Of a DNA stretch of 64,000 nucleotides, positions 1 to 64,000 are shown in pieces (positions within the stretch are counted from its first letter, which is position 1; each line of letters starts with the position of its first letter). The notes below the pieces were generated by a model. That model was not told where the DNA came from, did no database searches, and worked only from the letters and a program-made list of their open reading frames with translations. Origin of the DNA: Komagataeibacter oboediens (lineage in GTDB: Bacteria; Pseudomonadota; Alphaproteobacteria; Acetobacterales; Acetobacteraceae); NCBI RefSeq assembly GCF_003207815.1, contig NZ_NKTX01000002.1, positions 1 through 64,000 of the forward strand. The letters run 5' to 3'. A program made the translations under genes and the position numbers.

Positions 1-135
1 GCGAAGGAAGGCGACACCAAGCACAACCGCCAGCGCCCCGCTCGCCAGATAAAGGATGCGCCGCCCGCGCCGGGAGCTTCCCCCGGGGGGCGTGCCGGGA
101 CCTGAAGTGGGGGGCGGGGGAGGGGTTGTATCCAT
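1..135 (-). CDS. N-terminal fragment of a membrane-anchored protein (truncated by window edge)
   Basis: Only the first 45 codons lie inside the window; the frame runs off at base 1 without a stop. The predicted start is an ATG at 133-135 on the minus strand. The protein opens with a proline/glycine-rich cytoplasmic tail of about 20 residues, then an arginine cluster (RRGRR) and a hydrophobic stretch (ILYLASGALAVVLGVAFL) that would cross the inner membrane once with the N-terminus inside. A short charged tail followed by one anchor is common in HlyD/EmrA adaptor proteins, and a DHA2 exporter lies just upstream in the same direction, so an adaptor is possible. What is visible does not prove that. 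Confidence 0.5.
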   Translation of the reverse strand, partial: MDTTPPPPPTSGPGTPPGGSSRRGRRILYLASGALAVVLGVAFLR

Positions 136-230
136 GCGGTCGGTTTTCTGCCTGTTGTCGGACGGATGTCCTGCTCTTGTAGGACCGGGTCATGCGTGAT
201 GGGGCAAGGTTTCTGATTCGCCCAGTTGCA

Positions 231-258
231 GTATTAACACGGCTGCGAAACTGTCTAA
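231..258 (-). promoter_or_regulatory. candidate sigma-70-type promoter for the truncated gene at 1-135
   Basis: Read on the minus strand, TTAGAC (258-253) and TAATAC (236-231) are separated by 16 bases, close to the -35/-10 consensus, in an otherwise GC-rich region. It would leave a leader of roughly 90 bases before the ATG at 135. A short palindrome, CTAA-G-TTAG, overlaps the -35 side at 255-263. Confidence 0.35.
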
Positions 259-313
259 GTTAGGGAATGTAACATTGTCTGCGCGGTGGGAAAGAGGGAA
301 ACTGCCGAACGTT

Positions 314-1795
314 TCAATATCGTTTCTTTCCGGTGTTTTCAATGTGTTCATGCCCGCTTACGGTGGCCCCGGCATCGGCGGAAAGTCGCAGCAGGATCGG
401 CAGCGCCATTGATGCGACCAGCGCGCACGCCATGAATGTCAGACTGTAATCCTGCCCCTGCCATTTCACGGGCAGTACCGAGTGGCATGCGGCCAGCATC
501 CCGGCGGCAAGGCATATGCCCATTGTCAGCATGACCTGCTGGCAGGTGGAATACAGGCTGGTTGCCGTTCCCATGCGTGGCTTTGGCATGTCAGCATACG
601 CGATGGTGTTGTAGCCGGTGTAAAGCAGCGTCTGCCCCATCCCGTTCATGGCCAGCAGCCCCAGCAGCCACCCCATGGGCATGCCCGGTCGGAACCCGGC
701 CAGCAGCAGGCATACGGCCGGCAGCACAAGGCTGGCCACGCACATCACGGTGCGGAAGCCCCGGCCACGGTAAATGCGGGGGGCCGCGAACCGCATGACC
801 AGCGCGCCAACCGGGGCGATGAAGGTGATCAGCCCGCTCTGGGCGGCGCTGGCGCCAAAGCGTGTCTGCAGCAGCGATGGCAGGAGAAAGATGATCCCGG
901 CGGTGGCAATGCGGGTCAGTCCCCCGGCAAGGACCGAAATGCGGAAGGTCGCCACCCGCAGCAGCGACAGGTCCAGCACCGGGTGCATTACTCCCCGCGC
1001 ATGGCGCAGGTAGGCCCCGGCGCACAGCGGGGCCAGCAGCAGCAGCCCGAAGGATATGACGGGTGGAAAGCCCGGATGGGTCAGCATTTCCATGCCGAAG
1101 ATCAGCCCCGCCAGCCCGGTCGCGGACAGGATGTTGCCCCGCAGGTCAAAGGGGGGTGGACGGACCGCACGGATCTGGGGAATGAACCGTCCCGTCAGCA
1201 CAATGGCCAGCAGGCCGAGCGGGATGTTGATGTAGAAGATCCACCGCCACGACAGCCATGATGTCAGCACGCCCCCCAGCACCGGCCCGGCCATGGGGCC
1301 GATGGTGGCGGGCAGCATGACCCATGCCATGGCGGCCAGCAGTTCCGACTTGGGCACGTTCTGCAGGATCACCAGCCGACCGACCGGGACCATCATGGCG
1401 CCGCCCGCGCCCTGCACCAGTCGCGCCAGTGCCAGCACCACAAGATTGGGCGCCCACCCGCACAGCAGCGAACCGGACAGGAACAGCACGACGGCGCAGC
1501 GCAGCGTGGTCCGGCTGCCGAAGCGTTCGGCCACATGGCCCGATGCCGGGATCAGGGCGGCAAGGCCCAGCATGTAGACCGTCAGCGCGATGCTGGTCTG
1601 GGGAATGTCGACATGGAAATCCCCCGCCATGGCGGGCAGTGCCGTGGTCAGGGCCGTGCCATCAATCTGTTCCATCATCATCAGGCTGGCGACGATCAGG
1701 GCCATGATACGCTTGCGCGCGGTGGAGGGTGACTCCATGCGGGGGGAAGGTGGGGGCAATGTGGGGGAAGCGGTCGTCAAGGGGGGCATGATCAT
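314..1795 (-). CDS. MFS multidrug exporter, DHA2 (EmrB/QacA-like) family
   Basis: A 493-residue inner-membrane proton-driven drug antiporter. About 40 cytoplasmic, proline-rich residues precede the first membrane helix. The first helix carries the family signature around DGTALTTALPAM, the equivalent of the D-x-T-x-V-N-x-A-L-P motif of DHA2 pumps. The loop between helices 2 and 3 has GHVAERFGSR (motif A), and motif C-like GPMAGPVLGG appears around residue 165, followed by WRWIFYINIPLG, which is highly typical of 14-helix exporters. ATG codons at 1795 and 1789 are both possible starts. No TetR or MarR gene lies beside it. The truncated gene at 1-135 follows 178 bases downstream on the same strand and may be separately transcribed. 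The substrate cannot be predicted. Confidence 0.9.
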   Translation of the reverse strand: MIMPPLTTASPTLPPPSPRMESPSTARKRIMALIVASLMMMEQIDGTALTTALPAMAGDFHVDIPQTSIALTVYMLGLAALIPASGHVAERFGSRTTLRCAVVLFLSGSLLCGWAPNLVVLALARLVQGAGGAMMVPVGRLVILQNVPKSELLAAMAWVMLPATIGPMAGPVLGGVLTSWLSWRWIFYINIPLGLLAIVLTGRFIPQIRAVRPPPFDLRGNILSATGLAGLIFGMEMLTHPGFPPVISFGLLLLAPLCAGAYLRHARGVMHPVLDLSLLRVATFRISVLAGGLTRIATAGIIFLLPSLLQTRFGASAAQSGLITFIAPVGALVMRFAAPRIYRGRGFRTVMCVASLVLPAVCLLLAGFRPGMPMGWLLGLLAMNGMGQTLLYTGYNTIAYADMPKPRMGTATSLYSTCQQVMLTMGICLAAGMLAACHSVLPVKWQGQDYSLTFMACALVASMALPILLRLSADAGATVSGHEHIENTGKKRY

Positions 1796-1810
1796 GCATG
1801 ATATACGCGG

Positions 1811-1837
1811 TACGGAACCGTAAGCGCCATCGTGGCG
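1811..1837. promoter_or_regulatory. two short inverted repeats between divergent MFS and CsbD genes
   Basis: TACGG-AA-CCGTA (1811-1822) and CGCCA-TCG-TGGCG (1825-1837) lie side by side in the 87-base gap between the divergent genes. Either could be an operator for a local regulator, but five-base arms are short and could arise by chance. Confidence 0.25.
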
Positions 1838-1882
1838 TTACAGGCCTGCGCTACACATCAGCGATATAACGGAGTACGAATC

Positions 1883-2185
1883 ATGTCGGAAGACAAGGCA
1901 ACGCCCATCGAGAACAAGGCCGAAGGCATCATGGACGAAGGCGTGGGCCGCCTGAAGGATGCTGCTGGTGGCCTGACGGGCAACATGGGCATGCAGGCGG
2001 AAGGCAAGGTGGACCAGCTTGCGGGCATGGCACGTCAGGAATTCGCCGACCTGTATGAAGAAGGCGAGGGCAAGGTTGAACGTGCGGTCACGTTCGTACG
2101 CGAACGCCCGCTGTTTTCGCTGGGGATCGCAGCTGCGCTGGGCACCATTGTCGGGATGATTTTCATGCCCCGTCGCAAGGGCTGA
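1883..2185 (+). CDS. CsbD-like stress protein with C-terminal membrane/glycine-zipper tail
   Basis: A 100-residue protein. Residues 5-60 follow the CsbD pattern (ENKAEGIMDEGVGRLKDAAG, then a second AEGKVDQLAG unit), a small stress-response fold of unknown biochemistry. The C-terminus does not belong to CsbD: after an amphipathic helix it has RERPLFSLGIAAALGTIVGM followed by a basic end (RRKG). That is the tail seen in DUF883/ElaB/YqjD proteins, which anchor in the inner membrane and, in E. coli, bind ribosomes in stationary phase. The start at 1883 is chosen over an upstream ATG because GGAG (1871-1874) precedes it at good spacing. It stands alone, divergent from the MFS gene. Confidence 0.85.
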   Translation: MSEDKATPIENKAEGIMDEGVGRLKDAAGGLTGNMGMQAEGKVDQLAGMARQEFADLYEEGEGKVERAVTFVRERPLFSLGIAAALGTIVGMIFMPRRKG

Positions 2186-2191
2186 ACCGGG

Positions 2192-2226
2192 TCGAGTCGT
2201 TTTTTTTTTCATTTTAAGGGACTCGA
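2192..2226. promoter_or_regulatory. inverted repeat with GANTC sites, upstream of rnhB-ccrM
   Basis: TCGAGTC (2192-2198) is exactly inverted as GACTCGA (2220-2226), with a T-rich loop (ten T at 2200-2209). Each arm contains a GANTC site (2194-2198, 2220-2224), and a third, GAGTC, follows at 2228-2232. The CsbD gene ends at 2185, so the hairpin could also help terminate that transcript, although the T run is in the loop rather than after the stem. GANTC is the known target of CcrM, encoded 0.8 kb downstream. Confidence 0.5.
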
Positions 2227-2292
2227 TGAGTCCACAGCATCTTGCGCAACCCTGCATAAAAATGGTTTCCATCCTTCCAGAACGGAAATTCG

Positions 2293-2325
2293 ATGCGAAT
2301 CGGGCCGGAACGGTTCGATTCGCAT
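2293..2325. promoter_or_regulatory. 9-bp inverted repeat with GANTC in both arms, just upstream of rnhB
   Basis: ATGCGAATC (2293-2301) is exactly inverted as GATTCGCAT (2317-2325) across 15 bases, ending 18 bases before the rnhB start and 7 before its ribosome-binding site. Both arms hold a GANTC site (2297-2301 and 2317-2321). It could act as a methylation-sensitive operator or as a leader hairpin near the ribosome-binding site. Confidence 0.5.
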
Positions 2326-2343
2326 ACGATCAGGAAGGAATGG

Positions 2344-2997
2344 ATGCCCGATTACGCGCTTGAAAACGCCCATGGGGGACGGGTCGCCGGTGTGGATGAG
2401 GTAGGTCGTGGCCCGTTGGCCGGACCTGTCGTCGCTGCGGCGGTCATGTTCCTTTCCGGCGTGCCGGGCGTGCTTGCGGACAGGCTGGATGATTCAAAGA
2501 AGCTGAAGCCCGCAGTCAGGCAGCAGCTTTATGATGTGCTGCACGCCACGCCTGGTGTCCTGATCGGGGTGGGTGCTGCATCTGTTTCTGAAATCGAACG
2601 GTATAATATCCTGCGCGCGTCATGGGTTGCCATGCAGCGTGCGGTCGGTCGCCTGCCGCAATCCCCTGAACTGGTTCTGGTTGATGGAAACGCCGCGCCC
2701 GATTTCGGGTGTCCGGCGCGATGCGTCGTGGGGGGGGATGCGATCAGCCTGTCCATCTCGGCGGCCTCCGTCGTGGCCAAGGTCATCCGGGACCGGCTGA
2801 TGACGCGACTGGCGCAGCGCTGGCCCAGCTATGGCTGGGATCGCAACGCGGGCTATGGCACCCCCATTCACCGTGCGGCCCTGATGGCGGATGGCATCAG
2901 CCCCCACCATCGCGCGGCATTCGGCACGGTGCGCCGGATCGTGCAGGCGTCGGTTTCCCCTTATTCACCCCAAAGCGCGGAGCAGCCATCATGCTGA
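2344..2997 (+). CDS. rnhB: ribonuclease HII
   Basis: A 217-residue enzyme that cuts the RNA strand of RNA-DNA hybrids and removes single ribonucleotides from DNA. The catalytic acidic residues are visible: [20 protein letters not shown] near the N-terminus (Asp-Glu pair), DDSKKL, VDGN, and D in [10 protein letters not shown]. The start at 2344 is preferred to the in-frame ATG at 2293 because AGGAAGG (2332-2338) is well spaced and family alignments begin close to the GVDEVGRG motif; the upstream ATG is also buried in an inverted repeat. It is followed at once by ccrM, with which it is probably co-transcribed. Placement of rnhB upstream of ccrM is common in alphaproteobacteria. Confidence 0.96.
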
Positions 2998-3008
2998 ACA
3001 ATTCATGA
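2991..3008 (+). other. possible five-codon leader ORF overlapping the ccrM start
   Basis: An ATG at 2991 with GGAG (2979-2982) eight bases upstream opens the frame MLNNS and stops at 3006-3008. That stop overlaps the ccrM ATG at 3005 in an ATGA arrangement. It begins inside the last codons of rnhB. It may hand ribosomes to ccrM by termination-reinitiation, or the spacing may be fortuitous. Confidence 0.3.
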
Positions 3009-4108
3009 GCGGTGCGGTTATGATGGAATTGCCCCTGGACCAGGTGCTGCGGGGCGACTGTGTCGAGATGATGCAGACCCTGCCCGCGGGGTCGATCGAC
3101 TGTGTCTTCGCGGACCCGCCCTACAACCTGCAGTTGAAGGGCGAGCTGCGTCGGCCCGATGACAGTGTGGTCGATGGGGTGGATGACGACTGGGACAAGT
3201 TCAGTGACCTGAAGGCCTATGACGAATTTACCCGCGCGTGGCTGAGTGAAGCGCGGCGCGTGCTGCGCAAGGACGGCACGATATGGGTAATCGGGTCATA
3301 CCATAATATTTTCCGTATTGGCGCGATCCTGCAGGATCTGGGGTTCTGGATCCTCAATGACGTGATCTGGCGCAAGTCCAACCCCATGCCCAATTTCCGT
3401 GGTCGCCGTTTCACCAACGCACATGAAACGCTGATCTGGGCGGCAAGGGGACCGGACAGCCGCTATCGCTTCAACTATCAGGCGATGAAGGCGCTGAATG
3501 ATGATGTGCAGATGCGCTCCGACTGGTACCTGCCGCTGTGCACCGGCGGCGAACGGCTGCGTAACGAGCATGGCCTGAAGCTGCATCCTACCCAGAAACC
3601 CGAGAGCCTTCTGCATCGCGTGCTGGTGGCCTCGACCAACGTCGATGACGTGGTGCTGGACCCCTTTACGGGCACCGGCACCACCACCGCCATGGCGCGC
3701 AGGCTGCGGCGGCGCTTTATTGGCATTGAACGTCATCCCGATTATGCCGAGGCCGCGATCGGCCGCGCCCGCCGGGAAAAACCCGTGCCGCTGGACAGTG
3801 TGCTGACCACGCCTGCCCGCCGTGAAAGCCCGCGCGTGCCCTTTGGCCTGCTGGTGGAACGGGGCATGGTGCCTGCGGGCACCGTGCTCATGGATCGGCA
3901 GAAGCGGGTGCGCGCCACCGTATCGCCCGATGGTACGCTGGTCAGTGGACGGCACCGGGGGTCGATCCATAAAATGGGTGCGCTGCTGACCAACGCGCCA
4001 TCATGCAATGGCTGGACCTTCTGGTATTTCGAGCGCGAGGGCGAACTGACTCAGCTTGATGTGCTGCGCGGTGAAATCCGGGCGGAGCAGGCAGCCGTCG
4101 CCTCCTGA
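3005..4108 (+). CDS. ccrM: cell-cycle-type DNA adenine methyltransferase CcrM (GANTC)
   Basis: A 367-residue N6-adenine methyltransferase of the beta class. Catalytic motif DPPYNLQL is at residues 37-44 and the SAM-binding LDPFTGTGTT at 218-227, the order expected for beta enzymes. Beyond the catalytic domain (to about 260) lies the CcrM-specific C-terminal domain (about 275-367) with RVPFGLLVE, GSIHKMGALL and NAPSCNGWTFW, which is involved in DNA recognition in Caulobacter CcrM. GANTC specificity therefore follows from family knowledge. ATG codons at 3005, 3020 and 3023 are all possible starts; 3005 overlaps a five-codon leader frame. No restriction endonuclease is nearby, so this is an orphan regulatory methylase. 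It is transcribed with rnhB, behind a GANTC-rich control region. Confidence 0.96.
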   Translation: MSGAVMMELPLDQVLRGDCVEMMQTLPAGSIDCVFADPPYNLQLKGELRRPDDSVVDGVDDDWDKFSDLKAYDEFTRAWLSEARRVLRKDGTIWVIGSYHNIFRIGAILQDLGFWILNDVIWRKSNPMPNFRGRRFTNAHETLIWAARGPDSRYRFNYQAMKALNDDVQMRSDWYLPLCTGGERLRNEHGLKLHPTQKPESLLHRVLVASTNVDDVVLDPFTGTGTTTAMARRLRRRFIGIERHPDYAEAAIGRARREKPVPLDSVLTTPARRESPRVPFGLLVERGMVPAGTVLMDRQKRVRATVSPDGTLVSGRHRGSIHKMGALLTNAPSCNGWTFWYFEREGELTQLDVLRGEIRAEQAAVAS

Positions 4109-4152
4109 CCGATGGCGGTGGGGCAGGACAAACCATTCAGGGAAGCGGCAGC

Positions 4153-5433
4153 ATGAACCGGCGCCCCGATCTTGCCGGGCCACATGCCCTGTCCGCGATG
4201 GAATGGAACGCGGGCCGCCATTCCGCCCTGCAGACTGATGATTACCTGTTCAGTCAGCTTATCCCCTATATCGGGAACAAGCGTAAACTGCTGGGGCTGA
4301 TCGCGCAGGCGATCGCGGCCACGGGGGAATATCCCGGGCAGACCGATTTCGTGGACCTGTTTGCCGGGACCGGCGTTGTGTCGCGTCTGGCCAAGCGGCT
4401 TGGTTTTCGCGTGCTGACCAATGACTGGGAACCGTATAGCGAGGTCCTGAACCGCTGCCATGTGGCCACGTCCGCTCCACCCCGGTTCGCGGGGGGGCGC
4501 GATTATGCGCAGGTCATGGCCGAACTGAATGCCCTGCCGCCGCTGGAAGGCTGGGTGACGCGGCACCTGTGCCCCGATGATGACGTGCAGTATGACACGG
4601 CACGTGACCGGATGTTCTATATGCGCAAGAACGGCATGCGTATTGATGCCATCCGTGAACGGATCGCGCAGTGGGAACATGACGGCCTGCTTGATGCCGC
4701 GCAGAAGGCGTGCCTGCTTGCGCCATTACTGTACAGCGCCAGTTACAACAGTAATACCAGCGGCCTGTTCAAGGGGTTTCACCGGGGCTGGGGCGGGCGC
4801 ACCGGCACGGCGCTGTACCGGATTGCGGCGGACCTGTACCTGCGCCCGGCCTGCTTTATCGATAACGGGCGTGACAACCGGGTCATGCGCATGGACGCAC
4901 ATGAACTGGCCACGCATCTGCCCACGCAGGTGGGACAGGCTACGATCACGTATGTGGACCCGCCCTACAACCAGCATCCTTACGGCGCGAATTACCATGT
5001 GCTGAATACGATCGCCCTGTGGGACCAGCCGGACCTTGCCCCCAAGATCACGGGGCGGGATAAATCGGCGATCCGGCAGGACTGGCGGACGGAGCGCCGT
5101 AGCCCCTATAATCATCGCAGGCAGGCGCTGGTGGCCTACCGTGACCTGTTATCCGCGCTGGATACGCGCTGGGTCGCCACCAGTTACAGCACCGATGGCT
5201 TCATTCCGCTGGATGATATGGTGCGCGCCAACTGCGAACGTGGGGAGGTCCGGGTTTTTACCCGTGGCTACAAACGCTATCGCGTCAGCCGCCAGCGGTA
5301 TTCGGCACGTCCCATGACCGTCGAATTCATCCTGCTGACCAATACACGGCGGCGCGGAACATGTGACCCGGACGGGATCGTGCAGGAAATCATGGCCGTG
5401 GAGGCCGACCTGAATTCGCCGGGCGGGAACTGA
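4153..5433 (+). CDS. orphan D12-class (Dam/FokI-like) DNA adenine methyltransferase
   Basis: A 426-residue predicted N6-adenine DNA methyltransferase of the alpha/D12 class. IPYIGNKRKLL (37-47) is the first class motif, FVDLFAGTGVVS (66-77) the SAM-binding loop, and YVDPPYNQHPYGANYH (267-282) the catalytic DPPY motif. Spacing and the PPYN..YGANYHVLNTI run resemble the methylase parts of FokI-type systems more than E. coli Dam. AGGGAAG (4138-4144) supports the start. It follows ccrM by 44 bases on the same strand. No nuclease gene accompanies it, so it is either an orphan epigenetic regulator, a relic of a restriction system, or an anti-restriction enzyme. The target sequence cannot be read from the protein. 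Confidence 0.9.
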   Translation: MNRRPDLAGPHALSAMEWNAGRHSALQTDDYLFSQLIPYIGNKRKLLGLIAQAIAATGEYPGQTDFVDLFAGTGVVSRLAKRLGFRVLTNDWEPYSEVLNRCHVATSAPPRFAGGRDYAQVMAELNALPPLEGWVTRHLCPDDDVQYDTARDRMFYMRKNGMRIDAIRERIAQWEHDGLLDAAQKACLLAPLLYSASYNSNTSGLFKGFHRGWGGRTGTALYRIAADLYLRPACFIDNGRDNRVMRMDAHELATHLPTQVGQATITYVDPPYNQHPYGANYHVLNTIALWDQPDLAPKITGRDKSAIRQDWRTERRSPYNHRRQALVAYRDLLSALDTRWVATSYSTDGFIPLDDMVRANCERGEVRVFTRGYKRYRVSRQRYSARPMTVEFILLTNTRRRGTCDPDGIVQEIMAVEADLNSPGGN

Positions 5434-5520
5434 CGACATTTCTTAAGCACGACCCGCGCCCGGAATGGATTCTGGAGGGATGGCCTGAAACGTCCGTCCG
5501 GGACGCATCCGGCAATAATA

Positions 5521-5625
5521 GCAGGCCAGGTATTGGGGACGCCTTTGCAGAAAGCGCCCCGAACCATCGTCTTTTCGCAAAAAGACAACACCTGGAAAGT
5601 TTTATTCTTTTTTATCAGCCGTGTA
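5521..5625. repeat. degenerate intergenic palindromic element (copy 1)
   Basis: The gap between the convergent methylase and ankyrin genes contains an outer pair, CCAGGT (near 5523) inverted as ACCTGG (near 5590), and an inner hairpin GTCTTTT-CGCA-AAAAGAC (about 5568-5585). The flank AAAGTTTTATT resembles the ends of the elements at 19867 and 26741. It probably folds in RNA and may serve as a bidirectional transcription end. Confidence 0.4.
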
Positions 5626-5639
5626 TTTCAGCCAGTCCC

Positions 5640-6236
5640 TTAGCTGCCGCCAAAGCCGAGGAACCCGATGGACGGATCGGCATGGCCGCCGGACGCATCA
5701 TACCGCCTGTCGGCGCTGGCGGTGGTGGAGGCATGGTGCGGCATGGTCAGCGGCGGGGTGTCATCCTCGCCTTCCGCAAGGTTGTTGGATGCAAAATGCG
5801 GGTCTGAATCCGAGAAAGTGCGCATGGACAGTAGCAGGAAGGTAATATCATTGCGGTTCAGGTCGATCGCCATGTCCAGCGGCGTCTGCCCCAGCACGTT
5901 ATGGCCCGTCATGTCCGCGCCCCGGTTCAGGGCTTCCTTCGCCGCACCAAGGCTGCCACGGTTGATGGCGTCAAACAGTGCGTCGGTCGGATTCATGTCG
6001 GCGCTGGCGTGGCCGTGTTCCTCTTCGCTGGATTCCGCACCGGGCAGGGCCGCAGGCGGGGCCGCGGCCTTGGCTGCACGGCGGGCCTCAGCCTTTTTCG
6101 CAGCTTCGGCGGCTTCGCCCTCGGCTTCCGCTTCGTCGGCATCCTGCGCATGGGCCATATGGATGGGCATGCATACGGAAGGGACGCCTGCGAACAGGGT
6201 TGCGACAAGAAGATAAATACCGGATCTGGAAATCAT
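5640..6236 (-). CDS. exported ankyrin-repeat protein
   Basis: A 198-residue protein beginning with a Sec-type signal peptide (SRSGIYLLVATLFAGVPS, with cleavage probably after AHA). An alanine/glutamate/lysine-rich linker follows (about residues 35-80). Then come one full and one partial ankyrin repeat: NPTDALFDAINRGSLGAAKE...RGAD, then LGQTPLDMAIDLNRNDITFLLL. The C-terminal 50 residues are low-complexity. The start at 6236 is preferred to the longer frame because GGACAGG precedes it and the signal peptide begins there. It probably acts in the periplasm as a protein-binding module. It lies on the same strand as and 114 bases after the VWA/MoxR operon, so it may be read with it. Its partner is unknown. 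Confidence 0.8.
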   Translation of the reverse strand: MISRSGIYLLVATLFAGVPSVCMPIHMAHAQDADEAEAEGEAAEAAKKAEARRAAKAAAPPAALPGAESSEEEHGHASADMNPTDALFDAINRGSLGAAKEALNRGADMTGHNVLGQTPLDMAIDLNRNDITFLLLSMRTFSDSDPHFASNNLAEGEDDTPPLTMPHHASTTASADRRYDASGGHADPSIGFLGFGGS

Positions 6237-6350
6237 GTCCTGTCCCGAGAGTGAGCGTTCGTCCGGGCATGCGAAACTGCCATATGCCACCCGACCGTTC
6301 TGGTGATTACCGCAAAATGACGGCGGATGCGATGCCTAATCATCTTTCTG

Positions 6351-8492
6351 TCAGGAACGGCTTTCGCGCCACCATGCCACAAGCAGCATGACCAGCACGA
6401 ACAGCCCCACCGCCCAGGCTGGCAGCATGGACGTGGCCTGCTGTCCCGATACGCTGTGCGCGTTGCGTGCGGGGAAGGCAAACCGGTCCGCGGTCGAGGT
6501 CACCCGTCCGTCCTCCATGACAACCTGCGGCAGGGACGGTGCCTGCGGGTTATCGCCCAGCCAGTGCACGCCGCCCCCCGTCGCCGCGGCCATGGGGGCC
6601 AGCAGGGACGCCGTTGCCCGCAGGTCGGCAAACTCGACCGGGTCTTCGGCGCGCGGGGCGGCAAAGGCTTCATGTCCCGCATCGTCACGCACGGTCCATA
6701 TCCCTTCCTGCCGTGCGGGCAGGCGTGCGCGGGTCAGTCCCGTATTGCCCGCGGGTTCCAGCGTTATGGACTGCGTGGTGCCATCGGGGGCGATCACATG
6801 GACAACCGGTGGCGGCCCGGCAGTGACCGAACGGCGGGTAATGGTCATCTGGCCTGCCGAGATTTCGGCCTCAAGCTGGTTTTCCTCCAGCTCCGGCTCC
6901 TTCATCAGCCAGTGTGAAATGCGCCGCAGCAGTTCGGATTGCGGCCCCCCGCCACCTTCGCCATGCGACCACAGCCACGCCTGGTCCGACAGCAGGAAGG
7001 CCACGCGTCCCTTGCCCGCGTGGTCAAGGACCAGCAGGGGCTGCTGGTCCGGGCCTGTCATCAGCACTTCGCCGCCCGCCGTATCCGTATGCAGGCTGCG
7101 GTACCACGGCCCCCATCCCGGCTGGCCGCCCGCGTGGTCGGGCGCGCCCGGCAGGCCGGAGGTCACGGGATGACGCATGCCGGTTTCCGTCAGGTCAGGC
7201 CGGAACCGGCGCACGGTCATGCCGTCGGTGGACGCCACGTGAGCCGGCAGGATATCCGATAGCGGCGTGTCCTGCAGGGACCCGGGGGTCAGGAATTCCG
7301 GTCCCCCGATCAGCAGCAGCCCGCCGCCCGCGCGGATGTGGTTGACGATATTGCGCAGGTAGGCTTCAGGCAGGATGCCCCGGTTTTCGAACCCGTCGAG
7401 GATGATGAGGTCGAACTGGTCGATTTTCTGCTGGAACAGTTCATTCACCGGGAAGGCGATCAAAGCCAGGTCCGACAGCGGCGTGCCGTCATCGCGATCG
7501 GGCGGGCGCAGGATGGTGAAGTGGACCAGATCAACCGACGGGTCGGCCTTCAGTAGTCGCCGCCAGACCCGTTCGCCCTGGTTGGGGGTGCCCGATACCA
7601 GCAGTACGCGCAGCCGGTCGCGCACGCCGTTGATGCGGATGACATCATGATTGTTGCGTGTCGAAACCTCGCCAGGCAGTTCAGGCGCCGACAGGCCCAC
7701 CAGCATCTCGCCCGGATGGGTGACCGGCAGGGTGATGTCCTGTGGCTGCCCGATCTGCACGGGACGGGAGAAGGTCGTGCCATCCCCCTGCGTCAGGGTC
7801 AGCTGGGTGGTGGCGCCGGGGGCGGGATGCGCGCCCTGGTCATCAATCTCGACACGGATGGTCACGTCCTTGCCGACAATGGCGAAGGGCGGCGCCTGGA
7901 GCACGCGCAGGTGGCGATCCGTTTCCTCCCCACTGCCGGTCAGCAGGACATGCAGCGGCAGCATCGTGCGGTGGCCATGTCCGTCATCGGGGTCGAGCAT
8001 GTCGGGAACACTTGCGGGAATGTCATGGTCTTCCCCGTCGGTCACCAGCACCGCACCCGCAAGGCGCGAGGGCGGGATATCCGCCGCCTGCCGCAATGCA
8101 CCAAACAGCCGCGTGCCCCCATGCTGGGCTTCGCGCAGGGTCACGATGCGCGGCACAAGCCCCGGCACGCGGTTCATCTCCGCCTGCAGGCGTTCGGCGG
8201 TGTTGCGCGCCATCTCGTCGCGGTTGCGCTCGGACATGGATGCCGACTGGTCCACCATGATCAGCGCGGTTTCAGGCAGAGGGTGCCATGTTTCGGTAAT
8301 GCGCTGCGGGTTGCACAGCCACGCGATGAGGCCCAGCGCCGCCAGCAGCCGCCACACGCTGCCGCGCACCCGTCGCACAACTCCCATGACCGCGAGGGCC
8401 ACAGCCATGGCCAGCAGGATGTCGATGCACCATGGCGGCACCTGCGGGCTGAATGCCATCATGTGGCGTGACAGGTCGGGCATGCCCATCAT
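6351..8492 (-). CDS. membrane-anchored VWA/glutamine-amidotransferase-like protein of the MoxR (Bat-like) operon
   Basis: A 713-residue protein with hydrophobic helices near the N-terminus (about 22-60) and a single helix at the very C-terminus (WAVGLFVLVMLLVAWW). The first soluble segment holds a von Willebrand A-type site with the metal-binding DQSASMS (about residue 82) and LVTDGEDHD. A later segment (about 290-420) has the fold pattern of the class I glutamine-amidotransferase-like domains found in these operons (LIILDGFENRG, RAGGGLLLIGGPE). No catalytic cysteine triad is evident there. Its ATG overlaps the stop of the upstream gene (ATGA at 8489-8492), which suggests coupled translation. 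By family context it probably works with the MoxR ATPase in envelope protein assembly or stress tolerance; the exact role is unknown. Confidence 0.85.
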   Translation of the reverse strand: MMGMPDLSRHMMAFSPQVPPWCIDILLAMAVALAVMGVVRRVRGSVWRLLAALGLIAWLCNPQRITETWHPLPETALIMVDQSASMSERNRDEMARNTAERLQAEMNRVPGLVPRIVTLREAQHGGTRLFGALRQAADIPPSRLAGAVLVTDGEDHDIPASVPDMLDPDDGHGHRTMLPLHVLLTGSGEETDRHLRVLQAPPFAIVGKDVTIRVEIDDQGAHPAPGATTQLTLTQGDGTTFSRPVQIGQPQDITLPVTHPGEMLVGLSAPELPGEVSTRNNHDVIRINGVRDRLRVLLVSGTPNQGERVWRRLLKADPSVDLVHFTILRPPDRDDGTPLSDLALIAFPVNELFQQKIDQFDLIILDGFENRGILPEAYLRNIVNHIRAGGGLLLIGGPEFLTPGSLQDTPLSDILPAHVASTDGMTVRRFRPDLTETGMRHPVTSGLPGAPDHAGGQPGWGPWYRSLHTDTAGGEVLMTGPDQQPLLVLDHAGKGRVAFLLSDQAWLWSHGEGGGGPQSELLRRISHWLMKEPELEENQLEAEISAGQMTITRRSVTAGPPPVVHVIAPDGTTQSITLEPAGNTGLTRARLPARQEGIWTVRDDAGHEAFAAPRAEDPVEFADLRATASLLAPMAAATGGGVHWLGDNPQAPSLPQVVMEDGRVTSTADRFAFPARNAHSVSGQQATSMLPAWAVGLFVLVMLLVAWWRESRS

Positions 8493-11218
8493 TCCCCCAG
8501 CCGTTTCAGCAGGGCGGGCACATGCACCTGATCCGCCTTGTAATTGCCAGTCAGCGCGTAAATCACGGCATTGACCCCGAACCGGTAGGCCACCACGCGC
8601 TGTTCCGCGCCATCGGGAACGGGGGCATACGGTGTGTTGCCGCCATCATCCACCGCCCATGCATGTGCCCAGTCATTGCTGCCGATGATGACGGGACTGA
8701 CGCCGTCATTCGTGCTGTCGCCTTCCTGCGCGACCCATACCGGCATGCCGTCATAGCGACCGGGAAAATCGTGCAGCAGGTAGAACGTGCGCGACAGCAC
8801 ATGGTGGGTATCCAGCCGGGTCAGCGGGGGGATATCCAGCCCCGCCGTCATGCGCCGCAACGCCGCCGCCGTTCCGGGGGCGGACCCGGTATAGCTGCTG
8901 GCGGTGTCGGGTGCCGTGGCGGGGTCCTGTCCCTGCGTGTCGATCATCAGGATGCCGCCATGGCGCATGTAGGTGTTCAGTGCCGCCGTGCGCGCGGGCG
9001 TGGTGGTGGCGTCCGCCGTCACGGGCCAGTAGATGAGCGGATAGTACGACAGGTCATCATGTTCCGGCACGACGCCATCAGGATGGCCCAGCACGGCGGA
9101 GGTCCGGGCATTGACGTAATCCGACAGTCCCTGCAGCCCTTCTTTCGAGACATCATCGATATCCGCATGTCCGGTCACGATATAGGCCAGCCGGGTTTCC
9201 AGCGCCGCGCGGGGTACGTCGGGGGGAATGTCCTCCGCCGCATGGGCGGGCTCATGCAGCGTGCAGGCCAGCAGCATTGCCACGGTCGCCCGGCGGCCCC
9301 ATTTGCGCCCGCGCTGCATCACGCTTGCCACCCCATCCACGATCAGCAGCAGTGCGGCCATGACCATGAGCACCGGCCCGATGGCAAGGTCAGGCACCTG
9401 ACCGCGCAGGTCGGATGCCGTGCCGATGGCTGCCTGCGGGGCAAGCGGGGCCGGATCATCGCCCGGATTGAGCGCACGGCGGCTGTTGCGCGGCCCATAC
9501 AGTCCCGGCGGGTGTTCCGGTGTCGGGGCGGTATGGCCAAAGGCATCGGCCCGCAGGGCCTGCGCACCCGCCGGTGGCGTGACCAGCGCGCCGTCGCCAT
9601 CCAGCGTCATGTAGGGGGCCAGCAGGGTACGGCCCGCTGGTGTCTCGATGCCCGAAGCTTCATCAATCAGGTGCTGCAGCATGCTGACGAACAGCCCCGA
9701 CAGCGGCAGGTTGGACCATTCCGCCGTACTGGTGACATGGAACAGCACGACCTGCCCGGCGCCAAGGGCGGCATGCGTGACCAGTGGTGTGCCATCGGTC
9801 AGCCGCGCCCAGCTATGGCTGTCCAGATCGGTGGAGGGCTGCGCCAGAACCTGACGCGACACCGTGACATCGCCGGGGATGTCAAGGTCATGGAACGGGG
9901 AAGATGCGGGGAAGGGGGCAAGGTGTTCCGGCCTGCTCCATGACATGGTGCCGCCCAGCACCCGCTCGCCCCCCATCAGCGGAACAGGCAGCAGCGTGTC
10001 CGCAGGCTTGGGTGTGGGGTCGGTATTATCCCCGGACTGGACCAGCAGGGGGCCGGCAAAACGGATAAGTGTGCCGCCACTGCGTACCCATGCTTCCACT
10101 TTCCTGCGGCTGTCCGGGCTGCCCAGCGTGCCGTCAGGCGCGATGATGACCGACAGCGGTCGGGCCAGCAGCGTATCCAGGTCCCCTTCGCGCAGTTCGG
10201 CGGTGGGCTGCAGCGCCCGGCGCAGGTAGAACAGGCTGCCCATGAGCGGCGTGTCGGATGACGTGCTGGCGATCAGCCCCACGGGGCGCTGGCGTTCGCG
10301 TTCATCCAGCAGGCGTATCCCGCCCGGCCCGTTCACGCCATCCAGCGACAGGTGATCGACCTTGCTGCGTAGTTCCGCCGGCAGGTCGGGGGCGGCGTCC
10401 ACATGGTCCTGTCCCGCGGGCAGGGTCACGGGCACAAGACCCAGCGTGCCGCCCGCCGCGGTTTCAAGCCGCAGCTGCCATGTGCGCGGCTGGGGACGTG
10501 GCACGGCGCGGATGCGGGTGGCAAGGCTGCTTTCGCCCCGGCCGGGCGGTGCAAGCAGGGTAATATCCGAACCGGGCAGGTACATGTCCCGTACCGGTCC
10601 GATTCTGGCCAGTGCGGCGCCAAATGCGGCATCCGCCGGGGTGGCCAGTCCGTCAGCAATATAGATGACCGGTCCGTGCCAGCCCTGCTGCGCCAGTTGC
10701 GCCAGCGCCTGTGTGGCGGCGGCGCGGTCAACCGGCCATGCGCGGGGCAGGAGCGGGTCAAGCATGCCGCGCAGCACCTGTGCCGACTGCATGGGCTGGA
10801 CCATGACGGGATCCAGCGCGTCACCGCGCGCCGTCAGCAGCAGGCGCGCGCCATGCCCGGTGCGCGACAGGTGATCCAGCAGCCCGTCCAGCGCGTGGAT
10901 GCGCTGTGGCCATGTACCCGCCGCGGCCCAGCCGTTATCCAGCACGATCAGGCAGTCGGCATCGGCAATGCCGGCCTGCCCGCGCGGAAAGACCGGCTGC
11001 GCCAGCCCCAGAACCAGCAGCCCCACGGCAGCACAGCGCAGCAGCAGCCGCCAGAGCGGGGCGGAGGTCGCGTCCGGCGGCGGCGCATTGAGTGCACGCA
11101 GCAGGGCCATGGGCGGAAAGGACTGCACGCGCGGCGCGGGGGGCAGGGCATGCAGCAGCCACCACACCACCGGCAGCGCCAGCAGGCCCAGCAGCATCCA
11201 TGGCGCGAGCAGCATCAT
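8489..11218 (-). CDS. BatA-domain / DUF4159 membrane protein
   Basis: A 909-residue protein. It starts with the BatA N-terminal domain: two hydrophobic helices (LLAPWMLLGLLALPVVWWLL and LLLRCAAVGLLVLGLAQ) around the PPAPRVQSFPP loop. A degenerate VWA-like region follows (DCLIVLDNGWAAAG). A large soluble part has a GATase-like segment, and a middle helix (LAIGPVLMVMAALLLIVDG) leads into a C-terminal DUF4159 domain (about 690-909; YIVTGHADIDDVSKEGL, GGILMIDTQ, YDGMPVWV). The start at 11218 overlaps the DUF58 stop (ATGA); the longer open frame upstream lies inside DUF58 and is not used. It is the third gene of the moxR operon. Function is inferred only from the family: envelope-associated, metal/VWA-type interactions. 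Confidence 0.88.
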   Translation of the reverse strand: MMLLAPWMLLGLLALPVVWWLLHALPPAPRVQSFPPMALLRALNAPPPDATSAPLWRLLLRCAAVGLLVLGLAQPVFPRGQAGIADADCLIVLDNGWAAAGTWPQRIHALDGLLDHLSRTGHGARLLLTARGDALDPVMVQPMQSAQVLRGMLDPLLPRAWPVDRAAATQALAQLAQQGWHGPVIYIADGLATPADAAFGAALARIGPVRDMYLPGSDITLLAPPGRGESSLATRIRAVPRPQPRTWQLRLETAAGGTLGLVPVTLPAGQDHVDAAPDLPAELRSKVDHLSLDGVNGPGGIRLLDERERQRPVGLIASTSSDTPLMGSLFYLRRALQPTAELREGDLDTLLARPLSVIIAPDGTLGSPDSRRKVEAWVRSGGTLIRFAGPLLVQSGDNTDPTPKPADTLLPVPLMGGERVLGGTMSWSRPEHLAPFPASSPFHDLDIPGDVTVSRQVLAQPSTDLDSHSWARLTDGTPLVTHAALGAGQVVLFHVTSTAEWSNLPLSGLFVSMLQHLIDEASGIETPAGRTLLAPYMTLDGDGALVTPPAGAQALRADAFGHTAPTPEHPPGLYGPRNSRRALNPGDDPAPLAPQAAIGTASDLRGQVPDLAIGPVLMVMAALLLIVDGVASVMQRGRKWGRRATVAMLLACTLHEPAHAAEDIPPDVPRAALETRLAYIVTGHADIDDVSKEGLQGLSDYVNARTSAVLGHPDGVVPEHDDLSYYPLIYWPVTADATTTPARTAALNTYMRHGGILMIDTQGQDPATAPDTASSYTGSAPGTAAALRRMTAGLDIPPLTRLDTHHVLSRTFYLLHDFPGRYDGMPVWVAQEGDSTNDGVSPVIIGSNDWAHAWAVDDGGNTPYAPVPDGAEQRVVAYRFGVNAVIYALTGNYKADQVHVPALLKRLGE

Positions 11219-12219
11219 GGCCTGTTCCCCATGCCCGGCAGGGCATGTAGCGCCAGTAGTGCCTGTTCGGGGGGCTGGTCCGTCAGGTGCGGCACGGGCG
11301 GGCAGCCCGCTGCCTGGCACACCGTGCGCAGCTGATCCTGATGGCGCGCCCAGACCGCACTGTACTCGTGGCGCAGCGTGGCATCGCCATTCAGCAGCAC
11401 GGTTGTTTCGTCCTCCAGCCCGGTAAAGCGTGTATGGCCTTCATATGGAAGGCTGGTCTCCGCCGGATCGATTATTTCGACCAGCGTGCAGGTCGCCTGC
11501 CGCGCGGTCGCTGCGCGCAGGAAGGCCGACAGTTGTGGCGCGGGATACAGCCCGTCGCCAAACAGCAGTACCCGGCTGCGCGCGGGAATGGCGGCGGCCA
11601 GCGGCAGGGCGGGCTCATCCACCGTTGCGCGCAGGGCGGCAATCAGTGCCTGCGCCATCCGTTCCAGCGCCTGTCGGCCCCGCAGGCGCAGCGGTGGCGC
11701 GCCGGTCGTGCCCAGCAGGCGGATGTCCTCCCCCTGCCGCAGCAGCATTGCGGCGCAGGCCAGTGCCAGCAGAAAGGCGCGTTCGGCCTTCAGCGGCAGG
11801 CTGTCAGCAGACCGCCAGCGCATGGATGCACTGTTATCGCACCAGATGCATATGGTATGCGGGGTCTGGGCTTCATGTTCGCGCACGAAGGCCCTGTCCC
11901 CCCGCGCCGACTGCCGCCAGTCGATATGGGTCGCGGCCTCGCCCGGTGTGGCGGGGCGGTACTGCCAGAATTCCTCGCCCACACCTGCCTTGCGCCGGGG
12001 GTGGGGACCACCGCCTGCGTTCTGCGCGATCCGTCGCGCCGCCACGATCAGGGTGGGCAGGCGGCTGGCCAGTGAATCCGCCAGTGCCGTTGCTGCAACC
12101 GGGTGGCGCGGCAGGAAGGGACTGCCACCACCCGCAGGCCCCGACGGGGACGCCGCCCGTTCAGGCCCCGGTCTGGGCCGGCCGGACAGCCGCGTGAGAA
12201 AGGACAGGGGAGACCGCAA
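11215..12219 (-). CDS. DUF58 domain protein (MoxR operon)
   Basis: A 334-residue cytoplasmic protein with a VWA-like DUF58 fold. The characteristic block EFWQYRPATPGEAATHIDWR followed by RGDRAFVREHEAQ is present, then WCDNSASM, the degenerate MIDAS-like motif. There is no ATG in the N-terminal part, and the long frame upstream simply overlaps moxR. The best start is TTG at 12219, two bases after the moxR stop, although CTG at 12225 overlaps that stop. DUF58 proteins are encoded beside MoxR ATPases and are thought to be their partners or substrates. It overlaps the following BatA/DUF4159 gene by four bases. Confidence 0.85.
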   Translation of the reverse strand: MRSPLSFLTRLSGRPRPGPERAASPSGPAGGGSPFLPRHPVAATALADSLASRLPTLIVAARRIAQNAGGGPHPRRKAGVGEEFWQYRPATPGEAATHIDWRQSARGDRAFVREHEAQTPHTICIWCDNSASMRWRSADSLPLKAERAFLLALACAAMLLRQGEDIRLLGTTGAPPLRLRGRQALERMAQALIAALRATVDEPALPLAAAIPARSRVLLFGDGLYPAPQLSAFLRAATARQATCTLVEIIDPAETSLPYEGHTRFTGLEDETTVLLNGDATLRHEYSAVWARHQDQLRTVCQAAGCPPVPHLTDQPPEQALLALHALPGMGNRP

Positions 12220-12221
12220 CG

Positions 12222-13274
12222 TCAGCCAATCCGTCCGACCAGTGTGTCGATCAGCGTTGCCAGACGGACATTTTCCGCCCGTGCGGTAAAGGATAGCGCC
12301 ATGCGGTGGGCAAGGACCGGGTGGGCCAGTGCGGCCACGTCCTCGATTGTGGGGGAAAGGCGGCCATCCAGCAGGGCGCGCGCCCGGGTGGCCAGCATCA
12401 GCGCCTGTGCCGCGCGTGGGCCGGGGCCCCATGCCACGGCTTCGCGTATGGTCGGGTCATCGGTCGTTTCCGGTCGGGCCGCGCGGACAAGCCGCACGAT
12501 CGCATCCACCACCTGTTCGCCCACCGGCAGCGCGCGCACCAGATCCTGTGCTGCCAGCACGTCGGCCGCCGCCAGAACGGGCCGGGCCGTGGCCGTGGTG
12601 GTGCCGGTGGTGGCCAGCAGCATGGCGCGTTCGGCACCGGCATCGGGGAAATCCAGCGTCACCTGCATAAGGAAACGGTCAAGCTGTGCCTCAGGCAGGG
12701 GATAGGTGCCTTCCTGCTCGATCGGGTTCTGGGTGGCCAGAACATGAAAGGGGCGGGGCAGCAGGTGGTTGGTGCCCGCGATGGCGACCTCGTGTTCCTG
12801 CATGGCCTGCAGCAGGGCGGACTGGGTGCGGGGGCTGGCGCGGTTGATTTCATCGGCCATCAGCAGCTGGCAGAATACCGGCCCCGCCACGAAGCGGAAG
12901 CTGCGGCGGCCGCTGTCGTCCTCATCCAGTATCTCGCTGCCCAGAATATCCGATGGCATGAGGTCGGGCGTGAACTGCACGCGCCGCGCATCCATGCCCA
13001 TGACGTGACCCAGCGTTGTGACCAGCAGCGTCTTGCCCAGTCCCGGCGCACCCACCAGCAGTGCGTGCCCACCCGACAGGATGGCGGTCAGCACAAGGTC
13101 GATCACCCGGTCCTGTCCCAGTATGACACGGCCGATTTCCGCGCGTGCGTCACGCAGGCGGCCGCCCATGCGTTCGGCCTGGGCTGCGATCTGTTCGCCC
13201 GTAGGGACGGAGGGGGATGTCATGCCCGCCTGCGGCGCCGCATGGAGGGGTGAGGTATCATCCATGGTCATCAT
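12222..13274 (-). CDS. MoxR-family AAA+ ATPase
   Basis: A 350-residue AAA+ ATPase. Walker A is in LVGAPGLGKTLL (about 72-83), Walker B in LLMADEINRASPRTQ, and sensor 1 in HVLATQNPIEQEGTYPLPEAQ; the NPIE and GTYPLPEAQLDRF signature is specific to MoxR. MoxR proteins act as chaperones that activate or insert metal-binding VWA-domain partners. Here three such partners follow in the same operon (12219 to 6351), all with minimal spacing or overlaps. ATGs at 13274 and 13265 are both possible starts, and no strong ribosome-binding site distinguishes them. Confidence 0.95.
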   Translation of the reverse strand: MMTMDDTSPLHAAPQAGMTSPSVPTGEQIAAQAERMGGRLRDARAEIGRVILGQDRVIDLVLTAILSGGHALLVGAPGLGKTLLVTTLGHVMGMDARRVQFTPDLMPSDILGSEILDEDDSGRRSFRFVAGPVFCQLLMADEINRASPRTQSALLQAMQEHEVAIAGTNHLLPRPFHVLATQNPIEQEGTYPLPEAQLDRFLMQVTLDFPDAGAERAMLLATTGTTTATARPVLAAADVLAAQDLVRALPVGEQVVDAIVRLVRAARPETTDDPTIREAVAWGPGPRAAQALMLATRARALLDGRLSPTIEDVAALAHPVLAHRMALSFTARAENVRLATLIDTLVGRIG

Positions 13275-13368
13275 TCCAACAGTCTGACAGGTCCGGGGGT
13301 TTCATCAAGCCGGTGTTGATCCCTATATCAAGTCCAGCAGCTTCCATAGTGTCGGGTTAACGCAATTG

Positions 13369-13947
13369 ATGGACGATTTCGAGACAGGTGAGACCATGCC
13401 CTCCCTTTCCATGGGGCGGACGGCGGGCACATGCGGCGCGCTGCCGTTTCTGATCCGGCGGGACGGGACATGGCTGTACCGTGGCTCCCCCATTCGCCGC
13501 AAGACGATGGTCTGCCTGTTCGCATCCACCCTGCGGCGTGATGCGCAGGGTGGCTACCGCCTGCAGACCCCGGTCGAGCAGGGCACGATCGAGGTGGAGG
13601 ACGCGCCCTTCGTCGCGACCCATCTGGAATGGCATGGCTGTGGGCGGGGGCAGGTGCTGTCATTCCGCACCAATGTGGACCAGGTGATCTGCGCGGGACC
13701 GAAGCACCCGATTCGCTGTGCATGGGACGTGCCGTGCGAGGGCTGCGGCACGGGGCCGGTGCCCTACCTGCATGTGCGCGACGGGGACGGCGCGCTGCCG
13801 ATCGAGGCCAGGATCGCGCGCCCTGTCTATTACGAACTGGCGGCGCTGGCGGTGGAAGGCAACTGCCGCGGCGTGCCCTGCCTGGGGGTATGGAGCCAGC
13901 ATGCGTTTTTCCCCCTGTCCGTCATGCCGGATGATACCTGCCCATGA
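13369..13947 (+). CDS. DUF1285 family protein
   Basis: A 192-residue soluble protein of the DUF1285 family, recognised by LPFLIRRDGTWLYRGSPIRR, a cysteine/arginine-poor middle with TPVEQGTIEVEDAPFVA, and TNVDQVICAGPKHPI. The extra C-terminal part contains CEGCGTGPVPYLHVRDG. The biochemical role is not established. The start is ATG 13369, but ATG 13396 also has a suitable ribosome-binding site (GGTGAG at 13386). Its stop overlaps the start of the CCA-adding enzyme by four bases (ATGA), so the two are translated together; this pairing is common in alphaproteobacteria. It is divergent from the moxR operon. Confidence 0.85.
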   Translation: MDDFETGETMPSLSMGRTAGTCGALPFLIRRDGTWLYRGSPIRRKTMVCLFASTLRRDAQGGYRLQTPVEQGTIEVEDAPFVATHLEWHGCGRGQVLSFRTNVDQVICAGPKHPIRCAWDVPCEGCGTGPVPYLHVRDGDGALPIEARIARPVYYELAALAVEGNCRGVPCLGVWSQHAFFPLSVMPDDTCP

Positions 13948-15170
13948 CGGGCACCGGCCCGCTTGATGGCCTGCGGCGCGACATGCCCGACATATCAGGG
14001 CACCTTGCGCGGATATGGGGCATCCTGCCCGATGCGCGGCTGGTGGGCGGCGCGGTGCGCGACCTGCTGTGCGGGCGCGGGGTGTCGGATATCGACCTTG
14101 CCACCCCGCACGCACCCGATGAGGTCATGGCGCGCCTGAAACAGGCGGGGATACGGGTGGTGCCCACGGGCCTGTCGCACGGCACGGTCACCGCCGTGCT
14201 GGACGGCCACCCGTTCGAGATCACGACCCTGCGCCGTGATGAGGAAACCGACGGCCGCCACGCCACCGTGGCCTGGACCCATGACTGGCGTGAGGACGCG
14301 GCCCGGCGGGATTTCACCATAAATGCCATGTCGTGCGACAGCGCAGGCGTCGTGCACGACTATTTTGGCGGGCAGGCCGACCTTGCGGCAGGGCGTATCC
14401 GCTTCGTGGGAAATGCCCGGCAGCGCATTGTGGAAGATGCGCTGCGCATTCTGCGTTTTTTCAGGTTTCAGGCCCGTTATGGCGGCGCCGCGCCCGACCC
14501 CGACGCCATTGCGGCCATCACTGCCCTGTCCGGCATGATCGACCGCCTGTCGGTGGAACGGGTGTGGTCGGAACTGCGCCGTATCCTGGTCGGGCCGCAC
14601 GTGACACGCACGCTGGTCCAGATGCACGACAGCGGCGTGCTGGGCCATGTCCTGCCCGAAGGCTACGACATTGGCCGCCTTGCCCGCCTGCTGTCGTGTG
14701 GCGCGCCAGCGGATGCGGTGCTGCGCCTTGCCGCCCTGGTATCGGGTGACGTGCGGGAGGTGGCGCGGCGGCTGAAGCTGTCGCGTGCCGACACCATGGC
14801 GCTGGCACAGACACGTGCGGACCCCGTGCCCCTGCCCGGCATGGGGGACGACGTGCTGGCGCCCATGCTGGCCGATCATGCGCTGCGTGATCTGCTGTGG
14901 CGCACATGGCTGCGTCAGGCCGGCCGTGCCGGACGCCGGGACGCGGCATGGGACGCCCTGCGCGCCCGGCTGGATGGTATGGAAAAGCCGGTCTTTCCGC
15001 TGGCGGGGCGCGATATCATGGCCACCGGGCGGGCATCGGGGGCCATGGTGGGTCGTGTGCTGGCGCAGGTGCGGCAGTGGTGGCTGGAAAATGGCTGCAC
15101 CGCAGGCCATGCGGACTGTGTGGCGCGTATGAACGCGGTATTGCGGGACGGTCCTGCCGACGCGACATAA
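13944..15170 (+). CDS. cca: CCA tRNA nucleotidyltransferase / poly(A) polymerase family
   Basis: A 408-residue class II nucleotidyltransferase. It has LVGGAVRDLLCGRGVSDIDLAT (about 32-53), with the GG motif and the DxD metal-binding pair. The flexible-loop basic motif is HGTVTAVLDGHPFEITTLRRDEETDGRHATV, and the B motif is DAARRDFTINAMS. The neck follows with RIVEDALRILRFFRFQARYG. This class adds CCA to tRNA 3' ends; in alphaproteobacteria this single enzyme is usually the essential one. It is translationally coupled to the DUF1285 gene upstream (4-base overlap) and is followed after 59 bases by an ABC exporter. Confidence 0.93.
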   Translation: MTGTGPLDGLRRDMPDISGHLARIWGILPDARLVGGAVRDLLCGRGVSDIDLATPHAPDEVMARLKQAGIRVVPTGLSHGTVTAVLDGHPFEITTLRRDEETDGRHATVAWTHDWREDAARRDFTINAMSCDSAGVVHDYFGGQADLAAGRIRFVGNARQRIVEDALRILRFFRFQARYGGAAPDPDAIAAITALSGMIDRLSVERVWSELRRILVGPHVTRTLVQMHDSGVLGHVLPEGYDIGRLARLLSCGAPADAVLRLAALVSGDVREVARRLKLSRADTMALAQTRADPVPLPGMGDDVLAPMLADHALRDLLWRTWLRQAGRAGRRDAAWDALRARLDGMEKPVFPLAGRDIMATGRASGAMVGRVLAQVRQWWLENGCTAGHADCVARMNAVLRDGPADAT

Positions 15171-15229
15171 TTTGTAACCGTGTGTCGCGGCCCTTTGTTT
15201 TGGGCAGCCATGCGGCTATAGCCCGATTG

Positions 15230-17014
15230 ATGAACGCGATTAAACCGCCCACGCCCGACAGGCAGGCCACACCCACGGATATGGTGTCGTCACGCAGCCT
15301 GATGCGACGGCTGTGGCATGATGAACTGGCCTGCCACAAGCTGCGCATACTGGCTGTCATGGTGCTGACCGCGCTCATGGCCATTTTCAGTGCGCTGTAT
15401 CCGCTGGTCATCCAGCGTGCGCTGGACATGTTTGCCGATCATGACCCGCGCATCCTGTACCAGGTGCCGCTGCTGGTGGTGGTGATCACGGTGGCGAAGG
15501 CCATATCGCAGTACGGGCAGTCGATCGCGGTGCAGTCGCTGGTGCTGCTGGTCATACGCGGCCTGCAGCAGCGCATGTTCCACCATCTGGTCCATGCCGA
15601 CATCTCCCGCATCGAAACCGAGGCCCCGGCCCAGATTGCCGCCCGTTTCACCACCGACGCGGTCGCGATTCGTGAGGCGATGATCCGCGCAACCAACGCC
15701 CTTGGTGACGCTGTGACGGTGGTGGGGCTGATTGCCTCCATGCTCTACATGGACTGGGAACTCAGCCTGATTGCAGCCGTGCTGTATCCCATCGCGGCCA
15801 TGCCGGTGCGCAGGCTGGGCAAGCGCCTGCGACGCGAGTCCGGTGGCGTGCACGAACAGGTGGGCGAGACGAGCGCGATGCTGACCGAAAGCTTCAGCCA
15901 GTCGCGCACGATCCGCGTCTATCGGCTGGAAGGGGCGGAAGAGCGCCGGGCGGCGCATGTGCTGGACGGGTTGCATGCGGGCCTGCTGCGAATTGCCCGG
16001 GGCCGTGCGCGCGTGGACCCGATGCTGGAGGTACTGGGTGGGATCGCGGTGGCGGCCGTGCTGGGCTTTGCCGGGTGGCGGGCGACGCAGGGAGGTGCCA
16101 CGCTGGGCGATTTTTCGGGGTTTGTCGCGGCCCTTCTGCTGGCGGCACGGCCGCTGCGTGCGCTGGGTACGCTCAATATCGCATTGCAGGAGGGGCTAGG
16201 CGGCCTGCAGCGCGTGTTTGACGTGATTGATGAGCCCGTAGCCGTGGCACAGGCGCCCGATGCGATCGACCTGCCGCCCGGTGGGGGCGACCTGCGATTT
16301 GAACAGGTGACGTTCCGTTACCCCGATGGCCGCATGGGGCTGGAGGGGCTGGATTTCGTGGCACGCCCCGGCCTGACCGTGGCCCTTGTCGGTCCGTCGG
16401 GGGCGGGAAAATCCACCGCCCTGTCGCTGATCCCGCGCCTGCATGATGTATCGGGCGGGCGCATCACGCTGGATGGCGTGGACCTGCGTCGTCTGGTCCT
16501 GTCGCAACTGCGCGATGCCATTGCCTATGTCAGTCAGGACACGCTGCTGTTTGACCTGTCGGTCATGGACAACATCCGCATGGGCAACCCGCAGGCCAGT
16601 GACGAACAGGTCCGCACTGCCGCCCGCGCGGCGGCGGCGGACGAGTTCATTCGGGCCCTGCCGCGCGGATATGACACCGTGGTCGGGCCCGGTGGGCAGC
16701 GCCTGTCGGGCGGGCAGCGGCAGCGCGTGGCGCTGGCGCGCGCGCTGCTGCGCAATCCGCGTGTGCTGCTGCTGGATGAAGCGACCAGCGCGCTGGACAG
16801 CGAAAGCGAAGCCATTGTCCAGAACGCCCTGACGCACCTGCGTCAGGGGCGCACGACCATTGTGGTGGCCCACCGCCTGTCCACCGTCCGGTCAGCCGAT
16901 CTTGTCGTGGTTATGGCGCAGGGCCGCGCGGTGGAATGTGGCACGCATGATGCGCTGATGGATGAAGATGGCCTGTATGCCCGCATGGTGCGCAATCAGG
17001 CCTTTACGCTGTAA
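15230..17014 (+). CDS. ABC exporter, fused permease-ATPase (MsbA-like half-transporter)
   Basis: A 594-residue type I ABC exporter half-molecule that would work as a homodimer in the inner membrane. The N-terminal half carries about six membrane helices (for example LRILAVMVLTALMAIFSALY). The C-terminal ATPase has Walker A GPSGAGKST (about 389), the signature LSGGQRQR (about 492), Walker B VLLLDEATSALD, and the switch histidine in VVAHRLSTV. Resemblance to lipid A flippase MsbA and its multidrug relatives is general, and the substrate is not predictable. The start is ATG 15230, without a strong ribosome-binding site; the longer open frame upstream overlaps cca and is not used. Confidence 0.9.
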   Translation: MNAIKPPTPDRQATPTDMVSSRSLMRRLWHDELACHKLRILAVMVLTALMAIFSALYPLVIQRALDMFADHDPRILYQVPLLVVVITVAKAISQYGQSIAVQSLVLLVIRGLQQRMFHHLVHADISRIETEAPAQIAARFTTDAVAIREAMIRATNALGDAVTVVGLIASMLYMDWELSLIAAVLYPIAAMPVRRLGKRLRRESGGVHEQVGETSAMLTESFSQSRTIRVYRLEGAEERRAAHVLDGLHAGLLRIARGRARVDPMLEVLGGIAVAAVLGFAGWRATQGGATLGDFSGFVAALLLAARPLRALGTLNIALQEGLGGLQRVFDVIDEPVAVAQAPDAIDLPPGGGDLRFEQVTFRYPDGRMGLEGLDFVARPGLTVALVGPSGAGKSTALSLIPRLHDVSGGRITLDGVDLRRLVLSQLRDAIAYVSQDTLLFDLSVMDNIRMGNPQASDEQVRTAARAAAADEFIRALPRGYDTVVGPGGQRLSGGQRQRVALARALLRNPRVLLLDEATSALDSESEAIVQNALTHLRQGRTTIVVAHRLSTVRSADLVVVMAQGRAVECGTHDALMDEDGLYARMVRNQAFTL

Positions 17015-17079
17015 ACTGCGCTGAATGTGCATCCGGGCCGGTGATGGCGGTTGAAGTGTTGCAAGCTTCGTGTCATGGA

Positions 17080-17100
17080 TTGACCGACCCGTTCGGTCAA
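17080..17100. promoter_or_regulatory. TetR-type operator upstream of emrAB
   Basis: TTGACCGA (17080-17087) is perfectly inverted as TCGGTCAA (17093-17100) across the five bases CCCGT. Size, symmetry and the GACCG/CGGTC core match operators of TetR-family repressors. It lies 53 bases before the emrA start, where it would overlap or follow the promoter. No TetR gene is present in the window. Confidence 0.65.
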
Positions 17101-17153
17101 TGCGTGGATGACAGGATCAGGGGCTGCAATCAAAGTGATGATGAGGGAAGCAG

Positions 17154-18263
17154 ATGGCCGCGGACGAAGGCAAGGCACCTGAAGACGGACAGACCGCACA
17201 GGATAAAGGGCACGAACAGGAAAAGGAAAAGGCTTCCCCCCGGCGCAAGGTGATCCTGATCGGCGTTCTGGTGGTGGTGGCCGTTCTGGCCGGGCTGTAC
17301 TGGTTCCTGCACCGCAATGAAGTCGAGACGGATGACGCCTTTACCGCCGGTCGCGCCGTGGCGGTGGCTCCCCATGTATCCGGCTATGTGACCGAACTGC
17401 TGGTGAACGATAATCAGTTCGTTCACCAGGGTGATATCATTGCCCGCATTGATGACCGCAACTGGCGCGCCCAACGCGATCAGGCGGCAGCAGCCGTGGA
17501 TATCGCGCGTGCGCAGGTCCGCAACTACAGCCTGCTGGCGGAAGTGGCGAAAAAGAACTTCCCCGGTCACCTGATGGTGGCGCAGGGCCAGCTGGTGGAA
17601 GCGCAGGCCCAGCAGTTCCGCGCGGAAACCGATTATCGCCGCCAGCATGGCGTGACCCGCGAGGCGACATCGCAGCAGAATATCGATTACGCCACTGCGG
17701 CCCTCAATGCGGCGAAGGCGAAGGTGCTCGAGGCACAGGGCAACCTTGAAACCGCCCTGCCGGTCATTCCCAATATTTCCAGCACCGAAGCCCGCGTGAC
17801 CGAACAGCAGGCCCAGCTTGCGCAGGCGGAAGCCAAGCTGCGCGAGGCGGAACTGAACGTGGAATGGACGCAGATCCGCGCCCCGCATGATGGCTGGATT
17901 TCACAGCGTAACATCGAACGTGGCACCTATGTCACGGCAGGCCAGACCGTGGTGTCCGTGGTCGAACCCGAAATATGGGTTGTGGCGAACTACAAGGAAA
18001 CACAGCTGACCCACATGCGCCCGGGCCAGAAGGTGGATATCGCGATCGACGCCTATCCGTTTCTGAAGCTGAAGGGGCATGTTGATTCGCTGCAGCTGGG
18101 CACGGGGGCGACCTTCAGCGCCTTCCCGCCGGAAAATGCCACGGGCAATTATGTGAAGATCGTGCAGCGCGTGCCGGTCAAGATCCTGATTGATGAAGGG
18201 CTGCGACAGGACCTGCCGCTGTCGATCGGCCTGTCGGTTGAACCGACGGTCCACACGGAATGA
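17154..18263 (+). CDS. emrA: EmrA-like membrane fusion protein (HlyD family)
   Basis: A 369-residue periplasmic adaptor of a tripartite drug efflux pump. A charged cytoplasmic tail (1-30) leads to one membrane anchor (VILIGVLVVVAVLAGLYWFL), then the conserved EmrA segment NEVETDDAFTAG, a biotinyl-lipoyl half-motif (VAPHVSGYVTELLVNDNQFV), a long alpha-hairpin rich in Gln/Ala (about 105-215), the second lipoyl half and a beta-barrel (IRAPHDGWIS). GAGGGAAG (17143-17150) supports the start. It overlaps emrB by four bases (ATGA). A TetR-type operator lies upstream, so the pair is probably repressed until a toxic ligand appears. Confidence 0.93.
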   Translation: MAADEGKAPEDGQTAQDKGHEQEKEKASPRRKVILIGVLVVVAVLAGLYWFLHRNEVETDDAFTAGRAVAVAPHVSGYVTELLVNDNQFVHQGDIIARIDDRNWRAQRDQAAAAVDIARAQVRNYSLLAEVAKKNFPGHLMVAQGQLVEAQAQQFRAETDYRRQHGVTREATSQQNIDYATAALNAAKAKVLEAQGNLETALPVIPNISSTEARVTEQQAQLAQAEAKLREAELNVEWTQIRAPHDGWISQRNIERGTYVTAGQTVVSVVEPEIWVVANYKETQLTHMRPGQKVDIAIDAYPFLKLKGHVDSLQLGTGATFSAFPPENATGNYVKIVQRVPVKILIDEGLRQDLPLSIGLSVEPTVHTE

Positions 18264-19834
18264 GCGCGCAGGCAGCATCCACCGGGGCAGCCGATGGCAC
18301 GAACTGGAAACCGAAACACAATCCATGGCTGATCGCCGTGGTTGTGACGGTGGCCGCCTTCATGGAAATTCTGGACACTACCATCGTCAACGTGGCGCTG
18401 CCGCATATCGCGGGGAACCTGTCATCCACGTATGATGATGCGACATGGACGCTGACATCCTACCTGGTGGCGAACGGGATCGTGCTGACGATCTCGGGCT
18501 GGCTGGGCAAGCTGTTCGGGCGCAGGCACTACTTCCTGATCTGTATTTCCATGTTTTCGCTGTCGTCGTTCCTGTGCGGCATTTCCACCAGCCTGCCCGA
18601 ACTGATCCTGTTCCGGCTGATGCAGGGGTTCTTCGGGGGCGGGCTGCAGCCCAACCAGCAGTCCATCATCCTTGACACCTTCCCGCCCGACAAACGGGCC
18701 GCCGCCTTCGGCCTGACCGCCATCGCCACCGTCGTGGCGCCGGTGCTTGGCCCGTCGCTGGGGGGGTGGATTACCGATAACTATTCCTGGCGGTGGGTGT
18801 TCTTCATCAACGTGCCGGTCGGCATGCTGGCCACCATTGCGGTGTCGATCATGGTCGAGGACCCGCCATGGGCGCGCAAGCAGAAGGCACCGCTGGACTT
18901 CGTGGGCATCGGTCTGATCACCATTGGCTTCGGCTGCCTGGAAGTGGCGGTTGACCGCGGTGAGGACGAGGACTGGTTCGGTTCGCGTATGATCGTCATC
19001 ATGGCCATCCTTGCCTTCCTTGGCATTGGGGGCGCGGTTGTCTGGCTGTTGCGGGCGAAAAATCCGGCGGTGGACCTGCGTGTGTTCAAGGACCGCAATT
19101 TTGCGGTGGGCACCGGGCTTATGGGCGCGGTGGGGGCGCTGCTGTATTCCTCGGCCATTATCGTTCCGCAGTTTTCGCAGCAGATCATGGGTTATACCGC
19201 CACCCTGTCCGGCCTGATCCTGTCGCCCGGCGGCATGGTGGTGATTGTGCTGATCCCACTGGTGGGGATCGGGATGAAATATATCCAGCTGCGCTACATC
19301 ATCGCGTTCGGCTTCTTCCTCATGGGGGTGTCCATGCTGTGGTCGGCGCAACTGGTACCCGATCTGGATTTCCGCCATCTGGTCCTGTTCCGCATGAGCC
19401 AGACCGGTACGATGGCCTTCCTGTTCGTCCCGATTTCCACCATTACCTATGCCACGCTTCCACGCGAACTGAATGCCGATGGGTCGGCCCTGTTCAGCAT
19501 GGCACGTAACGTCCTGGGGTCACTGAGTATTTCGGGGGCCACGGCGCTGGTGACCGAACTGCGTCAGGCGCATCAGAACCAGATGGTCCACTGGATGACG
19601 CCCTATCACCAGCCGTTCAACGAATATCTGGCCCATGGTCGCGCGGTGGCCGTCATGCGCGGGTATGCGCAGGGGGCGCTGAATAATGTGGCCATGGGAC
19701 GGCTGTACAAGGAATTCCAGCGTCAGGTCGCCATCCTGGCCTATAACGAGGTCTTCATGATCCTTGGCATAGGCTGCATGCTTGTCGTACCCTTCTGCTT
19801 TCTCATGTCGCCGCTCAAGGGTGAAGATAAGTAA
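18260..19834 (+). CDS. emrB: EmrB-like DHA2 MFS drug exporter
   Basis: A 524-residue, 14-helix MFS transporter. The first helix has the DHA2 signature FMEILDTTIVNVALPHIAG; then come GWLGKLFGRRHYF (motif A), LFRLMQGFFGGGLQP, and GPSLGGWITDNYSWRWVFFINVPVG (motif C region). Together with the adaptor translated just before it, and an outer-membrane TolC-type channel encoded elsewhere, it should pump drugs across both membranes using the proton gradient. The substrate is unknown. After the stop comes a 159-base gap with a long inverted repeat. Confidence 0.94.
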   Translation: MSAQAASTGAADGTNWKPKHNPWLIAVVVTVAAFMEILDTTIVNVALPHIAGNLSSTYDDATWTLTSYLVANGIVLTISGWLGKLFGRRHYFLICISMFSLSSFLCGISTSLPELILFRLMQGFFGGGLQPNQQSIILDTFPPDKRAAAFGLTAIATVVAPVLGPSLGGWITDNYSWRWVFFINVPVGMLATIAVSIMVEDPPWARKQKAPLDFVGIGLITIGFGCLEVAVDRGEDEDWFGSRMIVIMAILAFLGIGGAVVWLLRAKNPAVDLRVFKDRNFAVGTGLMGAVGALLYSSAIIVPQFSQQIMGYTATLSGLILSPGGMVVIVLIPLVGIGMKYIQLRYIIAFGFFLMGVSMLWSAQLVPDLDFRHLVLFRMSQTGTMAFLFVPISTITYATLPRELNADGSALFSMARNVLGSLSISGATALVTELRQAHQNQMVHWMTPYHQPFNEYLAHGRAVAVMRGYAQGALNNVAMGRLYKEFQRQVAILAYNEVFMILGIGCMLVVPFCFLMSPLKGEDK

Positions 19835-19866
19835 CGGAGTGGTTCAGGGCGAGTAATTGATAAATA

Positions 19867-19951
19867 ATAAAAGTTCCTGCTTCTGTTTTTTTGGAATCGT
19901 ATCGAGGGGTGCTGCCGATCAGGTATAAAGACAGCACACAGGAACTTTTAT
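19867..19951. repeat. intergenic palindromic element (copy 2), probable structured transcript end
   Basis: ATAAAAGTTCCTG (19867-19879) is perfectly inverted as CAGGAACTTTTAT (19939-19951). Inside, GTGCTG and CAGCAC form a second hairpin (about 19909-19937). TCTTTTT follows on the right. The nested layout and AT-rich ends resemble the copies at 5521 and 26741. It lies between emrB and the Nudix gene, probably ending emrAB transcription. Confidence 0.6.
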
Positions 19952-19993
19952 CTTTTTACCAATTTTCTGAGGGTAGCAGGGGGATCAGTCGTC

Positions 19994-20413
19994 ATGTCAG
20001 GTATCATCCGGGTTGTGTGTGCGGCCATTATCGTGCGCGAACGCCTGCTGGTCGTGCGCAAGCGCGGCACGACGGCCTTCATGCTGCCCGGTGGCAAGCC
20101 CGATGCAGGGGAACGTCCCGAACAGGCACTGATACGTGAAATACGCGAGGAACTGGGCTGTGCCCTGACGCCGGGGACGGAACTGTCTGGCGATTTTACC
20201 GACGTGGCGGCCAACGAACCCGGCTTTACCGTGCAGGCCCGCATCTGGACCGGGCAGTTGCACGGCACGCCGGATGCCGCGGCCGAAATTGCGGAACTGC
20301 GCTGGATCGGGGCAGGGGACATGGCCGGGCTTGACCTTGCCCCCCTGTTGCGGGGCAAAACCATGACCGCCCTCGTGCACGCGGGGCTTATGCCTCAGGC
20401 AGCAATGGCGTAA
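19994..20413 (+). CDS. MutT-like Nudix hydrolase
   Basis: A 139-residue Nudix hydrolase. The Nudix box is complete: GGKPDAGERPE followed by REIREELG (about residues 32-54), giving the metal-binding glutamates. The N-terminal VVCAAIIVRERLLVVRKRG and the short length resemble MutT-type enzymes that hydrolyse nucleoside diphosphate derivatives. A role in clearing oxidised or non-canonical nucleotides is possible, but the substrate cannot be fixed from sequence. Its last 19 bases overlap the end of rppH, another Nudix gene on the opposite strand. A palindromic element lies upstream. Confidence 0.88.
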   Translation: MSGIIRVVCAAIIVRERLLVVRKRGTTAFMLPGGKPDAGERPEQALIREIREELGCALTPGTELSGDFTDVAANEPGFTVQARIWTGQLHGTPDAAAEIAELRWIGAGDMAGLDLAPLLRGKTMTALVHAGLMPQAAMA

Positions 20414-20889
20414 GGGGCGAAATACGCCGCAAGCGTCGTGTAGATGTCTTTCTTGATGCCGACATTCAGCAGCGGCAACTGGGCCAGCGGGACCCATTTC
20501 CACATATCGAATTCCGCAGGCATGTGCGTATCCAGCCGGATATCGGAATCCTGACCCGTAAAGCGCAGGGCAAACCACTTCTGCGTCTGGCCCCGGTAAC
20601 GACCGCCCAGCGCCCTGCCAATCAGGTGCGCGGGCAGGTCGTAGCTGAGCCATTCGGGATAGGTGCCCATGATTTCGGCGGCATTGGTGCCGATTTCCTC
20701 ATGTAGCTCGCGCAGGACGGCGGTCTGCGGGTCTTCCCCTTCATCTATGCCGCCCTGCGGGCACTGCCACACGCCCTGATCCGGGGGACTGCCCGCGCCG
20801 TCCATGTCGGTGCGGCGTGCGACAAGCACCTTGCCCTGTCGGTTGAACAGCAGCGCCCCCACATTGGGACGGTAGGGCAGGTCAGTCAT
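20395..20889 (-). CDS. rppH: RNA pyrophosphohydrolase RppH
   Basis: A 164-residue Nudix enzyme that removes pyrophosphate from the 5' end of mRNA and so triggers decay. Family marks are PYRPNVGALLFNRQGKVLVARR, WQCPQGGIDEGEDP, RELHEEIG and TYPEWLSYDLP, plus GQTQKWFALRF, which together are specific to RppH/NudH. The start ATG at 20889 lies 18 bases after the ctpA stop, making rppH the last gene of gpmI-envC-ctpA-rppH, a typical alphaproteobacterial order. The gene converges on and overlaps a second Nudix gene by 19 bases. Confidence 0.95.
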   Translation of the reverse strand: MTDLPYRPNVGALLFNRQGKVLVARRTDMDGAGSPPDQGVWQCPQGGIDEGEDPQTAVLRELHEEIGTNAAEIMGTYPEWLSYDLPAHLIGRALGGRYRGQTQKWFALRFTGQDSDIRLDTHMPAEFDMWKWVPLAQLPLLNVGIKKDIYTTLAAYFAPYAIAA

Positions 20890-20907
20890 GGCAGGCTTCC
20901 GGCTGGA

Positions 20908-22503
20908 TCAGGGGCGGGCGGGTGTGGCGGGCGCCGGTGCCGAAGGGGCGGCAGGCGGTGTCGCCGGGCTTTCCTTTTCCGCCGGGGCGGATGGGGTGGC
21001 GGGCGTTGTCGGTGTCGCCGGCGTGCCCGCAGGGGCGGCAGGCGCTGCGGCCTTGGGCGGGACGGATGCGGACGGCACGGCAGTCGCCTGCGTCTTGTCG
21101 TCATGAATCGGCGGTTCAGCCGGAACCGGTAGGCCCGCCATGGAGCGGACGACCCGCAGCCCTTCCTGAAGCTGGAAATCGGTCGAGGGCTTTGTCGGAT
21201 CGAATGTGGGCCAGTTGGCGGGCGGCTGCGCCGGGATGGACTTGGCTATGGCGGGCAGGTCGGTGCGCGAGGGCGGCTGCGCGGTATTGCCGCCACGGTT
21301 CTTGATGATGTGCGCCAGATCCGCTTCGTGGATGCTGTAGCCCGCGTCGTCATGCGCTTCGCGCACGGGGATGTCGGGTATGATGCCCAGCCCCTGGATG
21401 GAGCGGCCCGACGGCGTGTAGTACCGCGCCGTGGTCAGGCGGATCGCACCTTCGCCGGGGATGGGCAGGATCGTCTGCACCGATCCCTTGCCAAAGGTTT
21501 TTTCACCCAGCAGCACCGCACGCTGGTGATCCTGCAGCGCGCCAGCCACGATTTCACTGGCCGAGGCCGACCCGCCATTGATCAGCACGACAATCGGCAG
21601 GCCATTGGTAATGTCGGTGTTATGGGCATCCCAGCGCTGGCTGTCCTGTGGGTGACGCGCGCGGGTGGAGACGATTTCCCCACTGCGGACAAAGTCGGAC
21701 CCTACGTCGATGGCCTGCGTCAGCAGCCCGCCCGGATCGGACCGCAGGTCGATGACCAGGCCAGCCATTTTGTTATGTGTCTGGGCCTGCAGCTTCTTGT
21801 ACGCGGCCAGCAGGCCGGACTGCGTTTCCTCGTTGAACTGCGCGATTCGGATATAACCGATATTGTCATACAGCGCGGACTTGATGACCTGCAGCGGGAT
21901 GATGGCGCGGGTCAGCGTGACGATGACGGGCTTGGGCGCCTTTTCACGGATCAGCGTCAGCGTGATGCGGGTGTCGGGCTTGCCGCGCATCTGGGTCACG
22001 ACCTGATCCAGCGGCTGACCGTCGATATTCTTGCCGTCGATCGCAACAATGAAATCACCGGGCTTGATGCCCGCGCGGGCGGCGGGCGTGTCGTCAATGG
22101 GGGAGACCACACGCACATGCCCGTCCTCGCCCTGTACTTCCAGCCCCAGGCCGCCAAACGATCCCTTGGTCTGGACCTGCAGGTCGGAAAACTGCTTTTC
22201 CGTCATGTAGGAACTGTGCGGGTCCAGCCCGCTGAGCATTCCGTTGAGTGAATTGGTGATCAGGTCGCGGGTCGAGACGGGCTCGACATAATTGGCCTTC
22301 ACTTTTTCCAGTACATAACCGAACAGGAACATGAGCTGTTCGATCTCATGGGGGGAATTGTCATCCTTTGCGACAGCATCCGCCGCATGGGCCATGGGAG
22401 CGATATGGTCCCATCCGCTGGCTGAATAACGTGCGATCTGCGGGGCTGCCGCGATCCCTGCAAGAAAGGCGCAACCGATCAGCAAGCCATTACGGAACTT
22501 CAT
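20908..22503 (-). CDS. ctpA: carboxy-terminal processing protease (S41 family)
   Basis: A 531-residue exported serine protease. A signal peptide (FRNGLLIGCAFLAGIAAAPQ) precedes an N-terminal helical part, a PDZ domain (about 95-185; GSFGGLGLEVQGEDG...GIKPGDFIVAIDG), and the S41 catalytic domain. The catalytic serine is in GGSASASEIVAGALQDH and the lysine in GEKTFGKGSVQT, the Ser-Lys dyad of this family. After about 440 the tail is a long Pro/Ala-rich low-complexity region. Such proteases trim envelope proteins and peptidoglycan enzymes. GGAG precedes the start. It is separated by 148 bases from envC upstream, enough for its own promoter. Confidence 0.94.
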   Translation of the reverse strand: MKFRNGLLIGCAFLAGIAAAPQIARYSASGWDHIAPMAHAADAVAKDDNSPHEIEQLMFLFGYVLEKVKANYVEPVSTRDLITNSLNGMLSGLDPHSSYMTEKQFSDLQVQTKGSFGGLGLEVQGEDGHVRVVSPIDDTPAARAGIKPGDFIVAIDGKNIDGQPLDQVVTQMRGKPDTRITLTLIREKAPKPVIVTLTRAIIPLQVIKSALYDNIGYIRIAQFNEETQSGLLAAYKKLQAQTHNKMAGLVIDLRSDPGGLLTQAIDVGSDFVRSGEIVSTRARHPQDSQRWDAHNTDITNGLPIVVLINGGSASASEIVAGALQDHQRAVLLGEKTFGKGSVQTILPIPGEGAIRLTTARYYTPSGRSIQGLGIIPDIPVREAHDDAGYSIHEADLAHIIKNRGGNTAQPPSRTDLPAIAKSIPAQPPANWPTFDPTKPSTDFQLQEGLRVVRSMAGLPVPAEPPIHDDKTQATAVPSASVPPKAAAPAAPAGTPATPTTPATPSAPAEKESPATPPAAPSAPAPATPARP

Positions 22504-22651
22504 GCGTCGTTGTCTCCTGGATGCCCGCCATCATGATCTGGCTGGCCTGCATGTACTCTTCGTGTTGCGTTGTAACGTGATCTTGCTCGTTCGTCACGGG
22601 CAGGCAGCATATACCGAACCTGCATGGGGATAAAACCGTCTCGCACCGAAA

Positions 22652-23935
22652 TCACAGATAGGGGGCCGGATTGACGGTGCTGCCCCCGTGGCGCAATTGC
22701 ACGAACAGGGTGGGCCTGCTGCCGCCACCACTCCATTGCGGCATCTGTCCCACCGCAGCACCATGGCTGACCTGCTGGCCCGCCGCCACTGCGATTTCCC
22801 CCAGCCCCGCCAGGACGAAACGGTAATGCTTGCCGCAATCAAGGATCATCATCTGGCCATAGGTGCGGAACGCGCCCGCGAAATCAATACGGCCCGTGCA
22901 GGGGGCGCGCACGGTCGCACGTGATGGCGGCGCATAGGTAATGCCTGTCGACGGGCCACTTTCGGTGGGGTGGCCCCATGCCGTCAGTACCGTGCCCGCC
23001 ACGGGCGCGCCTGCGCTGGCGCTGGTGGCGGGCGTAATACCGGGGCCTGCGCCCGTGGCCATTTCATGCGCCTGCCTGCGGGCGGCGGCGGCTGCCTGCA
23101 TGTTGTGGGCGCGTTCGGCGGCGCGGGCGGCTTCTTCCAGATTTTTTTCCGCCTGTTCTTCCGTCGCCTCGATCCGGGCGATGGCGTCCTGCACGCTGGA
23201 CGCCCGGCGTGCCGCATCCTCGACGGCCTGTGCCGCGCTGGCGGCGGCGGCGTTGGAGCGCTGCTGCGCCTCCAGCGCCGCATGGGCCGCGCGGTTGACC
23301 GTGTCGCGCTGGCTTTCGCGTTCGCTGACGACCTGACGCATCTGCTGCTGCTGCTGGGCCAGTTCGCCGTCCAGTTGCGTAAGCCGGGTGCGGCGGTCAT
23401 GGATGGCGCGTGTCTGGTTGGCGATATCCCCCATCATGCCATGCACCACCAGCAGCCCGGTAACCGCGCGGTCGGCAGGCAGGGGTACGGCCAGAAGCGT
23501 GTCGGCAGGATAAAGCGACAGGCGTTCCGCCAGCGGCAGCAGGGGCGACAGGCGCGCGATCTCGCGGGCAAGCTGCTGGCGCAGGGCGGCCTGTTCGGTG
23601 TGCAGGTCGGTAATGCGGCTGTCCAGATCGGCGGCCTGCTGTTCGGTGCGCTGCAGGCGGGCGGTCGCGTCGACCGTAGCGGCGGACAGGCTGGCGGCTT
23701 TCTGCGCATCCTGACGGGCCTGTTCGCGGGCTTCCTGTTCCACCTTGCGGCGTTCTTCCAGATCGTGCGCCTGCTGCTGCTGGCGCGCGATCAGGTTTTC
23801 ACGCGCGCTCCGCGCGGCTTCCAGCTGCTGGCGTATGCGCTGTTCGCGCGCGGTGGGCACATGGGTGGCGGTATGGGCGGGTGTCGTCGCGGCTGGCGTA
23901 TGGAGCGTGGACGCACCCCATGCCGCTGTCGCCAT
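22652..23935 (-). CDS. envC: EnvC-like murein hydrolase activator (M23/LytM)
   Basis: At least 427 residues. A long coiled coil rich in Gln, Ala, Glu and Arg (about 25-290) is followed by a C-terminal LytM domain (about 310-427; GRIDFAGAFRTYGQMMILDCG, VSHGAAVGQMP, LFVQLRHGG). The metal ligands of active M23 peptidases are not all present, as in EnvC, which activates amidases rather than cutting peptidoglycan itself. ATG 23935 leaves only part of a signal peptide (ATAAWGAS). The frame continues upstream without any ATG, GTG or TTG, and the upstream residues (RVACGAVLACC) complete a good signal sequence. Translation may therefore begin at the CTG at 24010, which overlaps the gpmI stop. Confidence 0.88.
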   Translation of the reverse strand: MATAAWGASTLHTPAATTPAHTATHVPTAREQRIRQQLEAARSARENLIARQQQQAHDLEERRKVEQEAREQARQDAQKAASLSAATVDATARLQRTEQQAADLDSRITDLHTEQAALRQQLAREIARLSPLLPLAERLSLYPADTLLAVPLPADRAVTGLLVVHGMMGDIANQTRAIHDRRTRLTQLDGELAQQQQQMRQVVSERESQRDTVNRAAHAALEAQQRSNAAAASAAQAVEDAARRASSVQDAIARIEATEEQAEKNLEEAARAAERAHNMQAAAAARRQAHEMATGAGPGITPATSASAGAPVAGTVLTAWGHPTESGPSTGITYAPPSRATVRAPCTGRIDFAGAFRTYGQMMILDCGKHYRFVLAGLGEIAVAAGQQVSHGAAVGQMPQWSGGGSRPTLFVQLRHGGSTVNPAPYL

Positions 23936-24006
23936 GCAGCAGGCCAGAACGGCCCCGCAGGCGACCCGGCCACGCCAGCGGGTCGTCAGGGTCAGGAGGC
24001 CGGATG

Positions 24007-25560
24007 TCAGGATGGCGTGGCCCCATCCAGCAGGGAGCGGCCGGTCATGGCCGCAGGCTGGGGCAGGCCCATAAGCTGCAACAGCGTGGGCGCAAGGTCG
24101 GCCAGGCGACCGTCATGCAGTGCCGCCCCCTTCACCCCGGTCAGGACGACCGGTACCACATTGAGCGTATGGGCCGTGTGCGGGCCGTTGGTTTCGGGGT
24201 CGAACATGGTTTCGGCATTGCCGTGATCTGCCGTGACCAGCAGCGCGCCGCCCATATGGTGAATGGCGTCCGCAATGCGGCCCAGCCCGTGGTCCACGGC
24301 CTCGACCGCCTTGATCGCGGCCGACAGCACGCCAGTATGGCCCACCATGTCGGCATTGGCGAAGTTCAGCACGATCAGGTCGTATTTACCGCTTTTTATG
24401 GCCTCGACCGCGCGGTCGGTCAGTTCCGGCGCGGACATTTCGGGCTGCAGGTCATAGGTCGCGACCTTGGGGGAGGGAACCATCACCCGATCCTCGCCCG
24501 GCAGTTCGCCTTCGCGTCCGCCATTGAGGAAATAAGTGACGTGGGGATATTTCTCGGTCTCGGCCATGCGGATCTGCTTCAGGCCGGCGGCCGATACCAC
24601 ATCGCCCAGCAGGTCATGCAGTTCCTGCGGCGGGAACAGCACGGTTATCAGTTCCGCCAGCCGGTCGCTGTAGCGTGTCATGCCGGTCACGGCGGCAAGG
24701 TTGACCAGCCTGGTGCGCCGGAAGCCTTCGAAATTCGGTTCCAGCAGGGCATCGAGCAGCTGCCGGATACGATCGGCGCGGAAATTGAAGCTGAGCACGC
24801 CATCCCCGTCGCGCATGCCGCCATATTCCCCGATCACGGTAGGGATTACGAATTCATCCGTTATGCCTGCTTCATAGGCGCGGTCCAGTACCTCCAGCGC
24901 GTCGCCCGCCCGCGGACCCGCCCCCGCGACAATGGCATTGTAGGTTTTTTCCACCCGGTCCCAGCGGCGGTCACGGTCCATGGCGTAATACCGGCCGGAT
25001 ACGGTGCCGATACGCACGCCATCGGGCAGGGCGGACAGCACATGGCTGACATAGCCATGCCCGGACTGCGGGGCGGTGTCCCGACCGTCGGTAAAGATAT
25101 GGAATGTCACGGGCACACCGGCTTCGCGCACGATGCGGGCAAGGGCTATGGCATGGTCCTGATGGGCATGGACCCCGCCGGGGGAGACAAGGCCGAGCAG
25201 ATGGCAGGTGCCACCGCTTTTTTTCAGCGCGGCAATGAAATCCTGCATGACCGCGCCACGTGCGACCGACCCGTCCGCAAGGCCGGTAGAAATGCGCGGC
25301 AGTTCCTGCATCACCACCCGGCCCGCGCCGATATTCAGGTGACCGACCTCGGAATTGCCCATCTGCCCTTGCGGCAGGCCGACGTCCTCCCCACAGGTTT
25401 TTAGGAAGGCATGCGGCCCCGCCTGCCACAGCCTGTCGAATGTGGGGGTATGGGCGGACCGGACGGCGTTGTCCGCCGGGTCCTCGCGCCAGCCGAAGCC
25501 ATCAAGGATGGCCAGCATGACGGGACGGGGTGCCTTGTGTGCGCGTGCCTGGTCGTTCAT
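24007..25560 (-). CDS. gpmI: 2,3-bisphosphoglycerate-independent phosphoglycerate mutase
   Basis: A 517-residue, manganese-dependent mutase interconverting 3- and 2-phosphoglycerate in glycolysis and gluconeogenesis. It has PVMLAILDGFGWRE, QGQMGNSEVGHLNIGAGR (the phosphoserine loop, Ser in GNSEVG), HIFTDGRDT, and the C-terminal metal site residues in NFANADMVGHTG and LVTADHGNAE. It heads the minus-strand group gpmI-envC-ctpA-rppH and is divergent from msrB across 91 bases. Confidence 0.97.
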   Translation of the reverse strand: MNDQARAHKAPRPVMLAILDGFGWREDPADNAVRSAHTPTFDRLWQAGPHAFLKTCGEDVGLPQGQMGNSEVGHLNIGAGRVVMQELPRISTGLADGSVARGAVMQDFIAALKKSGGTCHLLGLVSPGGVHAHQDHAIALARIVREAGVPVTFHIFTDGRDTAPQSGHGYVSHVLSALPDGVRIGTVSGRYYAMDRDRRWDRVEKTYNAIVAGAGPRAGDALEVLDRAYEAGITDEFVIPTVIGEYGGMRDGDGVLSFNFRADRIRQLLDALLEPNFEGFRRTRLVNLAAVTGMTRYSDRLAELITVLFPPQELHDLLGDVVSAAGLKQIRMAETEKYPHVTYFLNGGREGELPGEDRVMVPSPKVATYDLQPEMSAPELTDRAVEAIKSGKYDLIVLNFANADMVGHTGVLSAAIKAVEAVDHGLGRIADAIHHMGGALLVTADHGNAETMFDPETNGPHTAHTLNVVPVVLTGVKGAALHDGRLADLAPTLLQLMGLPQPAAMTGRSLLDGATPS

Positions 25561-25651
25561 GGGTTATTGTCTCCCTGTTTTATTTTGGGTGGCATGATGC
25601 CCTAAAAAAAGCAGGCATGAAATGCCTGTCTGCCGGAGGAAGGAAATCGTC

Positions 25652-26065
25652 ATGACCGATACCGCCAACACCAGTGGGGCGCAGTGTGGCTGCCTGACCC
25701 CGGAACAGCTGCGCATCTTGCGCGAACACGGGACCGAGCGCCCCGGTTCCAGCCCGCTGAACAATGAAAAGCGTGCCGGAGAATATCGTTGCGCGGGATG
25801 CGGGACGCCGCTGTTCCGTTCCGGTGCGAAATACGAAAGCGGAAGTGGGTGGCCCTCATTTTTTGAGGCGATTCCGGGTGCCGTGGGCACCACGACCGAC
25901 ACCAGCCACGGCATGACCCGGACGGAAGTGCACTGCGGCCACTGCCATGGCCATCTGGGTCATGTGTTTCCCGACGGGCCGCCGCCGACCGGTCTGCGCT
26001 ATTGCATGAACGGACTGGCATTGACTTTCGTCCCGCGTGATGGCGCTACCTTATCACGGAAATGA
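25652..26065 (+). CDS. msrB: peptide methionine-R-sulfoxide reductase
   Basis: A 137-residue cytoplasmic MsrB, which reduces methionine-R-sulfoxide in proteins. Two structural zinc pairs are visible (CAGC and CGHC), with the block [15 protein letters not shown], and the catalytic cysteine in [11 protein letters not shown]. The start at 25652 is chosen over an upstream in-frame ATG because GGAGGAAGGAA (from 25636) is ideally placed. It runs with upp (21-base gap) and is divergent from gpmI. In an acetic acid bacterium it would help repair oxidative damage. Confidence 0.96.
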
Positions 26066-26086
26066 AATGGCATTGAAGGAACAGAT

Positions 26087-26740
26087 ATGACCCAGGCATC
26101 CGCCACGCATGATGATGACGTGATTGTCGTCAGCCACCCGCTGGTGCAGCACAAGCTGACACTCATGCGCGAACGCCAGACCTCGACCGGTGAATTCCGG
26201 AACCTTGCGCGCGAACTCAGCCTGCTGATCGGGTATGAGGCCATGCGGGATCTGCCGCTGGAACCCGTGGAAATCGACACCCCCATGGAACGCATGCAGG
26301 CATGGCGGCTTGCGGGCAAGAAGCTGTGCCTGATTTCCATCCTCCGGGCGGGAAACGGTATTCTTGACGGGCTGCTGGATCTGGTGCCTTCGGCACGGAT
26401 CGGCCATGTCGGGCTGTACCGTGACCCTGAAACGCTGGAACCGGTCGAATATTATCTGAAGCTGCCTGATGATGTCGGCAACCGCATCTGCCTGGTGGTC
26501 GATCCCATGCTGGCGACGGGGCACAGCGCCGTTGCTGCAATCGACCGGCTGAAGCAGGCGGGCTGCGCGCGCATGGTCTTTGTCTGCCTGCTGGCATCCC
26601 CCGAAGGGATCGCGTGCCTGCGCAAGGCCCACCCGGATGTGCGCATCGTGACCTGCGCCATTGACCGGGGACTGGATGAACATGGTTATATCCGCCCCGG
26701 CCTTGGGGATGCGGGCGACCGTCTGTTCGGGACAAAATAA
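26087..26740 (+). CDS. upp: uracil phosphoribosyltransferase
   Basis: A 217-residue pyrimidine salvage enzyme making UMP from uracil and PRPP. It has [13 protein letters not shown] near the N-terminus, [14 protein letters not shown], and the PRPP loop [12 protein letters not shown], and it ends with the uracil-binding [17 protein letters not shown]. It follows msrB by 21 bases and ends at a palindromic element and a strong terminator. Uracil salvage and the pyrimidine-linked carAB genes lie within 8 kb, but transcription is separate. Confidence 0.97.
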
Positions 26741-26823
26741 TAAAAGTTTTTGGTAAAGCTTTTTTTCAAAAGCATTTAAAGAATGCCGCTCTTTAAAAAA
26801 GCCGATACCCGAAAACGTTTAAT
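26741..26823. repeat. intergenic palindromic element (copy 3)
   Basis: It begins at the upp stop with TAAAAGTTTTTGGT and ends with ACCCGAAAACGTTTAA, an imperfect inversion. Inside are GCTTTT-TTTC-AAAAGC (about 26779-26794) and a weaker GCCG..CTTT/AAAG..CCG pair. This is the same nested pattern with AAAGTTTT ends seen at 5521 and 19867. Confidence 0.5.
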
Positions 26824-26837
26824 TGTCTGTCAAATTC

Positions 26838-26874
26838 AAAAAACCTGCGGGGTATGTGCCCCGCAGGTTTTTTT
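26838..26874. terminator. bidirectional Rho-independent terminator between upp and ilvA
   Basis: Six A (26838-26843), then CCTGCGGGG (26844-26852), loop TATGTG, CCCCGCAGG (26859-26867) and seven T. The perfect nine-base-pair GC-rich stem flanked by A and T runs terminates in both directions, serving upp on the plus strand and ilvA on the minus strand. Confidence 0.95.
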
Positions 26875-26903
26875 ATGTCGTGGTATTGCCTGAACCCGCA
26901 GAT

Positions 26904-28100
26904 TCAGGCGCGGCGCACGATATAGGTCTTGGCCAGTTCCGCTTCCAGCGCGCGGGCATGGTCGGGATCACGGGCCTCGATCATGACTTCAAGCTCGGCG
27001 GCCTGCACGCTGGGCGTCGTAAACAGGCGCTGGTGCGAGACCTCAATGATGTTGCCGCCTTCATCGCTGATCTTGCGCGAAATATCGGCCAGCACGCCGG
27101 GGCGGTCGGGTATTTCCATTTTCAGGCACAGAAGCCGCCCGTCACGCAGCAGCGAACGCAGCAGCGTATTGGCCAGAATGCGGCTGTCGATATTGCCACC
27201 CGTCACCGGCAGCGCCACCCGCTTGCCACGGAACAGTTCGGGGTAGGTCAGCACGGCGGCAAGGGCTGTTGCGCCCGCGCCCTCGCTGACCTGCTTGGCC
27301 CCTTCCGCCAGCATGGTGATCGCGGTCTCGATCGCACTTTCGGGCACGACCAGCACATTCGATACCAGTTCGCGAATGACTTCCAGCGGCTGCCGACCGA
27401 TCTGCAGCACCGCGATGCCCTCGGCTATGGTGGCCCCGCCCGGCGGCAGTACCTCATCACCGGGGAAACCGGCGAGGGAGGAATAGTTTTCCACCTGCAC
27501 GCCTACGATATCCATGTCGGGCTGCAGCGCACGCCCCGCGACCGCGCAGCCCGACAGCAGGCCGCCACCGCCAATGGGGCAGACGAAGGTATCCAGCGGC
27601 CCTGCATCCTCGAACAGTTCAAGGGCAAAGGTACCCTGTCCGGCCATGACTTCGGGATCGTCATACGGGTGGACGAACACCCGCCCCTCGCGCTGGCACA
27701 GCATGTTGGCGTGGGCCGTCGCCTCGGCGAAGTTGTCGCCTTCCAGCACCACGGTCGCCCCCCATGCGGCGGTGCGCGTGACCTTGGCCACGGGCGTGAA
27801 GCGCGGCATGACGATCACCGCGTCAATACCCAGCAGGGAAGCATGACGGGCAACGCCCTGTGCATGGTTGCCGGCCGAAACGGTAATGACGCCCCGTTCA
27901 CGTTCGCGCGGGGTCAGCAGGGCCAGCTTGTTGGCGGCCCCGCGTTCCTTGAATGAACCGACAGCCTGCAGGTTATCGAGCTTGAGCACGATATCCGCGC
28001 CGGTCGCGCGTGAAAGTGTCTGGCACGGCACGGTGGGCGTATGCAGCACGCGCCCCTTTATCCGCTGTGCGGCGGCGGTGATGTCTTCAAGCGTGATCAC
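26904..28100 (-). CDS. ilvA: threonine ammonia-lyase with ACT domain
   Basis: A 398-residue PLP enzyme that converts threonine to 2-oxobutanoate, the first step towards isoleucine. The PLP lysine is in GSFKERGAANKL, SAGNHAQG holds the substrate loop, and GGGGLLSG binds the phosphate. A C-terminal ACT-like domain (about 325-398; MEIPDRPGVLADISRKISDEGGN) suggests allosteric control. Length and a single ACT domain match the shorter TdcB-like form rather than the 510-residue E. coli IlvA. It sits 12 bases after greA on the same strand and ends at a strong terminator. Confidence 0.95.
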   Translation of the reverse strand: MITLEDITAAAQRIKGRVLHTPTVPCQTLSRATGADIVLKLDNLQAVGSFKERGAANKLALLTPRERERGVITVSAGNHAQGVARHASLLGIDAVIVMPRFTPVAKVTRTAAWGATVVLEGDNFAEATAHANMLCQREGRVFVHPYDDPEVMAGQGTFALELFEDAGPLDTFVCPIGGGGLLSGCAVAGRALQPDMDIVGVQVENYSSLAGFPGDEVLPPGGATIAEGIAVLQIGRQPLEVIRELVSNVLVVPESAIETAITMLAEGAKQVSEGAGATALAAVLTYPELFRGKRVALPVTGGNIDSRILANTLLRSLLRDGRLLCLKMEIPDRPGVLADISRKISDEGGNIIEVSHQRLFTTPSVQAAELEVMIEARDPDHARALEAELAKTYIVRRA

Positions 28101-28112
28101 GGTCGGGTGCGC

Positions 28113-28586
28113 CTAGCGGTAGATGACTTCCAGGATTTCGTACGTCCGGTCGCCGCCGGGGGCGGGGACGGACACGGTGTCACCAATGCTTTTGCCGATC
28201 AGTGATTTGGCAAGCGGCGAGGAAATGGACAGAAGCCCCTGCTTGATGTCGGCTTCGTACACGCCCACGATCTGGTAGGTCGCTTCCTTGTCGGTTTCTT
28301 CATCCACCAGTTTGACGCGTGCGCCGAATTTTACCTGGTCGCCTGACAGGGAGGCAGGGTCGATCACTTCGGCGGAGGAGACGATTTCCTCCAGTTCCTG
28401 AATGCGGCCTTCGGTAAAGGACTGGCGTTCGCGGGCTGCGTGGTATTCCGCGTTTTCCGAAAGATCGCCATGGCTCCGCGCTTCGGCGATCGCGCGAATG
28501 ATCGCGGGGCGTTCTTCACTCTTGAGCTTGCGCAGTTCGTCTTCAAGCCGTTCCAGGCCGGGGCCTGTCATCGGAAATTTCTGCAA
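28113..28586 (-). CDS. greA: transcription elongation factor GreA
   Basis: A 157-residue GreA. The N-terminal coiled coil contains the acidic tip [15 protein letters not shown], whose Asp/Glu residues stimulate RNA cleavage in backtracked polymerase. The C-terminal FKBP-like domain ends with [19 protein letters not shown]. It rescues arrested RNA polymerase. The start is ATG 28586. It is followed at 12 bases by ilvA and lies 131 bases after carB, from which it is separated by a stable stem-loop. Confidence 0.97.
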
Positions 28587-28665
28587 GGTTTGTCCCCGAG
28601 GTGAAGGTCAGTTTCCACAACTGACTGTTGGTTGCCGTCTCCGGGCCCATCGCACCAATGCAACG

Positions 28666-28701
28666 CGGGTGGCCGCCGGTTTTGGGACCGGTGGCCACCC
28701 G
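28666..28701. terminator. long stem-loop after carB
   Basis: CGGGTGGCC (28666-28674) pairs with GGCCACCCG (28693-28701), and the inner CCGGT pairs with ACCGG. With one G-U pair this makes an almost continuous 15-base-pair stem around TTTGGG. It lies 17 bases after the carB stop. There is no T run on the minus strand, so it may be a 3' stabilising or weak terminator structure rather than a classical terminator. Confidence 0.55.
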
Positions 28702-28717
28702 TTTTGGTACGATACGC

Positions 28718-31700
28718 TCAGAATGATCCCTTAAAATAGGATTGAAGGGGCGCGACTTCAAGAACCCCCTCGCGCATGGCCGCAATGGCATGGGTCGCGG
28801 CGCGCGCGCCCGCGATGGTGGTGTAATGCGGAATGCCATGCGTCAGCGCGGAGCGGCGGATGTCGAAGCTGTCGCTGACGGCCTGCGCACCCTGTGCGGT
28901 GTTGATGACCATCTGGACATCGCCCGAGCGGATGGCGTCGACACAGTTCGGGCGGCCTTCCAGCACCTTGTTCACCACATCCACGTTCACGCCCGCTTCA
29001 CGCAGGCACTTTGCCGTGCCGCGTGTCGCTACGATGCGGAAACCCATGTCCGACAGCAGGCGGCCAATGGACTTGACCGCGGGCTTGTCGCTGTCGCGCA
29101 CCGACAGGAACACCGTACCCGACAGCGGCAGCTTCACGCCTGCGGCAAGCTGTGACTTGGCAAAGGCGCGTTCGAACGAGGCGTCGAGGCCCATGACCTC
29201 GCCGGTGGAGCGCATTTCCGGGCCGAGGATCGTATCGACATCGGGGAAGCGGTTGAACGGGAAGACCGCCTCCTTCACCGCCACATGCGGGGCGACAGCG
29301 CGGTCGTCCAGGCGGAATTCGCCCAGCTTCGCGCCCGCCATGACACGCGCGCCGATCTTGGCGACCGGAACCCCCGTGGCCTTGGCCACGAACGGCACGG
29401 TGCGCGAGGCGCGCGGGTTGACTTCCAGCACGAAGATTTCCTGCCCCTTGATCGCGTACTGCACGTTCATCAGGCCGACAATGCCCAGTTCGCGGGCCAT
29501 GGCCTCGGTCTGGCTTTTCAGTTCGGTCACGATGGCGGGCGACAGGGTGTAGGGCGGCAGCGAACATGCGCTGTCACCGGAATGGATGCCCGCTTCCTCG
29601 ATATGTTCCATGACGCCGGCGACATACACCTCGCTGCCATCGGCGATGCAGTCCACATCCGCCTCGATCGCATCGTTCAGGTAATGGTCGATCAGCACGG
29701 GGCCATTGGCCACTTCCGCACCCGCCAGTTGCAGTGCCACGCGCATGTAGCGCTGCAGGCTGGCGCGGTCATGCACGATTTCCATCGCGCGTCCGCCCAG
29801 CACGTAGGACGGGCGGACCACCACGGGATAGCCGATCTTTTCTGCCACCGCCTCGGCTTCCGCCGGGCTGCGGGCGATGCCGTTGGCGGGCTGGCGCAGG
29901 CCCAGCCTGTGCAGCATGGCCTGGAAGCGTTCGCGGTCCTCCGCCCGGTCGATCGCGTCCGCCGGTGTGCCCAGCAGCGGGATGCCGGCGGCTTCCAGCG
30001 CGCGGGACAGCTTGAGCGGGGTCTGCCCGCCATACTGGACAATGCAGCCCAGCACGGTGCCGTTTTCCTGTTCGCGACGGATCAGGGCGATCACGTCTTC
30101 GCCCGTCAGCGGTTCGAAATACAGGCGGTCCGACGTGTCGTAGTCGGTCGAGACGGTTTCGGGGTTGCAGTTGACCATGATCGTCTCGAACCCGGCCTCG
30201 CGCAGGGCGTAGGCGGCATGGACGCAGCAGTAGTCGAACTCGATCCCCTGTCCGATGCGGTTTGGCCCGCCGCCAAGAATGACGATCTTCTTGCGGTCGG
30301 TTGGGCGGCTTTCGCATTCCGGCACGCCATATCCGCCTTCATAGGACGAATACATGTACGGCGTGGGGGATGCGAACTCACCCGCACAGGTATCGATGCG
30401 CTTGTAAACTGGCAGCACGCCCCGGTTTTCGCGCAGCTTCGCGATTTCGTCCGCATTGGTGCCCGACAGGCGCGCAAGCTGGATATCGGAAAAGCCCATT
30501 GCCTTGAGTGTGCGCAGGCTGTCGGCATCTTCCGGCAGGCCATCACGCACCACAGCGTGTTCGGCCGCAACGATCTTGGCCAGTTCGCGCAGGAACCACG
30601 GCTCGAAGCGGCAGGCGTCGTGGATGTCTTCCACGCTCAGCCCCGCGCGCAGGGCCTGCGCCGCCATCAGGATGCGTTCGGGGCGCGGCTGCGACAGGGC
30701 GGCGCGGAAGGCGTCGGGGCCGCCATCGCCCGGTGCTTCCACCGGGTCCAGGCCCGCCAGCCCGATTTCCATTGACCGCAGGCCCTTCTGCAGCGCCTCG
30801 GGGAAGGAACGGCCAATGGCCATCGCCTCGCCAACCGACTTCATGCTGGTGGACAGCAGGGCAGGGGTGCCGGGGAATTTCTCGAACGTAAACCGGGGGA
30901 TCTTGACCACGACGTAGTCAATCGTCGGCTCGAACGACGCAGGCGTGCTGCCGGTAATGTCGTTGGTCAGTTCATCCAGCGTGTAGCCCACCGCCAGCTT
31001 GGCCGCGACCTTCGCGATCGGGAAGCCTGTCGCCTTGGATGCAAGGGCGGAGGACCGCGATACGCGCGGGTTCATTTCGATCACGACAACACGGCCATCG
31101 ACGGGATTGATGCCGAACTGCACGTTCGACCCGCCGGTTTCCACGCCAATCTTGCGCAGGCATGCCAGCGACATGTCACGCAGGCGCTGGTATTCCTTGT
31201 CCGTCAGCGTCAGCGCGGGGGCGACGGTGATGGAATCGCCGGTATGCACGCCCATCGGGTCGATGTTTTCAATGGAGCAGATGATGATGCAGTTGTCGGC
31301 GCTGTCGCGCACGACTTCCATCTCGTACTCCTTCCAGCCCAGCACGGATTCCTCGATCAGGACTTCCGTGGTGGGGGAGGCATCCAGCCCGGAGGAGACG
31401 ATGCGGTCGAATTCCTCCCTGTTGTAGGCGATGCCACCACCCGATCCACCCATGGTGAATGACGGGCGGATGACCGCGGGCAGGCCGACGGTGGCCAGCG
31501 CGCTGCGCGCGTCTTCCAGCGAATGGGCGATCAGGCTGCGCGGGCTTTCGATGCCGATTTCATCCATCGCCTCGCGGAATTTCTGCCGGTCCTCGGCACG
31601 GTCGATCACTTCGGCATTGGCGCCGATCAGTTCGACATTGTGCTTTTTCAGGAACCCCGATTTGTCCAGCGCCATGGCCGTGTTCAGCGCGGTCTGGCCG

Positions 31701-31972
31701 CCCATGGTGGGCAACACGGCGTCGGGCTTTTCACGCAGTATGATGCGTTCGACGAATTCTGGGGTGATCGGCTCGATATAGGTCGCGTCCGCCAGCCCCG
31801 GATCGGTCATGATCGTGGCGGGGTTGGAGTTGACCAGAATGACGCGGTAGCCCTCTTCCTTCAGCGCCTTGCACGCCTGTGCGCCGGAATAATCGAATTC
31901 GCACGCCTGGCCGATAACGATCGGGCCGGCGCCGATGATCAGGATGGAGCGTATGTCTGTCCGTTTTGGCAT
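28718..31972 (-). CDS. carB: carbamoyl-phosphate synthase large subunit
   Basis: A 1084-residue subunit that makes carbamoyl phosphate from bicarbonate, ammonia and two ATP for pyrimidine and arginine synthesis. Two homologous ATP-grasp halves are clear: [22 protein letters not shown] near residue 10 and [22 protein letters not shown] near 560. [21 protein letters not shown] and [20 protein letters not shown] mark the ATP sites. The C-terminal MGS-like domain (from about 940) ends in a typical allosteric region ([16 protein letters not shown]). Length is normal. It is preceded by carA with a 10-base gap. Confidence 0.98.
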
Positions 31973-31982
31973 GGGTCGGCTT

Positions 31983-33380
31983 TCACGCGGTCTTGGTTGT
32001 GGTGTCGATCAGATCGACAAAACGGCGGAACAGGTAATGGCTGTCGGACGGGCCGGGGCTGGCTTCGGGGTGGTACTGCACCGAAAATGCCGGGTAACGG
32101 CTGGTGGCGATGCCTTCATTCGATCCGTCAAACAGGCTGGTATGGGTGGCGCGTACGTCATCAGGCAGGGATTTGTCATCCACCGCAAAGCCATGGTTCT
32201 GGCTGGTGATTTCCACCTTGCCCGTCGCCAGGTCCTTGACTGGCTGGTTGGCGCCACGGTGGCCGCGCGCCAGCTTGTAGGTCGTGGCCCCCAGCGCCAG
32301 CGCCAGAAGCTGATGGCCAAGGCAGATACCGAATACCGGCTTGCCCGCTTCCAGTACGCCGCGGATGGCGGGGACCGCGTATTTCGCCGTCGCCGCCGGA
32401 TCACCCGGCCCGTTGGACAGGAACACGCCCGCGGGGTCGAGGGCGAGGATATCCTCCGCCGTCGTCGTGGCGGGCACCACCGTCACGTCGCAGCCGGCGG
32501 TGGCAAGGCAGCGCAGGATGTTGCGCTTGGCCCCGTAATCGACCGCAACCACCTTCCGGCGCTTTTCAGGCAGTGCGGCGGTGCCGTGCGGCCACTGCCA
32601 CACGCCTTCGGCCCATGAATAGGCCTTGGCGCAGGTGACTTCGCCCGCAAGGTCCATGCCCTCCAGCCCGGGCCATGCGCGTACCTGCGCCAGCAGGGCA
32701 GGAATGTCGAACTTCCCATCGGCGGGGTAGGCCACGATGGCCGTCTGCGGGCCGCCTTCGCGGATGCGGCGCGTAATCGCACGGGTGTCGATGCCGCATA
32801 TGCCCGGAACGCCCTGTGCCTTCAGCCATGCATCCAGCGATTCGGTCGAACGCCAGTTGGCCGGCGCGGTCAGGTCTTCCTTGACCACCAGCGCGCGGGC
32901 ATGCACGCGTGCGGCCTCATCATCTTCCGGCGTGGTGCCGGTATTGCCGATATGGGGAAAGGTGAAGGTGATGATCTGCCCCGCGAAGGACGGGTCGGTC
33001 AGCGTTTCCTGGTACCCGGTCATGCCGGTGGAAAAGCAGATTTCGCCCAGTGCGCGGTCCGTGCCGTACGCGCCGAATCCGCGCCCCCACAGAATGGTGC
33101 CATCCGCCAGGATCAGGGCGGCTGTCGCGGCTTCGGGCCTGTCGGCCGGTGCGATCGGGTTTGACGTGCTCATCATGGGCTCCGGTCGGTCGGATTCTGT
33201 GTCGGGTTGCAGGTCGGACAGTGACAGTCCGGTCGCGCGCAGCACGGTGGTCCAGTGCTTGGGCGGAATGGCGCGGGCCTGCCGCCATTTGCGAATGGCC
33301 TCGGTGCTGACGCCTGTCAGCCGGGCTGCCTGTTCGGCGCCGCCAAGGCGTTCGATAATACTTTCTATCGTCATCGGCAT
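31983..33380 (-). CDS. carA: carbamoyl-phosphate synthase small subunit with N-terminal HTH domain
   Basis: The open frame from ATG 33380 encodes 465 residues. Residues 1-57 form a Cro/YdaS-like helix-turn-helix ([19 protein letters not shown], then [10 protein letters not shown]); residues 58-75 are a linker; the CarA body follows. The body carries the glutaminase site [15 protein letters not shown] (nucleophile Cys) and the His/Glu of [10 protein letters not shown] second start at 33176/33173, with GGAG just upstream, would yield an ordinary 396-residue CarA, so a long and a short form may both be made. The long form has its own ribosome-binding site (GGAAGGGA). Small HTH proteins of this kind are associated with car genes in alphaproteobacteria, but no stop codon separates the parts here. 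Confidence 0.93.
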
Positions 33381-33428
33381 TGGATGATGTCCCTTCCGGG
33401 AGTATTGCCTAACAGCGTCTCTGGTAAT

Positions 33429-33482
33429 TGGGAAGAAAATTCCCACATGCCGATCAAATGAGATGATGGGAAAATTATTCCC
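33429..33482. promoter_or_regulatory. tandem GGGAA-N5-TTCCC palindromes in the carA/yqeY divergent promoter
   Basis: TGGGAA-N5-TTCCCA (33429-33445) and GGGAA-N5-TTCCC (33468-33482) share the same arms and spacing, with centres 38 bases apart, in the 153-base gap between divergent carA and yqeY. Both spacers are AT-rich. Matched, repeated palindromes are the usual form of an operator. The HTH domain fused to CarA is the obvious candidate binder, but that is inference. Confidence 0.6.
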
Positions 33483-33533
33483 GGCACGGTCGGGGCATCC
33501 CGCCCCGCCCGCCGGGCAGAGGAGTTGACAGCC

Positions 33534-33992
33534 ATGTCCCTGCGCGCACGTTTCACCGATGACCTGAAGACAGCCATGAAGGCAGGCCAGAGCGAAAAGG
33601 TCGGCACCATCCGCATGATCACCGCAAAGCTGAAGGATGTCGATATTGCGGGCCGTGCCAAGGGCGAGGACCAGGTCAGCGATGAAGCCGTGATCTCCAT
33701 GCTGCGTGGCATGATCAAGTCCCGCACGGAATCGGCGGCGATGTATGCCAAGGGCGGCCGCCCGGAACTGGCGGACAAGGAAAACGCCGAAATCGCGATC
33801 ATCCGCGCCTACCTGCCGCCCGACCTTGACGATGCCACCATCGAGGCCGCCGTGCGCGAAGCCATCGAACGCACCGACGCCACCTCCATGAAGGACATGG
33901 GCAAGGTGATGGCGGCGCTGAAGCAGCTGTTTGGTGCCGCCCTTGACCCCGCGCGCGCGTCCGCCGTGGTGCGCGCGCAGCTTGCCGCCTGA
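33534..33992 (+). CDS. GatB/YqeY domain protein
   Basis: A 152-residue protein with the YqeY fold (SLRARFTDDLKTAMKAGQ, VGTIRMITAKLKDVDI, YLPPDLDDATIEAAVREAI, SMKDMGKVMAALK), related to the C-terminal domain of GatB, which contacts tRNA in the amidotransferase. Its own function is not settled. GAGGAG directly upstream fixes the start at 33534. It heads yqeY-dnaG-rpoD, a classical alphaproteobacterial version of the macromolecular-synthesis operon, and is divergent from HTH-carA across the tandem palindromes. Confidence 0.93.
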   Translation: MSLRARFTDDLKTAMKAGQSEKVGTIRMITAKLKDVDIAGRAKGEDQVSDEAVISMLRGMIKSRTESAAMYAKGGRPELADKENAEIAIIRAYLPPDLDDATIEAAVREAIERTDATSMKDMGKVMAALKQLFGAALDPARASAVVRAQLAA

Positions 33993-34012
33993 GGCGGGAG
34001 GCATACGCCCCG

Positions 34013-35812
34013 ATGGCGCTTGATCCCGCATTCCTTGACGAACTGCGTGCCCGCACGCCCATCGCCCCCATCATCGGGCGACGGACGAAGCTGGTGCGCT
34101 CGGGAAAGAACTGGAAGGCATGCTGCCCCTTCCACGGGGAAAAGACGCCATCGTTCTATGTCTATGACGACCATTACCACTGCTTTGGCTGTCAGGCGCA
34201 TGGCGATGTCATCACCTTCGTGATGCAGAGCGAGGGCCGTTCCTTCCCCGAAGCGGTGGAGGAACTGGCCACCGCCGCCGGGATGGAGATGCCAAAGCCC
34301 GACCGCAACCAGCGTGAGCAGGCCGAACGCGCCCGCACGCTGGGCGAGGTGCTGGAAGCGGTGCAGGCGTCATGGCAGCGCAGGCTGTACCAGCCGGAGG
34401 GGCGCGAAGGGCTGGCCTACCTGCAGGGGCGTGGCCTGACGGACGAAACCATTGCCGCCTTCGGCCTTGGCTGGTCGGGGGAGGGGCGTGGCGGGCTGGT
34501 TGCGGAAATGGCGGCGCTGGACATCACGCCCGTCATGCTGCGCGACGCAGGCGTGATGCGCGCGGATGATGACGGCACGCCATCGCGCGAGCTGTTCTTC
34601 AACCGCGTGACCTTTCCCATCCGCGACCGGCGCGGGCGGCTGGTGTCCTTTGGCGGGCGCATATTGGGCGATGGCCAGCCCAAATACCTCAATGGCCCGG
34701 AAACCGCCATTTTCTCCAAGCGGCGGGTGCTGTTCGGCCTCGACCGCGCGCGGGAGGCCGTGCGTGGCACGGGGCCGGAAGCGGACCTGCTGGTGGTCGA
34801 AGGCTACATGGACGTGATCGCCCTGCACCAGGCAGGCTTCCGTGGCGCGGTCGCCCCCCTTGGCACGGCGCTGACATCCGAACAGCTTGACGCCCTGTGG
34901 CAGGTCGCCCCGGCCCCGGTGCTGTGTTTCGATGGGGATGCGGCGGGACAGCGCGCGGCGGTGAAGGCGGCGGAAACCGCGCTGCCGCTGCTGAACGTGG
35001 ACCATACCCTGCGGTTCTGCGTCCTGCCCGAAGGCGAGGACCCCGACAGTCTTGTGCGGCGTGATGGCCCGGCCGCCATGGCGGCCCTGATCACTGGCGC
35101 GCGCCCGATGGGGCAGGTCCTGTTCGACCTGCTGAGCGAGGGCGTGCGCAACCCCGGCCCCGAACAGCGTGCGGCCCTGCGGCGCAGGCTGGTGGATGTG
35201 GCAGCCCTGATTCCCGACAAGGCGCTGGCGTCCGAATACCGTTCCACCCTGCTGGACAGTTTTTTTCAGGCGTTCCGTCGTTCCGGCGCACGGGGAGGTG
35301 TGAAAAAGGCCAGCGTGGCCACGTCCCCCGTCGCCACCATGAATGCGGACCTGCAGCGCCAGTGCATCCTCAGCGCGATCATACTGGAACAGCCCGGCGT
35401 GCTGGATGAGGTGCAGGACGCCTATTGCCGCCTTGAACTGCCCGCCGACCTTGCCGCGCTGCGCGAGGAACTGCTGGACCTGTATGACGCGCGTGGCGAA
35501 CTGCCGCCGCCGGGTGAACTGGCGGCCTTCCTGTCCGCTGCCGGTCTGGACGATGTGTGCCAGCGCGTGCGGGCGACGCGCGGGCGGCGCGCGGGCGGGC
35601 ATGGTGATGACGACCTGTTCGGCACCGACCCCCGGCATGAGTGGTGGCACTTTTACGCTTTGTTGAATGTTGAACGCTTTGCCGCCGAAATCCGCGCGGA
35701 TACGGAACGGATGTGCGCAGGCGATCTGGATGAGGCCGCATGGGCCAGCCTGCGCACCAGGCTGCTGGCGCTTGATACCCTGCGCCGGGGTGGGGCTGAC
35801 CTTGACGAATGA
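34013..35812 (+). CDS. dnaG: DNA primase
   Basis: A 599-residue primase that makes RNA primers for DNA replication. The N-terminal zinc-binding domain has CCPFHGEKTPSFYVYDDHYHCFGC (given here in two parts: CCPFHGEKTPSF and HYHCFGC). The catalytic core contains the Toprim acidic residues in LLVVEGYMDVIALHQAGF and CFDGDAAGQRAA. The C-terminal third, which would bind DnaB helicase, is typical in length but poorly conserved. The gene starts 20 bases after yqeY and is followed after a 217-base gap by rpoD. Confidence 0.97.
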   Translation: MALDPAFLDELRARTPIAPIIGRRTKLVRSGKNWKACCPFHGEKTPSFYVYDDHYHCFGCQAHGDVITFVMQSEGRSFPEAVEELATAAGMEMPKPDRNQREQAERARTLGEVLEAVQASWQRRLYQPEGREGLAYLQGRGLTDETIAAFGLGWSGEGRGGLVAEMAALDITPVMLRDAGVMRADDDGTPSRELFFNRVTFPIRDRRGRLVSFGGRILGDGQPKYLNGPETAIFSKRRVLFGLDRAREAVRGTGPEADLLVVEGYMDVIALHQAGFRGAVAPLGTALTSEQLDALWQVAPAPVLCFDGDAAGQRAAVKAAETALPLLNVDHTLRFCVLPEGEDPDSLVRRDGPAAMAALITGARPMGQVLFDLLSEGVRNPGPEQRAALRRRLVDVAALIPDKALASEYRSTLLDSFFQAFRRSGARGGVKKASVATSPVATMNADLQRQCILSAIILEQPGVLDEVQDAYCRLELPADLAALREELLDLYDARGELPPPGELAAFLSAAGLDDVCQRVRATRGRRAGGHGDDDLFGTDPRHEWWHFYALLNVERFAAEIRADTERMCAGDLDEAAWASLRTRLLALDTLRRGGADLDE

Positions 35813-36029
35813 GGCGGAAAATTGACCGATTGCATGAAATGGACCGCCCCAACCCTTGACTTCGGCCATGTTATCGACCACCTGCACCAGACAAAAGCAG
35901 ATGAAAACGGTATGATTGGCCGTATCCTGTCCCGCTCTATACCGGCGGGCGGAAAGGGGGCGGCCGCTGTGCGCGGGCAGGGTGTGTGCGCGTGCGTAAA
36001 CGGATTTGCTGGGTAGGGATTGATCGGGC

Positions 36030-38009
36030 ATGGCGACAAAGACAGCCACGGGTACGGACACGGCTTCGGGGGACCAGGATAACGATACGACCCTGCTGGA
36101 CACCCGGTCCGGCGCCGTCAAGAAACTGATCGCCCGCGGTAAGGAACGCGGTTACATCACGTTCGACGAACTCAATGCCGTCCTGCCGCAGGACCAGATG
36201 TCCTCCGAGCAGATCGAGGACGTGATGGCGGCCCTGTCGGAAATGGGCATGCAGGTTGTCGAAAACGAAGACAACGACGAGACCGAAACGCCGGCCGCCA
36301 CCGAAACCAAGAGCGACGATACCGCCGAGGAAGAGACCGAGAGCGAGGAACCCGCCGCCGGTAACGTCGATACCGAAAGCCTGGGCCGCACCGATGACCC
36401 GGTGCGTATGTACCTGCGCGAAATGGGGTCGGTCGAACTGCTGTCGCGCGAGGGCGAAATCGCGATCGCCAAGCGCATCGAGGCCGGGCGTGACGAGATG
36501 ATCGGCGGGCTGTGCGAAAGCCCGCTGACCTTCCGCGCCATCATTTCGTGGCATGAACGGCTCAAGGCCGGGGAAATGCTGCTGCGTGACATCGTGGACC
36601 TCGAGGCCATGCAGTCCGGCGGCAACGATCCCGCCGAGGCGGCGGAAGGCGACGAGGCCTTTGGCGAAAGCGAAGGCGCTGAAAACGAAGAGGCCGAGGA
36701 AACCGAAGGCGAAGGTGAGGGCGAAGGCGAAGGGGCCGGCCTGTCGCTGTCCGCGCTTGAGGAAAAGCTGAAGCCGGAAATCCTTGAGCAGTTCGAGGAA
36801 GTCGAGGCGCTGTACGCAGCCCTGCACAAGGTGCAGGCCGAACGGCTGGAAAAGTTCACGGCGGGCGCGGAAATCTCCGTCGATGACGAAAGCCGCTATG
36901 AACGCCTGCGCATGGAACTGGTGGGCAAGGTGCAGCAGGTCCACCTGCACAATGCGCGGATCGAGGTGCTGGTCGAACACCTGAAGGAAATCTTCCAGCG
37001 CCTGAACGGTCTGGAAGGGCGTATGCTGCGACTGGCGGAAAGCACCCGCGTGTCACGCGATGACTTCCTGCTGAAATACCGAGGCCGCGAACTGGATCCC
37101 GGCTGGATGGACATGGTTGCCACCCTGCCGGCCAAATCGTGGAAGAACTTCCTGGCCAAGCATGGCGAGACAGTGATCCGCCTGCGCAACCAGGTGGCCG
37201 ACCTGACGCAGGAAACCGGCCTGCCGGTGGGTGAATTCCGTCGCGTCTACGCCACCGTGTCGCGGGGGGAGCGGGATTCGGCGCGCGCCAAGAAGGAAAT
37301 GATCGAGGCCAACCTGCGGCTGGTGATCTCGATCGCCAAGAAATACACCAATCGCGGCCTGCAGTTCCTTGATCTGATTCAGGAAGGCAATATTGGCCTG
37401 ATGAAGGCGGTGGACAAATTCGAATACCGCCGTGGCTACAAGTTCTCCACCTACGCCACGTGGTGGATCCGGCAGGCCATTACGCGTTCCATCGCCGATC
37501 AGGCGCGGACCATCCGTATCCCGGTCCACATGATCGAGACGATCAACAAGCTGGTCCGCACCTCGCGCCAGATGCTGCATGAGATCGGGCGTGAACCCGC
37601 GCCTGAGGAACTGGCCGAAAAGCTGGGCATGCCGCTGGAAAAGGTGCGCAAGGTGCTGAAGATCGCGAAGGAGCCGATCTCGCTCGAAACCCCGATCGGG
37701 GATGAGGAAGACAGCCATCTTGGCGACTTCATCGAGGACAAGGCCGCCGTCATCCCGCTGGATGCCGCGATCCAGACCAACCTGCGTGAGGCCACGACGC
37801 GGGTTCTGTCCTCGCTGACTCCACGTGAAGAACGCGTGCTGCGCATGCGCTTTGGCATCGGCATGAACACCGACCACACGCTGGAAGAAGTGGGTCAGCA
37901 GTTCAACGTGACGCGCGAACGTATCCGCCAGATCGAGGCCAAGGCCCTGCGCAAGCTCAAGCACCCCAGCCGGAGCCGCAAGCTGCGTTCCTTCCTTGAT
38001 GATAACTGA
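36030..38009 (+). CDS. rpoD: RNA polymerase primary sigma factor RpoD (sigma-70)
   Basis: A 659-residue housekeeping sigma factor. Region 1.1 opens the protein, region 1.2 has [18 protein letters not shown], region 2 has [27 protein letters not shown] and [15 protein letters not shown], and region 4 has [27 protein letters not shown] and the [20 protein letters not shown]. The non-conserved region after 1.2 contains a strongly acidic, repetitive stretch ([16 protein letters not shown], about 225-238). The 217-base gap before it holds no gene; a CTTGAC element near 35856 may be part of a promoter, but no confident -10 follows. It overlaps the next gene by 11 bases. Confidence 0.98.
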
Positions 38010-38601
38010 GGTTCCATGCCCCGCCCCCCAGGATGGGCCGGGCGGTGATGGAACACGGGCCGGGGTGGATGTGACGTTCCTGTGCATGGACCGTCCACCC
38101 CCCGGCATCCCGCCCGCCCTGCCGCATGGTTTCAGCATCCGGCAGACCTTCCGCCCCGGTGTCATGTGGTATCGCGGGCTGTATGATGCGGTGGGTAGGG
38201 AGTATTGCTGGTGGCTGCGCCGGGTCATGTCCGATGCGGATCTGGCCGTCCTTCTGTCCAGTCCCGGCATTGGCGTGCATGTGCTGTATGATGGCGATGC
38301 GCCAGCAGGGTTCTGCGAACTCGACAGCCGCTACGGTCCCGATATCAACATTGCCTATTTCGGTCTGCTGCCCGCATGGATCGGCCGTGGCGTCGGACGG
38401 ATATTCCTGCACCAGATGGTGGCGCGCGCGTGGGCCATGAATCCGGCAGTGCTGCGGGTCAATACATGTTCTGCCGATCATCCGCGTGCATTACCCAACT
38501 ACCAGAAGGCCGGTTTTCGCAAGGTGCGCACCCTGCATGAAATCTGGACCATTCCGGACGCACTGGGGCTGAACGTGCCGGATCGCCTGCGTCTGGACTG
38601 A
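37999..38601 (+). CDS. GNAT-family N-acetyltransferase
   Basis: Up to 200 residues with a GNAT acetyltransferase fold (about 45-185). The acetyl-CoA loop is in [19 protein letters not shown] (R/Q-x-x-G-x-G/A pattern), followed by [25 protein letters not shown], the typical motif B region. The substrate is unknown. The open frame starts inside the end of rpoD (11-base overlap at ATG 37999), but ATG 38086 or a GTG near 38064 may be the real start; the first 30 residues are Pro/Gly-rich and not conserved in the family. It is probably read through from rpoD. Confidence 0.75.
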
Positions 38602-38698
38602 AGAAAGATCGGCATTAGTACACAGAATCTTGATTTCAAGAACTGTTATAACACGAAATCGTAACCATTTCCCCTCCCATACCCGAAGGAGGGGGAGC

Positions 38699-39253
38699 AT
38701 GGATTTCGATCTGTCTTTTTACAAATTTCATGGTGTTGACCGTGCTGCGCTGCTGGATGCCCTTGGCATGCGTGATACAGGCGAGCCGGACCCGAATGAT
38801 GAGGCGCCATATGCCATCGCGGACCTGCCCAATGGCTGGTTTGTCATCCGCACCAATAACGACAGTGGCCTGATTTCCAATTATGATCGCAAGACCCTGT
38901 GCCGTGAGGGCAGATTGATCACGTGCGATGTCGCGACGGTCGATCCGGTCAGCCAGGCGGCGGGCTATGAAAATGGTGAAGAAATCTGGATCGTCCAGCA
39001 TGACGGGCGCAACAACGATTATCTTGATCTGGATATAGAAGGTGATGCGCCGGACGCGGTGCCCGAACTGCACAAGCGGGCCTTTGCCGCAGTGCAGCGC
39101 GGAATGGTGGACCCGCGCGGCCCGGGCAGCATGCTGGATGTTCCGCTGGAAGTGGTGAAGGCCGTGACCGGATTCCGCCATGACCGCCCGCAGGATGTCC
39201 GTCCCACACCGGTCTTTACGTGGCTGGAGCCGATAAAAACGGTGATTGACTGA
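38699..39253 (+). CDS. conserved hypothetical protein, family not recognised
   Basis: A 184-residue acidic, soluble protein with no signal peptide or membrane helix. I do not recognise the family. Visible features are a start FDLSFYKFHGVDRAALLDALGM, a strand-rich middle (GWFVIRTNNDSG, EEIWIVQHDGRNNDYLDLD), and many Asp residues. AAGGAGGGGG just before ATG 38699 is a very strong ribosome-binding site, which rules out the longer frame. An AT-rich region ahead contains TATAAC (38647-38652) and the palindrome CTTGA-TT-TCAAG (38629-38640), which look like a -10 element and an operator, so it is probably transcribed on its own. It sits between rpoD and rpsF. Confidence 0.8.
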   Translation: MDFDLSFYKFHGVDRAALLDALGMRDTGEPDPNDEAPYAIADLPNGWFVIRTNNDSGLISNYDRKTLCREGRLITCDVATVDPVSQAAGYENGEEIWIVQHDGRNNDYLDLDIEGDAPDAVPELHKRAFAAVQRGMVDPRGPGSMLDVPLEVVKAVTGFRHDRPQDVRPTPVFTWLEPIKTVID

Positions 39254-39380
39254 CTTTTTCCTTGTCTGTCTGGCGGGTTTGTGTTTCAAACCGCCTCTTC
39301 CCTGCCGGGTGCGTGGCATCGTCCCCGGCTATACCCGTGCCTTCATGGCAACATGGCGGACCGTGTCCGTCCATGCCGGG

Positions 39381-39408
39381 GTTGAACTGATCCGAAGGGA
39401 GTTCCAAT
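39381..39408 (+). promoter_or_regulatory. hairpin overlapping the rpsF ribosome-binding site and start
   Basis: GTTGAACT (39381-39388) can pair with AGTTCCAAT (39400-39408) with one bulge, leaving TGATCCGAAGGG in the loop. The Shine-Dalgarno AAGGGAG is in the loop and the stem reaches the A and U of the start codon. rpsF operons are often autoregulated by the S6-S18 pair binding the leader, so this may be such a site, but the structure is short. Confidence 0.35.
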
Positions 39409-39892
39409 GCCGTTGTATGAAACCGTGCTGATTGTACGTAATGACGTGTCGCAGCAGCAGGTCGAAGCCATTGCCGATGGCATCGCAGCCCAGCTTGAAG
39501 CGGAATCCGGTTCCGTCAAGAAGCGTGAATACTGGGGCCTGCGCACGCTGGCGTACCGCATCACGAAGAACCGCAAGGGGCATTACATGCTTCTGGGTCT
39601 TGATGGGGCTTCCAGCGCCATCAAGGAAATCGAGCGTCAGCTCAGCCTGAACGAAGACGTTCTGCGCGTGCTGACCCTGCGTGTGGATGAGATTGACGAA
39701 GCACCGTCCGTCATCCTGTCGCGCAAGGGTGACGAGCGTGAGCGTGGCTTCCGTGGGCCCAAGCCCTCTGGCCGTTTCGAAAGCGGTCGTGGCACGCGTC
39801 GCAATTTCGATGACCGCGAAGAGTTCCGCGCCCGTAACGAGCGTGAAGAACAGCAGCGCGCCAACGCCACCGCCACTGCCGAAGCGGAGTAA
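39407..39892 (+). CDS. rpsF: 30S ribosomal protein S6
   Basis: A 161-residue S6. Residues 1-95 give the family fold (MPLYETVLIVRNDVSQQQVE, YWGLRTLAYRITKNRKGHYM, ERQLSLNEDVLRVLTLRVD). The remainder is a long basic, arginine/glycine-rich tail (GFRGPKPSGRFESGRGTRR) ending in an acidic alanine/glutamate stretch; alphaproteobacterial S6 proteins commonly have such extensions, beyond the about 100 residues of Thermus S6. AAGGGAG precedes the ATG. It is first in rpsF-rpsR-rplI, with six bases before rpsR. Confidence 0.97.
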   Translation: MPLYETVLIVRNDVSQQQVEAIADGIAAQLEAESGSVKKREYWGLRTLAYRITKNRKGHYMLLGLDGASSAIKEIERQLSLNEDVLRVLTLRVDEIDEAPSVILSRKGDERERGFRGPKPSGRFESGRGTRRNFDDREEFRARNEREEQQRANATATAEAE

Positions 39893-39898
39893 GAGCTG

Positions 39899-40174
39899 AT
39901 GTCCGAATCAACCGAGATCAATCCCGCCGCCCGCCGCGTTGCGGTTGGTGCGCGTCGCCCGTTCTACCGTCGTCGCAAGTCCTGCCCGTTCTCCGGCCCC
40001 AACGCGCCGAAGATCGACTACAAGGACGTGCGCCTGCTGAGCCGCTTCCTGTCCGAGCGTGGCAAGATCGTTCCCAGCCGCATCACGGCAGTGTCCGCCA
40101 AGAAGCAGCGTGAACTGGCCCAGGCCATCAAGCGCGCCCGTTTCCTGGCCCTGCTGCCCTACATTGTAAGCTGA
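39899..40174 (+). CDS. rpsR: 30S ribosomal protein S18
   Basis: A 91-residue S18, which binds 16S rRNA beside S6. It has [35 protein letters not shown], and the ending [15 protein letters not shown]. The length is normal for alphaproteobacteria. It lies six bases after rpsF and 13 before rplI. Confidence 0.98.
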
Positions 40175-40187
40175 GGGAGGCAGAAAC

Positions 40188-40778
40188 ATGTCCGCAGTAG
40201 AACTCATCCTGCTCCAGCGCGTCGAGAAGCTGGGCCAGATGGGCGAGATCGTCACGGTGAAGCCGGGCTATGCCCGTAACTTCCTGCTGCCCCAGGGCAA
40301 GGCGATCCGCGCCAACGCACACAACCGCGAGCGTTTCGAACGTGAACGTGCACAGCTTGAGGCCCAGAACCTCAAGAACCGCGAGGAGGCCGAACGCCTG
40401 TCCGAGCGTATGCACGGCCTGTCCGTCATCCTGATCCGTCAGGCTGGTGACAGCGGCAGCCTGTATGGCTCCGTTACGACGCGTGACATCGCGGAAGCAG
40501 CGACCAAGGCCGGCCTGACCATCAGCCGCAACCAGGTCATCCTGCCCGAGCCGATCAAGCAGCTTGGCCTGTATGAAGTCAGCGTCGCCCTGCATCCGGA
40601 AGTGAACATGCAGGTCACCGTGAACGTCGCCCGTTCCGAAGAAGAAGCGGAACGTCAGGCACGCGGTGAAGAAATTGGCGTCGATCAGGACGACGAGCAG
40701 GTTCTGGCCGAAGAAGGCGTGGTAACCGAAGGCGAGGTTTCGGAAGAAACCGCCGTCGAGGAAACCCCGGCTGTCTGA
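40188..40778 (+). CDS. rplI: 50S ribosomal protein L9
   Basis: A 196-residue L9. The N-terminal rRNA-binding part has [19 protein letters not shown] and [17 protein letters not shown], a long connecting helix follows, and the C-terminal domain carries [15 protein letters not shown]. An extra acidic tail (after about 150) is usual in alphaproteobacteria. It ends the ribosomal operon at a strong terminator 40 bases downstream. Confidence 0.97.
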
Positions 40779-40817
40779 TTGACCTGATCCGTTGCCCCCG
40801 GGGTGACTGGCTGGTTA

Positions 40818-40853
40818 CAAAAGCCCGGAAGAGGAAACTCTTCCGGGCTTTTG
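40818..40853 (+). terminator. Rho-independent terminator after rplI
   Basis: CAAAAGCCCGGAAGAG (40818-40833) pairs exactly with CTCTTCCGGGCTTTTG (40838-40853) around a GAAA tetraloop: a 16-base-pair stem ending in A/T pairs that supply the U run. Confidence 0.92.
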
Positions 40854-40915
40854 CCGTTTCCGGGGCGGGTGCATCAGGCTTTTTGCCGGGCGCACATGCG
40901 TTGAGGGAGCGGGCG

Positions 40916-42163
40916 ATGGCATCTCTATTGCTGGATCGGGCCTTTGCGCACTTCGTGACCCTGGGGCGGCTGGATGTCCATTATCCCGGGGGCGACAGGC
41001 GTGCGTATGTGGGCGGCCCCGGACCACGGGCGGGCATGTGGATCGCGGATGGGGAAACGGTGCGCGCCCTGCTGCTTGATCCCGCGCTGAAGGTGGGGGA
41101 AGCCTATATGGCGGGCAGGCTGCGCCCCGTTGACTGCACGCTGTATGATCTGATGCACGTGCTCATGCTCAATGTCATGCGGCGTAGCCCGGCGGGGGAG
41201 CGGATTTTCGGTTCCCTGCGCTATATCGCGCGGACATGGCTGCAGAATAACACCCTGCGGCGCGCCCGGCGGAACGTGGCGCATCATTATGACCTGGACA
41301 GCAGGCTGTACCGTCTCTTCCTTGATGCGGACATGCAGTATTCCTGCGGTTATTTCCCCACGGGCACCGAAACGCTGGCGCAGGCGCAGGCGGCCAAGAA
41401 ACACCATCTAGCGGCCAAGCTGCATCTGTCACGTCCCGGCATGACCGTGCTGGATGTCGGGTGCGGGTGGGGCGGCATGGCCCTGACGCTGGCGCGTGAT
41501 TACGATGCGCAGGTCACGGGCATCACGCTGTCGGTGGAACAGCTGCATATCGCGCGCCAGCGTGCGCGTGCGGCGGGGCTGGACGGGCGCGTGCGGTTTG
41601 AACTGCTGGATTACCGTGCCGTCAGCAGGCAGTACGACCGGATCATTTCCATCGGCATGTTCGAACATGTGGGCGTGGCCCATTATCCGGCGTTTTTTGA
41701 TACCATGCGCGCTGCCCTGCACCCCCATGGGGTCATGGTGCTGCATTCCATCGGGCGCAGGGAAGGGCCGGGCGTCACCAACCCGTGGATTGACCGCTAT
41801 ATCTTCCCTGGCGGCTATTCACCGGCGGTCAGCGAGGCCGTCAGCGCCGTGGAGCGCGCCGGGCTATGGCTGACGGACTGCGAGATCTGGCGCCTGCATT
41901 ACGCGCGCACCATTGCCCACTGGCGCCGCCGGTTCGCGGCAAGGCGTCGGCAGGTCGCATTGCTCTATGATGAACGGTTCTGCCGCATGTTCGAATTCTA
42001 TCTTGTGGTATCCGAACTGGCCTTCCGCGTGCAGGGGCACCTGAACTTCCAGCTGCAGATGGTGCGTGAAATCGACGCCGTGCCCCTGTCGCGGGATTAC
42101 ATGTATGCCCCGCAGCCCGTGGGTCTGCCAGATCAGGACAGTGTTGCGGCCCTGAGGGCATGA
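40916..42163 (+). CDS. cfa: cyclopropane-fatty-acyl-phospholipid synthase
   Basis: A 415-residue SAM-dependent enzyme that adds a methylene bridge across unsaturated phospholipid acyl chains, a modification that protects membranes from acid and ethanol. It has NVAHHYDLDSRLYRLFLD with MQYSCGYF, the SAM loop VLDVGCGWGGMAL, GITLSVEQL, and SIGMFEHVG. GAGGGAG (40904-40910) supports ATG 40916 over an upstream TTG. In an acetic acid bacterium the link to acid and ethanol stress is plausible. The last 31 bases overlap the end of rsmA on the other strand. Confidence 0.95.
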   Translation: MASLLLDRAFAHFVTLGRLDVHYPGGDRRAYVGGPGPRAGMWIADGETVRALLLDPALKVGEAYMAGRLRPVDCTLYDLMHVLMLNVMRRSPAGERIFGSLRYIARTWLQNNTLRRARRNVAHHYDLDSRLYRLFLDADMQYSCGYFPTGTETLAQAQAAKKHHLAAKLHLSRPGMTVLDVGCGWGGMALTLARDYDAQVTGITLSVEQLHIARQRARAAGLDGRVRFELLDYRAVSRQYDRIISIGMFEHVGVAHYPAFFDTMRAALHPHGVMVLHSIGRREGPGVTNPWIDRYIFPGGYSPAVSEAVSAVERAGLWLTDCEIWRLHYARTIAHWRRRFAARRRQVALLYDERFCRMFEFYLVVSELAFRVQGHLNFQLQMVREIDAVPLSRDYMYAPQPVGLPDQDSVAALRA

Positions 42164-42984
42164 AGGCGGGCAAGGCGGTCGAATTCGGCAATATCCAGCG
42201 TCTCGGCCCGGCGGCTGCCTTCAATTCCGGCCTCATCCAGCAACGCTTCTCCCCCGATGGCTTTCAGCGCCCCGCGCAGCATCTTGCGCCGCTGGCCAAA
42301 TGCTGCCGCCGTCACCTGTTCCATGGCGCGGAACAGTGCGGCATCGGGCTGGTCTGCATGCGGGATCAGGCCAACCACGGCGGAATGTACCTTGGGCGGC
42401 GGGGAAAACGCGCCAGGCGGAATATGCATGAGCACCCCGCAGCGGCACGTCCATTGCGCCAGCACGCCCAGCCTGCCGTAATGGGCCGAACCGGGGGCGG
42501 CACAGATGCGTTCGGCCACTTCCTGCTGGAACATGAGCGTCAGCCGCGACCACTCCGCCGCCTGCCGCAGCCACCCCACCAGCAGGGGCGTGCCGACATT
42601 GTAGGGCAGGTTGGCGATGACCTGTCGCGGGGCGGGGCACAGCGTGGTCAGGTCGCACCGCATGGCATCGGCTTCGATCACCTGCAGACGGTCGGGCGCA
42701 TGGGCGGCCAGTTCCGTAATGACGGCAACCGCCCGTGTATCCACTTCCACCGCCACGATGCTGGCGGCATCGGTATCCAGCAGCGCGCGGGTCAGACCAC
42801 CGGGGCCGGGACCGACCTCCACAACATGCTGGCCCGACAGATTACCTGCCAGCGACGCGATGCGCGCCGTAATGCCCGGGTCCAGCAGGAAGTGCTGGCC
42901 CAGCGCCTTGCGTGCGTCCAGTTCGTGGCGCGCAATGGTTTCACGCAGGGGTTCAAGCCCCGACGGGCATCCGGTCATGGTCAT
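42133..42984 (-). CDS. rsmA: 16S rRNA (A1518/A1519-N6,N6) dimethyltransferase RsmA (KsgA)
   Basis: A 283-residue methyltransferase that dimethylates two adjacent adenines near the 3' end of 16S rRNA. It has RKALGQHFLLDP, the SAM site VVEVGPGPGGLTRALL, and the catalytic motif IANLPYNVGTPL. It is the last gene of the leftward lptF-lptG-lptD-surA-rsmA operon, only six bases after surA. In many alphaproteobacteria pdxA lies between these two, but it is absent here. The 3' end overlaps cfa by 31 bases, tail to tail. Confidence 0.96.
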   Translation of the reverse strand: MTMTGCPSGLEPLRETIARHELDARKALGQHFLLDPGITARIASLAGNLSGQHVVEVGPGPGGLTRALLDTDAASIVAVEVDTRAVAVITELAAHAPDRLQVIEADAMRCDLTTLCPAPRQVIANLPYNVGTPLLVGWLRQAAEWSRLTLMFQQEVAERICAAPGSAHYGRLGVLAQWTCRCGVLMHIPPGAFSPPPKVHSAVVGLIPHADQPDAALFRAMEQVTAAAFGQRRKMLRGALKAIGGEALLDEAGIEGSRRAETLDIAEFDRLARLHALRAATLS

Positions 42985-42990
42985 GACCGA

Positions 42991-44400
42991 TCAGGTCTTG
43001 GAACGCATGTCGATGATCGCACGACGCTGCAGGTCGCGGTTCAGCTGGCGCGATGTCTGTTCCACGCGTTCGTTCATCAGGTGGTCGGCGATCTGGCTGG
43101 GGGTCTGGATGGCGATGTTGCGTTCTTCACGGGTGCAGACCATCAGCACCAGAATGCCATCCATCGACACTAGGGGCTTGCTGGTCTTGCCCGGCATCAG
43201 GGGCTCGAGTATCTCGCGCATCTGGGGGTTGAGGTGGTTCATCATGAGTTCGCCGGGATCACTGGGGTGCTTTTCCCCCAGTTTCTTGTTCTCGGCTTCC
43301 ATCTGGTCACAGTTCTTGGCTTCATTGGCGAATGCCGTGGCGGTGTCCAGTGTCGATTTCTGCTGGTCGGTGGGGTTTTCAGGGTTCAGTGGCTCATCAA
43401 AGGGGAAGAAGACCTGCCGGATGGTCAGGATCGTCGCCATCTGGTGGCCGACCGTCCGCCGTTCCGCAATGGTGGCGATCACGTATCCACCCGCGACGCG
43501 GATGGGGTTTGAAATGGCGCCATCGGGCATCTTGCGCGCCACGTCCACCACCTGGGGGTCAAGGCCGTCTTCCTGTGTCCAGCCCATCATACCGCCGTCC
43601 AGCGCGCTCTGCCCCTGCGAGAACTGGGCGGCGACAATGGGGAAGGGCGCGCCCTCACGCAGTTCCTGAATGATGGTTTCGGTGAATTTCAGTTCGTTTT
43701 CCGTATGGCGCGGGTCTTCCACCGGCACGAAAATCTCACTGATCATGTATTCCGGCTTGCCGTCCTCGCGCTTCAGCGCGGCCATACGCTGCTCGATTTC
43801 AGATGCGGTGATGCGGCCGTGCTCGGCCGTTTCCTGACGCAGGACCTGCGACCAGCCGATCTGTACGCGGATCTGGTCAATCAGCGTGGTCAGCGAGACG
43901 CCGTCTTCCGCCAGCTTGTTGCGCAGGGCGTTCTGGGGCATGCCATTGCGCTGTTCAATATTGGCGATTGCATCCCCGATCTGCTGGATGGGCACGTTGA
44001 TGTGGCGGTCGAGCATTTCCTGCATGCGCAGTTTTTCATCAATCAGCTGCCGCACGATCTGCGGTCGCAGCCGCTGCATCACGTCATCGCTGACATCCAG
44101 CCCCGATGACAGCGCGAACAGCCGCCCGCGCGTATCGACATCGCGCTTGGTCAGCACCGCGCCGTTGACGGTGGCGATGATCGCATCCTGATCTTCCGCC
44201 GCCTGCGCCTGCTGGGCAATGGCGCGCGCGGATTTGGCGGCGGCACCGTGTTCGTGGCCGACCAGTGCTGCACAGGCCAGCAGGGCCGCAGCCAGCGTGC
44301 GTCCCACGCGGCCGTGGTTCGGTGCGGGGAAGGAAACAGCGCCACGGGGCATGGGGAAGAAGGACATCCGGCTCAGTCTTTCGCGCATCAGGTCAGCCAT
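42991..44400 (-). CDS. surA: SurA-like periplasmic peptidyl-prolyl isomerase/chaperone
   Basis: A 469-residue exported chaperone for outer-membrane proteins. The signal segment (about 30-58, VGRTLAAALLACAALVGHEHGAAA) follows a long basic start. The SurA N-domain covers about 70-200 (IIATVNGAVLTKRDVDTR, QLIDEKLRMQEM), and a parvulin domain lies at about 225-330 (ISEIFVPVEDP, FSQGQSALDGGMMGWTQE). A second, degenerate parvulin-like region and a C-terminal helix (IADHLMNERVEQTSRQLNRDL) complete it. ATG 44400 overlaps the lptD end by eight bases. It probably helps fold LptD, encoded immediately upstream. Confidence 0.94.
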   Translation of the reverse strand: MADLMRERLSRMSFFPMPRGAVSFPAPNHGRVGRTLAAALLACAALVGHEHGAAAKSARAIAQQAQAAEDQDAIIATVNGAVLTKRDVDTRGRLFALSSGLDVSDDVMQRLRPQIVRQLIDEKLRMQEMLDRHINVPIQQIGDAIANIEQRNGMPQNALRNKLAEDGVSLTTLIDQIRVQIGWSQVLRQETAEHGRITASEIEQRMAALKREDGKPEYMISEIFVPVEDPRHTENELKFTETIIQELREGAPFPIVAAQFSQGQSALDGGMMGWTQEDGLDPQVVDVARKMPDGAISNPIRVAGGYVIATIAERRTVGHQMATILTIRQVFFPFDEPLNPENPTDQQKSTLDTATAFANEAKNCDQMEAENKKLGEKHPSDPGELMMNHLNPQMREILEPLMPGKTSKPLVSMDGILVLMVCTREERNIAIQTPSQIADHLMNERVEQTSRQLNRDLQRRAIIDMRSKT

Positions 44401-46792
44401 TAATACCAAATGTACCGATGGTTTTGAACGTAAGGGAGAACATTACGGTTGAATTGCTCTGTTGGCCACCAATCGTGGTGTACTGCTTGAGATACATGAC
44501 ATCCAGCCCGAAACAGTCGTTCTGGTAACCGGCGTCGCCACCCACCGCCACGCTTTCCTTGCGCGACAGGCTGCGGCGCAGGTAGGCGGCAATGTGCCAG
44601 TTGTCCCAGTTGGAGGCAGCCCCGACCGTAAGCTCGCTGACCGGCTTGTAGTAAATATCGGGCGCTGCCGTGTCATACGGCTGCCTGACATAATAATAAT
44701 AGGGCGTGACCGGTTCGAACAGATAGCCACCCGTCACACGGAAATGGCGGAAGCCCGCGCTGCCCAGCGCATCGGCGAAGTCCACCTTGCCGCCATAGGG
44801 GTCGAGGCGCATCTTGCCATCAAAATCAAAGAACTGGTTGGGCACCATATGCGTGCCCATGACCACATCCGACAGGTGGTGGCTCAGCCCGGAATAGGGG
44901 ATGCGGTTGTGGTCGACATGTTCCTGGAAGCTTTCACCGATCAGCACGTCAATCTGATGGCCGTTCCATGTCCAGTTGTTGTGCAGCCCGACATTGGCGC
45001 GCAGGCCACCATCCAGCCGGTCCGTGCCGGCATAGCGGTTGAGCGCGAACAGCGTGGAATCCGTAAATTCGTAGGACAGGCTGTCTTCGTTGGGAATGTT
45101 GCGTGACGTGCTGTTACCCGTGTTCGGCGCAGCCAGGAACTGCACGATGGGTTCAAGGATCTGGGTGCCGGTATTGTGGTTGAAGCTGCGCAGGAACGGC
45201 CAGTTCATCTTCAGCCCCACGGTGGGCAGGACCTGCCCCTCCACCTGTGCGCGGGTGGTGCGGGCATAGTTGGGCTGCTGGTTCAGTTCGGTCGCGCGGT
45301 GGATGGCGGATTCAACATGCAGCGTCAGGTTCCATATCTGCCCCAGCGAATTGTGGAACGGCCGGTCCCAGTTGAGCGAAAGCTGCCCGCGCTGGTCCGA
45401 TGTCCCGTTTTCACGATAGACGTAGAAATCGGTCGTATCGAGGCTGAACCGCCCGCCCAGTGCGTCGGGCTGCCCGAAATAGCTGTAGGTATAGCGCGGC
45501 AGCACCCATGGCAGGTCCTGGTTATGGATGATGCCCTGGTTCATGCCCTGATACCCTTCGGCATCAATGCGCGAATACGATCCCGTCCCGAACCCTTCCA
45601 GGTAGATGTTGGAATTGAGCGTGTCCTGCCCGTATCCGCTGACGCGGTAGTCACGCATGAAGTTGGGCGAACTGGCCCAGCGGATGTTGGCGCCCGCCCG
45701 CCATGTCCGGTTTATCGAAACCTGGCCGTTGGCGAAGATATAGCCCTGTATGCCGTGGTTGTCGGCGCTGTCCACGTTCTGGCCGAAGGTGTTGATGTAA
45801 TCGATGTCGCGATGCGTGTCATACGCGATGCCACCGGTCAGGTTCAGGCGCGCGTTGCTGAAATAGCGGCGGTAGTTTGCCGTAAGCTCCGGCCCGGTGC
45901 GGGTGGAAAACAGTCCCTGCAGCGTGACATCGGACTGCCGGTCAATGACCCAGTAATAGGGAATGGTGACATACGTGCCCAGATAACGGTCATGCGGTGT
46001 GAAGCCGGGGGTCAGGAAGCCGCTCTGGCGCCGTACCGACGGGTCGGTCATGGAGAAGGCGGGCAGGTAGAAGATCGGCACCCCGAAAAAATCCACGAAG
46101 GCGTCACGGAATTCCAGTCGCTTGTGCTGCAGGTCATGCGTGGCGTCATACGCGCGCAACTGCCAGAACGGCGCGCGTTCGGGGTGGCGGGCACAGATTT
46201 CGCACGCCGTATAGACCACGCGCGTCAGGTCATTGACCTTGGCACCGGTGCGCCGCATGCCATTGGCCGCCATGCGCGCATTATCTTCCATGCGGGCATA
46301 CATGCGGGTCATGATGCCGTCGCGCATGCCGTTGCTCAGTTCGGCATATTCCGTAAACAGCACCGTGCCGTCCGGTTCCACCATGGCCACGTTGCCCCGG
46401 GCGGACGCCACCCCGGTATTGCGGTCATAGACCACCTTGTCGGCGCGCATGATCTGGTCATTCTGCCAGAGCTGGACATTGCCGGTCCAAGTCGCAATGC
46501 CGTTGCGGCTGTCATAGGCCACATGGTCGGCCTGGAATGTCATCGGGTCGGTATTGGACACCGTGCCGGAAAAGTTGGCGGGCGACTGTGGCTGGCTCTT
46601 GGGGGCGTGGATGGGCATGCTGCGCCGCGGCCCGTCGGGCGGGGCGTCGGCATGGGCATCACGCGGGCCCAGCGCGCACATCATGCCCCCCAGCATGGTG
46701 GCTGAAAGCAGCAACCCGCGCGGAAACTGCCGCAGAACGGCAGTAAGCCGTGTCAGTGACGGCGCGCGCGTGGAAGGGGCGGGACGGTCCAT
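44393..46792 (-). CDS. lptD: LPS-assembly protein LptD
   Basis: A 799-residue outer-membrane protein that inserts LPS into the outer leaflet. A signal peptide is predicted at the N-terminus, then an OstA/LptA-like beta-jellyroll domain (about 75-200; FQADHVAYDSRNGIATWTGNV, KVVYDRNTGVASARGNV) and a beta-barrel that fills the rest. Cysteines in CEIC and near the C-terminus in NDCFG probably form the stabilising disulfides known in the family. ATG 46792 overlaps the lptG stop by one base (TAATG), and this start is preferred to an upstream ATG inside lptG. Confidence 0.95.
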   Translation of the reverse strand: MDRPAPSTRAPSLTRLTAVLRQFPRGLLLSATMLGGMMCALGPRDAHADAPPDGPRRSMPIHAPKSQPQSPANFSGTVSNTDPMTFQADHVAYDSRNGIATWTGNVQLWQNDQIMRADKVVYDRNTGVASARGNVAMVEPDGTVLFTEYAELSNGMRDGIMTRMYARMEDNARMAANGMRRTGAKVNDLTRVVYTACEICARHPERAPFWQLRAYDATHDLQHKRLEFRDAFVDFFGVPIFYLPAFSMTDPSVRRQSGFLTPGFTPHDRYLGTYVTIPYYWVIDRQSDVTLQGLFSTRTGPELTANYRRYFSNARLNLTGGIAYDTHRDIDYINTFGQNVDSADNHGIQGYIFANGQVSINRTWRAGANIRWASSPNFMRDYRVSGYGQDTLNSNIYLEGFGTGSYSRIDAEGYQGMNQGIIHNQDLPWVLPRYTYSYFGQPDALGGRFSLDTTDFYVYRENGTSDQRGQLSLNWDRPFHNSLGQIWNLTLHVESAIHRATELNQQPNYARTTRAQVEGQVLPTVGLKMNWPFLRSFNHNTGTQILEPIVQFLAAPNTGNSTSRNIPNEDSLSYEFTDSTLFALNRYAGTDRLDGGLRANVGLHNNWTWNGHQIDVLIGESFQEHVDHNRIPYSGLSHHLSDVVMGTHMVPNQFFDFDGKMRLDPYGGKVDFADALGSAGFRHFRVTGGYLFEPVTPYYYYVRQPYDTAAPDIYYKPVSELTVGAASNWDNWHIAAYLRRSLSRKESVAVGGDAGYQNDCFGLDVMYLKQYTTIGGQQSNSTVMFSLTFKTIGTFGING

Positions 46793-47907
46793 TAACCGTC
46801 CTCTAGATGAAGAAGTAGCGTGACTGCAAGACAAAGCCCGGCCCCGGTGGGGGCCCAGGCGGCCAGAAGGGGGGGCAACGTACCCGTTTCACCAAACTGC
46901 GCGGCAATTTTAGATAGCGCAAACAACGCGAAACCCGCCGCCACGCCAAAACTGATCATGCGGATGACCCCGCCCCGCCGCGCGGGCCGCATGGAAAACC
47001 CGGCCGCCACCAGCGCCATGGTACCGGACAGGACTGGCAGCGTGAGCAGCGTCTGGAAATGCAGCCGGTGGCGGATGGTGGAAAATCCCGACCGGTTCAG
47101 CTGGCGGATGAACCCCGGCAGCGCCCAGACGGACAGCGTATCGGGGGAGGCGAAGCTTTCTTCCACCCCCGCCAGCGTCAGGTCGGCATGCAGCGTCAGG
47201 TGCCCCATATCGACCGGCAGTTCATCAGGGCGCAGCTGCCGGGCGGATTCCAGAACCCAGCGGTCCTTGCCCAGATAACCGCTATCGGCCTCGATACGGG
47301 TCAGCAGGCCGTCATCCGGGCCAAGCCGGAAAATGGTGATGCCGCCGATATGCAGCACGTTCCCCGTCAGCCTGACATGCCGCGCATGGATGATGTCCAC
47401 CCCATGGTCCACCAATCCGTTATCCCCCTGCCGCAGCCACAGGGTGCCACCGCTGAGGTTGAGGGACTTGCCATTATTGTCGCGCAGGTACTGCCGGTCC
47501 AGCATTTCCGCCCGGCGGTACATGACGGATGACAGGGGGGAAATGCAGGTCGTGGCCACTGTCCCGATCAGCACCGCGCAGGTGACCGGCCCCGCCAGGA
47601 ACTGCCACGCCGAAATGCCCGCCGCCCGCGCCACCACCAGTTCCGATGACCGCGCCAGACGCCAGAAACAGATGATCCCCCCCAGCAGCACGCCAAAGGG
47701 CAGGATTTCAAGACAGGCAAAGGGAATGTGCAGGAAGGCGATTTCACTGACCAGCGATGTCGGCACATTGGGCCGGGTTGAAACCCGGCGCAGCAGGTCG
47801 ATGAAGTCGAACATGGTGATCAGCCCGGTCAGGAAGGCGATCACCGACAGGGTGGCGTAGGTAAACTGACGGGCGATGTACAGCGACAGCGTAAAGGCAA
47901 GCTTCAT
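46792..47907 (-). CDS. lptG: LPS export permease LptG
   Basis: A 371-residue inner-membrane subunit of the LptB2FG complex that extracts LPS from the membrane. Three helices come first (LYIARQFTYATLSVIAFLTGLITMFDF, ACLEILPFGVLLGGIICFWRL and a third), with a periplasmic beta-jellyroll in the middle and three helices at the end. The coupling helix region SSELVVARAAGISAW is characteristic. ATG 47907 overlaps the lptF stop by four bases, so the two permeases are translated together. Confidence 0.94.
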   Translation of the reverse strand: MKLAFTLSLYIARQFTYATLSVIAFLTGLITMFDFIDLLRRVSTRPNVPTSLVSEIAFLHIPFACLEILPFGVLLGGIICFWRLARSSELVVARAAGISAWQFLAGPVTCAVLIGTVATTCISPLSSVMYRRAEMLDRQYLRDNNGKSLNLSGGTLWLRQGDNGLVDHGVDIIHARHVRLTGNVLHIGGITIFRLGPDDGLLTRIEADSGYLGKDRWVLESARQLRPDELPVDMGHLTLHADLTLAGVEESFASPDTLSVWALPGFIRQLNRSGFSTIRHRLHFQTLLTLPVLSGTMALVAAGFSMRPARRGGVIRMISFGVAAGFALFALSKIAAQFGETGTLPPLLAAWAPTGAGLCLAVTLLLHLEDG

Positions 47908-49070
47908 GACCGTGTGGCGCCCGTAATCGCCCGGGCTTCACGATCGGCGCGGAATTCCGGCCAGAACAGGACGCCCGCGCAGATCACGCCCGGGCCGATC
48001 GAACAGATCCACATGAGTGGCATGAGCTGCAGGTTGCGCGATGCAAGGTTCTGCACCAGCAGCGTCAGCGCCTGTACCGCGACAACGGCAAGGATGGCCA
48101 GGACAGGCCGGATGATGCTGGCCTGCCGGGAATAGCTGCCGCCCATGGCCCCCACCAGTCCGATCATGGCAAAGGAAAAGGCGCAGAAGGGGCTGCTCAG
48201 CCGGCGCCAGGCCTCGATGAACATCTTGCTTTCGTCCCTGCGCGAATACTGGCGCATGTCCGGGTGCAGAAGCTGTGAAATCGGCAGTTCATTGGCATCG
48301 GGCAGGCGCGTATGCGCGGTGTGCGGACTGGACAGGTCGATCGTGTTGCGGGTGAAGGTCAGCACGTTCAGCCGCCCGGTATGGCTGTCGATTTCCTGCC
48401 GCGATCCGTTGAACAGGACCACGCGCGGCTGGTCGTTGAGGATGACCAGATTGCCTTCTTCCGCCAGTATGGTGGCTTCGGCGCCGGGGGTGCGGTCGTC
48501 TTCCACCATGATGCCATGCAGCGTGCCGTCCTTGTCGCGCGCGCGGATGTACACGGTCATGTTGTCCGACACCTGCGTAAACACACCATCCTGCACCAGA
48601 AAGGCGGCCATGCGGTTGCGGATCTGGAATTCATACTGCCGGAAGGCGTGGTAGGAAACCGGCACGATCCAGACATTCAGCACCAGGCACGTGGCTGTCG
48701 CAATGGCGGCGCAGGCCAGGCCCGGTCGCGCCATCATGGCGGGCGACAGGCCAGCGGCCTGCATGACCGTCAGTTCCCGGTCGGTGCCCAGGCGCTGATA
48801 GACGAACTGCACCACCACGAACGTGGTAATCGGCAGGATGACCGCGATGAAGGAAGGGATCAGCAGGCTGGTCAGTTCCAAGAACACGCGCAGCGACAGC
48901 CCGCGCCCCACCACCAGCGACACGAAGTGCAGGGACTGCGTCAGCCAGATCAGTGTCACGAGAGCGCCCGTGGTCGCCACCAGCGCCAGCAGGAGCTGGC
49001 GCAGCATGTAGCTGTCCAGAATCGACAGGCGCGGCGCAAGGCGGTCAGGGACAGGGCGGACGGCAGGCAT
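47904..49070 (-). CDS. lptF: LPS export permease LptF
   Basis: A 388-residue partner of LptG in the inner-membrane LPS extractor. It has SILDSYMLRQLLLALVATTGALV, LTSLLIPSFIAVILPITTFVVV, and the coupling helix DRELTVMQAAGLSP. The periplasmic jellyroll holds TVYIRARDKDGTLHGIMVED. It is the first gene of the leftward five-gene operon. The 100 bases upstream, before the FAD-oxidase gene, contain no gene and would hold the promoter. Confidence 0.94.
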   Translation of the reverse strand: MPAVRPVPDRLAPRLSILDSYMLRQLLLALVATTGALVTLIWLTQSLHFVSLVVGRGLSLRVFLELTSLLIPSFIAVILPITTFVVVQFVYQRLGTDRELTVMQAAGLSPAMMARPGLACAAIATATCLVLNVWIVPVSYHAFRQYEFQIRNRMAAFLVQDGVFTQVSDNMTVYIRARDKDGTLHGIMVEDDRTPGAEATILAEEGNLVILNDQPRVVLFNGSRQEIDSHTGRLNVLTFTRNTIDLSSPHTAHTRLPDANELPISQLLHPDMRQYSRRDESKMFIEAWRRLSSPFCAFSFAMIGLVGAMGGSYSRQASIIRPVLAILAVVAVQALTLLVQNLASRNLQLMPLMWICSIGPGVICAGVLFWPEFRADREARAITGATRS

Positions 49071-49170
49071 GCCCCTGTCTAACCCTGTTCCCGCCCGTGC
49101 AAAAGGGGTGATCCCCTCATGCGGCGGGGACAGGTACGCTCAGATGCCGGCCGTGTGGACGCGCCCGGCG

Positions 49171-50628
49171 TCATGTCCCGGATGTGACAGGCGGCAGCAC
49201 CTTTCCGGGGTTCATGACATTCCGGGGGTCAAGGGCGGCCTTGATATGGCGCATGGCCTCCAGCTCCGCCCCGCCCCGCCATGACGGCATCATGTAGGGC
49301 TTGAGCTGCCCCACGCCATGTTCGGCCGAAAATGAACCGTCCAGATCCTTCACGATCGCCGCCACCGTGTCCATTATGTCGTGGCTGCGGGCCAGAAAGG
49401 CATCCGCCGCCATGCCTTCGGGCTGGACGACATTGAAGTGGATGTTGCCATCGCCCATGTGGCCGAACGGGGCGGGACGGCAGCCCGGAATCAGCTTTTC
49501 GCATGCGGCACTGGCGCGTGCGATCAGTTCGGGCACGTGGGTCACGGGCACCGATACGTCATTCTTGACGCTGGCCCCCGCGCGCCGCTGGGCTTCGGCA
49601 TGTTCCTCGCGCAGTTTCCACAGACCGGCGCGCTGGCCTTCGCTTTCGGCAATGACGGCATCGGTGATGATGCCTTCCTCCAGGGCTTCGCCCAGCACTT
49701 CCTCGGCATATTCACGCAGATCGGCATCGGGACGCGGGGTCGCCAGTTCCAGCAGCACATAGGCGGGTGCGCGCTCACCCAGCGGCAGGGCAGCACCCGG
49801 GATCAGGTCGATGACAAGGTCCATGCCGGTGCCGGACATGAACTCGAACGCCTGCAGCAGGGCGGGATCGCGCGCGCGCAGCAGCCCCAGCAGCTTCAGC
49901 GCGGCATCGGCGTCGTCCACGGCACACAGTGCGGCCTCGATAGCGCGGGGCTGCGGGTGAAGTTGCAGGATGGCGGTGGTGATGAACCCCAGCGTGCCTT
50001 CGGACCCGATCAGAAGCTGGCGCAGGGCATACCCCGTATTGTCCTTGCGCAGGCGGCGCAGGCCATGGAACACGCCGCCATCGGGCATGACCGCCTCCAG
50101 CCCCAGCACCAGTTCACGCGCATTGCCGTAGCGCAGCGTGTTGTTGCCGCCCGCATTCGTCGCCAGCACGCCGCCAATCTGCGCCGACCCTTCGGACGAG
50201 ATGGAGAGCGGCAGCATGAACCCCGCATCCCACGCCGCGTCCTGCGCCGCCTTCAGTGTGACGCCGGCTTCGACTTCCATGGTCAGGTCATGGGGGTCGA
50301 TGCCACGGATATGGTTCATGCGCGACAGGCAGACCACGACCTCGTGCCCGCTGTCATCCGGTGTGGCGCCGCCCACCATGCTGGTATTGCCGCCCTGTGG
50401 CACCATGGGGATGCCGTGTTCACTGCAGAACCGGACAAGCTGTGACAGTTCTTCCGTATTGGCTGGACGCAGCACCGCCAGCGCGCGGCCGTGGTACAGG
50501 TTGCGCCAGTCGGTGCAGTAGGATGCGGTGTCGGTTTCACCCGTAATCACGCCCACGGGCCCCAGCATGTCGGTAAAACGGGCGATCAGGTCCTGCCGTG
50601 CCGGTGCGGTTGGGGGGGGAACGGTCAT
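49171..50628 (-). CDS. FAD-linked oxidase (D-lactate / D-2-hydroxyglutarate dehydrogenase type)
   Basis: A 485-residue flavoprotein. The PCMH FAD-binding domain covers about 40-220 (MVPQGGNTSMVGGATPD, SSEGSAQIGGVLATNAGG). The FAD-oxidase C-terminal domain has metal/substrate residues in PFGHMGDGNIHFNV, and near the end FSAEHGVGQLK. This layout fits dehydrogenases of D-2-hydroxy acids such as D-lactate, glycolate or D-2-hydroxyglutarate, and the exact substrate is uncertain. ATG 50628 overlaps the stop of the coiled-coil gene upstream (ATGA). The extended open frame beyond that start lies in the neighbour and is rejected. Confidence 0.9.
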   Translation of the reverse strand: MTVPPPTAPARQDLIARFTDMLGPVGVITGETDTASYCTDWRNLYHGRALAVLRPANTEELSQLVRFCSEHGIPMVPQGGNTSMVGGATPDDSGHEVVVCLSRMNHIRGIDPHDLTMEVEAGVTLKAAQDAAWDAGFMLPLSISSEGSAQIGGVLATNAGGNNTLRYGNARELVLGLEAVMPDGGVFHGLRRLRKDNTGYALRQLLIGSEGTLGFITTAILQLHPQPRAIEAALCAVDDADAALKLLGLLRARDPALLQAFEFMSGTGMDLVIDLIPGAALPLGERAPAYVLLELATPRPDADLREYAEEVLGEALEEGIITDAVIAESEGQRAGLWKLREEHAEAQRRAGASVKNDVSVPVTHVPELIARASAACEKLIPGCRPAPFGHMGDGNIHFNVVQPEGMAADAFLARSHDIMDTVAAIVKDLDGSFSAEHGVGQLKPYMMPSWRGGAELEAMRHIKAALDPRNVMNPGKVLPPVTSGT

Positions 50629-51245
50629 GACGGCATGCTTCCTGAATGAAAGGGTAAGGAGGGCGGTGGCAGGTAGGTCTGCCCCTGATGATGCACGGGC
50701 GGGTAGGTGGCGCTGGCCTGCGCCGGGCTGGGGGACATGAACAGGTGCCATGTCTCGGTCAGCACGAAACCGGTCAGCGCGCCCACCGCCGCCGCCACCA
50801 GCAGGCCCGAACGGCGTACGGGGGGACGGGACTGCACCACCGATGACAGGACGGCCTGCGTTTCGGCGCGGGCCTGCCGCGTCTGGTTCAGTTCCGCGCG
50901 CAGCGCCGAATTGTCAACTTTCAGGTCGCGTATTTCCGTATCCAGCCTGCGGATGCTTTCCGTCAGCTGGGAAATGCGCTGGTGCGATTCCTGAATCTCT
51001 TTCGCGGCGGCGGCGCTGGCTTTTGTCGCGCGGGGGGCGCGCGGTTTCGCGGCGGCCTTTTTGGGGGGATTGGGGGCGATGGCGGCAAACAGGTTTTTCA
51101 GCGCCCCGCCGGTTACCTGATTTTTCTGCGCGCGCGCGCGGATGGCGGCCAGCGCATTTTCCGACTGGCCTGCATGCTCCTCCAGCACGAGTGCGAGGAT
51201 GTCCGAAAGGATTTTCAGTTCCTTGGGGTCGATTGTGTCGCTCAT
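50625..51245 (-). CDS. coiled-coil protein with one C-terminal membrane helix, unknown function
   Basis: A 206-residue protein. Residues 1-60 are a helical segment starting DPKELKILSDILALVLEEH, followed by a Lys/Ala/Pro-rich linker (about 60-80). Then comes a coiled coil (about 85-130, QESHQRISQLTESIRRLDTE), and one hydrophobic helix (LLVAAAVGALTGFVLTETW, about 147-165) precedes a periplasmic Pro/His-rich tail. This suggests a tail-anchored inner-membrane protein with most of its mass in the cytoplasm. I do not recognise the family. It is translationally coupled to the FAD-oxidase gene. Confidence 0.75.
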   Translation of the reverse strand: MSDTIDPKELKILSDILALVLEEHAGQSENALAAIRARAQKNQVTGGALKNLFAAIAPNPPKKAAAKPRAPRATKASAAAAKEIQESHQRISQLTESIRRLDTEIRDLKVDNSALRAELNQTRQARAETQAVLSSVVQSRPPVRRSGLLVAAAVGALTGFVLTETWHLFMSPSPAQASATYPPVHHQGQTYLPPPSLPFHSGSMPS

Positions 51246-51285
51246 CTCAGGGGCACCGGGGTCGGATCATGCGGTTGAAACTATT

Positions 51286-52260
51286 TTACGGTCGCGGGCA
51301 GGCCGCGCGGATCAGGCGGTCACGGATCGCACGGCCCAGCCCGTGTCCGGGCACAGGCTGTACCGCAATCCCGACCAGTCCCCGGCGGTGACCTTCCATA
51401 TCAAGAAACCGCAGCCCCGCGAAGAGGCGGGCGGCCGCTTCATGCAAATCACCCGTGGCACTCAGGTTCCACACCAGCGCGCTGCCGGGCAGGGGCGGGC
51501 CGAACGCCAGAAGCGCCTCGTCGGGGGCCACGCTGCGGGCATCCAGACGGACCGGCAGGCCGGGCGCGTAATGCGATGACAGCTGGCCGGGGGCGGTGGG
51601 ACGGGCGTCATTGCTGCCCGCGGGCAGGGCCAGCTTCATGCCGCATGCCGCTTCCAGCGCCTCCAGCGTGATGCCGCCGGGACGCAGCAGGACAGGGACA
51701 TCGCGGGACAGGTCGATGATCGTGCTTTCCACGCCCACGCGGCATGGACCGCAGTCAAGGACCGCGTCAATGCGGCCATCCAGCCCCGCCAGCACGTGCT
51801 GCGCATCGGACGGGCTGACCCGGCCCGACGGGTTGGCCGAAGGGGCCACGACCGGAAACCCGCACGCCGCCAGCAGGGCCTGCGTGGTCTGCCCCGCAGG
51901 CACCCGTACGGCGGCGGTCGGCAGGCCGGCGGTGGCGATGGTGGATATGCCGCAATGCGTTCCGCGTGGCAGCACCATTGTCAGCGGACCGGGCCAGAAC
52001 CGGTCGGCCAGCCTGCGCGCCAGCGGCGTGGCCTCAACCTGTTCAAAAGCAGCGTCCGCGCTGGCGAAATGGCTGATCAGCGGGTTGATGCCCGGCCGCC
52101 CCTTGGCGGTATAGATGGCGGCGACGGCCGTATCATTGCCCGCATCCGCCCCAAGGCCGTAAACCGTTTCCGTCCCGAAGGCGACCAGTCCGCCCGCGCG
52201 CAGCATGGCGGCGGCAGTGGCGAGTCCCTGCGGGTCGTTATGCAACAGGCGTGTGTGCAT
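51286..52260 (-). CDS. L-threonylcarbamoyladenylate synthase (Sua5/TsaC)
   Basis: A 324-residue enzyme that makes threonylcarbamoyl-AMP for the t6A37 modification of ANN-decoding tRNAs. The YrdC domain has VAFGTETVYGLGADA, YTAKGRPGINPLI, FWPGPLTMVL, AVRVPAG and APSANPSGRVSP. Beyond about 205 a linker (SSHYAPG) and a C-terminal Sua5 domain make it the longer Sua5 type. It lies 40 bases before the coiled-coil gene and nine bases after cysQ on the same strand. Confidence 0.95.
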   Translation of the reverse strand: MHTRLLHNDPQGLATAAAMLRAGGLVAFGTETVYGLGADAGNDTAVAAIYTAKGRPGINPLISHFASADAAFEQVEATPLARRLADRFWPGPLTMVLPRGTHCGISTIATAGLPTAAVRVPAGQTTQALLAACGFPVVAPSANPSGRVSPSDAQHVLAGLDGRIDAVLDCGPCRVGVESTIIDLSRDVPVLLRPGGITLEALEAACGMKLALPAGSNDARPTAPGQLSSHYAPGLPVRLDARSVAPDEALLAFGPPLPGSALVWNLSATGDLHEAAARLFAGLRFLDMEGHRRGLVGIAVQPVPGHGLGRAIRDRLIRAACPRP

Positions 52261-52269
52261 GGCCCCGGA

Positions 52270-53055
52270 TCAGGCCGCGCCGCGACACAGGAAATGCGGG
52301 TTGCGGAAGCCGGGCTTGCCATAGCCCAGCACCTTGCCATCGGGCGTGGTGATGGACCCGCCAGCGGCTTCGACAACAGCCTGCGGTGCGGCGGTATCCC
52401 ATTCCATGGTGGTGCCAAGGCGGGGATAGAGGTCGGCCACGCCTTCGGCCACGCGGATGAATTTGGCCGCCGAGCCGATATTGCCCAGATGCGCGATGGC
52501 CTGTCCGCCCAGGAATTCCTTCAGGCGCGGGTCATCGGCGTAATGGCGCGACGCCAGCACCGTCAGCCCCTCCGCCGGAGGTGTGCGGACATGGATGGCC
52601 TGCGTGCCACTGGCGTCGATGCGGAAGGCCCCGCGTCCCGCGCCTGCGCCATAAAGCTGGTGATAGGCCGGAAGTGCGACGGCCCCCAGCACCGGCCGCC
52701 CATCGCGCACAAGGCCGATATTGACGGTGAAATCGTCCCGCCCGGCCGCGAATTCCCGCGTGCCATCCAGCGGGTCCACCAGCCAGAACTCGCGCCCGGT
52801 ATCTGTCATGATGCCGGCTGCGACCTCCTCCTCCGCCACGACGGGAATGGCGGGGGCATGGGTACGCAGGCCCGCAAGGATATGCTTTTCCGCCGCGTGG
52901 TCGGCCTCGGTCACGGGGGAACTGTCGGTCTTGACCTTGGTTGCGAACCCGCGCGCGCGGATGGTGCGGATCAGGTCGGCGGCTTCACTGGCAAGGCGCA
53001 GGGCCAGATCCAGAAGGAATCCGTCCTCATATGCTGGCATGGATGGCGTATTCAT
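52270..53055 (-). CDS. cysQ: 3'(2'),5'-bisphosphate nucleotidase CysQ
   Basis: A 261-residue magnesium-dependent phosphatase of the inositol monophosphatase superfamily. Metal ligands are in KTDSSPVTEADHAAE, VVAEEE and WLVDPLDGTREFAAG, and the C-terminal motif EWDTAAPQAVVEAAGG is present. CysQ hydrolyses PAP from sulfate assimilation, although inositol phosphate is an alternative substrate for the superfamily. It begins a minus-strand run with the Sua5 gene nine bases behind, and is divergent from pepA across 143 bases. Confidence 0.92.
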   Translation of the reverse strand: MNTPSMPAYEDGFLLDLALRLASEAADLIRTIRARGFATKVKTDSSPVTEADHAAEKHILAGLRTHAPAIPVVAEEEVAAGIMTDTGREFWLVDPLDGTREFAAGRDDFTVNIGLVRDGRPVLGAVALPAYHQLYGAGAGRGAFRIDASGTQAIHVRTPPAEGLTVLASRHYADDPRLKEFLGGQAIAHLGNIGSAAKFIRVAEGVADLYPRLGTTMEWDTAAPQAVVEAAGGSITTPDGKVLGYGKPGFRNPHFLCRGAA

Positions 53056-53198
53056 GCTGTTCGCATTAGCTTACTCACGGCGCGCCGTCATGTCCTTATC
53101 GGTGCCGATGGCCGCGGACAGGGTGGTGTCGGTCCGGGGCGCGGCGTGCTGGTGCAGGAATTTATCCTGTCTGCCCAACACCTTCGAAGCGGAGCACC

Positions 53199-54677
53199 GT
53201 GATCCATATGCTCGATATCGCCTTTTCCGACGCAAGCCTGCCCGCCAGTGGCACCATTGCCATCCTTGCCGTATCCGGCGGGGCGCCCGCGGGTGCCCTT
53301 GCTACGCTGGACGCCGCGGTGGGCGGCGCGCTGACCCGGGCTGCGAAAGCCACAGGATTCGGCTTCGACGCCGCGAAAACCTGTGTCGTGCTGGCGCCCG
53401 GGGCGGGATATGACCGCGTGATCCTGGTGGGGCTGGGTGCCGTGGACGCGCTGGATGGCACCGTGGCAGAACAGGCCGGTGTGGCGGCCGCCCGCGCCCT
53501 GTCCGATGCGGGTACGTCCGGCGTGGTCGTGGCCGATGGCATCGCCCCCGACCTGACCGCCCATGTGGCGCTGGGTGTCGTGCTGGGCAGCTACCGTTTC
53601 GATTCGTACCGTACCCAGCCGCGCAAGGGCGATGCGGGCCCGCTGACAGCCGTGACCGTGGCCTGCGCCGATCCTGCCGCGGCACAGGCGGCATGGCAGC
53701 CGCTTTCGGCGGTGGCGCGCGGGGTGTTCCTGTGCCGTGACCTTGTATCCGAACCCGCGAACATGCTGCGCCCGCCGGAGTTCGAACAGCGCATTCTCGC
53801 CCTGCGTGACCTTGGGGTGGAAGTGGAGGTGCTGGACCGCGACGCCATGCACAAGCTGGGGTTTGGCGCCCTGCTGGGGGTGGCGCAGGGCAGTGACGCG
53901 CCGCCGCGCACGGTCATCATGCGCTGGAATGGCGGCACGGACGGGACCGCGCCGGTGGCCTTCGTCGGGAAGGGCGTGACCTTTGATTCGGGCGGCATCT
54001 CGATCAAGCCGGCGGCCGGCATGGATGAAATGAAAACCGACATGGCGGGAGCCGCCGCAGTGGTCGGCACCATGGCGGCACTTGCGGGCCGCAAGGCGAA
54101 GGTGAACGCCGTCGGTGTCGTGGGGCTGGTGGAAAACATGCTGTCGGGCAATGCGCAGCGTCCGGGCGACGTGGTGCGCACGGCAGCGGGCCAGACGGTC
54201 GAAGTGCTGAACACCGATGCCGAAGGCCGTCTCGTGCTGGCGGACGTGCTATGGTACACGCAGGACCGCTTCAAGCCGCGCATCATGGTCAACCTTGCCA
54301 CCCTGACCGGGGCGATCGTGGTCAGCCTGGGTGTCGAGCGCGCGGGCCTGTTCTCCAACAATGACGGCCTGGCAGGCCATCTGGCGACCACGGGGGAACA
54401 GACGGGCGAGAAGCTGTGGCGCATGCCCATGGACGCCAGCTACCTTGAACTGCTGCGTTCGGACATTGCTGACCTCAAGAACATCGGCGGGCGTCCCGGC
54501 GGGTCGATCACGGCGGCCAAGTTCCTTGAATGCTTTGTGAACGACGTGCCGTGGGCGCATCTGGACATCGCGGGCACGGCGTTTACGTCCAAGGCGACGT
54601 CGCATGCGCCCCGGGGGGCGACCGGCTTTGGCGTGCGCCTGCTCGATCGCATGGTCGGCACGTATTACGAAGGGTAA
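53199..54677 (+). CDS. pepA: leucyl aminopeptidase (M17)
   Basis: A 492-residue cytoplasmic, two-metal aminopeptidase of the hexameric M17 family. The C-terminal catalytic domain shows VGKGVTFDSGGISIKPA, DMAGAAAVVG, NTDAEGRLVLADVL and LTGAIVVSLG with the expected Lys, Asp, Glu and Arg active-site residues. The start is either GTG 53199, four bases after GGAG, or ATG 53208. E. coli PepA also binds DNA and represses carAB, and a carAB operon is present in this window, but no DNA-binding role is shown here. A small hairpin (CCTGCC/GGCAGG, 54680-54697) precedes holC. Confidence 0.96.
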   Translation: MIHMLDIAFSDASLPASGTIAILAVSGGAPAGALATLDAAVGGALTRAAKATGFGFDAAKTCVVLAPGAGYDRVILVGLGAVDALDGTVAEQAGVAAARALSDAGTSGVVVADGIAPDLTAHVALGVVLGSYRFDSYRTQPRKGDAGPLTAVTVACADPAAAQAAWQPLSAVARGVFLCRDLVSEPANMLRPPEFEQRILALRDLGVEVEVLDRDAMHKLGFGALLGVAQGSDAPPRTVIMRWNGGTDGTAPVAFVGKGVTFDSGGISIKPAAGMDEMKTDMAGAAAVVGTMAALAGRKAKVNAVGVVGLVENMLSGNAQRPGDVVRTAAGQTVEVLNTDAEGRLVLADVLWYTQDRFKPRIMVNLATLTGAIVVSLGVERAGLFSNNDGLAGHLATTGEQTGEKLWRMPMDASYLELLRSDIADLKNIGGRPGGSITAAKFLECFVNDVPWAHLDIAGTAFTSKATSHAPRGATGFGVRLLDRMVGTYYEG

Positions 54678-54719
54678 TGCCTGCCCCGCGCGGCAGGCCG
54701 GATCGGAACAGGGAACTCC

Positions 54720-55166
54720 ATGGCGCAGATCGGCTTCTATCACCTGACGCGTTCACCGGCGCTGGCGGTCCTGCCCGCGCTGCTGGGCCGGACGCTTGCG
54801 GCGGGAAAGCGGGCGGTGGTCCGCTGCGCCACGGCAGAACGGGTGCAGGAGCTTGATGACGGGCTGTGGCGGTCGACCGACCCGCTGTGGCTTCCCCATG
54901 GCACACAGGCCATGGGGCATGGGCCATGGCAGCCGATCTGGCTGACGGATGGTCAGGACATGCCCAACGGTGCGACCTTCGCCTTCCTGCTTGACGGGGT
55001 GGAAGTTGCCGACCTGTCCCCTTTCGAACGGGTGTTCGACCTGTTTGATGGCCATGATGAGGCCGCCGTCGCCAGTGCGCGCAGACGCTGGGTGGCATGG
55101 CGTGATGGTGGTCATGACCTGAGCTACTGGCAACAGCAGCCCAGAGGCTGGGCGCGTCGTAAATAG
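54720..55166 (+). CDS. holC: DNA polymerase III chi subunit
   Basis: A 148-residue chi subunit linking the clamp loader to single-strand binding protein. It has IGFYHLTRSPALAVLPALLGRTL, LWLPHGTQAMGHGPWQPIWL, FAFLLDGVEV and FERVFDLFDGHDEAAV. The match is through overall pattern, since the family is poorly conserved. It lies 42 bases after pepA, its usual neighbour. A CCCCGC-GCGGGG hairpin follows near 55175. Confidence 0.92.
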   Translation: MAQIGFYHLTRSPALAVLPALLGRTLAAGKRAVVRCATAERVQELDDGLWRSTDPLWLPHGTQAMGHGPWQPIWLTDGQDMPNGATFAFLLDGVEVADLSPFERVFDLFDGHDEAAVASARRRWVAWRDGGHDLSYWQQQPRGWARRK

Positions 55167-55216
55167 CCGCAGGCCCCGCTGCGGGGTGGCGGCATGGACG
55201 AAAGGCAGGTTGCGTA

Positions 55217-56068
55217 ATGAAGACGGTTACTTTCCCCAATGAAACCACGGTGCCCGCGCTGGGCATGGGCACATGGAACATGGGGGACAGCGACAGCCGC
55301 CGCGCGGATGAGATAAAGAGCATTCACGCAGGTCTCGACGCGGGGATCCGCGTGGTGGACACGGCGGAAATGTATGGCTCCGGCCGTTCCGAAAAACTGG
55401 TGGGCGAGGCGATAAGGGGACGGCGCGACGACGTGTTCCTTGTCAGCAAGGTCGTGCCCTCCAACGCATCGCGTACGGGCGTGCGCCGGGCGTGTGAAGC
55501 ATCACTCAAACGGCTGGGCACCGATTTCCTTGACCTTTACCTGCTGCACTGGCCCGGCAGCGTGCCGCTGGAGGAAACGCTGGCGGGATTCAGTGACCTG
55601 ATTGATGCGGGCCTGATCCGGAGCTGGGGCGTATCCAACTTCGATGCTGATGGCATGATGGAGGTCGAAAGCACACCGGCCAGCACGCCGTGCGCCGCAA
55701 ACCAGGTGCTGTACAGCCTTGATTACCGTGGCGTGGAATTCGACCTGCTGCAGCGTGACCGTGATGCAGGCGTCGTGACCATGGCCTATTCCCCGCTGGG
55801 GCAGGGGGGTGACCTGCTGCGCGCGCCGGTGCTCAGGCGCATAGCAAAGCGGCACAGCACGTCCCTCGGGCCGGCCACGACGGCGCAGATTGCGCTGGCA
55901 TGGGTGCTGCGACAGGAAAACGTGCTGGCCATTCCCAAGGCGGGCAGCCCGCGTCACCAGCATGAAAACTTCGCAGCAACCGAGATCACCTTGACGCGCG
56001 ATGATCTGGCGGAGATTGATGAAGCCATAGCGCCGCCGCGCCGCAAGGAGCCGCTGGCCATGATCTGA
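55217..56068 (+). CDS. aldo/keto reductase
   Basis: A 283-residue NADPH-dependent oxidoreductase of the AKR superfamily. The catalytic tetrad is visible: Asp and Tyr in VVDTAEMYGSG, Lys in FLVSKVV, His in LYLLHWPG. The NADPH phosphate site is AIPKAGSPRHQHEN. Closely related enzymes reduce small aldehydes and methylglyoxal or 2,5-diketogluconate; the substrate is open. Its stop is followed by a hairpin, CGCCCGG-CCTT-CCGGGCG (56071-56088), without a T run, then by the membrane complex genes. Confidence 0.92.
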   Translation: MKTVTFPNETTVPALGMGTWNMGDSDSRRADEIKSIHAGLDAGIRVVDTAEMYGSGRSEKLVGEAIRGRRDDVFLVSKVVPSNASRTGVRRACEASLKRLGTDFLDLYLLHWPGSVPLEETLAGFSDLIDAGLIRSWGVSNFDADGMMEVESTPASTPCAANQVLYSLDYRGVEFDLLQRDRDAGVVTMAYSPLGQGGDLLRAPVLRRIAKRHSTSLGPATTAQIALAWVLRQENVLAIPKAGSPRHQHENFAATEITLTRDDLAEIDEAIAPPRRKEPLAMI

Positions 56069-56070
56069 CC

Positions 56071-56088
56071 CGCCCGGCCTTCCGGGCG
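56071..56088. terminator. short GC-rich hairpin after the aldo/keto reductase gene
   Basis: CGCCCGG (56071-56077) pairs exactly with CCGGGCG (56082-56088) around CCTT. With no T run it would be a weak or Rho-assisted transcript end between the reductase and the hydrogenase-like operon. Confidence 0.4.
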
Positions 56089-56126
56089 CAAGCGGGAGGG
56101 CTGTCATCATTCCTGTCATCCTTGTC

Positions 56127-57863
56127 GTGACCGTGCTGCTGCTAGCGGTGGCCAGCGTGCCGCCAGCCTGTGGTTTACGGCAGATGGCCACGATGGTGCC
56201 TGTCCTGCGCTGCGGGTGGGTGGCGCTGTGCATCATGGCCATCCTGTCCTGCCTCGGGCTGGAATTGCCGGGCGGCATTGCGCCATGGCCCGGTTTTTCA
56301 GGTGACGTGCATGATGTTGCCCTGCTGGTGCCGCTGGGCATTGTCGGGGTGGCGGCGTCCGGCGCGCGCGGTGCTGCGGCCTGCGCGGGGGCGGCACTTG
56401 CCGTGATCGGCGGGCCACCCCTGTCCTGCGTGGGGGCGGGATGGATCCTGATCGCACGCAGGGATGGCCCGCACGATGATATGGCGCGGCAGGCGCCGGA
56501 CCTGATTGCCCTGCTGCTCATGGCGGCGGTGCTGCTGTTTCCGCGTCCGGCGGGCTGGCTGCTGCCCGGGCTGTGCTGGGTTGCCACGCGGGGGCTGCTG
56601 GGCCTGTCCTTTTCGCTGCGCGTGTCGCCGCGTGGCCTGCGTCCCTTCCATATGGCGGATATTGCCGCGATGGTCGCGGCCATGGCGCTGTGGCGGCATT
56701 TGCCTGCTGGCGGCATGGTGGGGGACATGCGGTGGGGTGGCGTGCTGATCGTCGCCGGCTGCCTGCTGTACATGACGGCTTCGTGGCGGGCGCTGTGTGC
56801 GGGGGACGGGCGCAGGGTCATGACGGGACTGATGGGGGGCACGGGGGCGCTGGTGATCGTGCTGGCGGGGCTGGGGCTGCTGGCCCGTGCCGATGACCTG
56901 CCCGCCATGGCCGTCTGCGCCAGCCGTACGTTCATGCTGGTGGCTGGCATGCTGCTGACATGGATGTTCATGGCGCGTGCGATGGATGTGATGGAACGCG
57001 AGGCCGGTGCCCTGATATTGACCCGTCTGGGTGGTCTGGGTGTGCTGATGCCGCGCCTGTCGGCCCTGTTTTCCATCGGGCTGCTGGCGGAAAGCGGACT
57101 GCCGCCGCTGCTGGGTTTCTCCATAATCTGGATGCTGCTGCGCCTGCTGGCGGCCATGCCGCGTGGCGGGGGGCTGGGCGGGGACCTGCCGTTGCTGCTC
57201 GCACTGCTGGCACTAGGGATCGGGTGGGCGGTGCGCATGCTGGCGCTTGTGCGCATCGTGGCGGTCATGCTGTGCGGCAGGCCACGCACGCCGCGCGGGG
57301 CGGGTGCTGCTGATCCGTCGGGGCGGGACATGGCGGCCATCGTGCTGGCGGCCCTGCCGGTGCTGTGCGTGTCCGTCTGGCCGGGATACTGGCTGGGGCT
57401 TCTGGCGGGCGCAGGGACGGCAGGGGCCGGGGACAATGTCGCGCTGGCGTCGCCCGACGGGGCGGCGGTGCTGCATCCCGCGCGGCTGTGCCTGCTGGTG
57501 GCTGTGGTGGGGGGTGTGGTCATGGTGGTGCGGCGCATGGCCTGCCCCACGCCCGCCCGTCAGGTCGCGGGGTGGCAGCAGGGTGCGCCCCCCGTGCCGC
57601 CGTGGATGGTCTTTGGCGACCCGCTGACGCAGGTGGGGCCGGGCAATTCCGTGCGTATGCTGCTGGATATGGTGGGAACGGTCGTGGTGCGCAGGCGGCT
57701 CATGCGCGATTACGTGCGCCTGCGGCGGCGTGGCGCGCGGGTATGGCCCCTGCTGGCGCAATATGTGGGCGACATGCGCCAGGGTGGCATGACGGTGTCC
57801 GCGCCGGTGATGATGGTCATGGCGTGCGTGGCGGCACTCATATTCATTGCATGGCATGGATAG
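56127..57863 (+). CDS. hydrogenase-4 component B-like (HyfB/NuoL-type) membrane subunit
   Basis: A 578-residue, very hydrophobic protein with about 14-16 membrane helices and a cytosolic C-terminal part (NSVRMLLDMVGTVVVRRRLM). It is the antiporter-type subunit of a complex of the Hyf/Hyc/complex I family, judged mainly by gene context and by GLLAESGLPPLLGFSIIWMLLR and the ASWRALCAGDGRRVMTG helix. It is shorter than E. coli HyfB (672) and lacks a clear K-x-A-x-x-P-x-H-x-W-L-P motif, so its proton-pumping ability is uncertain. GTG 56127 is the first canonical start, but GGGAGGG at 56094-56100 points to an ATC/ATT codon at 56106/56109 in the same frame. Confidence 0.78.
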   Translation: MTVLLLAVASVPPACGLRQMATMVPVLRCGWVALCIMAILSCLGLELPGGIAPWPGFSGDVHDVALLVPLGIVGVAASGARGAAACAGAALAVIGGPPLSCVGAGWILIARRDGPHDDMARQAPDLIALLLMAAVLLFPRPAGWLLPGLCWVATRGLLGLSFSLRVSPRGLRPFHMADIAAMVAAMALWRHLPAGGMVGDMRWGGVLIVAGCLLYMTASWRALCAGDGRRVMTGLMGGTGALVIVLAGLGLLARADDLPAMAVCASRTFMLVAGMLLTWMFMARAMDVMEREAGALILTRLGGLGVLMPRLSALFSIGLLAESGLPPLLGFSIIWMLLRLLAAMPRGGGLGGDLPLLLALLALGIGWAVRMLALVRIVAVMLCGRPRTPRGAGAADPSGRDMAAIVLAALPVLCVSVWPGYWLGLLAGAGTAGAGDNVALASPDGAAVLHPARLCLLVAVVGGVVMVVRRMACPTPARQVAGWQQGAPPVPPWMVFGDPLTQVGPGNSVRMLLDMVGTVVVRRRLMRDYVRLRRRGARVWPLLAQYVGDMRQGGMTVSAPVMMVMACVAALIFIAWHG

Positions 57864-58836
57864 CGGCATGATGACGTCATTCATGCTGGCCGCGCGGATG
57901 CAGGCCCTCCTGCTTGCGGGCTGTCATATGGCGCTGGTCCTGCTGGGCGCGCCGGTATGGATCGGCCTGCTGCGCTGGATGGCGGCGGTGATGGAAGGGG
58001 AACGCCGCCTGCCGGACCCGACCGCGCACTGGCGCGTGCTGCTGCATGCATGGCGGCAGGTGGGCGTGCGGTCGGCTGCGGGCGCGCAGGTGACGGCGGT
58101 TGCCCCATGGCTGGCGCTGGCGGCGGGCATGGGGGCGACGCTACTGGTGCCGTCCTTTTCCATCGGCATGCCCGGGGGGGACCTGTCGGATGTGCTGATT
58201 ATCGGCGGATTGCTGGAAATGGCCTTTCTTGCGCTGGTGGTGGCGGCCCTTGCGCCGGGGCTGGCGCGACCGGGGCATGCGGGGCTGCGGGCCGTGGCGG
58301 GGGGGATCATGATCCAGCCGGTCATGCTGCTGGCCTGCACGGTGCTGGGCATGTGCCTGCCTGATGGCACGCTGGCGGGACTGGTGCGGCAGGCGCATGT
58401 GGCGGACATGAACCTTGTGCGCGTGCCGCTGGCGCTGGTTGCCGGTGCGCTGGTGCTGGGGGCGGTCGGGGAGGGGGACGGAACGACATCAAGGCTGTTT
58501 TCGGCCATGCTGGAGGACCTTGCCGGCCCCGATCGCGCCGTGGCCCAGTATGCGCGCGACCTGCTGGCGGTAGTGTGGATGATGCTGGCGCGTGACCTGA
58601 TCTGGCCTGAAGGAATTGCGGAGCCCGACATCCTGCCCCGTTCGGGGGTGCTGGTGCCCATGCTGGTGGCGGTCGCGCTGTGGGTGGCGCATATGCTGCT
58701 GGCCTGCGGGTGTGTTGCGGCGATACGGGTTTTCGTGGTGTCGGGGCAGCGGCATGCGGGCTGGCGGGGCGGTCTTGCGCTGTTATGCGCCATCATGGCC
58801 GGGGTGCTGCTGTTTGCCGGGCGGGGGATGGGCTGA
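57856..58836 (+). CDS. HyfC/NuoH-like membrane subunit
   Basis: A 326-residue protein with about eight membrane helices, in the position of HyfC/HycD (NuoH) in related operons. MAFLALVVAALAPGLARPG and the segment MLEDLAGPDRAVAQYARDLL, which replaces the usual E-x4-E-Y-S-G region, support the relationship. It should join the membrane arm to the peripheral arm near the quinone-type site. The start is ATG 57856 (8-base overlap with the gene before) or 57868. The next gene begins two bases after its stop. Confidence 0.78.
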   Translation: MDSGMMTSFMLAARMQALLLAGCHMALVLLGAPVWIGLLRWMAAVMEGERRLPDPTAHWRVLLHAWRQVGVRSAAGAQVTAVAPWLALAAGMGATLLVPSFSIGMPGGDLSDVLIIGGLLEMAFLALVVAALAPGLARPGHAGLRAVAGGIMIQPVMLLACTVLGMCLPDGTLAGLVRQAHVADMNLVRVPLALVAGALVLGAVGEGDGTTSRLFSAMLEDLAGPDRAVAQYARDLLAVVWMMLARDLIWPEGIAEPDILPRSGVLVPMLVAVALWVAHMLLACGCVAAIRVFVVSGQRHAGWRGGLALLCAIMAGVLLFAGRGMG

Positions 58837-58838
58837 GC

Positions 58839-59384
58839 ATGCTTGTACTGCTTTTGGGGGTGCTGGTCATTCTCTCGCTCTCGACGTCGGGGGAGCGGGG
58901 CGGCGGTCCGGTCTGGCATGCGGTGTGCACGGCGGCATGCGTGTGCCTGTCGCGCTGGGTGCAGGGGCGGGTCGGGCTGGCCTGCGTCATGGCCGTGGGG
59001 CTTGCAGCCCTGTTCGGGCTGCTGGGCGTGCAGATGCTGCATATTCCCGCGGCCCGGCGCGAACGTAGCGGCCTGCGGCTTGCCGGTGGTCTGGCCTGTG
59101 TCGCGGTGCTGACACAGGTCATCATGCAGGGATCGCAGGACGGCATGACGGCGCGCCTTATGGGCATGACGGGTCTGGCCGCCATCCTGTGTGGTGCATG
59201 GAGCGCGTGTATCGCGCGCGGCCCGGTCGCGTTGTGCGCGGGGCTGGCCTGTGGGCTGGACGGCGTCATGCTGCTGGCGGCACGCACGGATGACCTGCTG
59301 GTCATGGGGGAGGTGATTGTCGCGGCGATCGGGCTGAATGTCCTGCTGGCCGCGGCGCCGCGCGTGCATGGAGGGGGGGAATGA
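58839..59384 (+). CDS. HyfE-like (hydrogenase-4 component E) membrane subunit
   Basis: A 181-residue protein of about six membrane helices, beginning LVLLLGVLVILSLSTSG, with VGLAALFGLLGVQMLHIPAARRE in the middle. Size and place correspond to HyfE (NuoK-like fused) of hydrogenase-4 complexes. ATG 58839 is two bases after the previous stop. Its last four bases overlap the next gene (ATGA). Confidence 0.72.
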   Translation: MLVLLLGVLVILSLSTSGERGGGPVWHAVCTAACVCLSRWVQGRVGLACVMAVGLAALFGLLGVQMLHIPAARRERSGLRLAGGLACVAVLTQVIMQGSQDGMTARLMGMTGLAAILCGAWSACIARGPVALCAGLACGLDGVMLLAARTDDLLVMGEVIVAAIGLNVLLAAAPRVHGGGE

Positions 59385-60451
59385 TGTCGCTTTCCCTTTA
59401 TGCCAGCCTGCTGGGCGGCTGGCTGGCGCTGGCATTGACCGCCCTGCTGGCGACCGGAGCGACACAGGCGTTGCGCGTGCTTCTGGCGGTGCTGTTTCTG
59501 GTGCTGTGCGGCGTGGCTGGTGGTCTGTCGGGCGATGTGGCGGGGTGCATGATGGAAACGGCGCCCGCGCTGGCATTATGCGTGTGGGTTTTCGGGGCGC
59601 GGCACGAACCGGGCAACGCATCGCGCGGGGCGGCCGTGTTGCCTTTTTTCCTGTCGGGCATTGCCGCCCTTGCCATCGCTTTCGGGCGGTGTGACCTGCT
59701 TGGGCTGTTTCTGGGCTGCGGGCTTGTGGCCCGTCTGGCGCTGGCGATTGGCCCGCGGGGGCTGGAACAGGACGGCTGGCAGGTTCTGCGCATGGAACTG
59801 TGCGGGTTGCTGATGGCGCAGGGGGGCCTGTTCGTGTTGCAGGCGGGATGGGGGCACATGCAGGATCAGGCCGGGGCGATCCTGCTGGTGGGCGGGCTGC
59901 TGCTGGCCTGTGCCATCATGGGTCGGCCGGGGCAGGCCGGGCCGGGATGGAATATGGAAATTCTGGCCGTTCTGCCGGTCGTGGCGCGGGCGGGGGGGAT
60001 GTGGCCGGTCCTGCTGCCTGTCCTGACCTTCATGGGATGTGTGTGCCTGTCATGGGTGGTCCTGTCACGTCGGGAACGCATCTCTGGCGGGGGGTACTGG
60101 GCTGGTTGGGCCGTGCTGGCTGCGGGCCTGCCGGATGGCGGCATGGGGGGGCTACCACTGGCTGCCTGCCTGCTGGTCATGGCCTGCATGCCGTTATCGG
60201 ATGCTCTGCCGGAGGGATACATGACGTGGCCGCCCTTCCTGCCCGGCATGGCGGCGGGGCTCGTGCTGGTCGGGGAAATGGGCACCATGGCCCCCGTGGC
60301 GTTTGCAGCCGGTGCCAGCCTGTGGCCGATGCTGGCGGCGCGTGGTCGGGCAGGCCATGGCGGGCGGCCATGGGTACAGGCGACGTTATTGCTGGTGATC
60401 GGGTGCGCGGTGCTTGCCACTGTTGCGTACCGGGTGGGGAGGGGATCATGA
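59381..60451 (+). CDS. HyfF/NuoN-like membrane subunit (short)
   Basis: A 356-residue hydrophobic protein of about 10-11 helices, in the place of HyfF, a second antiporter-like subunit. E. coli HyfF is 526 residues, so this one is considerably shorter. The helix-breaking antiporter motifs are not evident. Similarity is therefore weak and the call rests partly on gene order. The gene overlaps both neighbours by four bases (59381-59384 and 60448-60451), showing tight translational coupling. Confidence 0.68.
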   Translation: MMSLSLYASLLGGWLALALTALLATGATQALRVLLAVLFLVLCGVAGGLSGDVAGCMMETAPALALCVWVFGARHEPGNASRGAAVLPFFLSGIAALAIAFGRCDLLGLFLGCGLVARLALAIGPRGLEQDGWQVLRMELCGLLMAQGGLFVLQAGWGHMQDQAGAILLVGGLLLACAIMGRPGQAGPGWNMEILAVLPVVARAGGMWPVLLPVLTFMGCVCLSWVVLSRRERISGGGYWAGWAVLAAGLPDGGMGGLPLAACLLVMACMPLSDALPEGYMTWPPFLPGMAAGLVLVGEMGTMAPVAFAAGASLWPMLAARGRAGHGGRPWVQATLLLVIGCAVLATVAYRVGRGS

Positions 60452-61914
60452 CTGCGCAGGTGCCGGACCTGATCCGCAGCGGGATGCCCTCGGCCTGTGC
60501 CGGGCGTTTCGTGCTGGACGGTGGGACGTGGCGCGACATGGTGGAAAACCTGCGCCATTCCACCCTGCCGCTGCTGGGCCTGTGGTCGGATGGGGTGCAG
60601 GTACATGCCCTGTTCATGGAGGGGACACGTCCCCTGCTGGCCAGTGTCGCGGTCATGGACGGGCGCTACCTTGCCCTGTCCCCCGTACGGGCCGGGGCGG
60701 CGGCTTATGAACGCATCACGCAGGACCTGTGGGGAATCGAGGGCATGGGGGCGACAGACAGCGCCCCATGGCTGGATCAGGGGCGGTGGCCGGTAACATG
60801 GCCCCTGCATGACCGGCCACCGCCCGCGCCTGCACCACCCGAAGGCGTGGAATTCACCGATGATGCCGCCATGGTGCAGGCCGGGGGCACCGTTGTGGGG
60901 TATGGCCCGGCGGAGGGGGATTTCCAGTCTCCCTTCCACCTGCGTCTGGGCCTGCCGGGGGAACGGATCATGCAGGTCCGCACCCGTATGGGTTACGCCC
61001 ATCGTGGCCTGTGCGCGCGCATGCGTGGTGCCACGGTGGCGCAGGCAGCCCGACTGGTCGCCCGGATCGATGCAACGGTTACGGTGGCCCATCAGGTGGC
61101 CTTTGCCCGCGCACTGGGGGCTGCAGGGGAACATGCAGGCGCGGATATGGATGATGCGGCCATGTTCGTAAGCGAACTGGAACGCATTGCGATCCATCTG
61201 GACACGCTGGCCACGGCGGCGGAACTGCTGGCCGATGGACGTTTTGCCATTCTGGCCGCAACCCTGCTGGAGCGTGTGCGGCAGGCCTGCCGGGAGGGCT
61301 GTGGCAGTCGCCTGCTGTTTGACGTGCTGCCGCCTGCGGGCGACGCGGGACGGACCGTATCCATTCCCATGGAGGTCCTGACGGAACTGCGGACGGGCTG
61401 CGCCACGTTGCGCCACCTGTTCTGGCGGCCGCGTGGCATGGCCATGCAGGCGCGCGGGCGGGGTATCGTGCCGGCGGATGTCGCCCGCAGGTGGGGCATT
61501 GCGGGCTGTGTGGGCCGGGCGTCTGGCGTTGAAGGCGACCTGCGGCCGTATGTGTCACGGTCCGCAGGGCGGGAGGGCACGGGGGGCGATGTGGCTGACC
61601 GTCTGGCCATGCGCCTGCATGAGGTGGAAATGGCCGTTGACATCCTGTCCACGTTCGATGGCGCGGCCGTCAGCATGCCCGCCGGATATGACGTGCATGG
61701 GTCAGGAGAAGGTATGGGCTGCGTGGAAGGCCCCACCGGGCCTGTCTGGCACTGGGTCAGGTTGGCGCATGGCCGTGTGGCGGCATGGTGGTGTGGTGAC
61801 GCGTCCCTGCTACTGTTTCAGGCGCTGCCCGGCATATTGTCCGGCGCGGTGTATGAGGACGTGCCGCTGATCCTGACATCGCTTGGCCTGTCGGCTGCGG
61901 GCGCGGATCTGTAG
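60448..61914 (+). CDS. hydrogenase large-subunit-like protein without NiFe ligands (HyfG/NuoCD-like)
   Basis: A 488-residue protein with a NuoC-like domain (about 20-115) fused to a NuoD/large-subunit domain (about 150-488; GYGPAEGDFQSPFHLRLGLPGE, RMGYAHRGLCARM, DMDDAAMFVSELERIAIHLD). In NiFe hydrogenases two Cys-x-x-Cys pairs bind the metal centre. Here the first site is occupied by IDATVTVAHQ (about 207-216), and the protein ends in LTSLGLSAAGADL where DPCxxC would be. No NiFe site can form. The start is ATG 60448; a much longer open frame upstream is a reading-frame shadow of the previous gene. It should form the peripheral arm with the next gene product. Confidence 0.85.
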   Translation: MTAQVPDLIRSGMPSACAGRFVLDGGTWRDMVENLRHSTLPLLGLWSDGVQVHALFMEGTRPLLASVAVMDGRYLALSPVRAGAAAYERITQDLWGIEGMGATDSAPWLDQGRWPVTWPLHDRPPPAPAPPEGVEFTDDAAMVQAGGTVVGYGPAEGDFQSPFHLRLGLPGERIMQVRTRMGYAHRGLCARMRGATVAQAARLVARIDATVTVAHQVAFARALGAAGEHAGADMDDAAMFVSELERIAIHLDTLATAAELLADGRFAILAATLLERVRQACREGCGSRLLFDVLPPAGDAGRTVSIPMEVLTELRTGCATLRHLFWRPRGMAMQARGRGIVPADVARRWGIAGCVGRASGVEGDLRPYVSRSAGREGTGGDVADRLAMRLHEVEMAVDILSTFDGAAVSMPAGYDVHGSGEGMGCVEGPTGPVWHWVRLAHGRVAAWWCGDASLLLFQALPGILSGAVYEDVPLILTSLGLSAAGADL

Positions 61915-61923
61915 GGTGGGGCC

Positions 61924-62373
61924 ATGGCGTATCTGAACCTGTTCTGGCCGGAGGGTGCCGTGCTGCCGCGCATGGTGCCGCTGGATATCTTTCACATGGA
62001 AACCGGGGGCTGCGCGGGCTGTGCGATTGAACTGCGCAGCCTGTCGCGCGCCCTGGTGGAAGGACATTCCGATATCCGTTTTGTCTCTACACCGCGACAG
62101 GCGGGGCTGCTGCTGGTGACGGGCAGCCTGACGGTGGATATGGCCCCGGTTGTCGAACTGGCATGGCAGGCCATGCCAGGCACGCGCCTGCTGGCCGCGG
62201 TGGGGGACTGCGCGGTGGATGGGGGAATATTTGCGCCCGGTTATGCGGTTCTGGGCGGGGTGGGCGGCCGTGCGCGCGCCAGCCTGCTGCTGCCCGGATG
62301 CCCGCCATCGCCTGCGGAAGTCCTTGATGCCCTGATCCGCTGGCGCACGCAGGGCGAAGGGGAGGCGACCTGA
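61924..62373 (+). CDS. HyfI/NuoB-like iron-sulfur subunit
   Basis: A 149-residue protein of the NuoB/HycG family. All four ligands of the proximal [4Fe-4S] cluster are present: Cys30 and Cys33 in ETGGCAGCAIEL, Cys96 in AVGDCAV, and Cys126 in LLPGCPPSPAEVL. So the small subunit is intact even though the large subunit has lost its metal site. It starts nine bases after the large subunit gene and ends the six-gene group. No ferredoxin-like HyfA/HyfH gene or maturation protease follows; next comes pssA on the other strand. Confidence 0.9.
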   Translation: MAYLNLFWPEGAVLPRMVPLDIFHMETGGCAGCAIELRSLSRALVEGHSDIRFVSTPRQAGLLLVTGSLTVDMAPVVELAWQAMPGTRLLAAVGDCAVDGGIFAPGYAVLGGVGGRARASLLLPGCPPSPAEVLDALIRWRTQGEGEAT

Positions 62374-62395
62374 CGGAAGGGACCAGGCAGGGTGT

Positions 62396-63253
62396 TCAGG
62401 TCGAAGGGACGGTTGCGGGCGGGTCGTCGCTTTCCTGCAATGCCTCGGCTTCGCGGCGCAGGCGGTGGAAGCTCCGCCTGCTCATGGGAAGCAGCAGGAT
62501 GTAGATGATCCCCGCCGCCGCCAGCGCGCCCCACGGTTCGGCCACCAGAACGGCGGCATAGGCCCCCGTGCCCAGCATGGTGGGGAGGATCATGGGCGAG
62601 GGGACCTTGAAGTTCTTGAACGACCAGACCGGCAGGGTCGACACCAGCAGGAAGGCCGTGCCGCTGAGCGTCAGCGCGGGCAGGAGCGGGGCGCGCGTCA
62701 GTTCATACAGCCAGTCACAGTGCAGGTGCTGCGCTTCCAGCCCGAGAAACAGCGGAAACAGCGCCAGCCCCGCGCCCGCCGGGGCGGGAACGCCGGTGAA
62801 GAAGTTGCTGGCGTATTTGGGCTGGTTGGCGTCGTCATCCAGGCTGGCATTGAAGCGCGCCAGGCGCAGCGCCATGCAGACCGTGAACATGATGCACGGG
62901 ATGTAGCCAAACCGCCCGCCTTCATGCAGTGCCCACAGGTACAGGACAAAGGCGGGGGCTACGCCAAAGCACAGGAAATCCGACAGGCTGTCGAATTCCG
63001 CGCCAAAGCGACTGGTGCCGCGTAGCAGGCGTGCGATTCGTCCGTCCAGCCCATCAATGCAGGCGGCGATCAGCAGCGCGGTCGCAGCACTGCCAAAGCG
63101 TCCTTCCAGCCCGAATCGCATGCCCGTCAGGCCCGCGCACAGGCCCAGCATGGTCATGAGGTTTGGGATCATCCGGTTGAACGACAGGCCCCGCACGCGG
63201 GGGCGCTGGCGTTTTTTCAACCGTCGGATACGGCGTGTCGGCGGGGTGGCCAT
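62396..63253 (-). CDS. pssA: CDP-diacylglycerol-serine O-phosphatidyltransferase
   Basis: A 285-residue inner-membrane enzyme that forms phosphatidylserine from CDP-diacylglycerol and serine. The CDP-alcohol phosphotransferase motif is complete in DGLDGRIARLLRG...FGAEFDSLSDF (D-G-x2-A-R-x8-G-x3-D-x3-D). About seven helices follow a basic N-terminus (RRIRRLKKRQRPRVR). It lies six bases after psd on the minus strand, so the two steps to phosphatidylethanolamine are encoded together. It is convergent with the hydrogenase-like group across 22 bases. Confidence 0.95.
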   Translation of the reverse strand: MATPPTRRIRRLKKRQRPRVRGLSFNRMIPNLMTMLGLCAGLTGMRFGLEGRFGSAATALLIAACIDGLDGRIARLLRGTSRFGAEFDSLSDFLCFGVAPAFVLYLWALHEGGRFGYIPCIMFTVCMALRLARFNASLDDDANQPKYASNFFTGVPAPAGAGLALFPLFLGLEAQHLHCDWLYELTRAPLLPALTLSGTAFLLVSTLPVWSFKNFKVPSPMILPTMLGTGAYAAVLVAEPWGALAAAGIIYILLLPMSRRSFHRLRREAEALQESDDPPATVPST

Positions 63254-63259
63254 GCCCGC

Positions 63260-63937
63260 TTAAAGCCGCGCCATCACGGTTTCGCCGCCAATCATGGTCT
63301 GGCCGACTTCCACCAGTGGCGTGACATCGGGCGGCAGGTACAGGTCGGTGCGTGAGCCGAAGCGGATCAGCCCGAAGCGTTCGCCGGTTTCGTACTGCAT
63401 GCCTTCTTCCGCATCGCACAGGATACGGCGCGCGATCAGCCCCGCAATCTGGACCACGGCAACCTGGCGGCCATCCTTCAGCGTCACGCGCAGCGCATTG
63501 CGCTCGTTCAGTTCGGATGCCTTGTCCAGGCTGGCGTTCAGGAACTGCCCGGCATGGTAGGCGATTTTCGTCACGGTGCCCGCGACCGGCATGCGGTTCA
63601 CATGCACGTCCAGAACAGACAGGAAGGTGGCGATACGCCAGACCGGCGCATCCCCCATGTCCAGTTCCGGCGGCGGGGCCACTTTCTCGATCGAGACGAC
63701 ATGCCCGTCCGCCGGGGCAACCGCCACGTTTGGCTCGGCCGGGGTGACGCGTTCGGGGTCACGGAAGAAATACAGGCAGAAGCCGAAGAACAGGCCACTG
63801 GCTGTACCAAGCCATCTGGTCACCCGGAACGGCAGTAGCCGACCGATGATGGCCCCGGCCCCCGATGCAAGGAGAAAGGGGCGCGCGGCCGGGTGCGGCG
63901 GTGCAATGACAAGCTTGAGGGATTGAATCAGCGACAT
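63260..63937 (-). CDS. psd: phosphatidylserine decarboxylase
   Basis: A 225-residue proenzyme that converts phosphatidylserine to phosphatidylethanolamine. The N-terminal hydrophobic region ([16 protein letters not shown]) anchors it; [11 protein letters not shown] and [15 protein letters not shown] are typical. The self-cleavage site is the GS in [14 protein letters not shown], giving the pyruvoyl group. This is the short form (about 215-235 residues) common in alphaproteobacteria. It precedes pssA by six bases. The ribosome-binding site is weak. The 63 bases beyond it hold no gene that can be read. Confidence 0.95.
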
Positions 63938-64000
63938 GGGATAATGTTCATGAAGATTTCAGTAAAAATGGTCAAGTATTCTGCATGTCCCGTGGTTGCC

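Follow-up and report, generated by a model that had tools for sequence, protein, structure and literature searches.

The window analysed here, a stretch of 64,000 nucleotides of Komagataeibacter oboediens contig NZ_NKTX01000002.1, raises the question of what an operon resembling that of hydrogenase 4 could do once its large subunit has no site for nickel and iron. Six ORFs on the same strand, at positions 56127-62373, form a HyfB/C/E/F/G/I-like operon, as an earlier, sequence-only reading had proposed. They are indeed tightly packed: the pairs B/C, E/F and F/G overlap, and 2 bases separate C from E and 9 bases G from I. The features are as follows.

56127..57863, + strand: B, HyfB-like antiporter-type membrane subunit, 578 amino acids (from alignment to relatives and gene order)
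57856..58836, + strand: C, HyfC/NuoH-like membrane subunit, 326 amino acids from the ATG at 57856
58839..59384, + strand: E, HyfE-like membrane subunit, 181 amino acids
59381..60451, + strand: F, HyfF-like antiporter-type membrane subunit, 356 amino acids
60448..61914, + strand: G, large subunit, NuoC-like plus NuoD/HycE-like, 488 amino acids, NiFe cysteines replaced
61069..61080, + strand: codons D208 to V211 of G, opposite HycE C241/C244, the first NiFe cysteine pair (from alignment)
61891..61902, + strand: codons S482 to G485 of G, opposite HycE C531/C534, the second NiFe cysteine pair (from alignment)
61924..62373, + strand: I, HyfI/NuoB-like small subunit, 149 amino acids, with Fe-S Cys30/33/96/126

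The predicted start of B is a GTG, the earliest in frame, and an alternative TTG start at 57847 would extend C to 329 amino acids. Direct Pfam support within the operon is limited to G (PF00346, 36.9 bits) and I (PF01058, 73.9 bits); B falls just short of the cut-off (20.6 versus 21.5). The best NCBIfam model for B is 'hydrogenase 4 subunit B' (43 bits against a cut-off of 667), and the top models for G and I are NuoD and NuoB, every score being under the cut-off. For C the sole match was weak and to an unrelated family, and the Pfam and NCBIfam searches returned no family match for E and F. The identities of the four membrane subunits are therefore based on gene order and on relatives. At locus L053, the F orthologue matches HyfF (535 bits, cut-off 533) and the B orthologue scores 594 bits against HyfB (cut-off 667); by gene order and alignment to such relatives, B and F are the Mrp/antiporter-like membrane subunits. 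F is shorter than E. coli HyfF (526 amino acids), and its predicted model (pLDDT 85) has NuoM/NuoN-type chains as PDB matches.

Eight flanking genes are of housekeeping type by Pfam (namely, FAD-linked oxidase, Sua5, inositol monophosphatase, M17 aminopeptidase, HolC, aldo/keto reductase, CDP-alcohol phosphatidyltransferase and phosphatidylserine decarboxylase). None of the eight is a ferredoxin or maturation gene and no HypD was matched in the genome, in agreement with the earlier remark that such genes are missing nearby; the control search finds HypD in four of 14 genomes, E. coli included. The flanking genes scanned contain none of the NuoE/F/G types, and two NuoD-type genes lie elsewhere in the genome.

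The large subunit and its former NiFe site

In the alignment with HycE, Cys241, Cys244, Cys531 and Cys534 lie opposite D208, V211, S482 and G485 of the window protein, which confirms that all four NiFe cysteines are gone. A frame error hiding them was ruled out: the positions are occupied by other residues, and the open frame aligns to its end with relatives that likewise lack the cysteines. The four positions hold no cysteine in 79 of 81 loci and a single one in the other two; none was found in the 17 loci of the alphaproteobacterial class scan or in eight second copies. All four are present in HycE, HyfG and L216.

In the large-subunit tree the window protein falls with the group 4 hydrogenases and not within NuoD, in an Ehr-like clade (support 100/99). 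NuoD, represented by 11 of the 12 NuoD loci of the class (L179 was omitted, its frame being too short), forms a separate branch (100/100). Forcing three Komagataeibacter rows into NuoD was rejected (AU p = 0.00075); placement among ordinary NuoCD proteins, and with it an ordinary complex I copy, is thus rejected under that model.

Energy-converting hydrogenase-related (Ehr) complexes are reportedly the subject of Marreiros et al. 2013. Passages of PMC10284858 and PMC6349859 describe their large subunit as of group 4 type but devoid of the NiFe CxxC motifs, their membrane subunits as antiporter-like and their function as unknown, and a passage of PMC6349859 adds the suspicion that they couple redox reactions to charge translocation. 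The resemblance to Ehr proposed earlier is borne out by the tree position, the absence of NiFe cysteines and the presence of antiporter-like subunits. On its sequence, the large subunit belongs to an Ehr-like clade, the likeness being to the published description and the tree being one without published Ehr sequences.

The pocket has also drifted. It has no beta1-beta2 loop histidine (the position is E156), no canopy arginine and no canopy aspartate, and the position of the complex I quinone-site tyrosine is an alanine. In complex I that tyrosine lies next to the quinone, and both it and the loop histidine belong to the quinone site of NuoD. The suggestion of another redox partner, perhaps a quinone, thus finds no support in these residues; a quinone site of a different kind may be present. 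Among relatives, the loop histidine (also treated in PMC9474812) occurs in 52 of 53 loci that keep the proton-pathway residues of the membrane arm (pump-intact) versus four of 48 that do not (pump-less), and the canopy arginine in 53 of 53 versus 24 of 48; L114, whose large-subunit frame looks broken, is included in these and in the 81-locus residue counts. Pump-intact relatives have a conserved Ser/Ser/Ser/Gly site.

Proton-pathway residues of the membrane arm

HyfB E142, K221, K252 and E407 lie opposite G105, L157, V183 and I334 of B, the partner of K221 being alignment-dependent (an alternative alignment gives proline, then arginine). HyfC D53, E146, E213 and E218 face V61, Q154, S216 and D221 of C, the last a conservative replacement that is still acidic; HyfE E159 and E178 face L140 and G157 of E; and HyfF E143, K232 and E406 face G112, A176 and A292 of F. 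The window thus has none of the 13 proton-pathway residues exactly, and one (Asp for Glu) when swaps are permitted, although misalignment at a single position is possible in proteins as divergent as these. Not one lysine occurs in the 1,444 amino acids of B, C, E and F. With proton-pathway residues gone from all four membrane subunits, the idea of a working energy-converting membrane arm is unsupported.

The same count was made in 66 of the 81 loci, those in which all four membrane subunits were found (the other 15 were omitted): 24 score 9-13, two are intermediate (6 and 8) and the remaining 40 reach 0-3, a gap being taken as no match (1-3 gaps occur in 12 of the 40). These 40 pump-less loci reach 0-5 of 13 when D/E and K/R/H swaps are permitted, and at the seven antiporter positions 35 of them score 0 and five score 1. 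Removal of near-duplicates leaves 33 pump-less versus 23 intact loci. All 13 residues are found in 15 of the 17 class loci, and the two incomplete ones are intact where read. Wherever they could be read, second copies within Acetobacteraceae and the relatives from other families of Alphaproteobacteria are pump-intact, so the loss is derived. A quick tree (like alignment A1, without L114, and with ten near-duplicate or partial rows removed beforehand) was read as one main pump-loss clade of 40 rows (SH-aLRT 92, against the program's mark of 95) plus L099 and L104; its 'lost' label is artefactual for L095, in which B and F were not found, and for L064, in which F reads ETE. Living relatives range from pump-intact through partly lost to pump-less and, in one genus, also without most of the Fe-S cysteines.

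Selection, Fe-S cysteines and the readings weighed

Between the window and each of eight Komagataeibacter, dN/dS of the six genes is 0.10-0.48, dS exceeds dN in every gene and comparison (Z = 3.5-8.8), and the compared stretches contain no internal stops. The neighbours pss and psd have values of 0.02-0.09, below all six genes, and the aldo/keto reductase has 0.09-0.19, mostly below them; two pump-intact pairs are also lower (0.01-0.24), and pump-less pairs of other genera go down to 0.055-0.12. Judged by these ratios, the six genes are under purifying but relaxed selection.

In the small subunit all four cluster cysteines are retained (Cys30, 33, 96 and 126, with hydrogenase-type CxxC spacing), as had been read from the sequence. 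All four are present in 35 of the 39 pump-less loci having a small subunit; three genomes of one genus have lost three of the four and L113 one, and one is absent from the pump-intact L197. The three genomes and L113 nonetheless keep the gene; the Fe-S cluster is thus not needed everywhere. In L042 and L062 the small subunit was not found nearby.

The best reading, to which we give a probability of about 60%, is an Ehr-derived, non-pumping membrane Fe-S complex. Sequence comparison establishes the homology, phylogenetic position, residue losses, retained Fe-S cysteines and purifying selection. The six genes would derive from an alphaproteobacterial Ehr complex that itself goes back to a group 4 hydrogenase. 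Loss of the NiFe site presumably preceded the spread of the sampled alphaproteobacterial clade; later, within Acetobacteraceae, the Glu, Lys and Asp of the proton pathway would have been lost in all four membrane subunits and the active-site pocket would have drifted. The six proteins may still assemble, with one [4Fe-4S] cluster at the interface of the large and small subunits, into a complex that would neither make H2 nor move protons. Because the NiFe site and the proton residues are gone and selection persists, the role is probably something other than H2 production or proton pumping. The weakest step, put forward tentatively, is that the complex might be a non-translocating, membrane-anchored Fe-S module passing or sensing electrons.

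The foremost alternative, in our judgement unlikely, is a scaffold with a structural, assembly or regulatory membrane role, in which the Fe-S cluster merely stabilises the fold. Such a scaffold would suit the vanished pocket and proton residues, and also the genus without three of the four Fe-S cysteines, which retains all six genes (dN/dS 0.09-0.39 in its three pairs). It accords poorly with the cysteines kept in those 35 of 39 pump-less loci and with the dN/dS of the small subunit, which is lower than that of the other five genes in five of the eight Komagataeibacter comparisons.

Still less probable is a relic in slow decay, of little use, its genes drifting and held open by weak or leftover constraint. 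Of the conserved membrane-arm columns, pump-less loci keep few (B 17/159, C 12/131, E 2/73, F 6/138; G and I keep 70/184 and 31/73), and newly conserved residues common to these loci, a mark of new function, amount to two weak columns only, in a comparison without nine near-duplicate or partial rows and without L114. The excess of dN/dS over pss and psd points the same way, as do the missing small subunits of L042 and L062 and the apparently broken L114 frame (dN/dS 0.42-1.08 for L114 versus L059). Slow decay is, however, hard to reconcile with dS exceeding dN by 3.5-8.8 standard errors in all six genes and all eight comparisons, with the stop-free frames, or with the low ratios in other genera. 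Moreover, genomes of 2.0-2.5 Mb still carry the operon, as do five rated 100% complete that contain no other match to the profile.

A working energy-converting Ehr that acts on another substrate, possibly a quinone, and pumps through residues unlike the known ones is very improbable for the window. Some charged residues do remain in its membrane proteins, among them D221 of C and, in B, an arginine close to the lost TM7 lysine, but the lysine-free membrane proteins, the score of 0/13 and the loss of the loop histidine, canopy arginine and canopy aspartate speak against it. Pump-intact relatives keep the complete pathway together with the Ser/Ser/Ser/Gly site, so other members of the clade probably do have such an energy-converting complex. 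Respiratory complex I, whether as an ordinary or a duplicated copy, is suggested by the sub-threshold NuoD and NuoB models but can be dismissed given the separate NuoD branch, the rejected placement, the lack of NuoE/F/G types in the flanking genes scanned, the CxxC in place of adjacent cysteines and the two other NuoD-type genes.

The reading as an Ehr-derived, non-pumping Fe-S complex might be carried further, with considerable doubt, to a pseudo-enzyme: a six-subunit complex without catalytic site or proton channels, which selection keeps across acetic acid bacteria for a task outside bioenergetics and of which relatives survive at each stage of the change. No description of this operon in these bacteria was found in the literature searched, most subscription papers lying outside the search. 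Ehr complexes are assumed to couple some reaction to ion pumping. Where a clade has shed the pump residues and kept the Fe-S module, the two functions would be separated naturally, and comparing pump-intact with pump-less operons could reveal the redox module's own role. If the complex proves needed, it would be a relative of complex I serving without transport. Annotation of such genes as hydrogenase 4 or formate hydrogenlyase should not be taken as evidence of hydrogen metabolism or energy conservation.

Comparison with known systems

With E. coli Hyf/Hyc the window shares the gene order B-C-E-F-G-I, the large-subunit fold (7z0s_E) and the small-subunit CxxC. It differs in lacking the NiFe cysteines, HyfA/D/H-type genes in the operon, HypD in the genome, the C-terminal tail of the large subunit and the proton-pathway residues. 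Some Acetobacter MAGs are reported to contain genes for NiFe hydrogenase (PMC12131263). By Foldseek, HycE ranks barely above complex I NuoCD (TM 0.82 versus 0.81). NuoB, however, has adjacent cysteines where the window small subunit has CxxC, and the quinone-site histidine and tyrosine of respiratory NuoD are E156 and alanine here. The large-subunit profile also finds P. furiosus MBH (218 bits) and MBS (143 bits), members of the same superfamily that by this measure are more distant than HycE.

Ehr complexes share with the window the group-4-type large subunit without NiFe cysteines and the antiporter-like membrane subunits; the window operon differs, at the level of residues, in having lost those for translocation in all four membrane subunits. 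Also close are the pump-intact alphaproteobacterial Ehr-like operons (L190-L206 and L208-L215), which belong to the same clade and have the same gene set where read and the same absence of NiFe cysteines but, unlike the window, keep the pump residues, the loop histidine and the canopy arginine.

The operon and the ancestry of its large subunit

Six genes lie on one strand at 56127-62373 (+) in the order B-C-E-F-G-I, named after the Hyf proteins that they resemble.

B, HyfB-like, 578 aa, +
C, HyfC/NuoH-like, 326 aa from the ATG at 57856, +
E, HyfE-like, 181 aa, +
F, HyfF-like, 356 aa, +
G, large subunit, HyfG/HycE-like, 488 aa, +
I, small subunit, HyfI/NuoB-like, 149 aa, +

Only G and I exceed Pfam cut-offs; F and B were identified through relatives: at locus L053, the F orthologue matches 'hydrogenase 4 subunit F' (535 bits) and the B orthologue matches 'subunit B' (594 bits, under that model's cut-off). 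Pfam places M17 aminopeptidase, HolC and aldo/keto reductase genes on the left (window 53199-56068) and CDP-alcohol phosphatidyltransferase and phosphatidylserine decarboxylase genes on the right (62396-63937); judged by eye, operon neighbours look alike at L034-L038 and in several other acetic acid bacteria. Of 43 small-subunit relatives in named records, 42 bear titles of Komagataeibacter, Novacetimonas, Gluconacetobacter, Acetobacter or Gluconobacter, and the remaining record is an unclassified MAG; over the full length, the closest match comes from K. intermedius (95% identity). The literature searches made found no paper describing this operon from acetic acid bacteria.

The absence of NiFe cysteines from the large subunit, claimed in the sequence-only reading, is confirmed: HycE Cys241, Cys244, Cys531 and Cys534 align with D208, V211, S482 and G485, and HycE and HyfG carry a C-terminal tail where the window's protein already ends. 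The count covered 81 loci, namely the window and 80 others taken from Acetobacteraceae genomes: in 79 none of the four positions holds a cysteine, and L043 and L066 have one each; as a control, all four were read in E. coli HycE and HyfG and in L216. Maturation genes were also said to be missing nearby; HypD was searched for in the window's genome and not found.

A profile of 68 large subunits matched HycE best among solved structures (7z0s, 246 bits), followed by P. furiosus MBH (218) and Nqo4 (200). The model of G (pLDDT 91) is structurally closest to HycE (TM 0.82), with E. coli complex I NuoCD close at 0.81. A careful 41-row tree unites all 24 rows like the energy-converting hydrogenase-related (Ehr) complexes in a single clade (100/99), whose neighbours are the four-cysteine L216 and then HyfG/HycE; the 14 NuoD rows are separate (100/100). 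Placement of three Komagataeibacter rows inside NuoD was rejected (AU p 0.00075), so that the tree keeps the large subunit outside ordinary NuoCD. The window's large subunit is therefore on the hydrogenase side of the superfamily. L216 (G113:C107), the nearest hydrogenase neighbour of the clade, belongs to a Hyf-like operon in a family member that also carries two Ehr-like copies.

The profile matched 246 of 299 sampled Acetobacteraceae genomes at 1e-80, some of which may hold true hydrogenases like L216. In eight of 79 family genomes the Ehr-like gene was the sole profile match, with no NuoD seen (completeness 100% in G250, G279, G158, G201 and G061, 85-96% in three), and it is kept in genomes of 2.0-2.5 Mb (G040, G122, G173). 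It is also the sole match in a 0.9-Mb, 100% complete alphaproteobacterial genome (L203, G439:C21). The window's own genome has two further NuoD-type genes, C201:162337-163149 (L001) and C177:21998-22810 (L002); the latter is NuoCD-type, clusters with E. coli NuoCD and may represent the plasmid-borne type of complex I noted for K. saccharivorans in excerpts of PMC12361115.

Proton-pathway residues of the membrane arm

Thirteen positions were read off alignments with E. coli Hyf: HyfB E142, K221, K252 and E407 and HyfF E143, K232 and E406 (antiporter part), HyfC D53, E146, E213 and E218, and HyfE E159 and E178. The choice of these proton-pathway sites rests on knowledge of complex I, on conservation in the loci keeping these residues (pump-intact, as opposed to pump-less) and partly on PMC9474812, in excerpts of which several such HycC residues could be changed with H2 production kept, so the link between residue and function is not absolute.

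All four membrane subunits were recovered, and positions counted, in 66 of the 81 loci. Exact scores were 9-13 in 24 loci (three falling below 12 only through unread gaps) and 0-3 in 40 (26 scoring 0); L081 (8) and L088 (6) look like intermediate stages of loss. With D/E and K/R/H swaps allowed, the 40 pump-less loci score 0-5; when the seven antiporter positions are taken by themselves, 35 have a score of 0 and five a score of 1. The working, energy-converting membrane arm of the sequence-only reading is not supported, given this loss, which had been overlooked: the window scores 0 of 13 (1 with swaps, D221 of C), and lysine is absent from all 1,444 aa of its four membrane proteins (longer reading of C). 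For B, C and F, the median lysine count of the pump-less loci is below that of the pump-intact loci (48 or fewer versus 21 loci); for E the two are similar. Among columns conserved at 90% in the pump-intact group (40 pump-less versus 27 pump-intact loci), the pump-less group keeps 17/159 in B, 12/131 in C, 2/73 in E and 6/138 in F, versus 70/184 in G and 31/73 in I; drift was strongest in the membrane arm and weakest in the Fe-S module.

The loss is derived, because loci of the class outside the family, and second copies, are pump-intact where read. A scan of 144 alphaproteobacterial genomes, three of them Acetobacteraceae, gave matches of at least 490 bits in 15 of the 141 genomes from other families; 15 of their 17 loci carry all 13 residues, and L200 and L203 are intact as far as they were read. 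Eight of 79 family genomes have a second listed copy scoring above 330 bits, and all eight second copies are intact where read (L213 differs by E for D at a single position, and the L212 stretch lacks B and I). In seven of these genomes the pump residues of the first copy are lost in part or completely (L046, L062, L072, L081, L088, L092 and L104; for L072, F alone was read). This suggests, but does not prove, that the first copy was free to drift because it was redundant, and that the drifted copy was later the only one retained by acetic acid bacteria. A quick 90-row tree puts the pump-less rows mainly in one clade of 40 (SH-aLRT 92), with L099 and L104 apart.

The former catalytic pocket and the Fe-S cysteines

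In HycE, according to excerpts of PMC9474812, His188 lies in the beta1-beta2 loop and Arg478 and Asp529 in the canopy, and His284, Glu437 and Arg395 form a putative conserved proton route. The pump-intact loci compared here number 53: 28 belong to the family, and 25 are second copies or come from other families. Of these, 52 have His188 and 53 have Arg478, Asn occupies the Asp529 position in 53, and the NiFe cysteine positions are mostly Ser/Ser/Ser/Gly; the pump-intact group thus has a well-defined site that is conserved. The pump-less loci number 48 here rather than 40, because the 13-position count requires all four membrane subunits and used a later alignment. In these, by contrast, His188 remains in four and Arg478 in 24, the Asp529 position is Gly in 34 and Ala in nine, and the first cysteine pair is highly variable, whereas the second pair still has its Ser in 31 loci and its Gly in 39. 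Arg239 (48/48), His248 (48/48), His284 (41/48), Arg395 (46/48) and Glu437 (43/48) are largely retained. The pump-less group has lost part of the pocket site.

The small subunit does have the four cluster cysteines attributed to it (C30, C33, C96 and C126), with hydrogenase-type CxxC spacing. All four occur in 75 of 79 family loci having a small subunit and in 16 of 17 class loci outside the family (three in L197); one is lost in L113 and three in L049, L090 and L091, of one genus. In these last, the small-subunit genes with three of four cysteines replaced are open (10445-10891, 7194-7640 and 7255-7701, respectively).

Selection and possible function

Over the stretches compared between the window and each of eight Komagataeibacter, all six reading frames are open, with dN/dS of 0.10-0.48 and dS exceeding dN by 3.5-8.8 standard errors. 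Neighbouring genes gave 0.02-0.09 (pss and psd), 0.09-0.19 (aldo/keto reductase) and 0.04-0.18 (pepA, partial coverage and absent from L126). Values for pump-less pairs were 0.06-0.12 (L050/L100), 0.055-0.115 (L047/L107), 0.12-0.32 (L037/L038), 0.06-0.28 (L057/L058), 0.18-0.45 (L040/L060) and 0.15-0.40 (L108/L109, I undefined), those for the three pairs among L049, L090 and L091 were 0.09-0.39, and two pump-intact pairs gave 0.01-0.14 and 0.13-0.24; L059/L114 gave 0.42-1.08, with a large-subunit frame in L114 that looks broken. The six genes are thus still under selection.

The sequences compared show ancestry, residue losses and selection; the products would assemble into a membrane complex that holds one [4Fe-4S] cluster and neither makes H2 nor pumps. 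Because the cluster is retained, our first choice is a non-translocating role in electron transfer or redox sensing. A scaffold role stays in play, since the genus of L049, L090 and L091 has lost most of its Fe-S cysteines. A relic in decay is less likely, because of the dN/dS values. A coupled complex reducing a quinone, the redox partner suggested in the sequence-only reading, is unlikely, with the proton-pathway residues lost and the pocket partly lost. The proposed resemblance to Ehr complexes is upheld at the level of published descriptions: in excerpts of PMC10284858 and PMC6349859, these complexes are hydrogenase-side and lack the CxxC motifs of the group-4-type large subunit, as does the window's protein.
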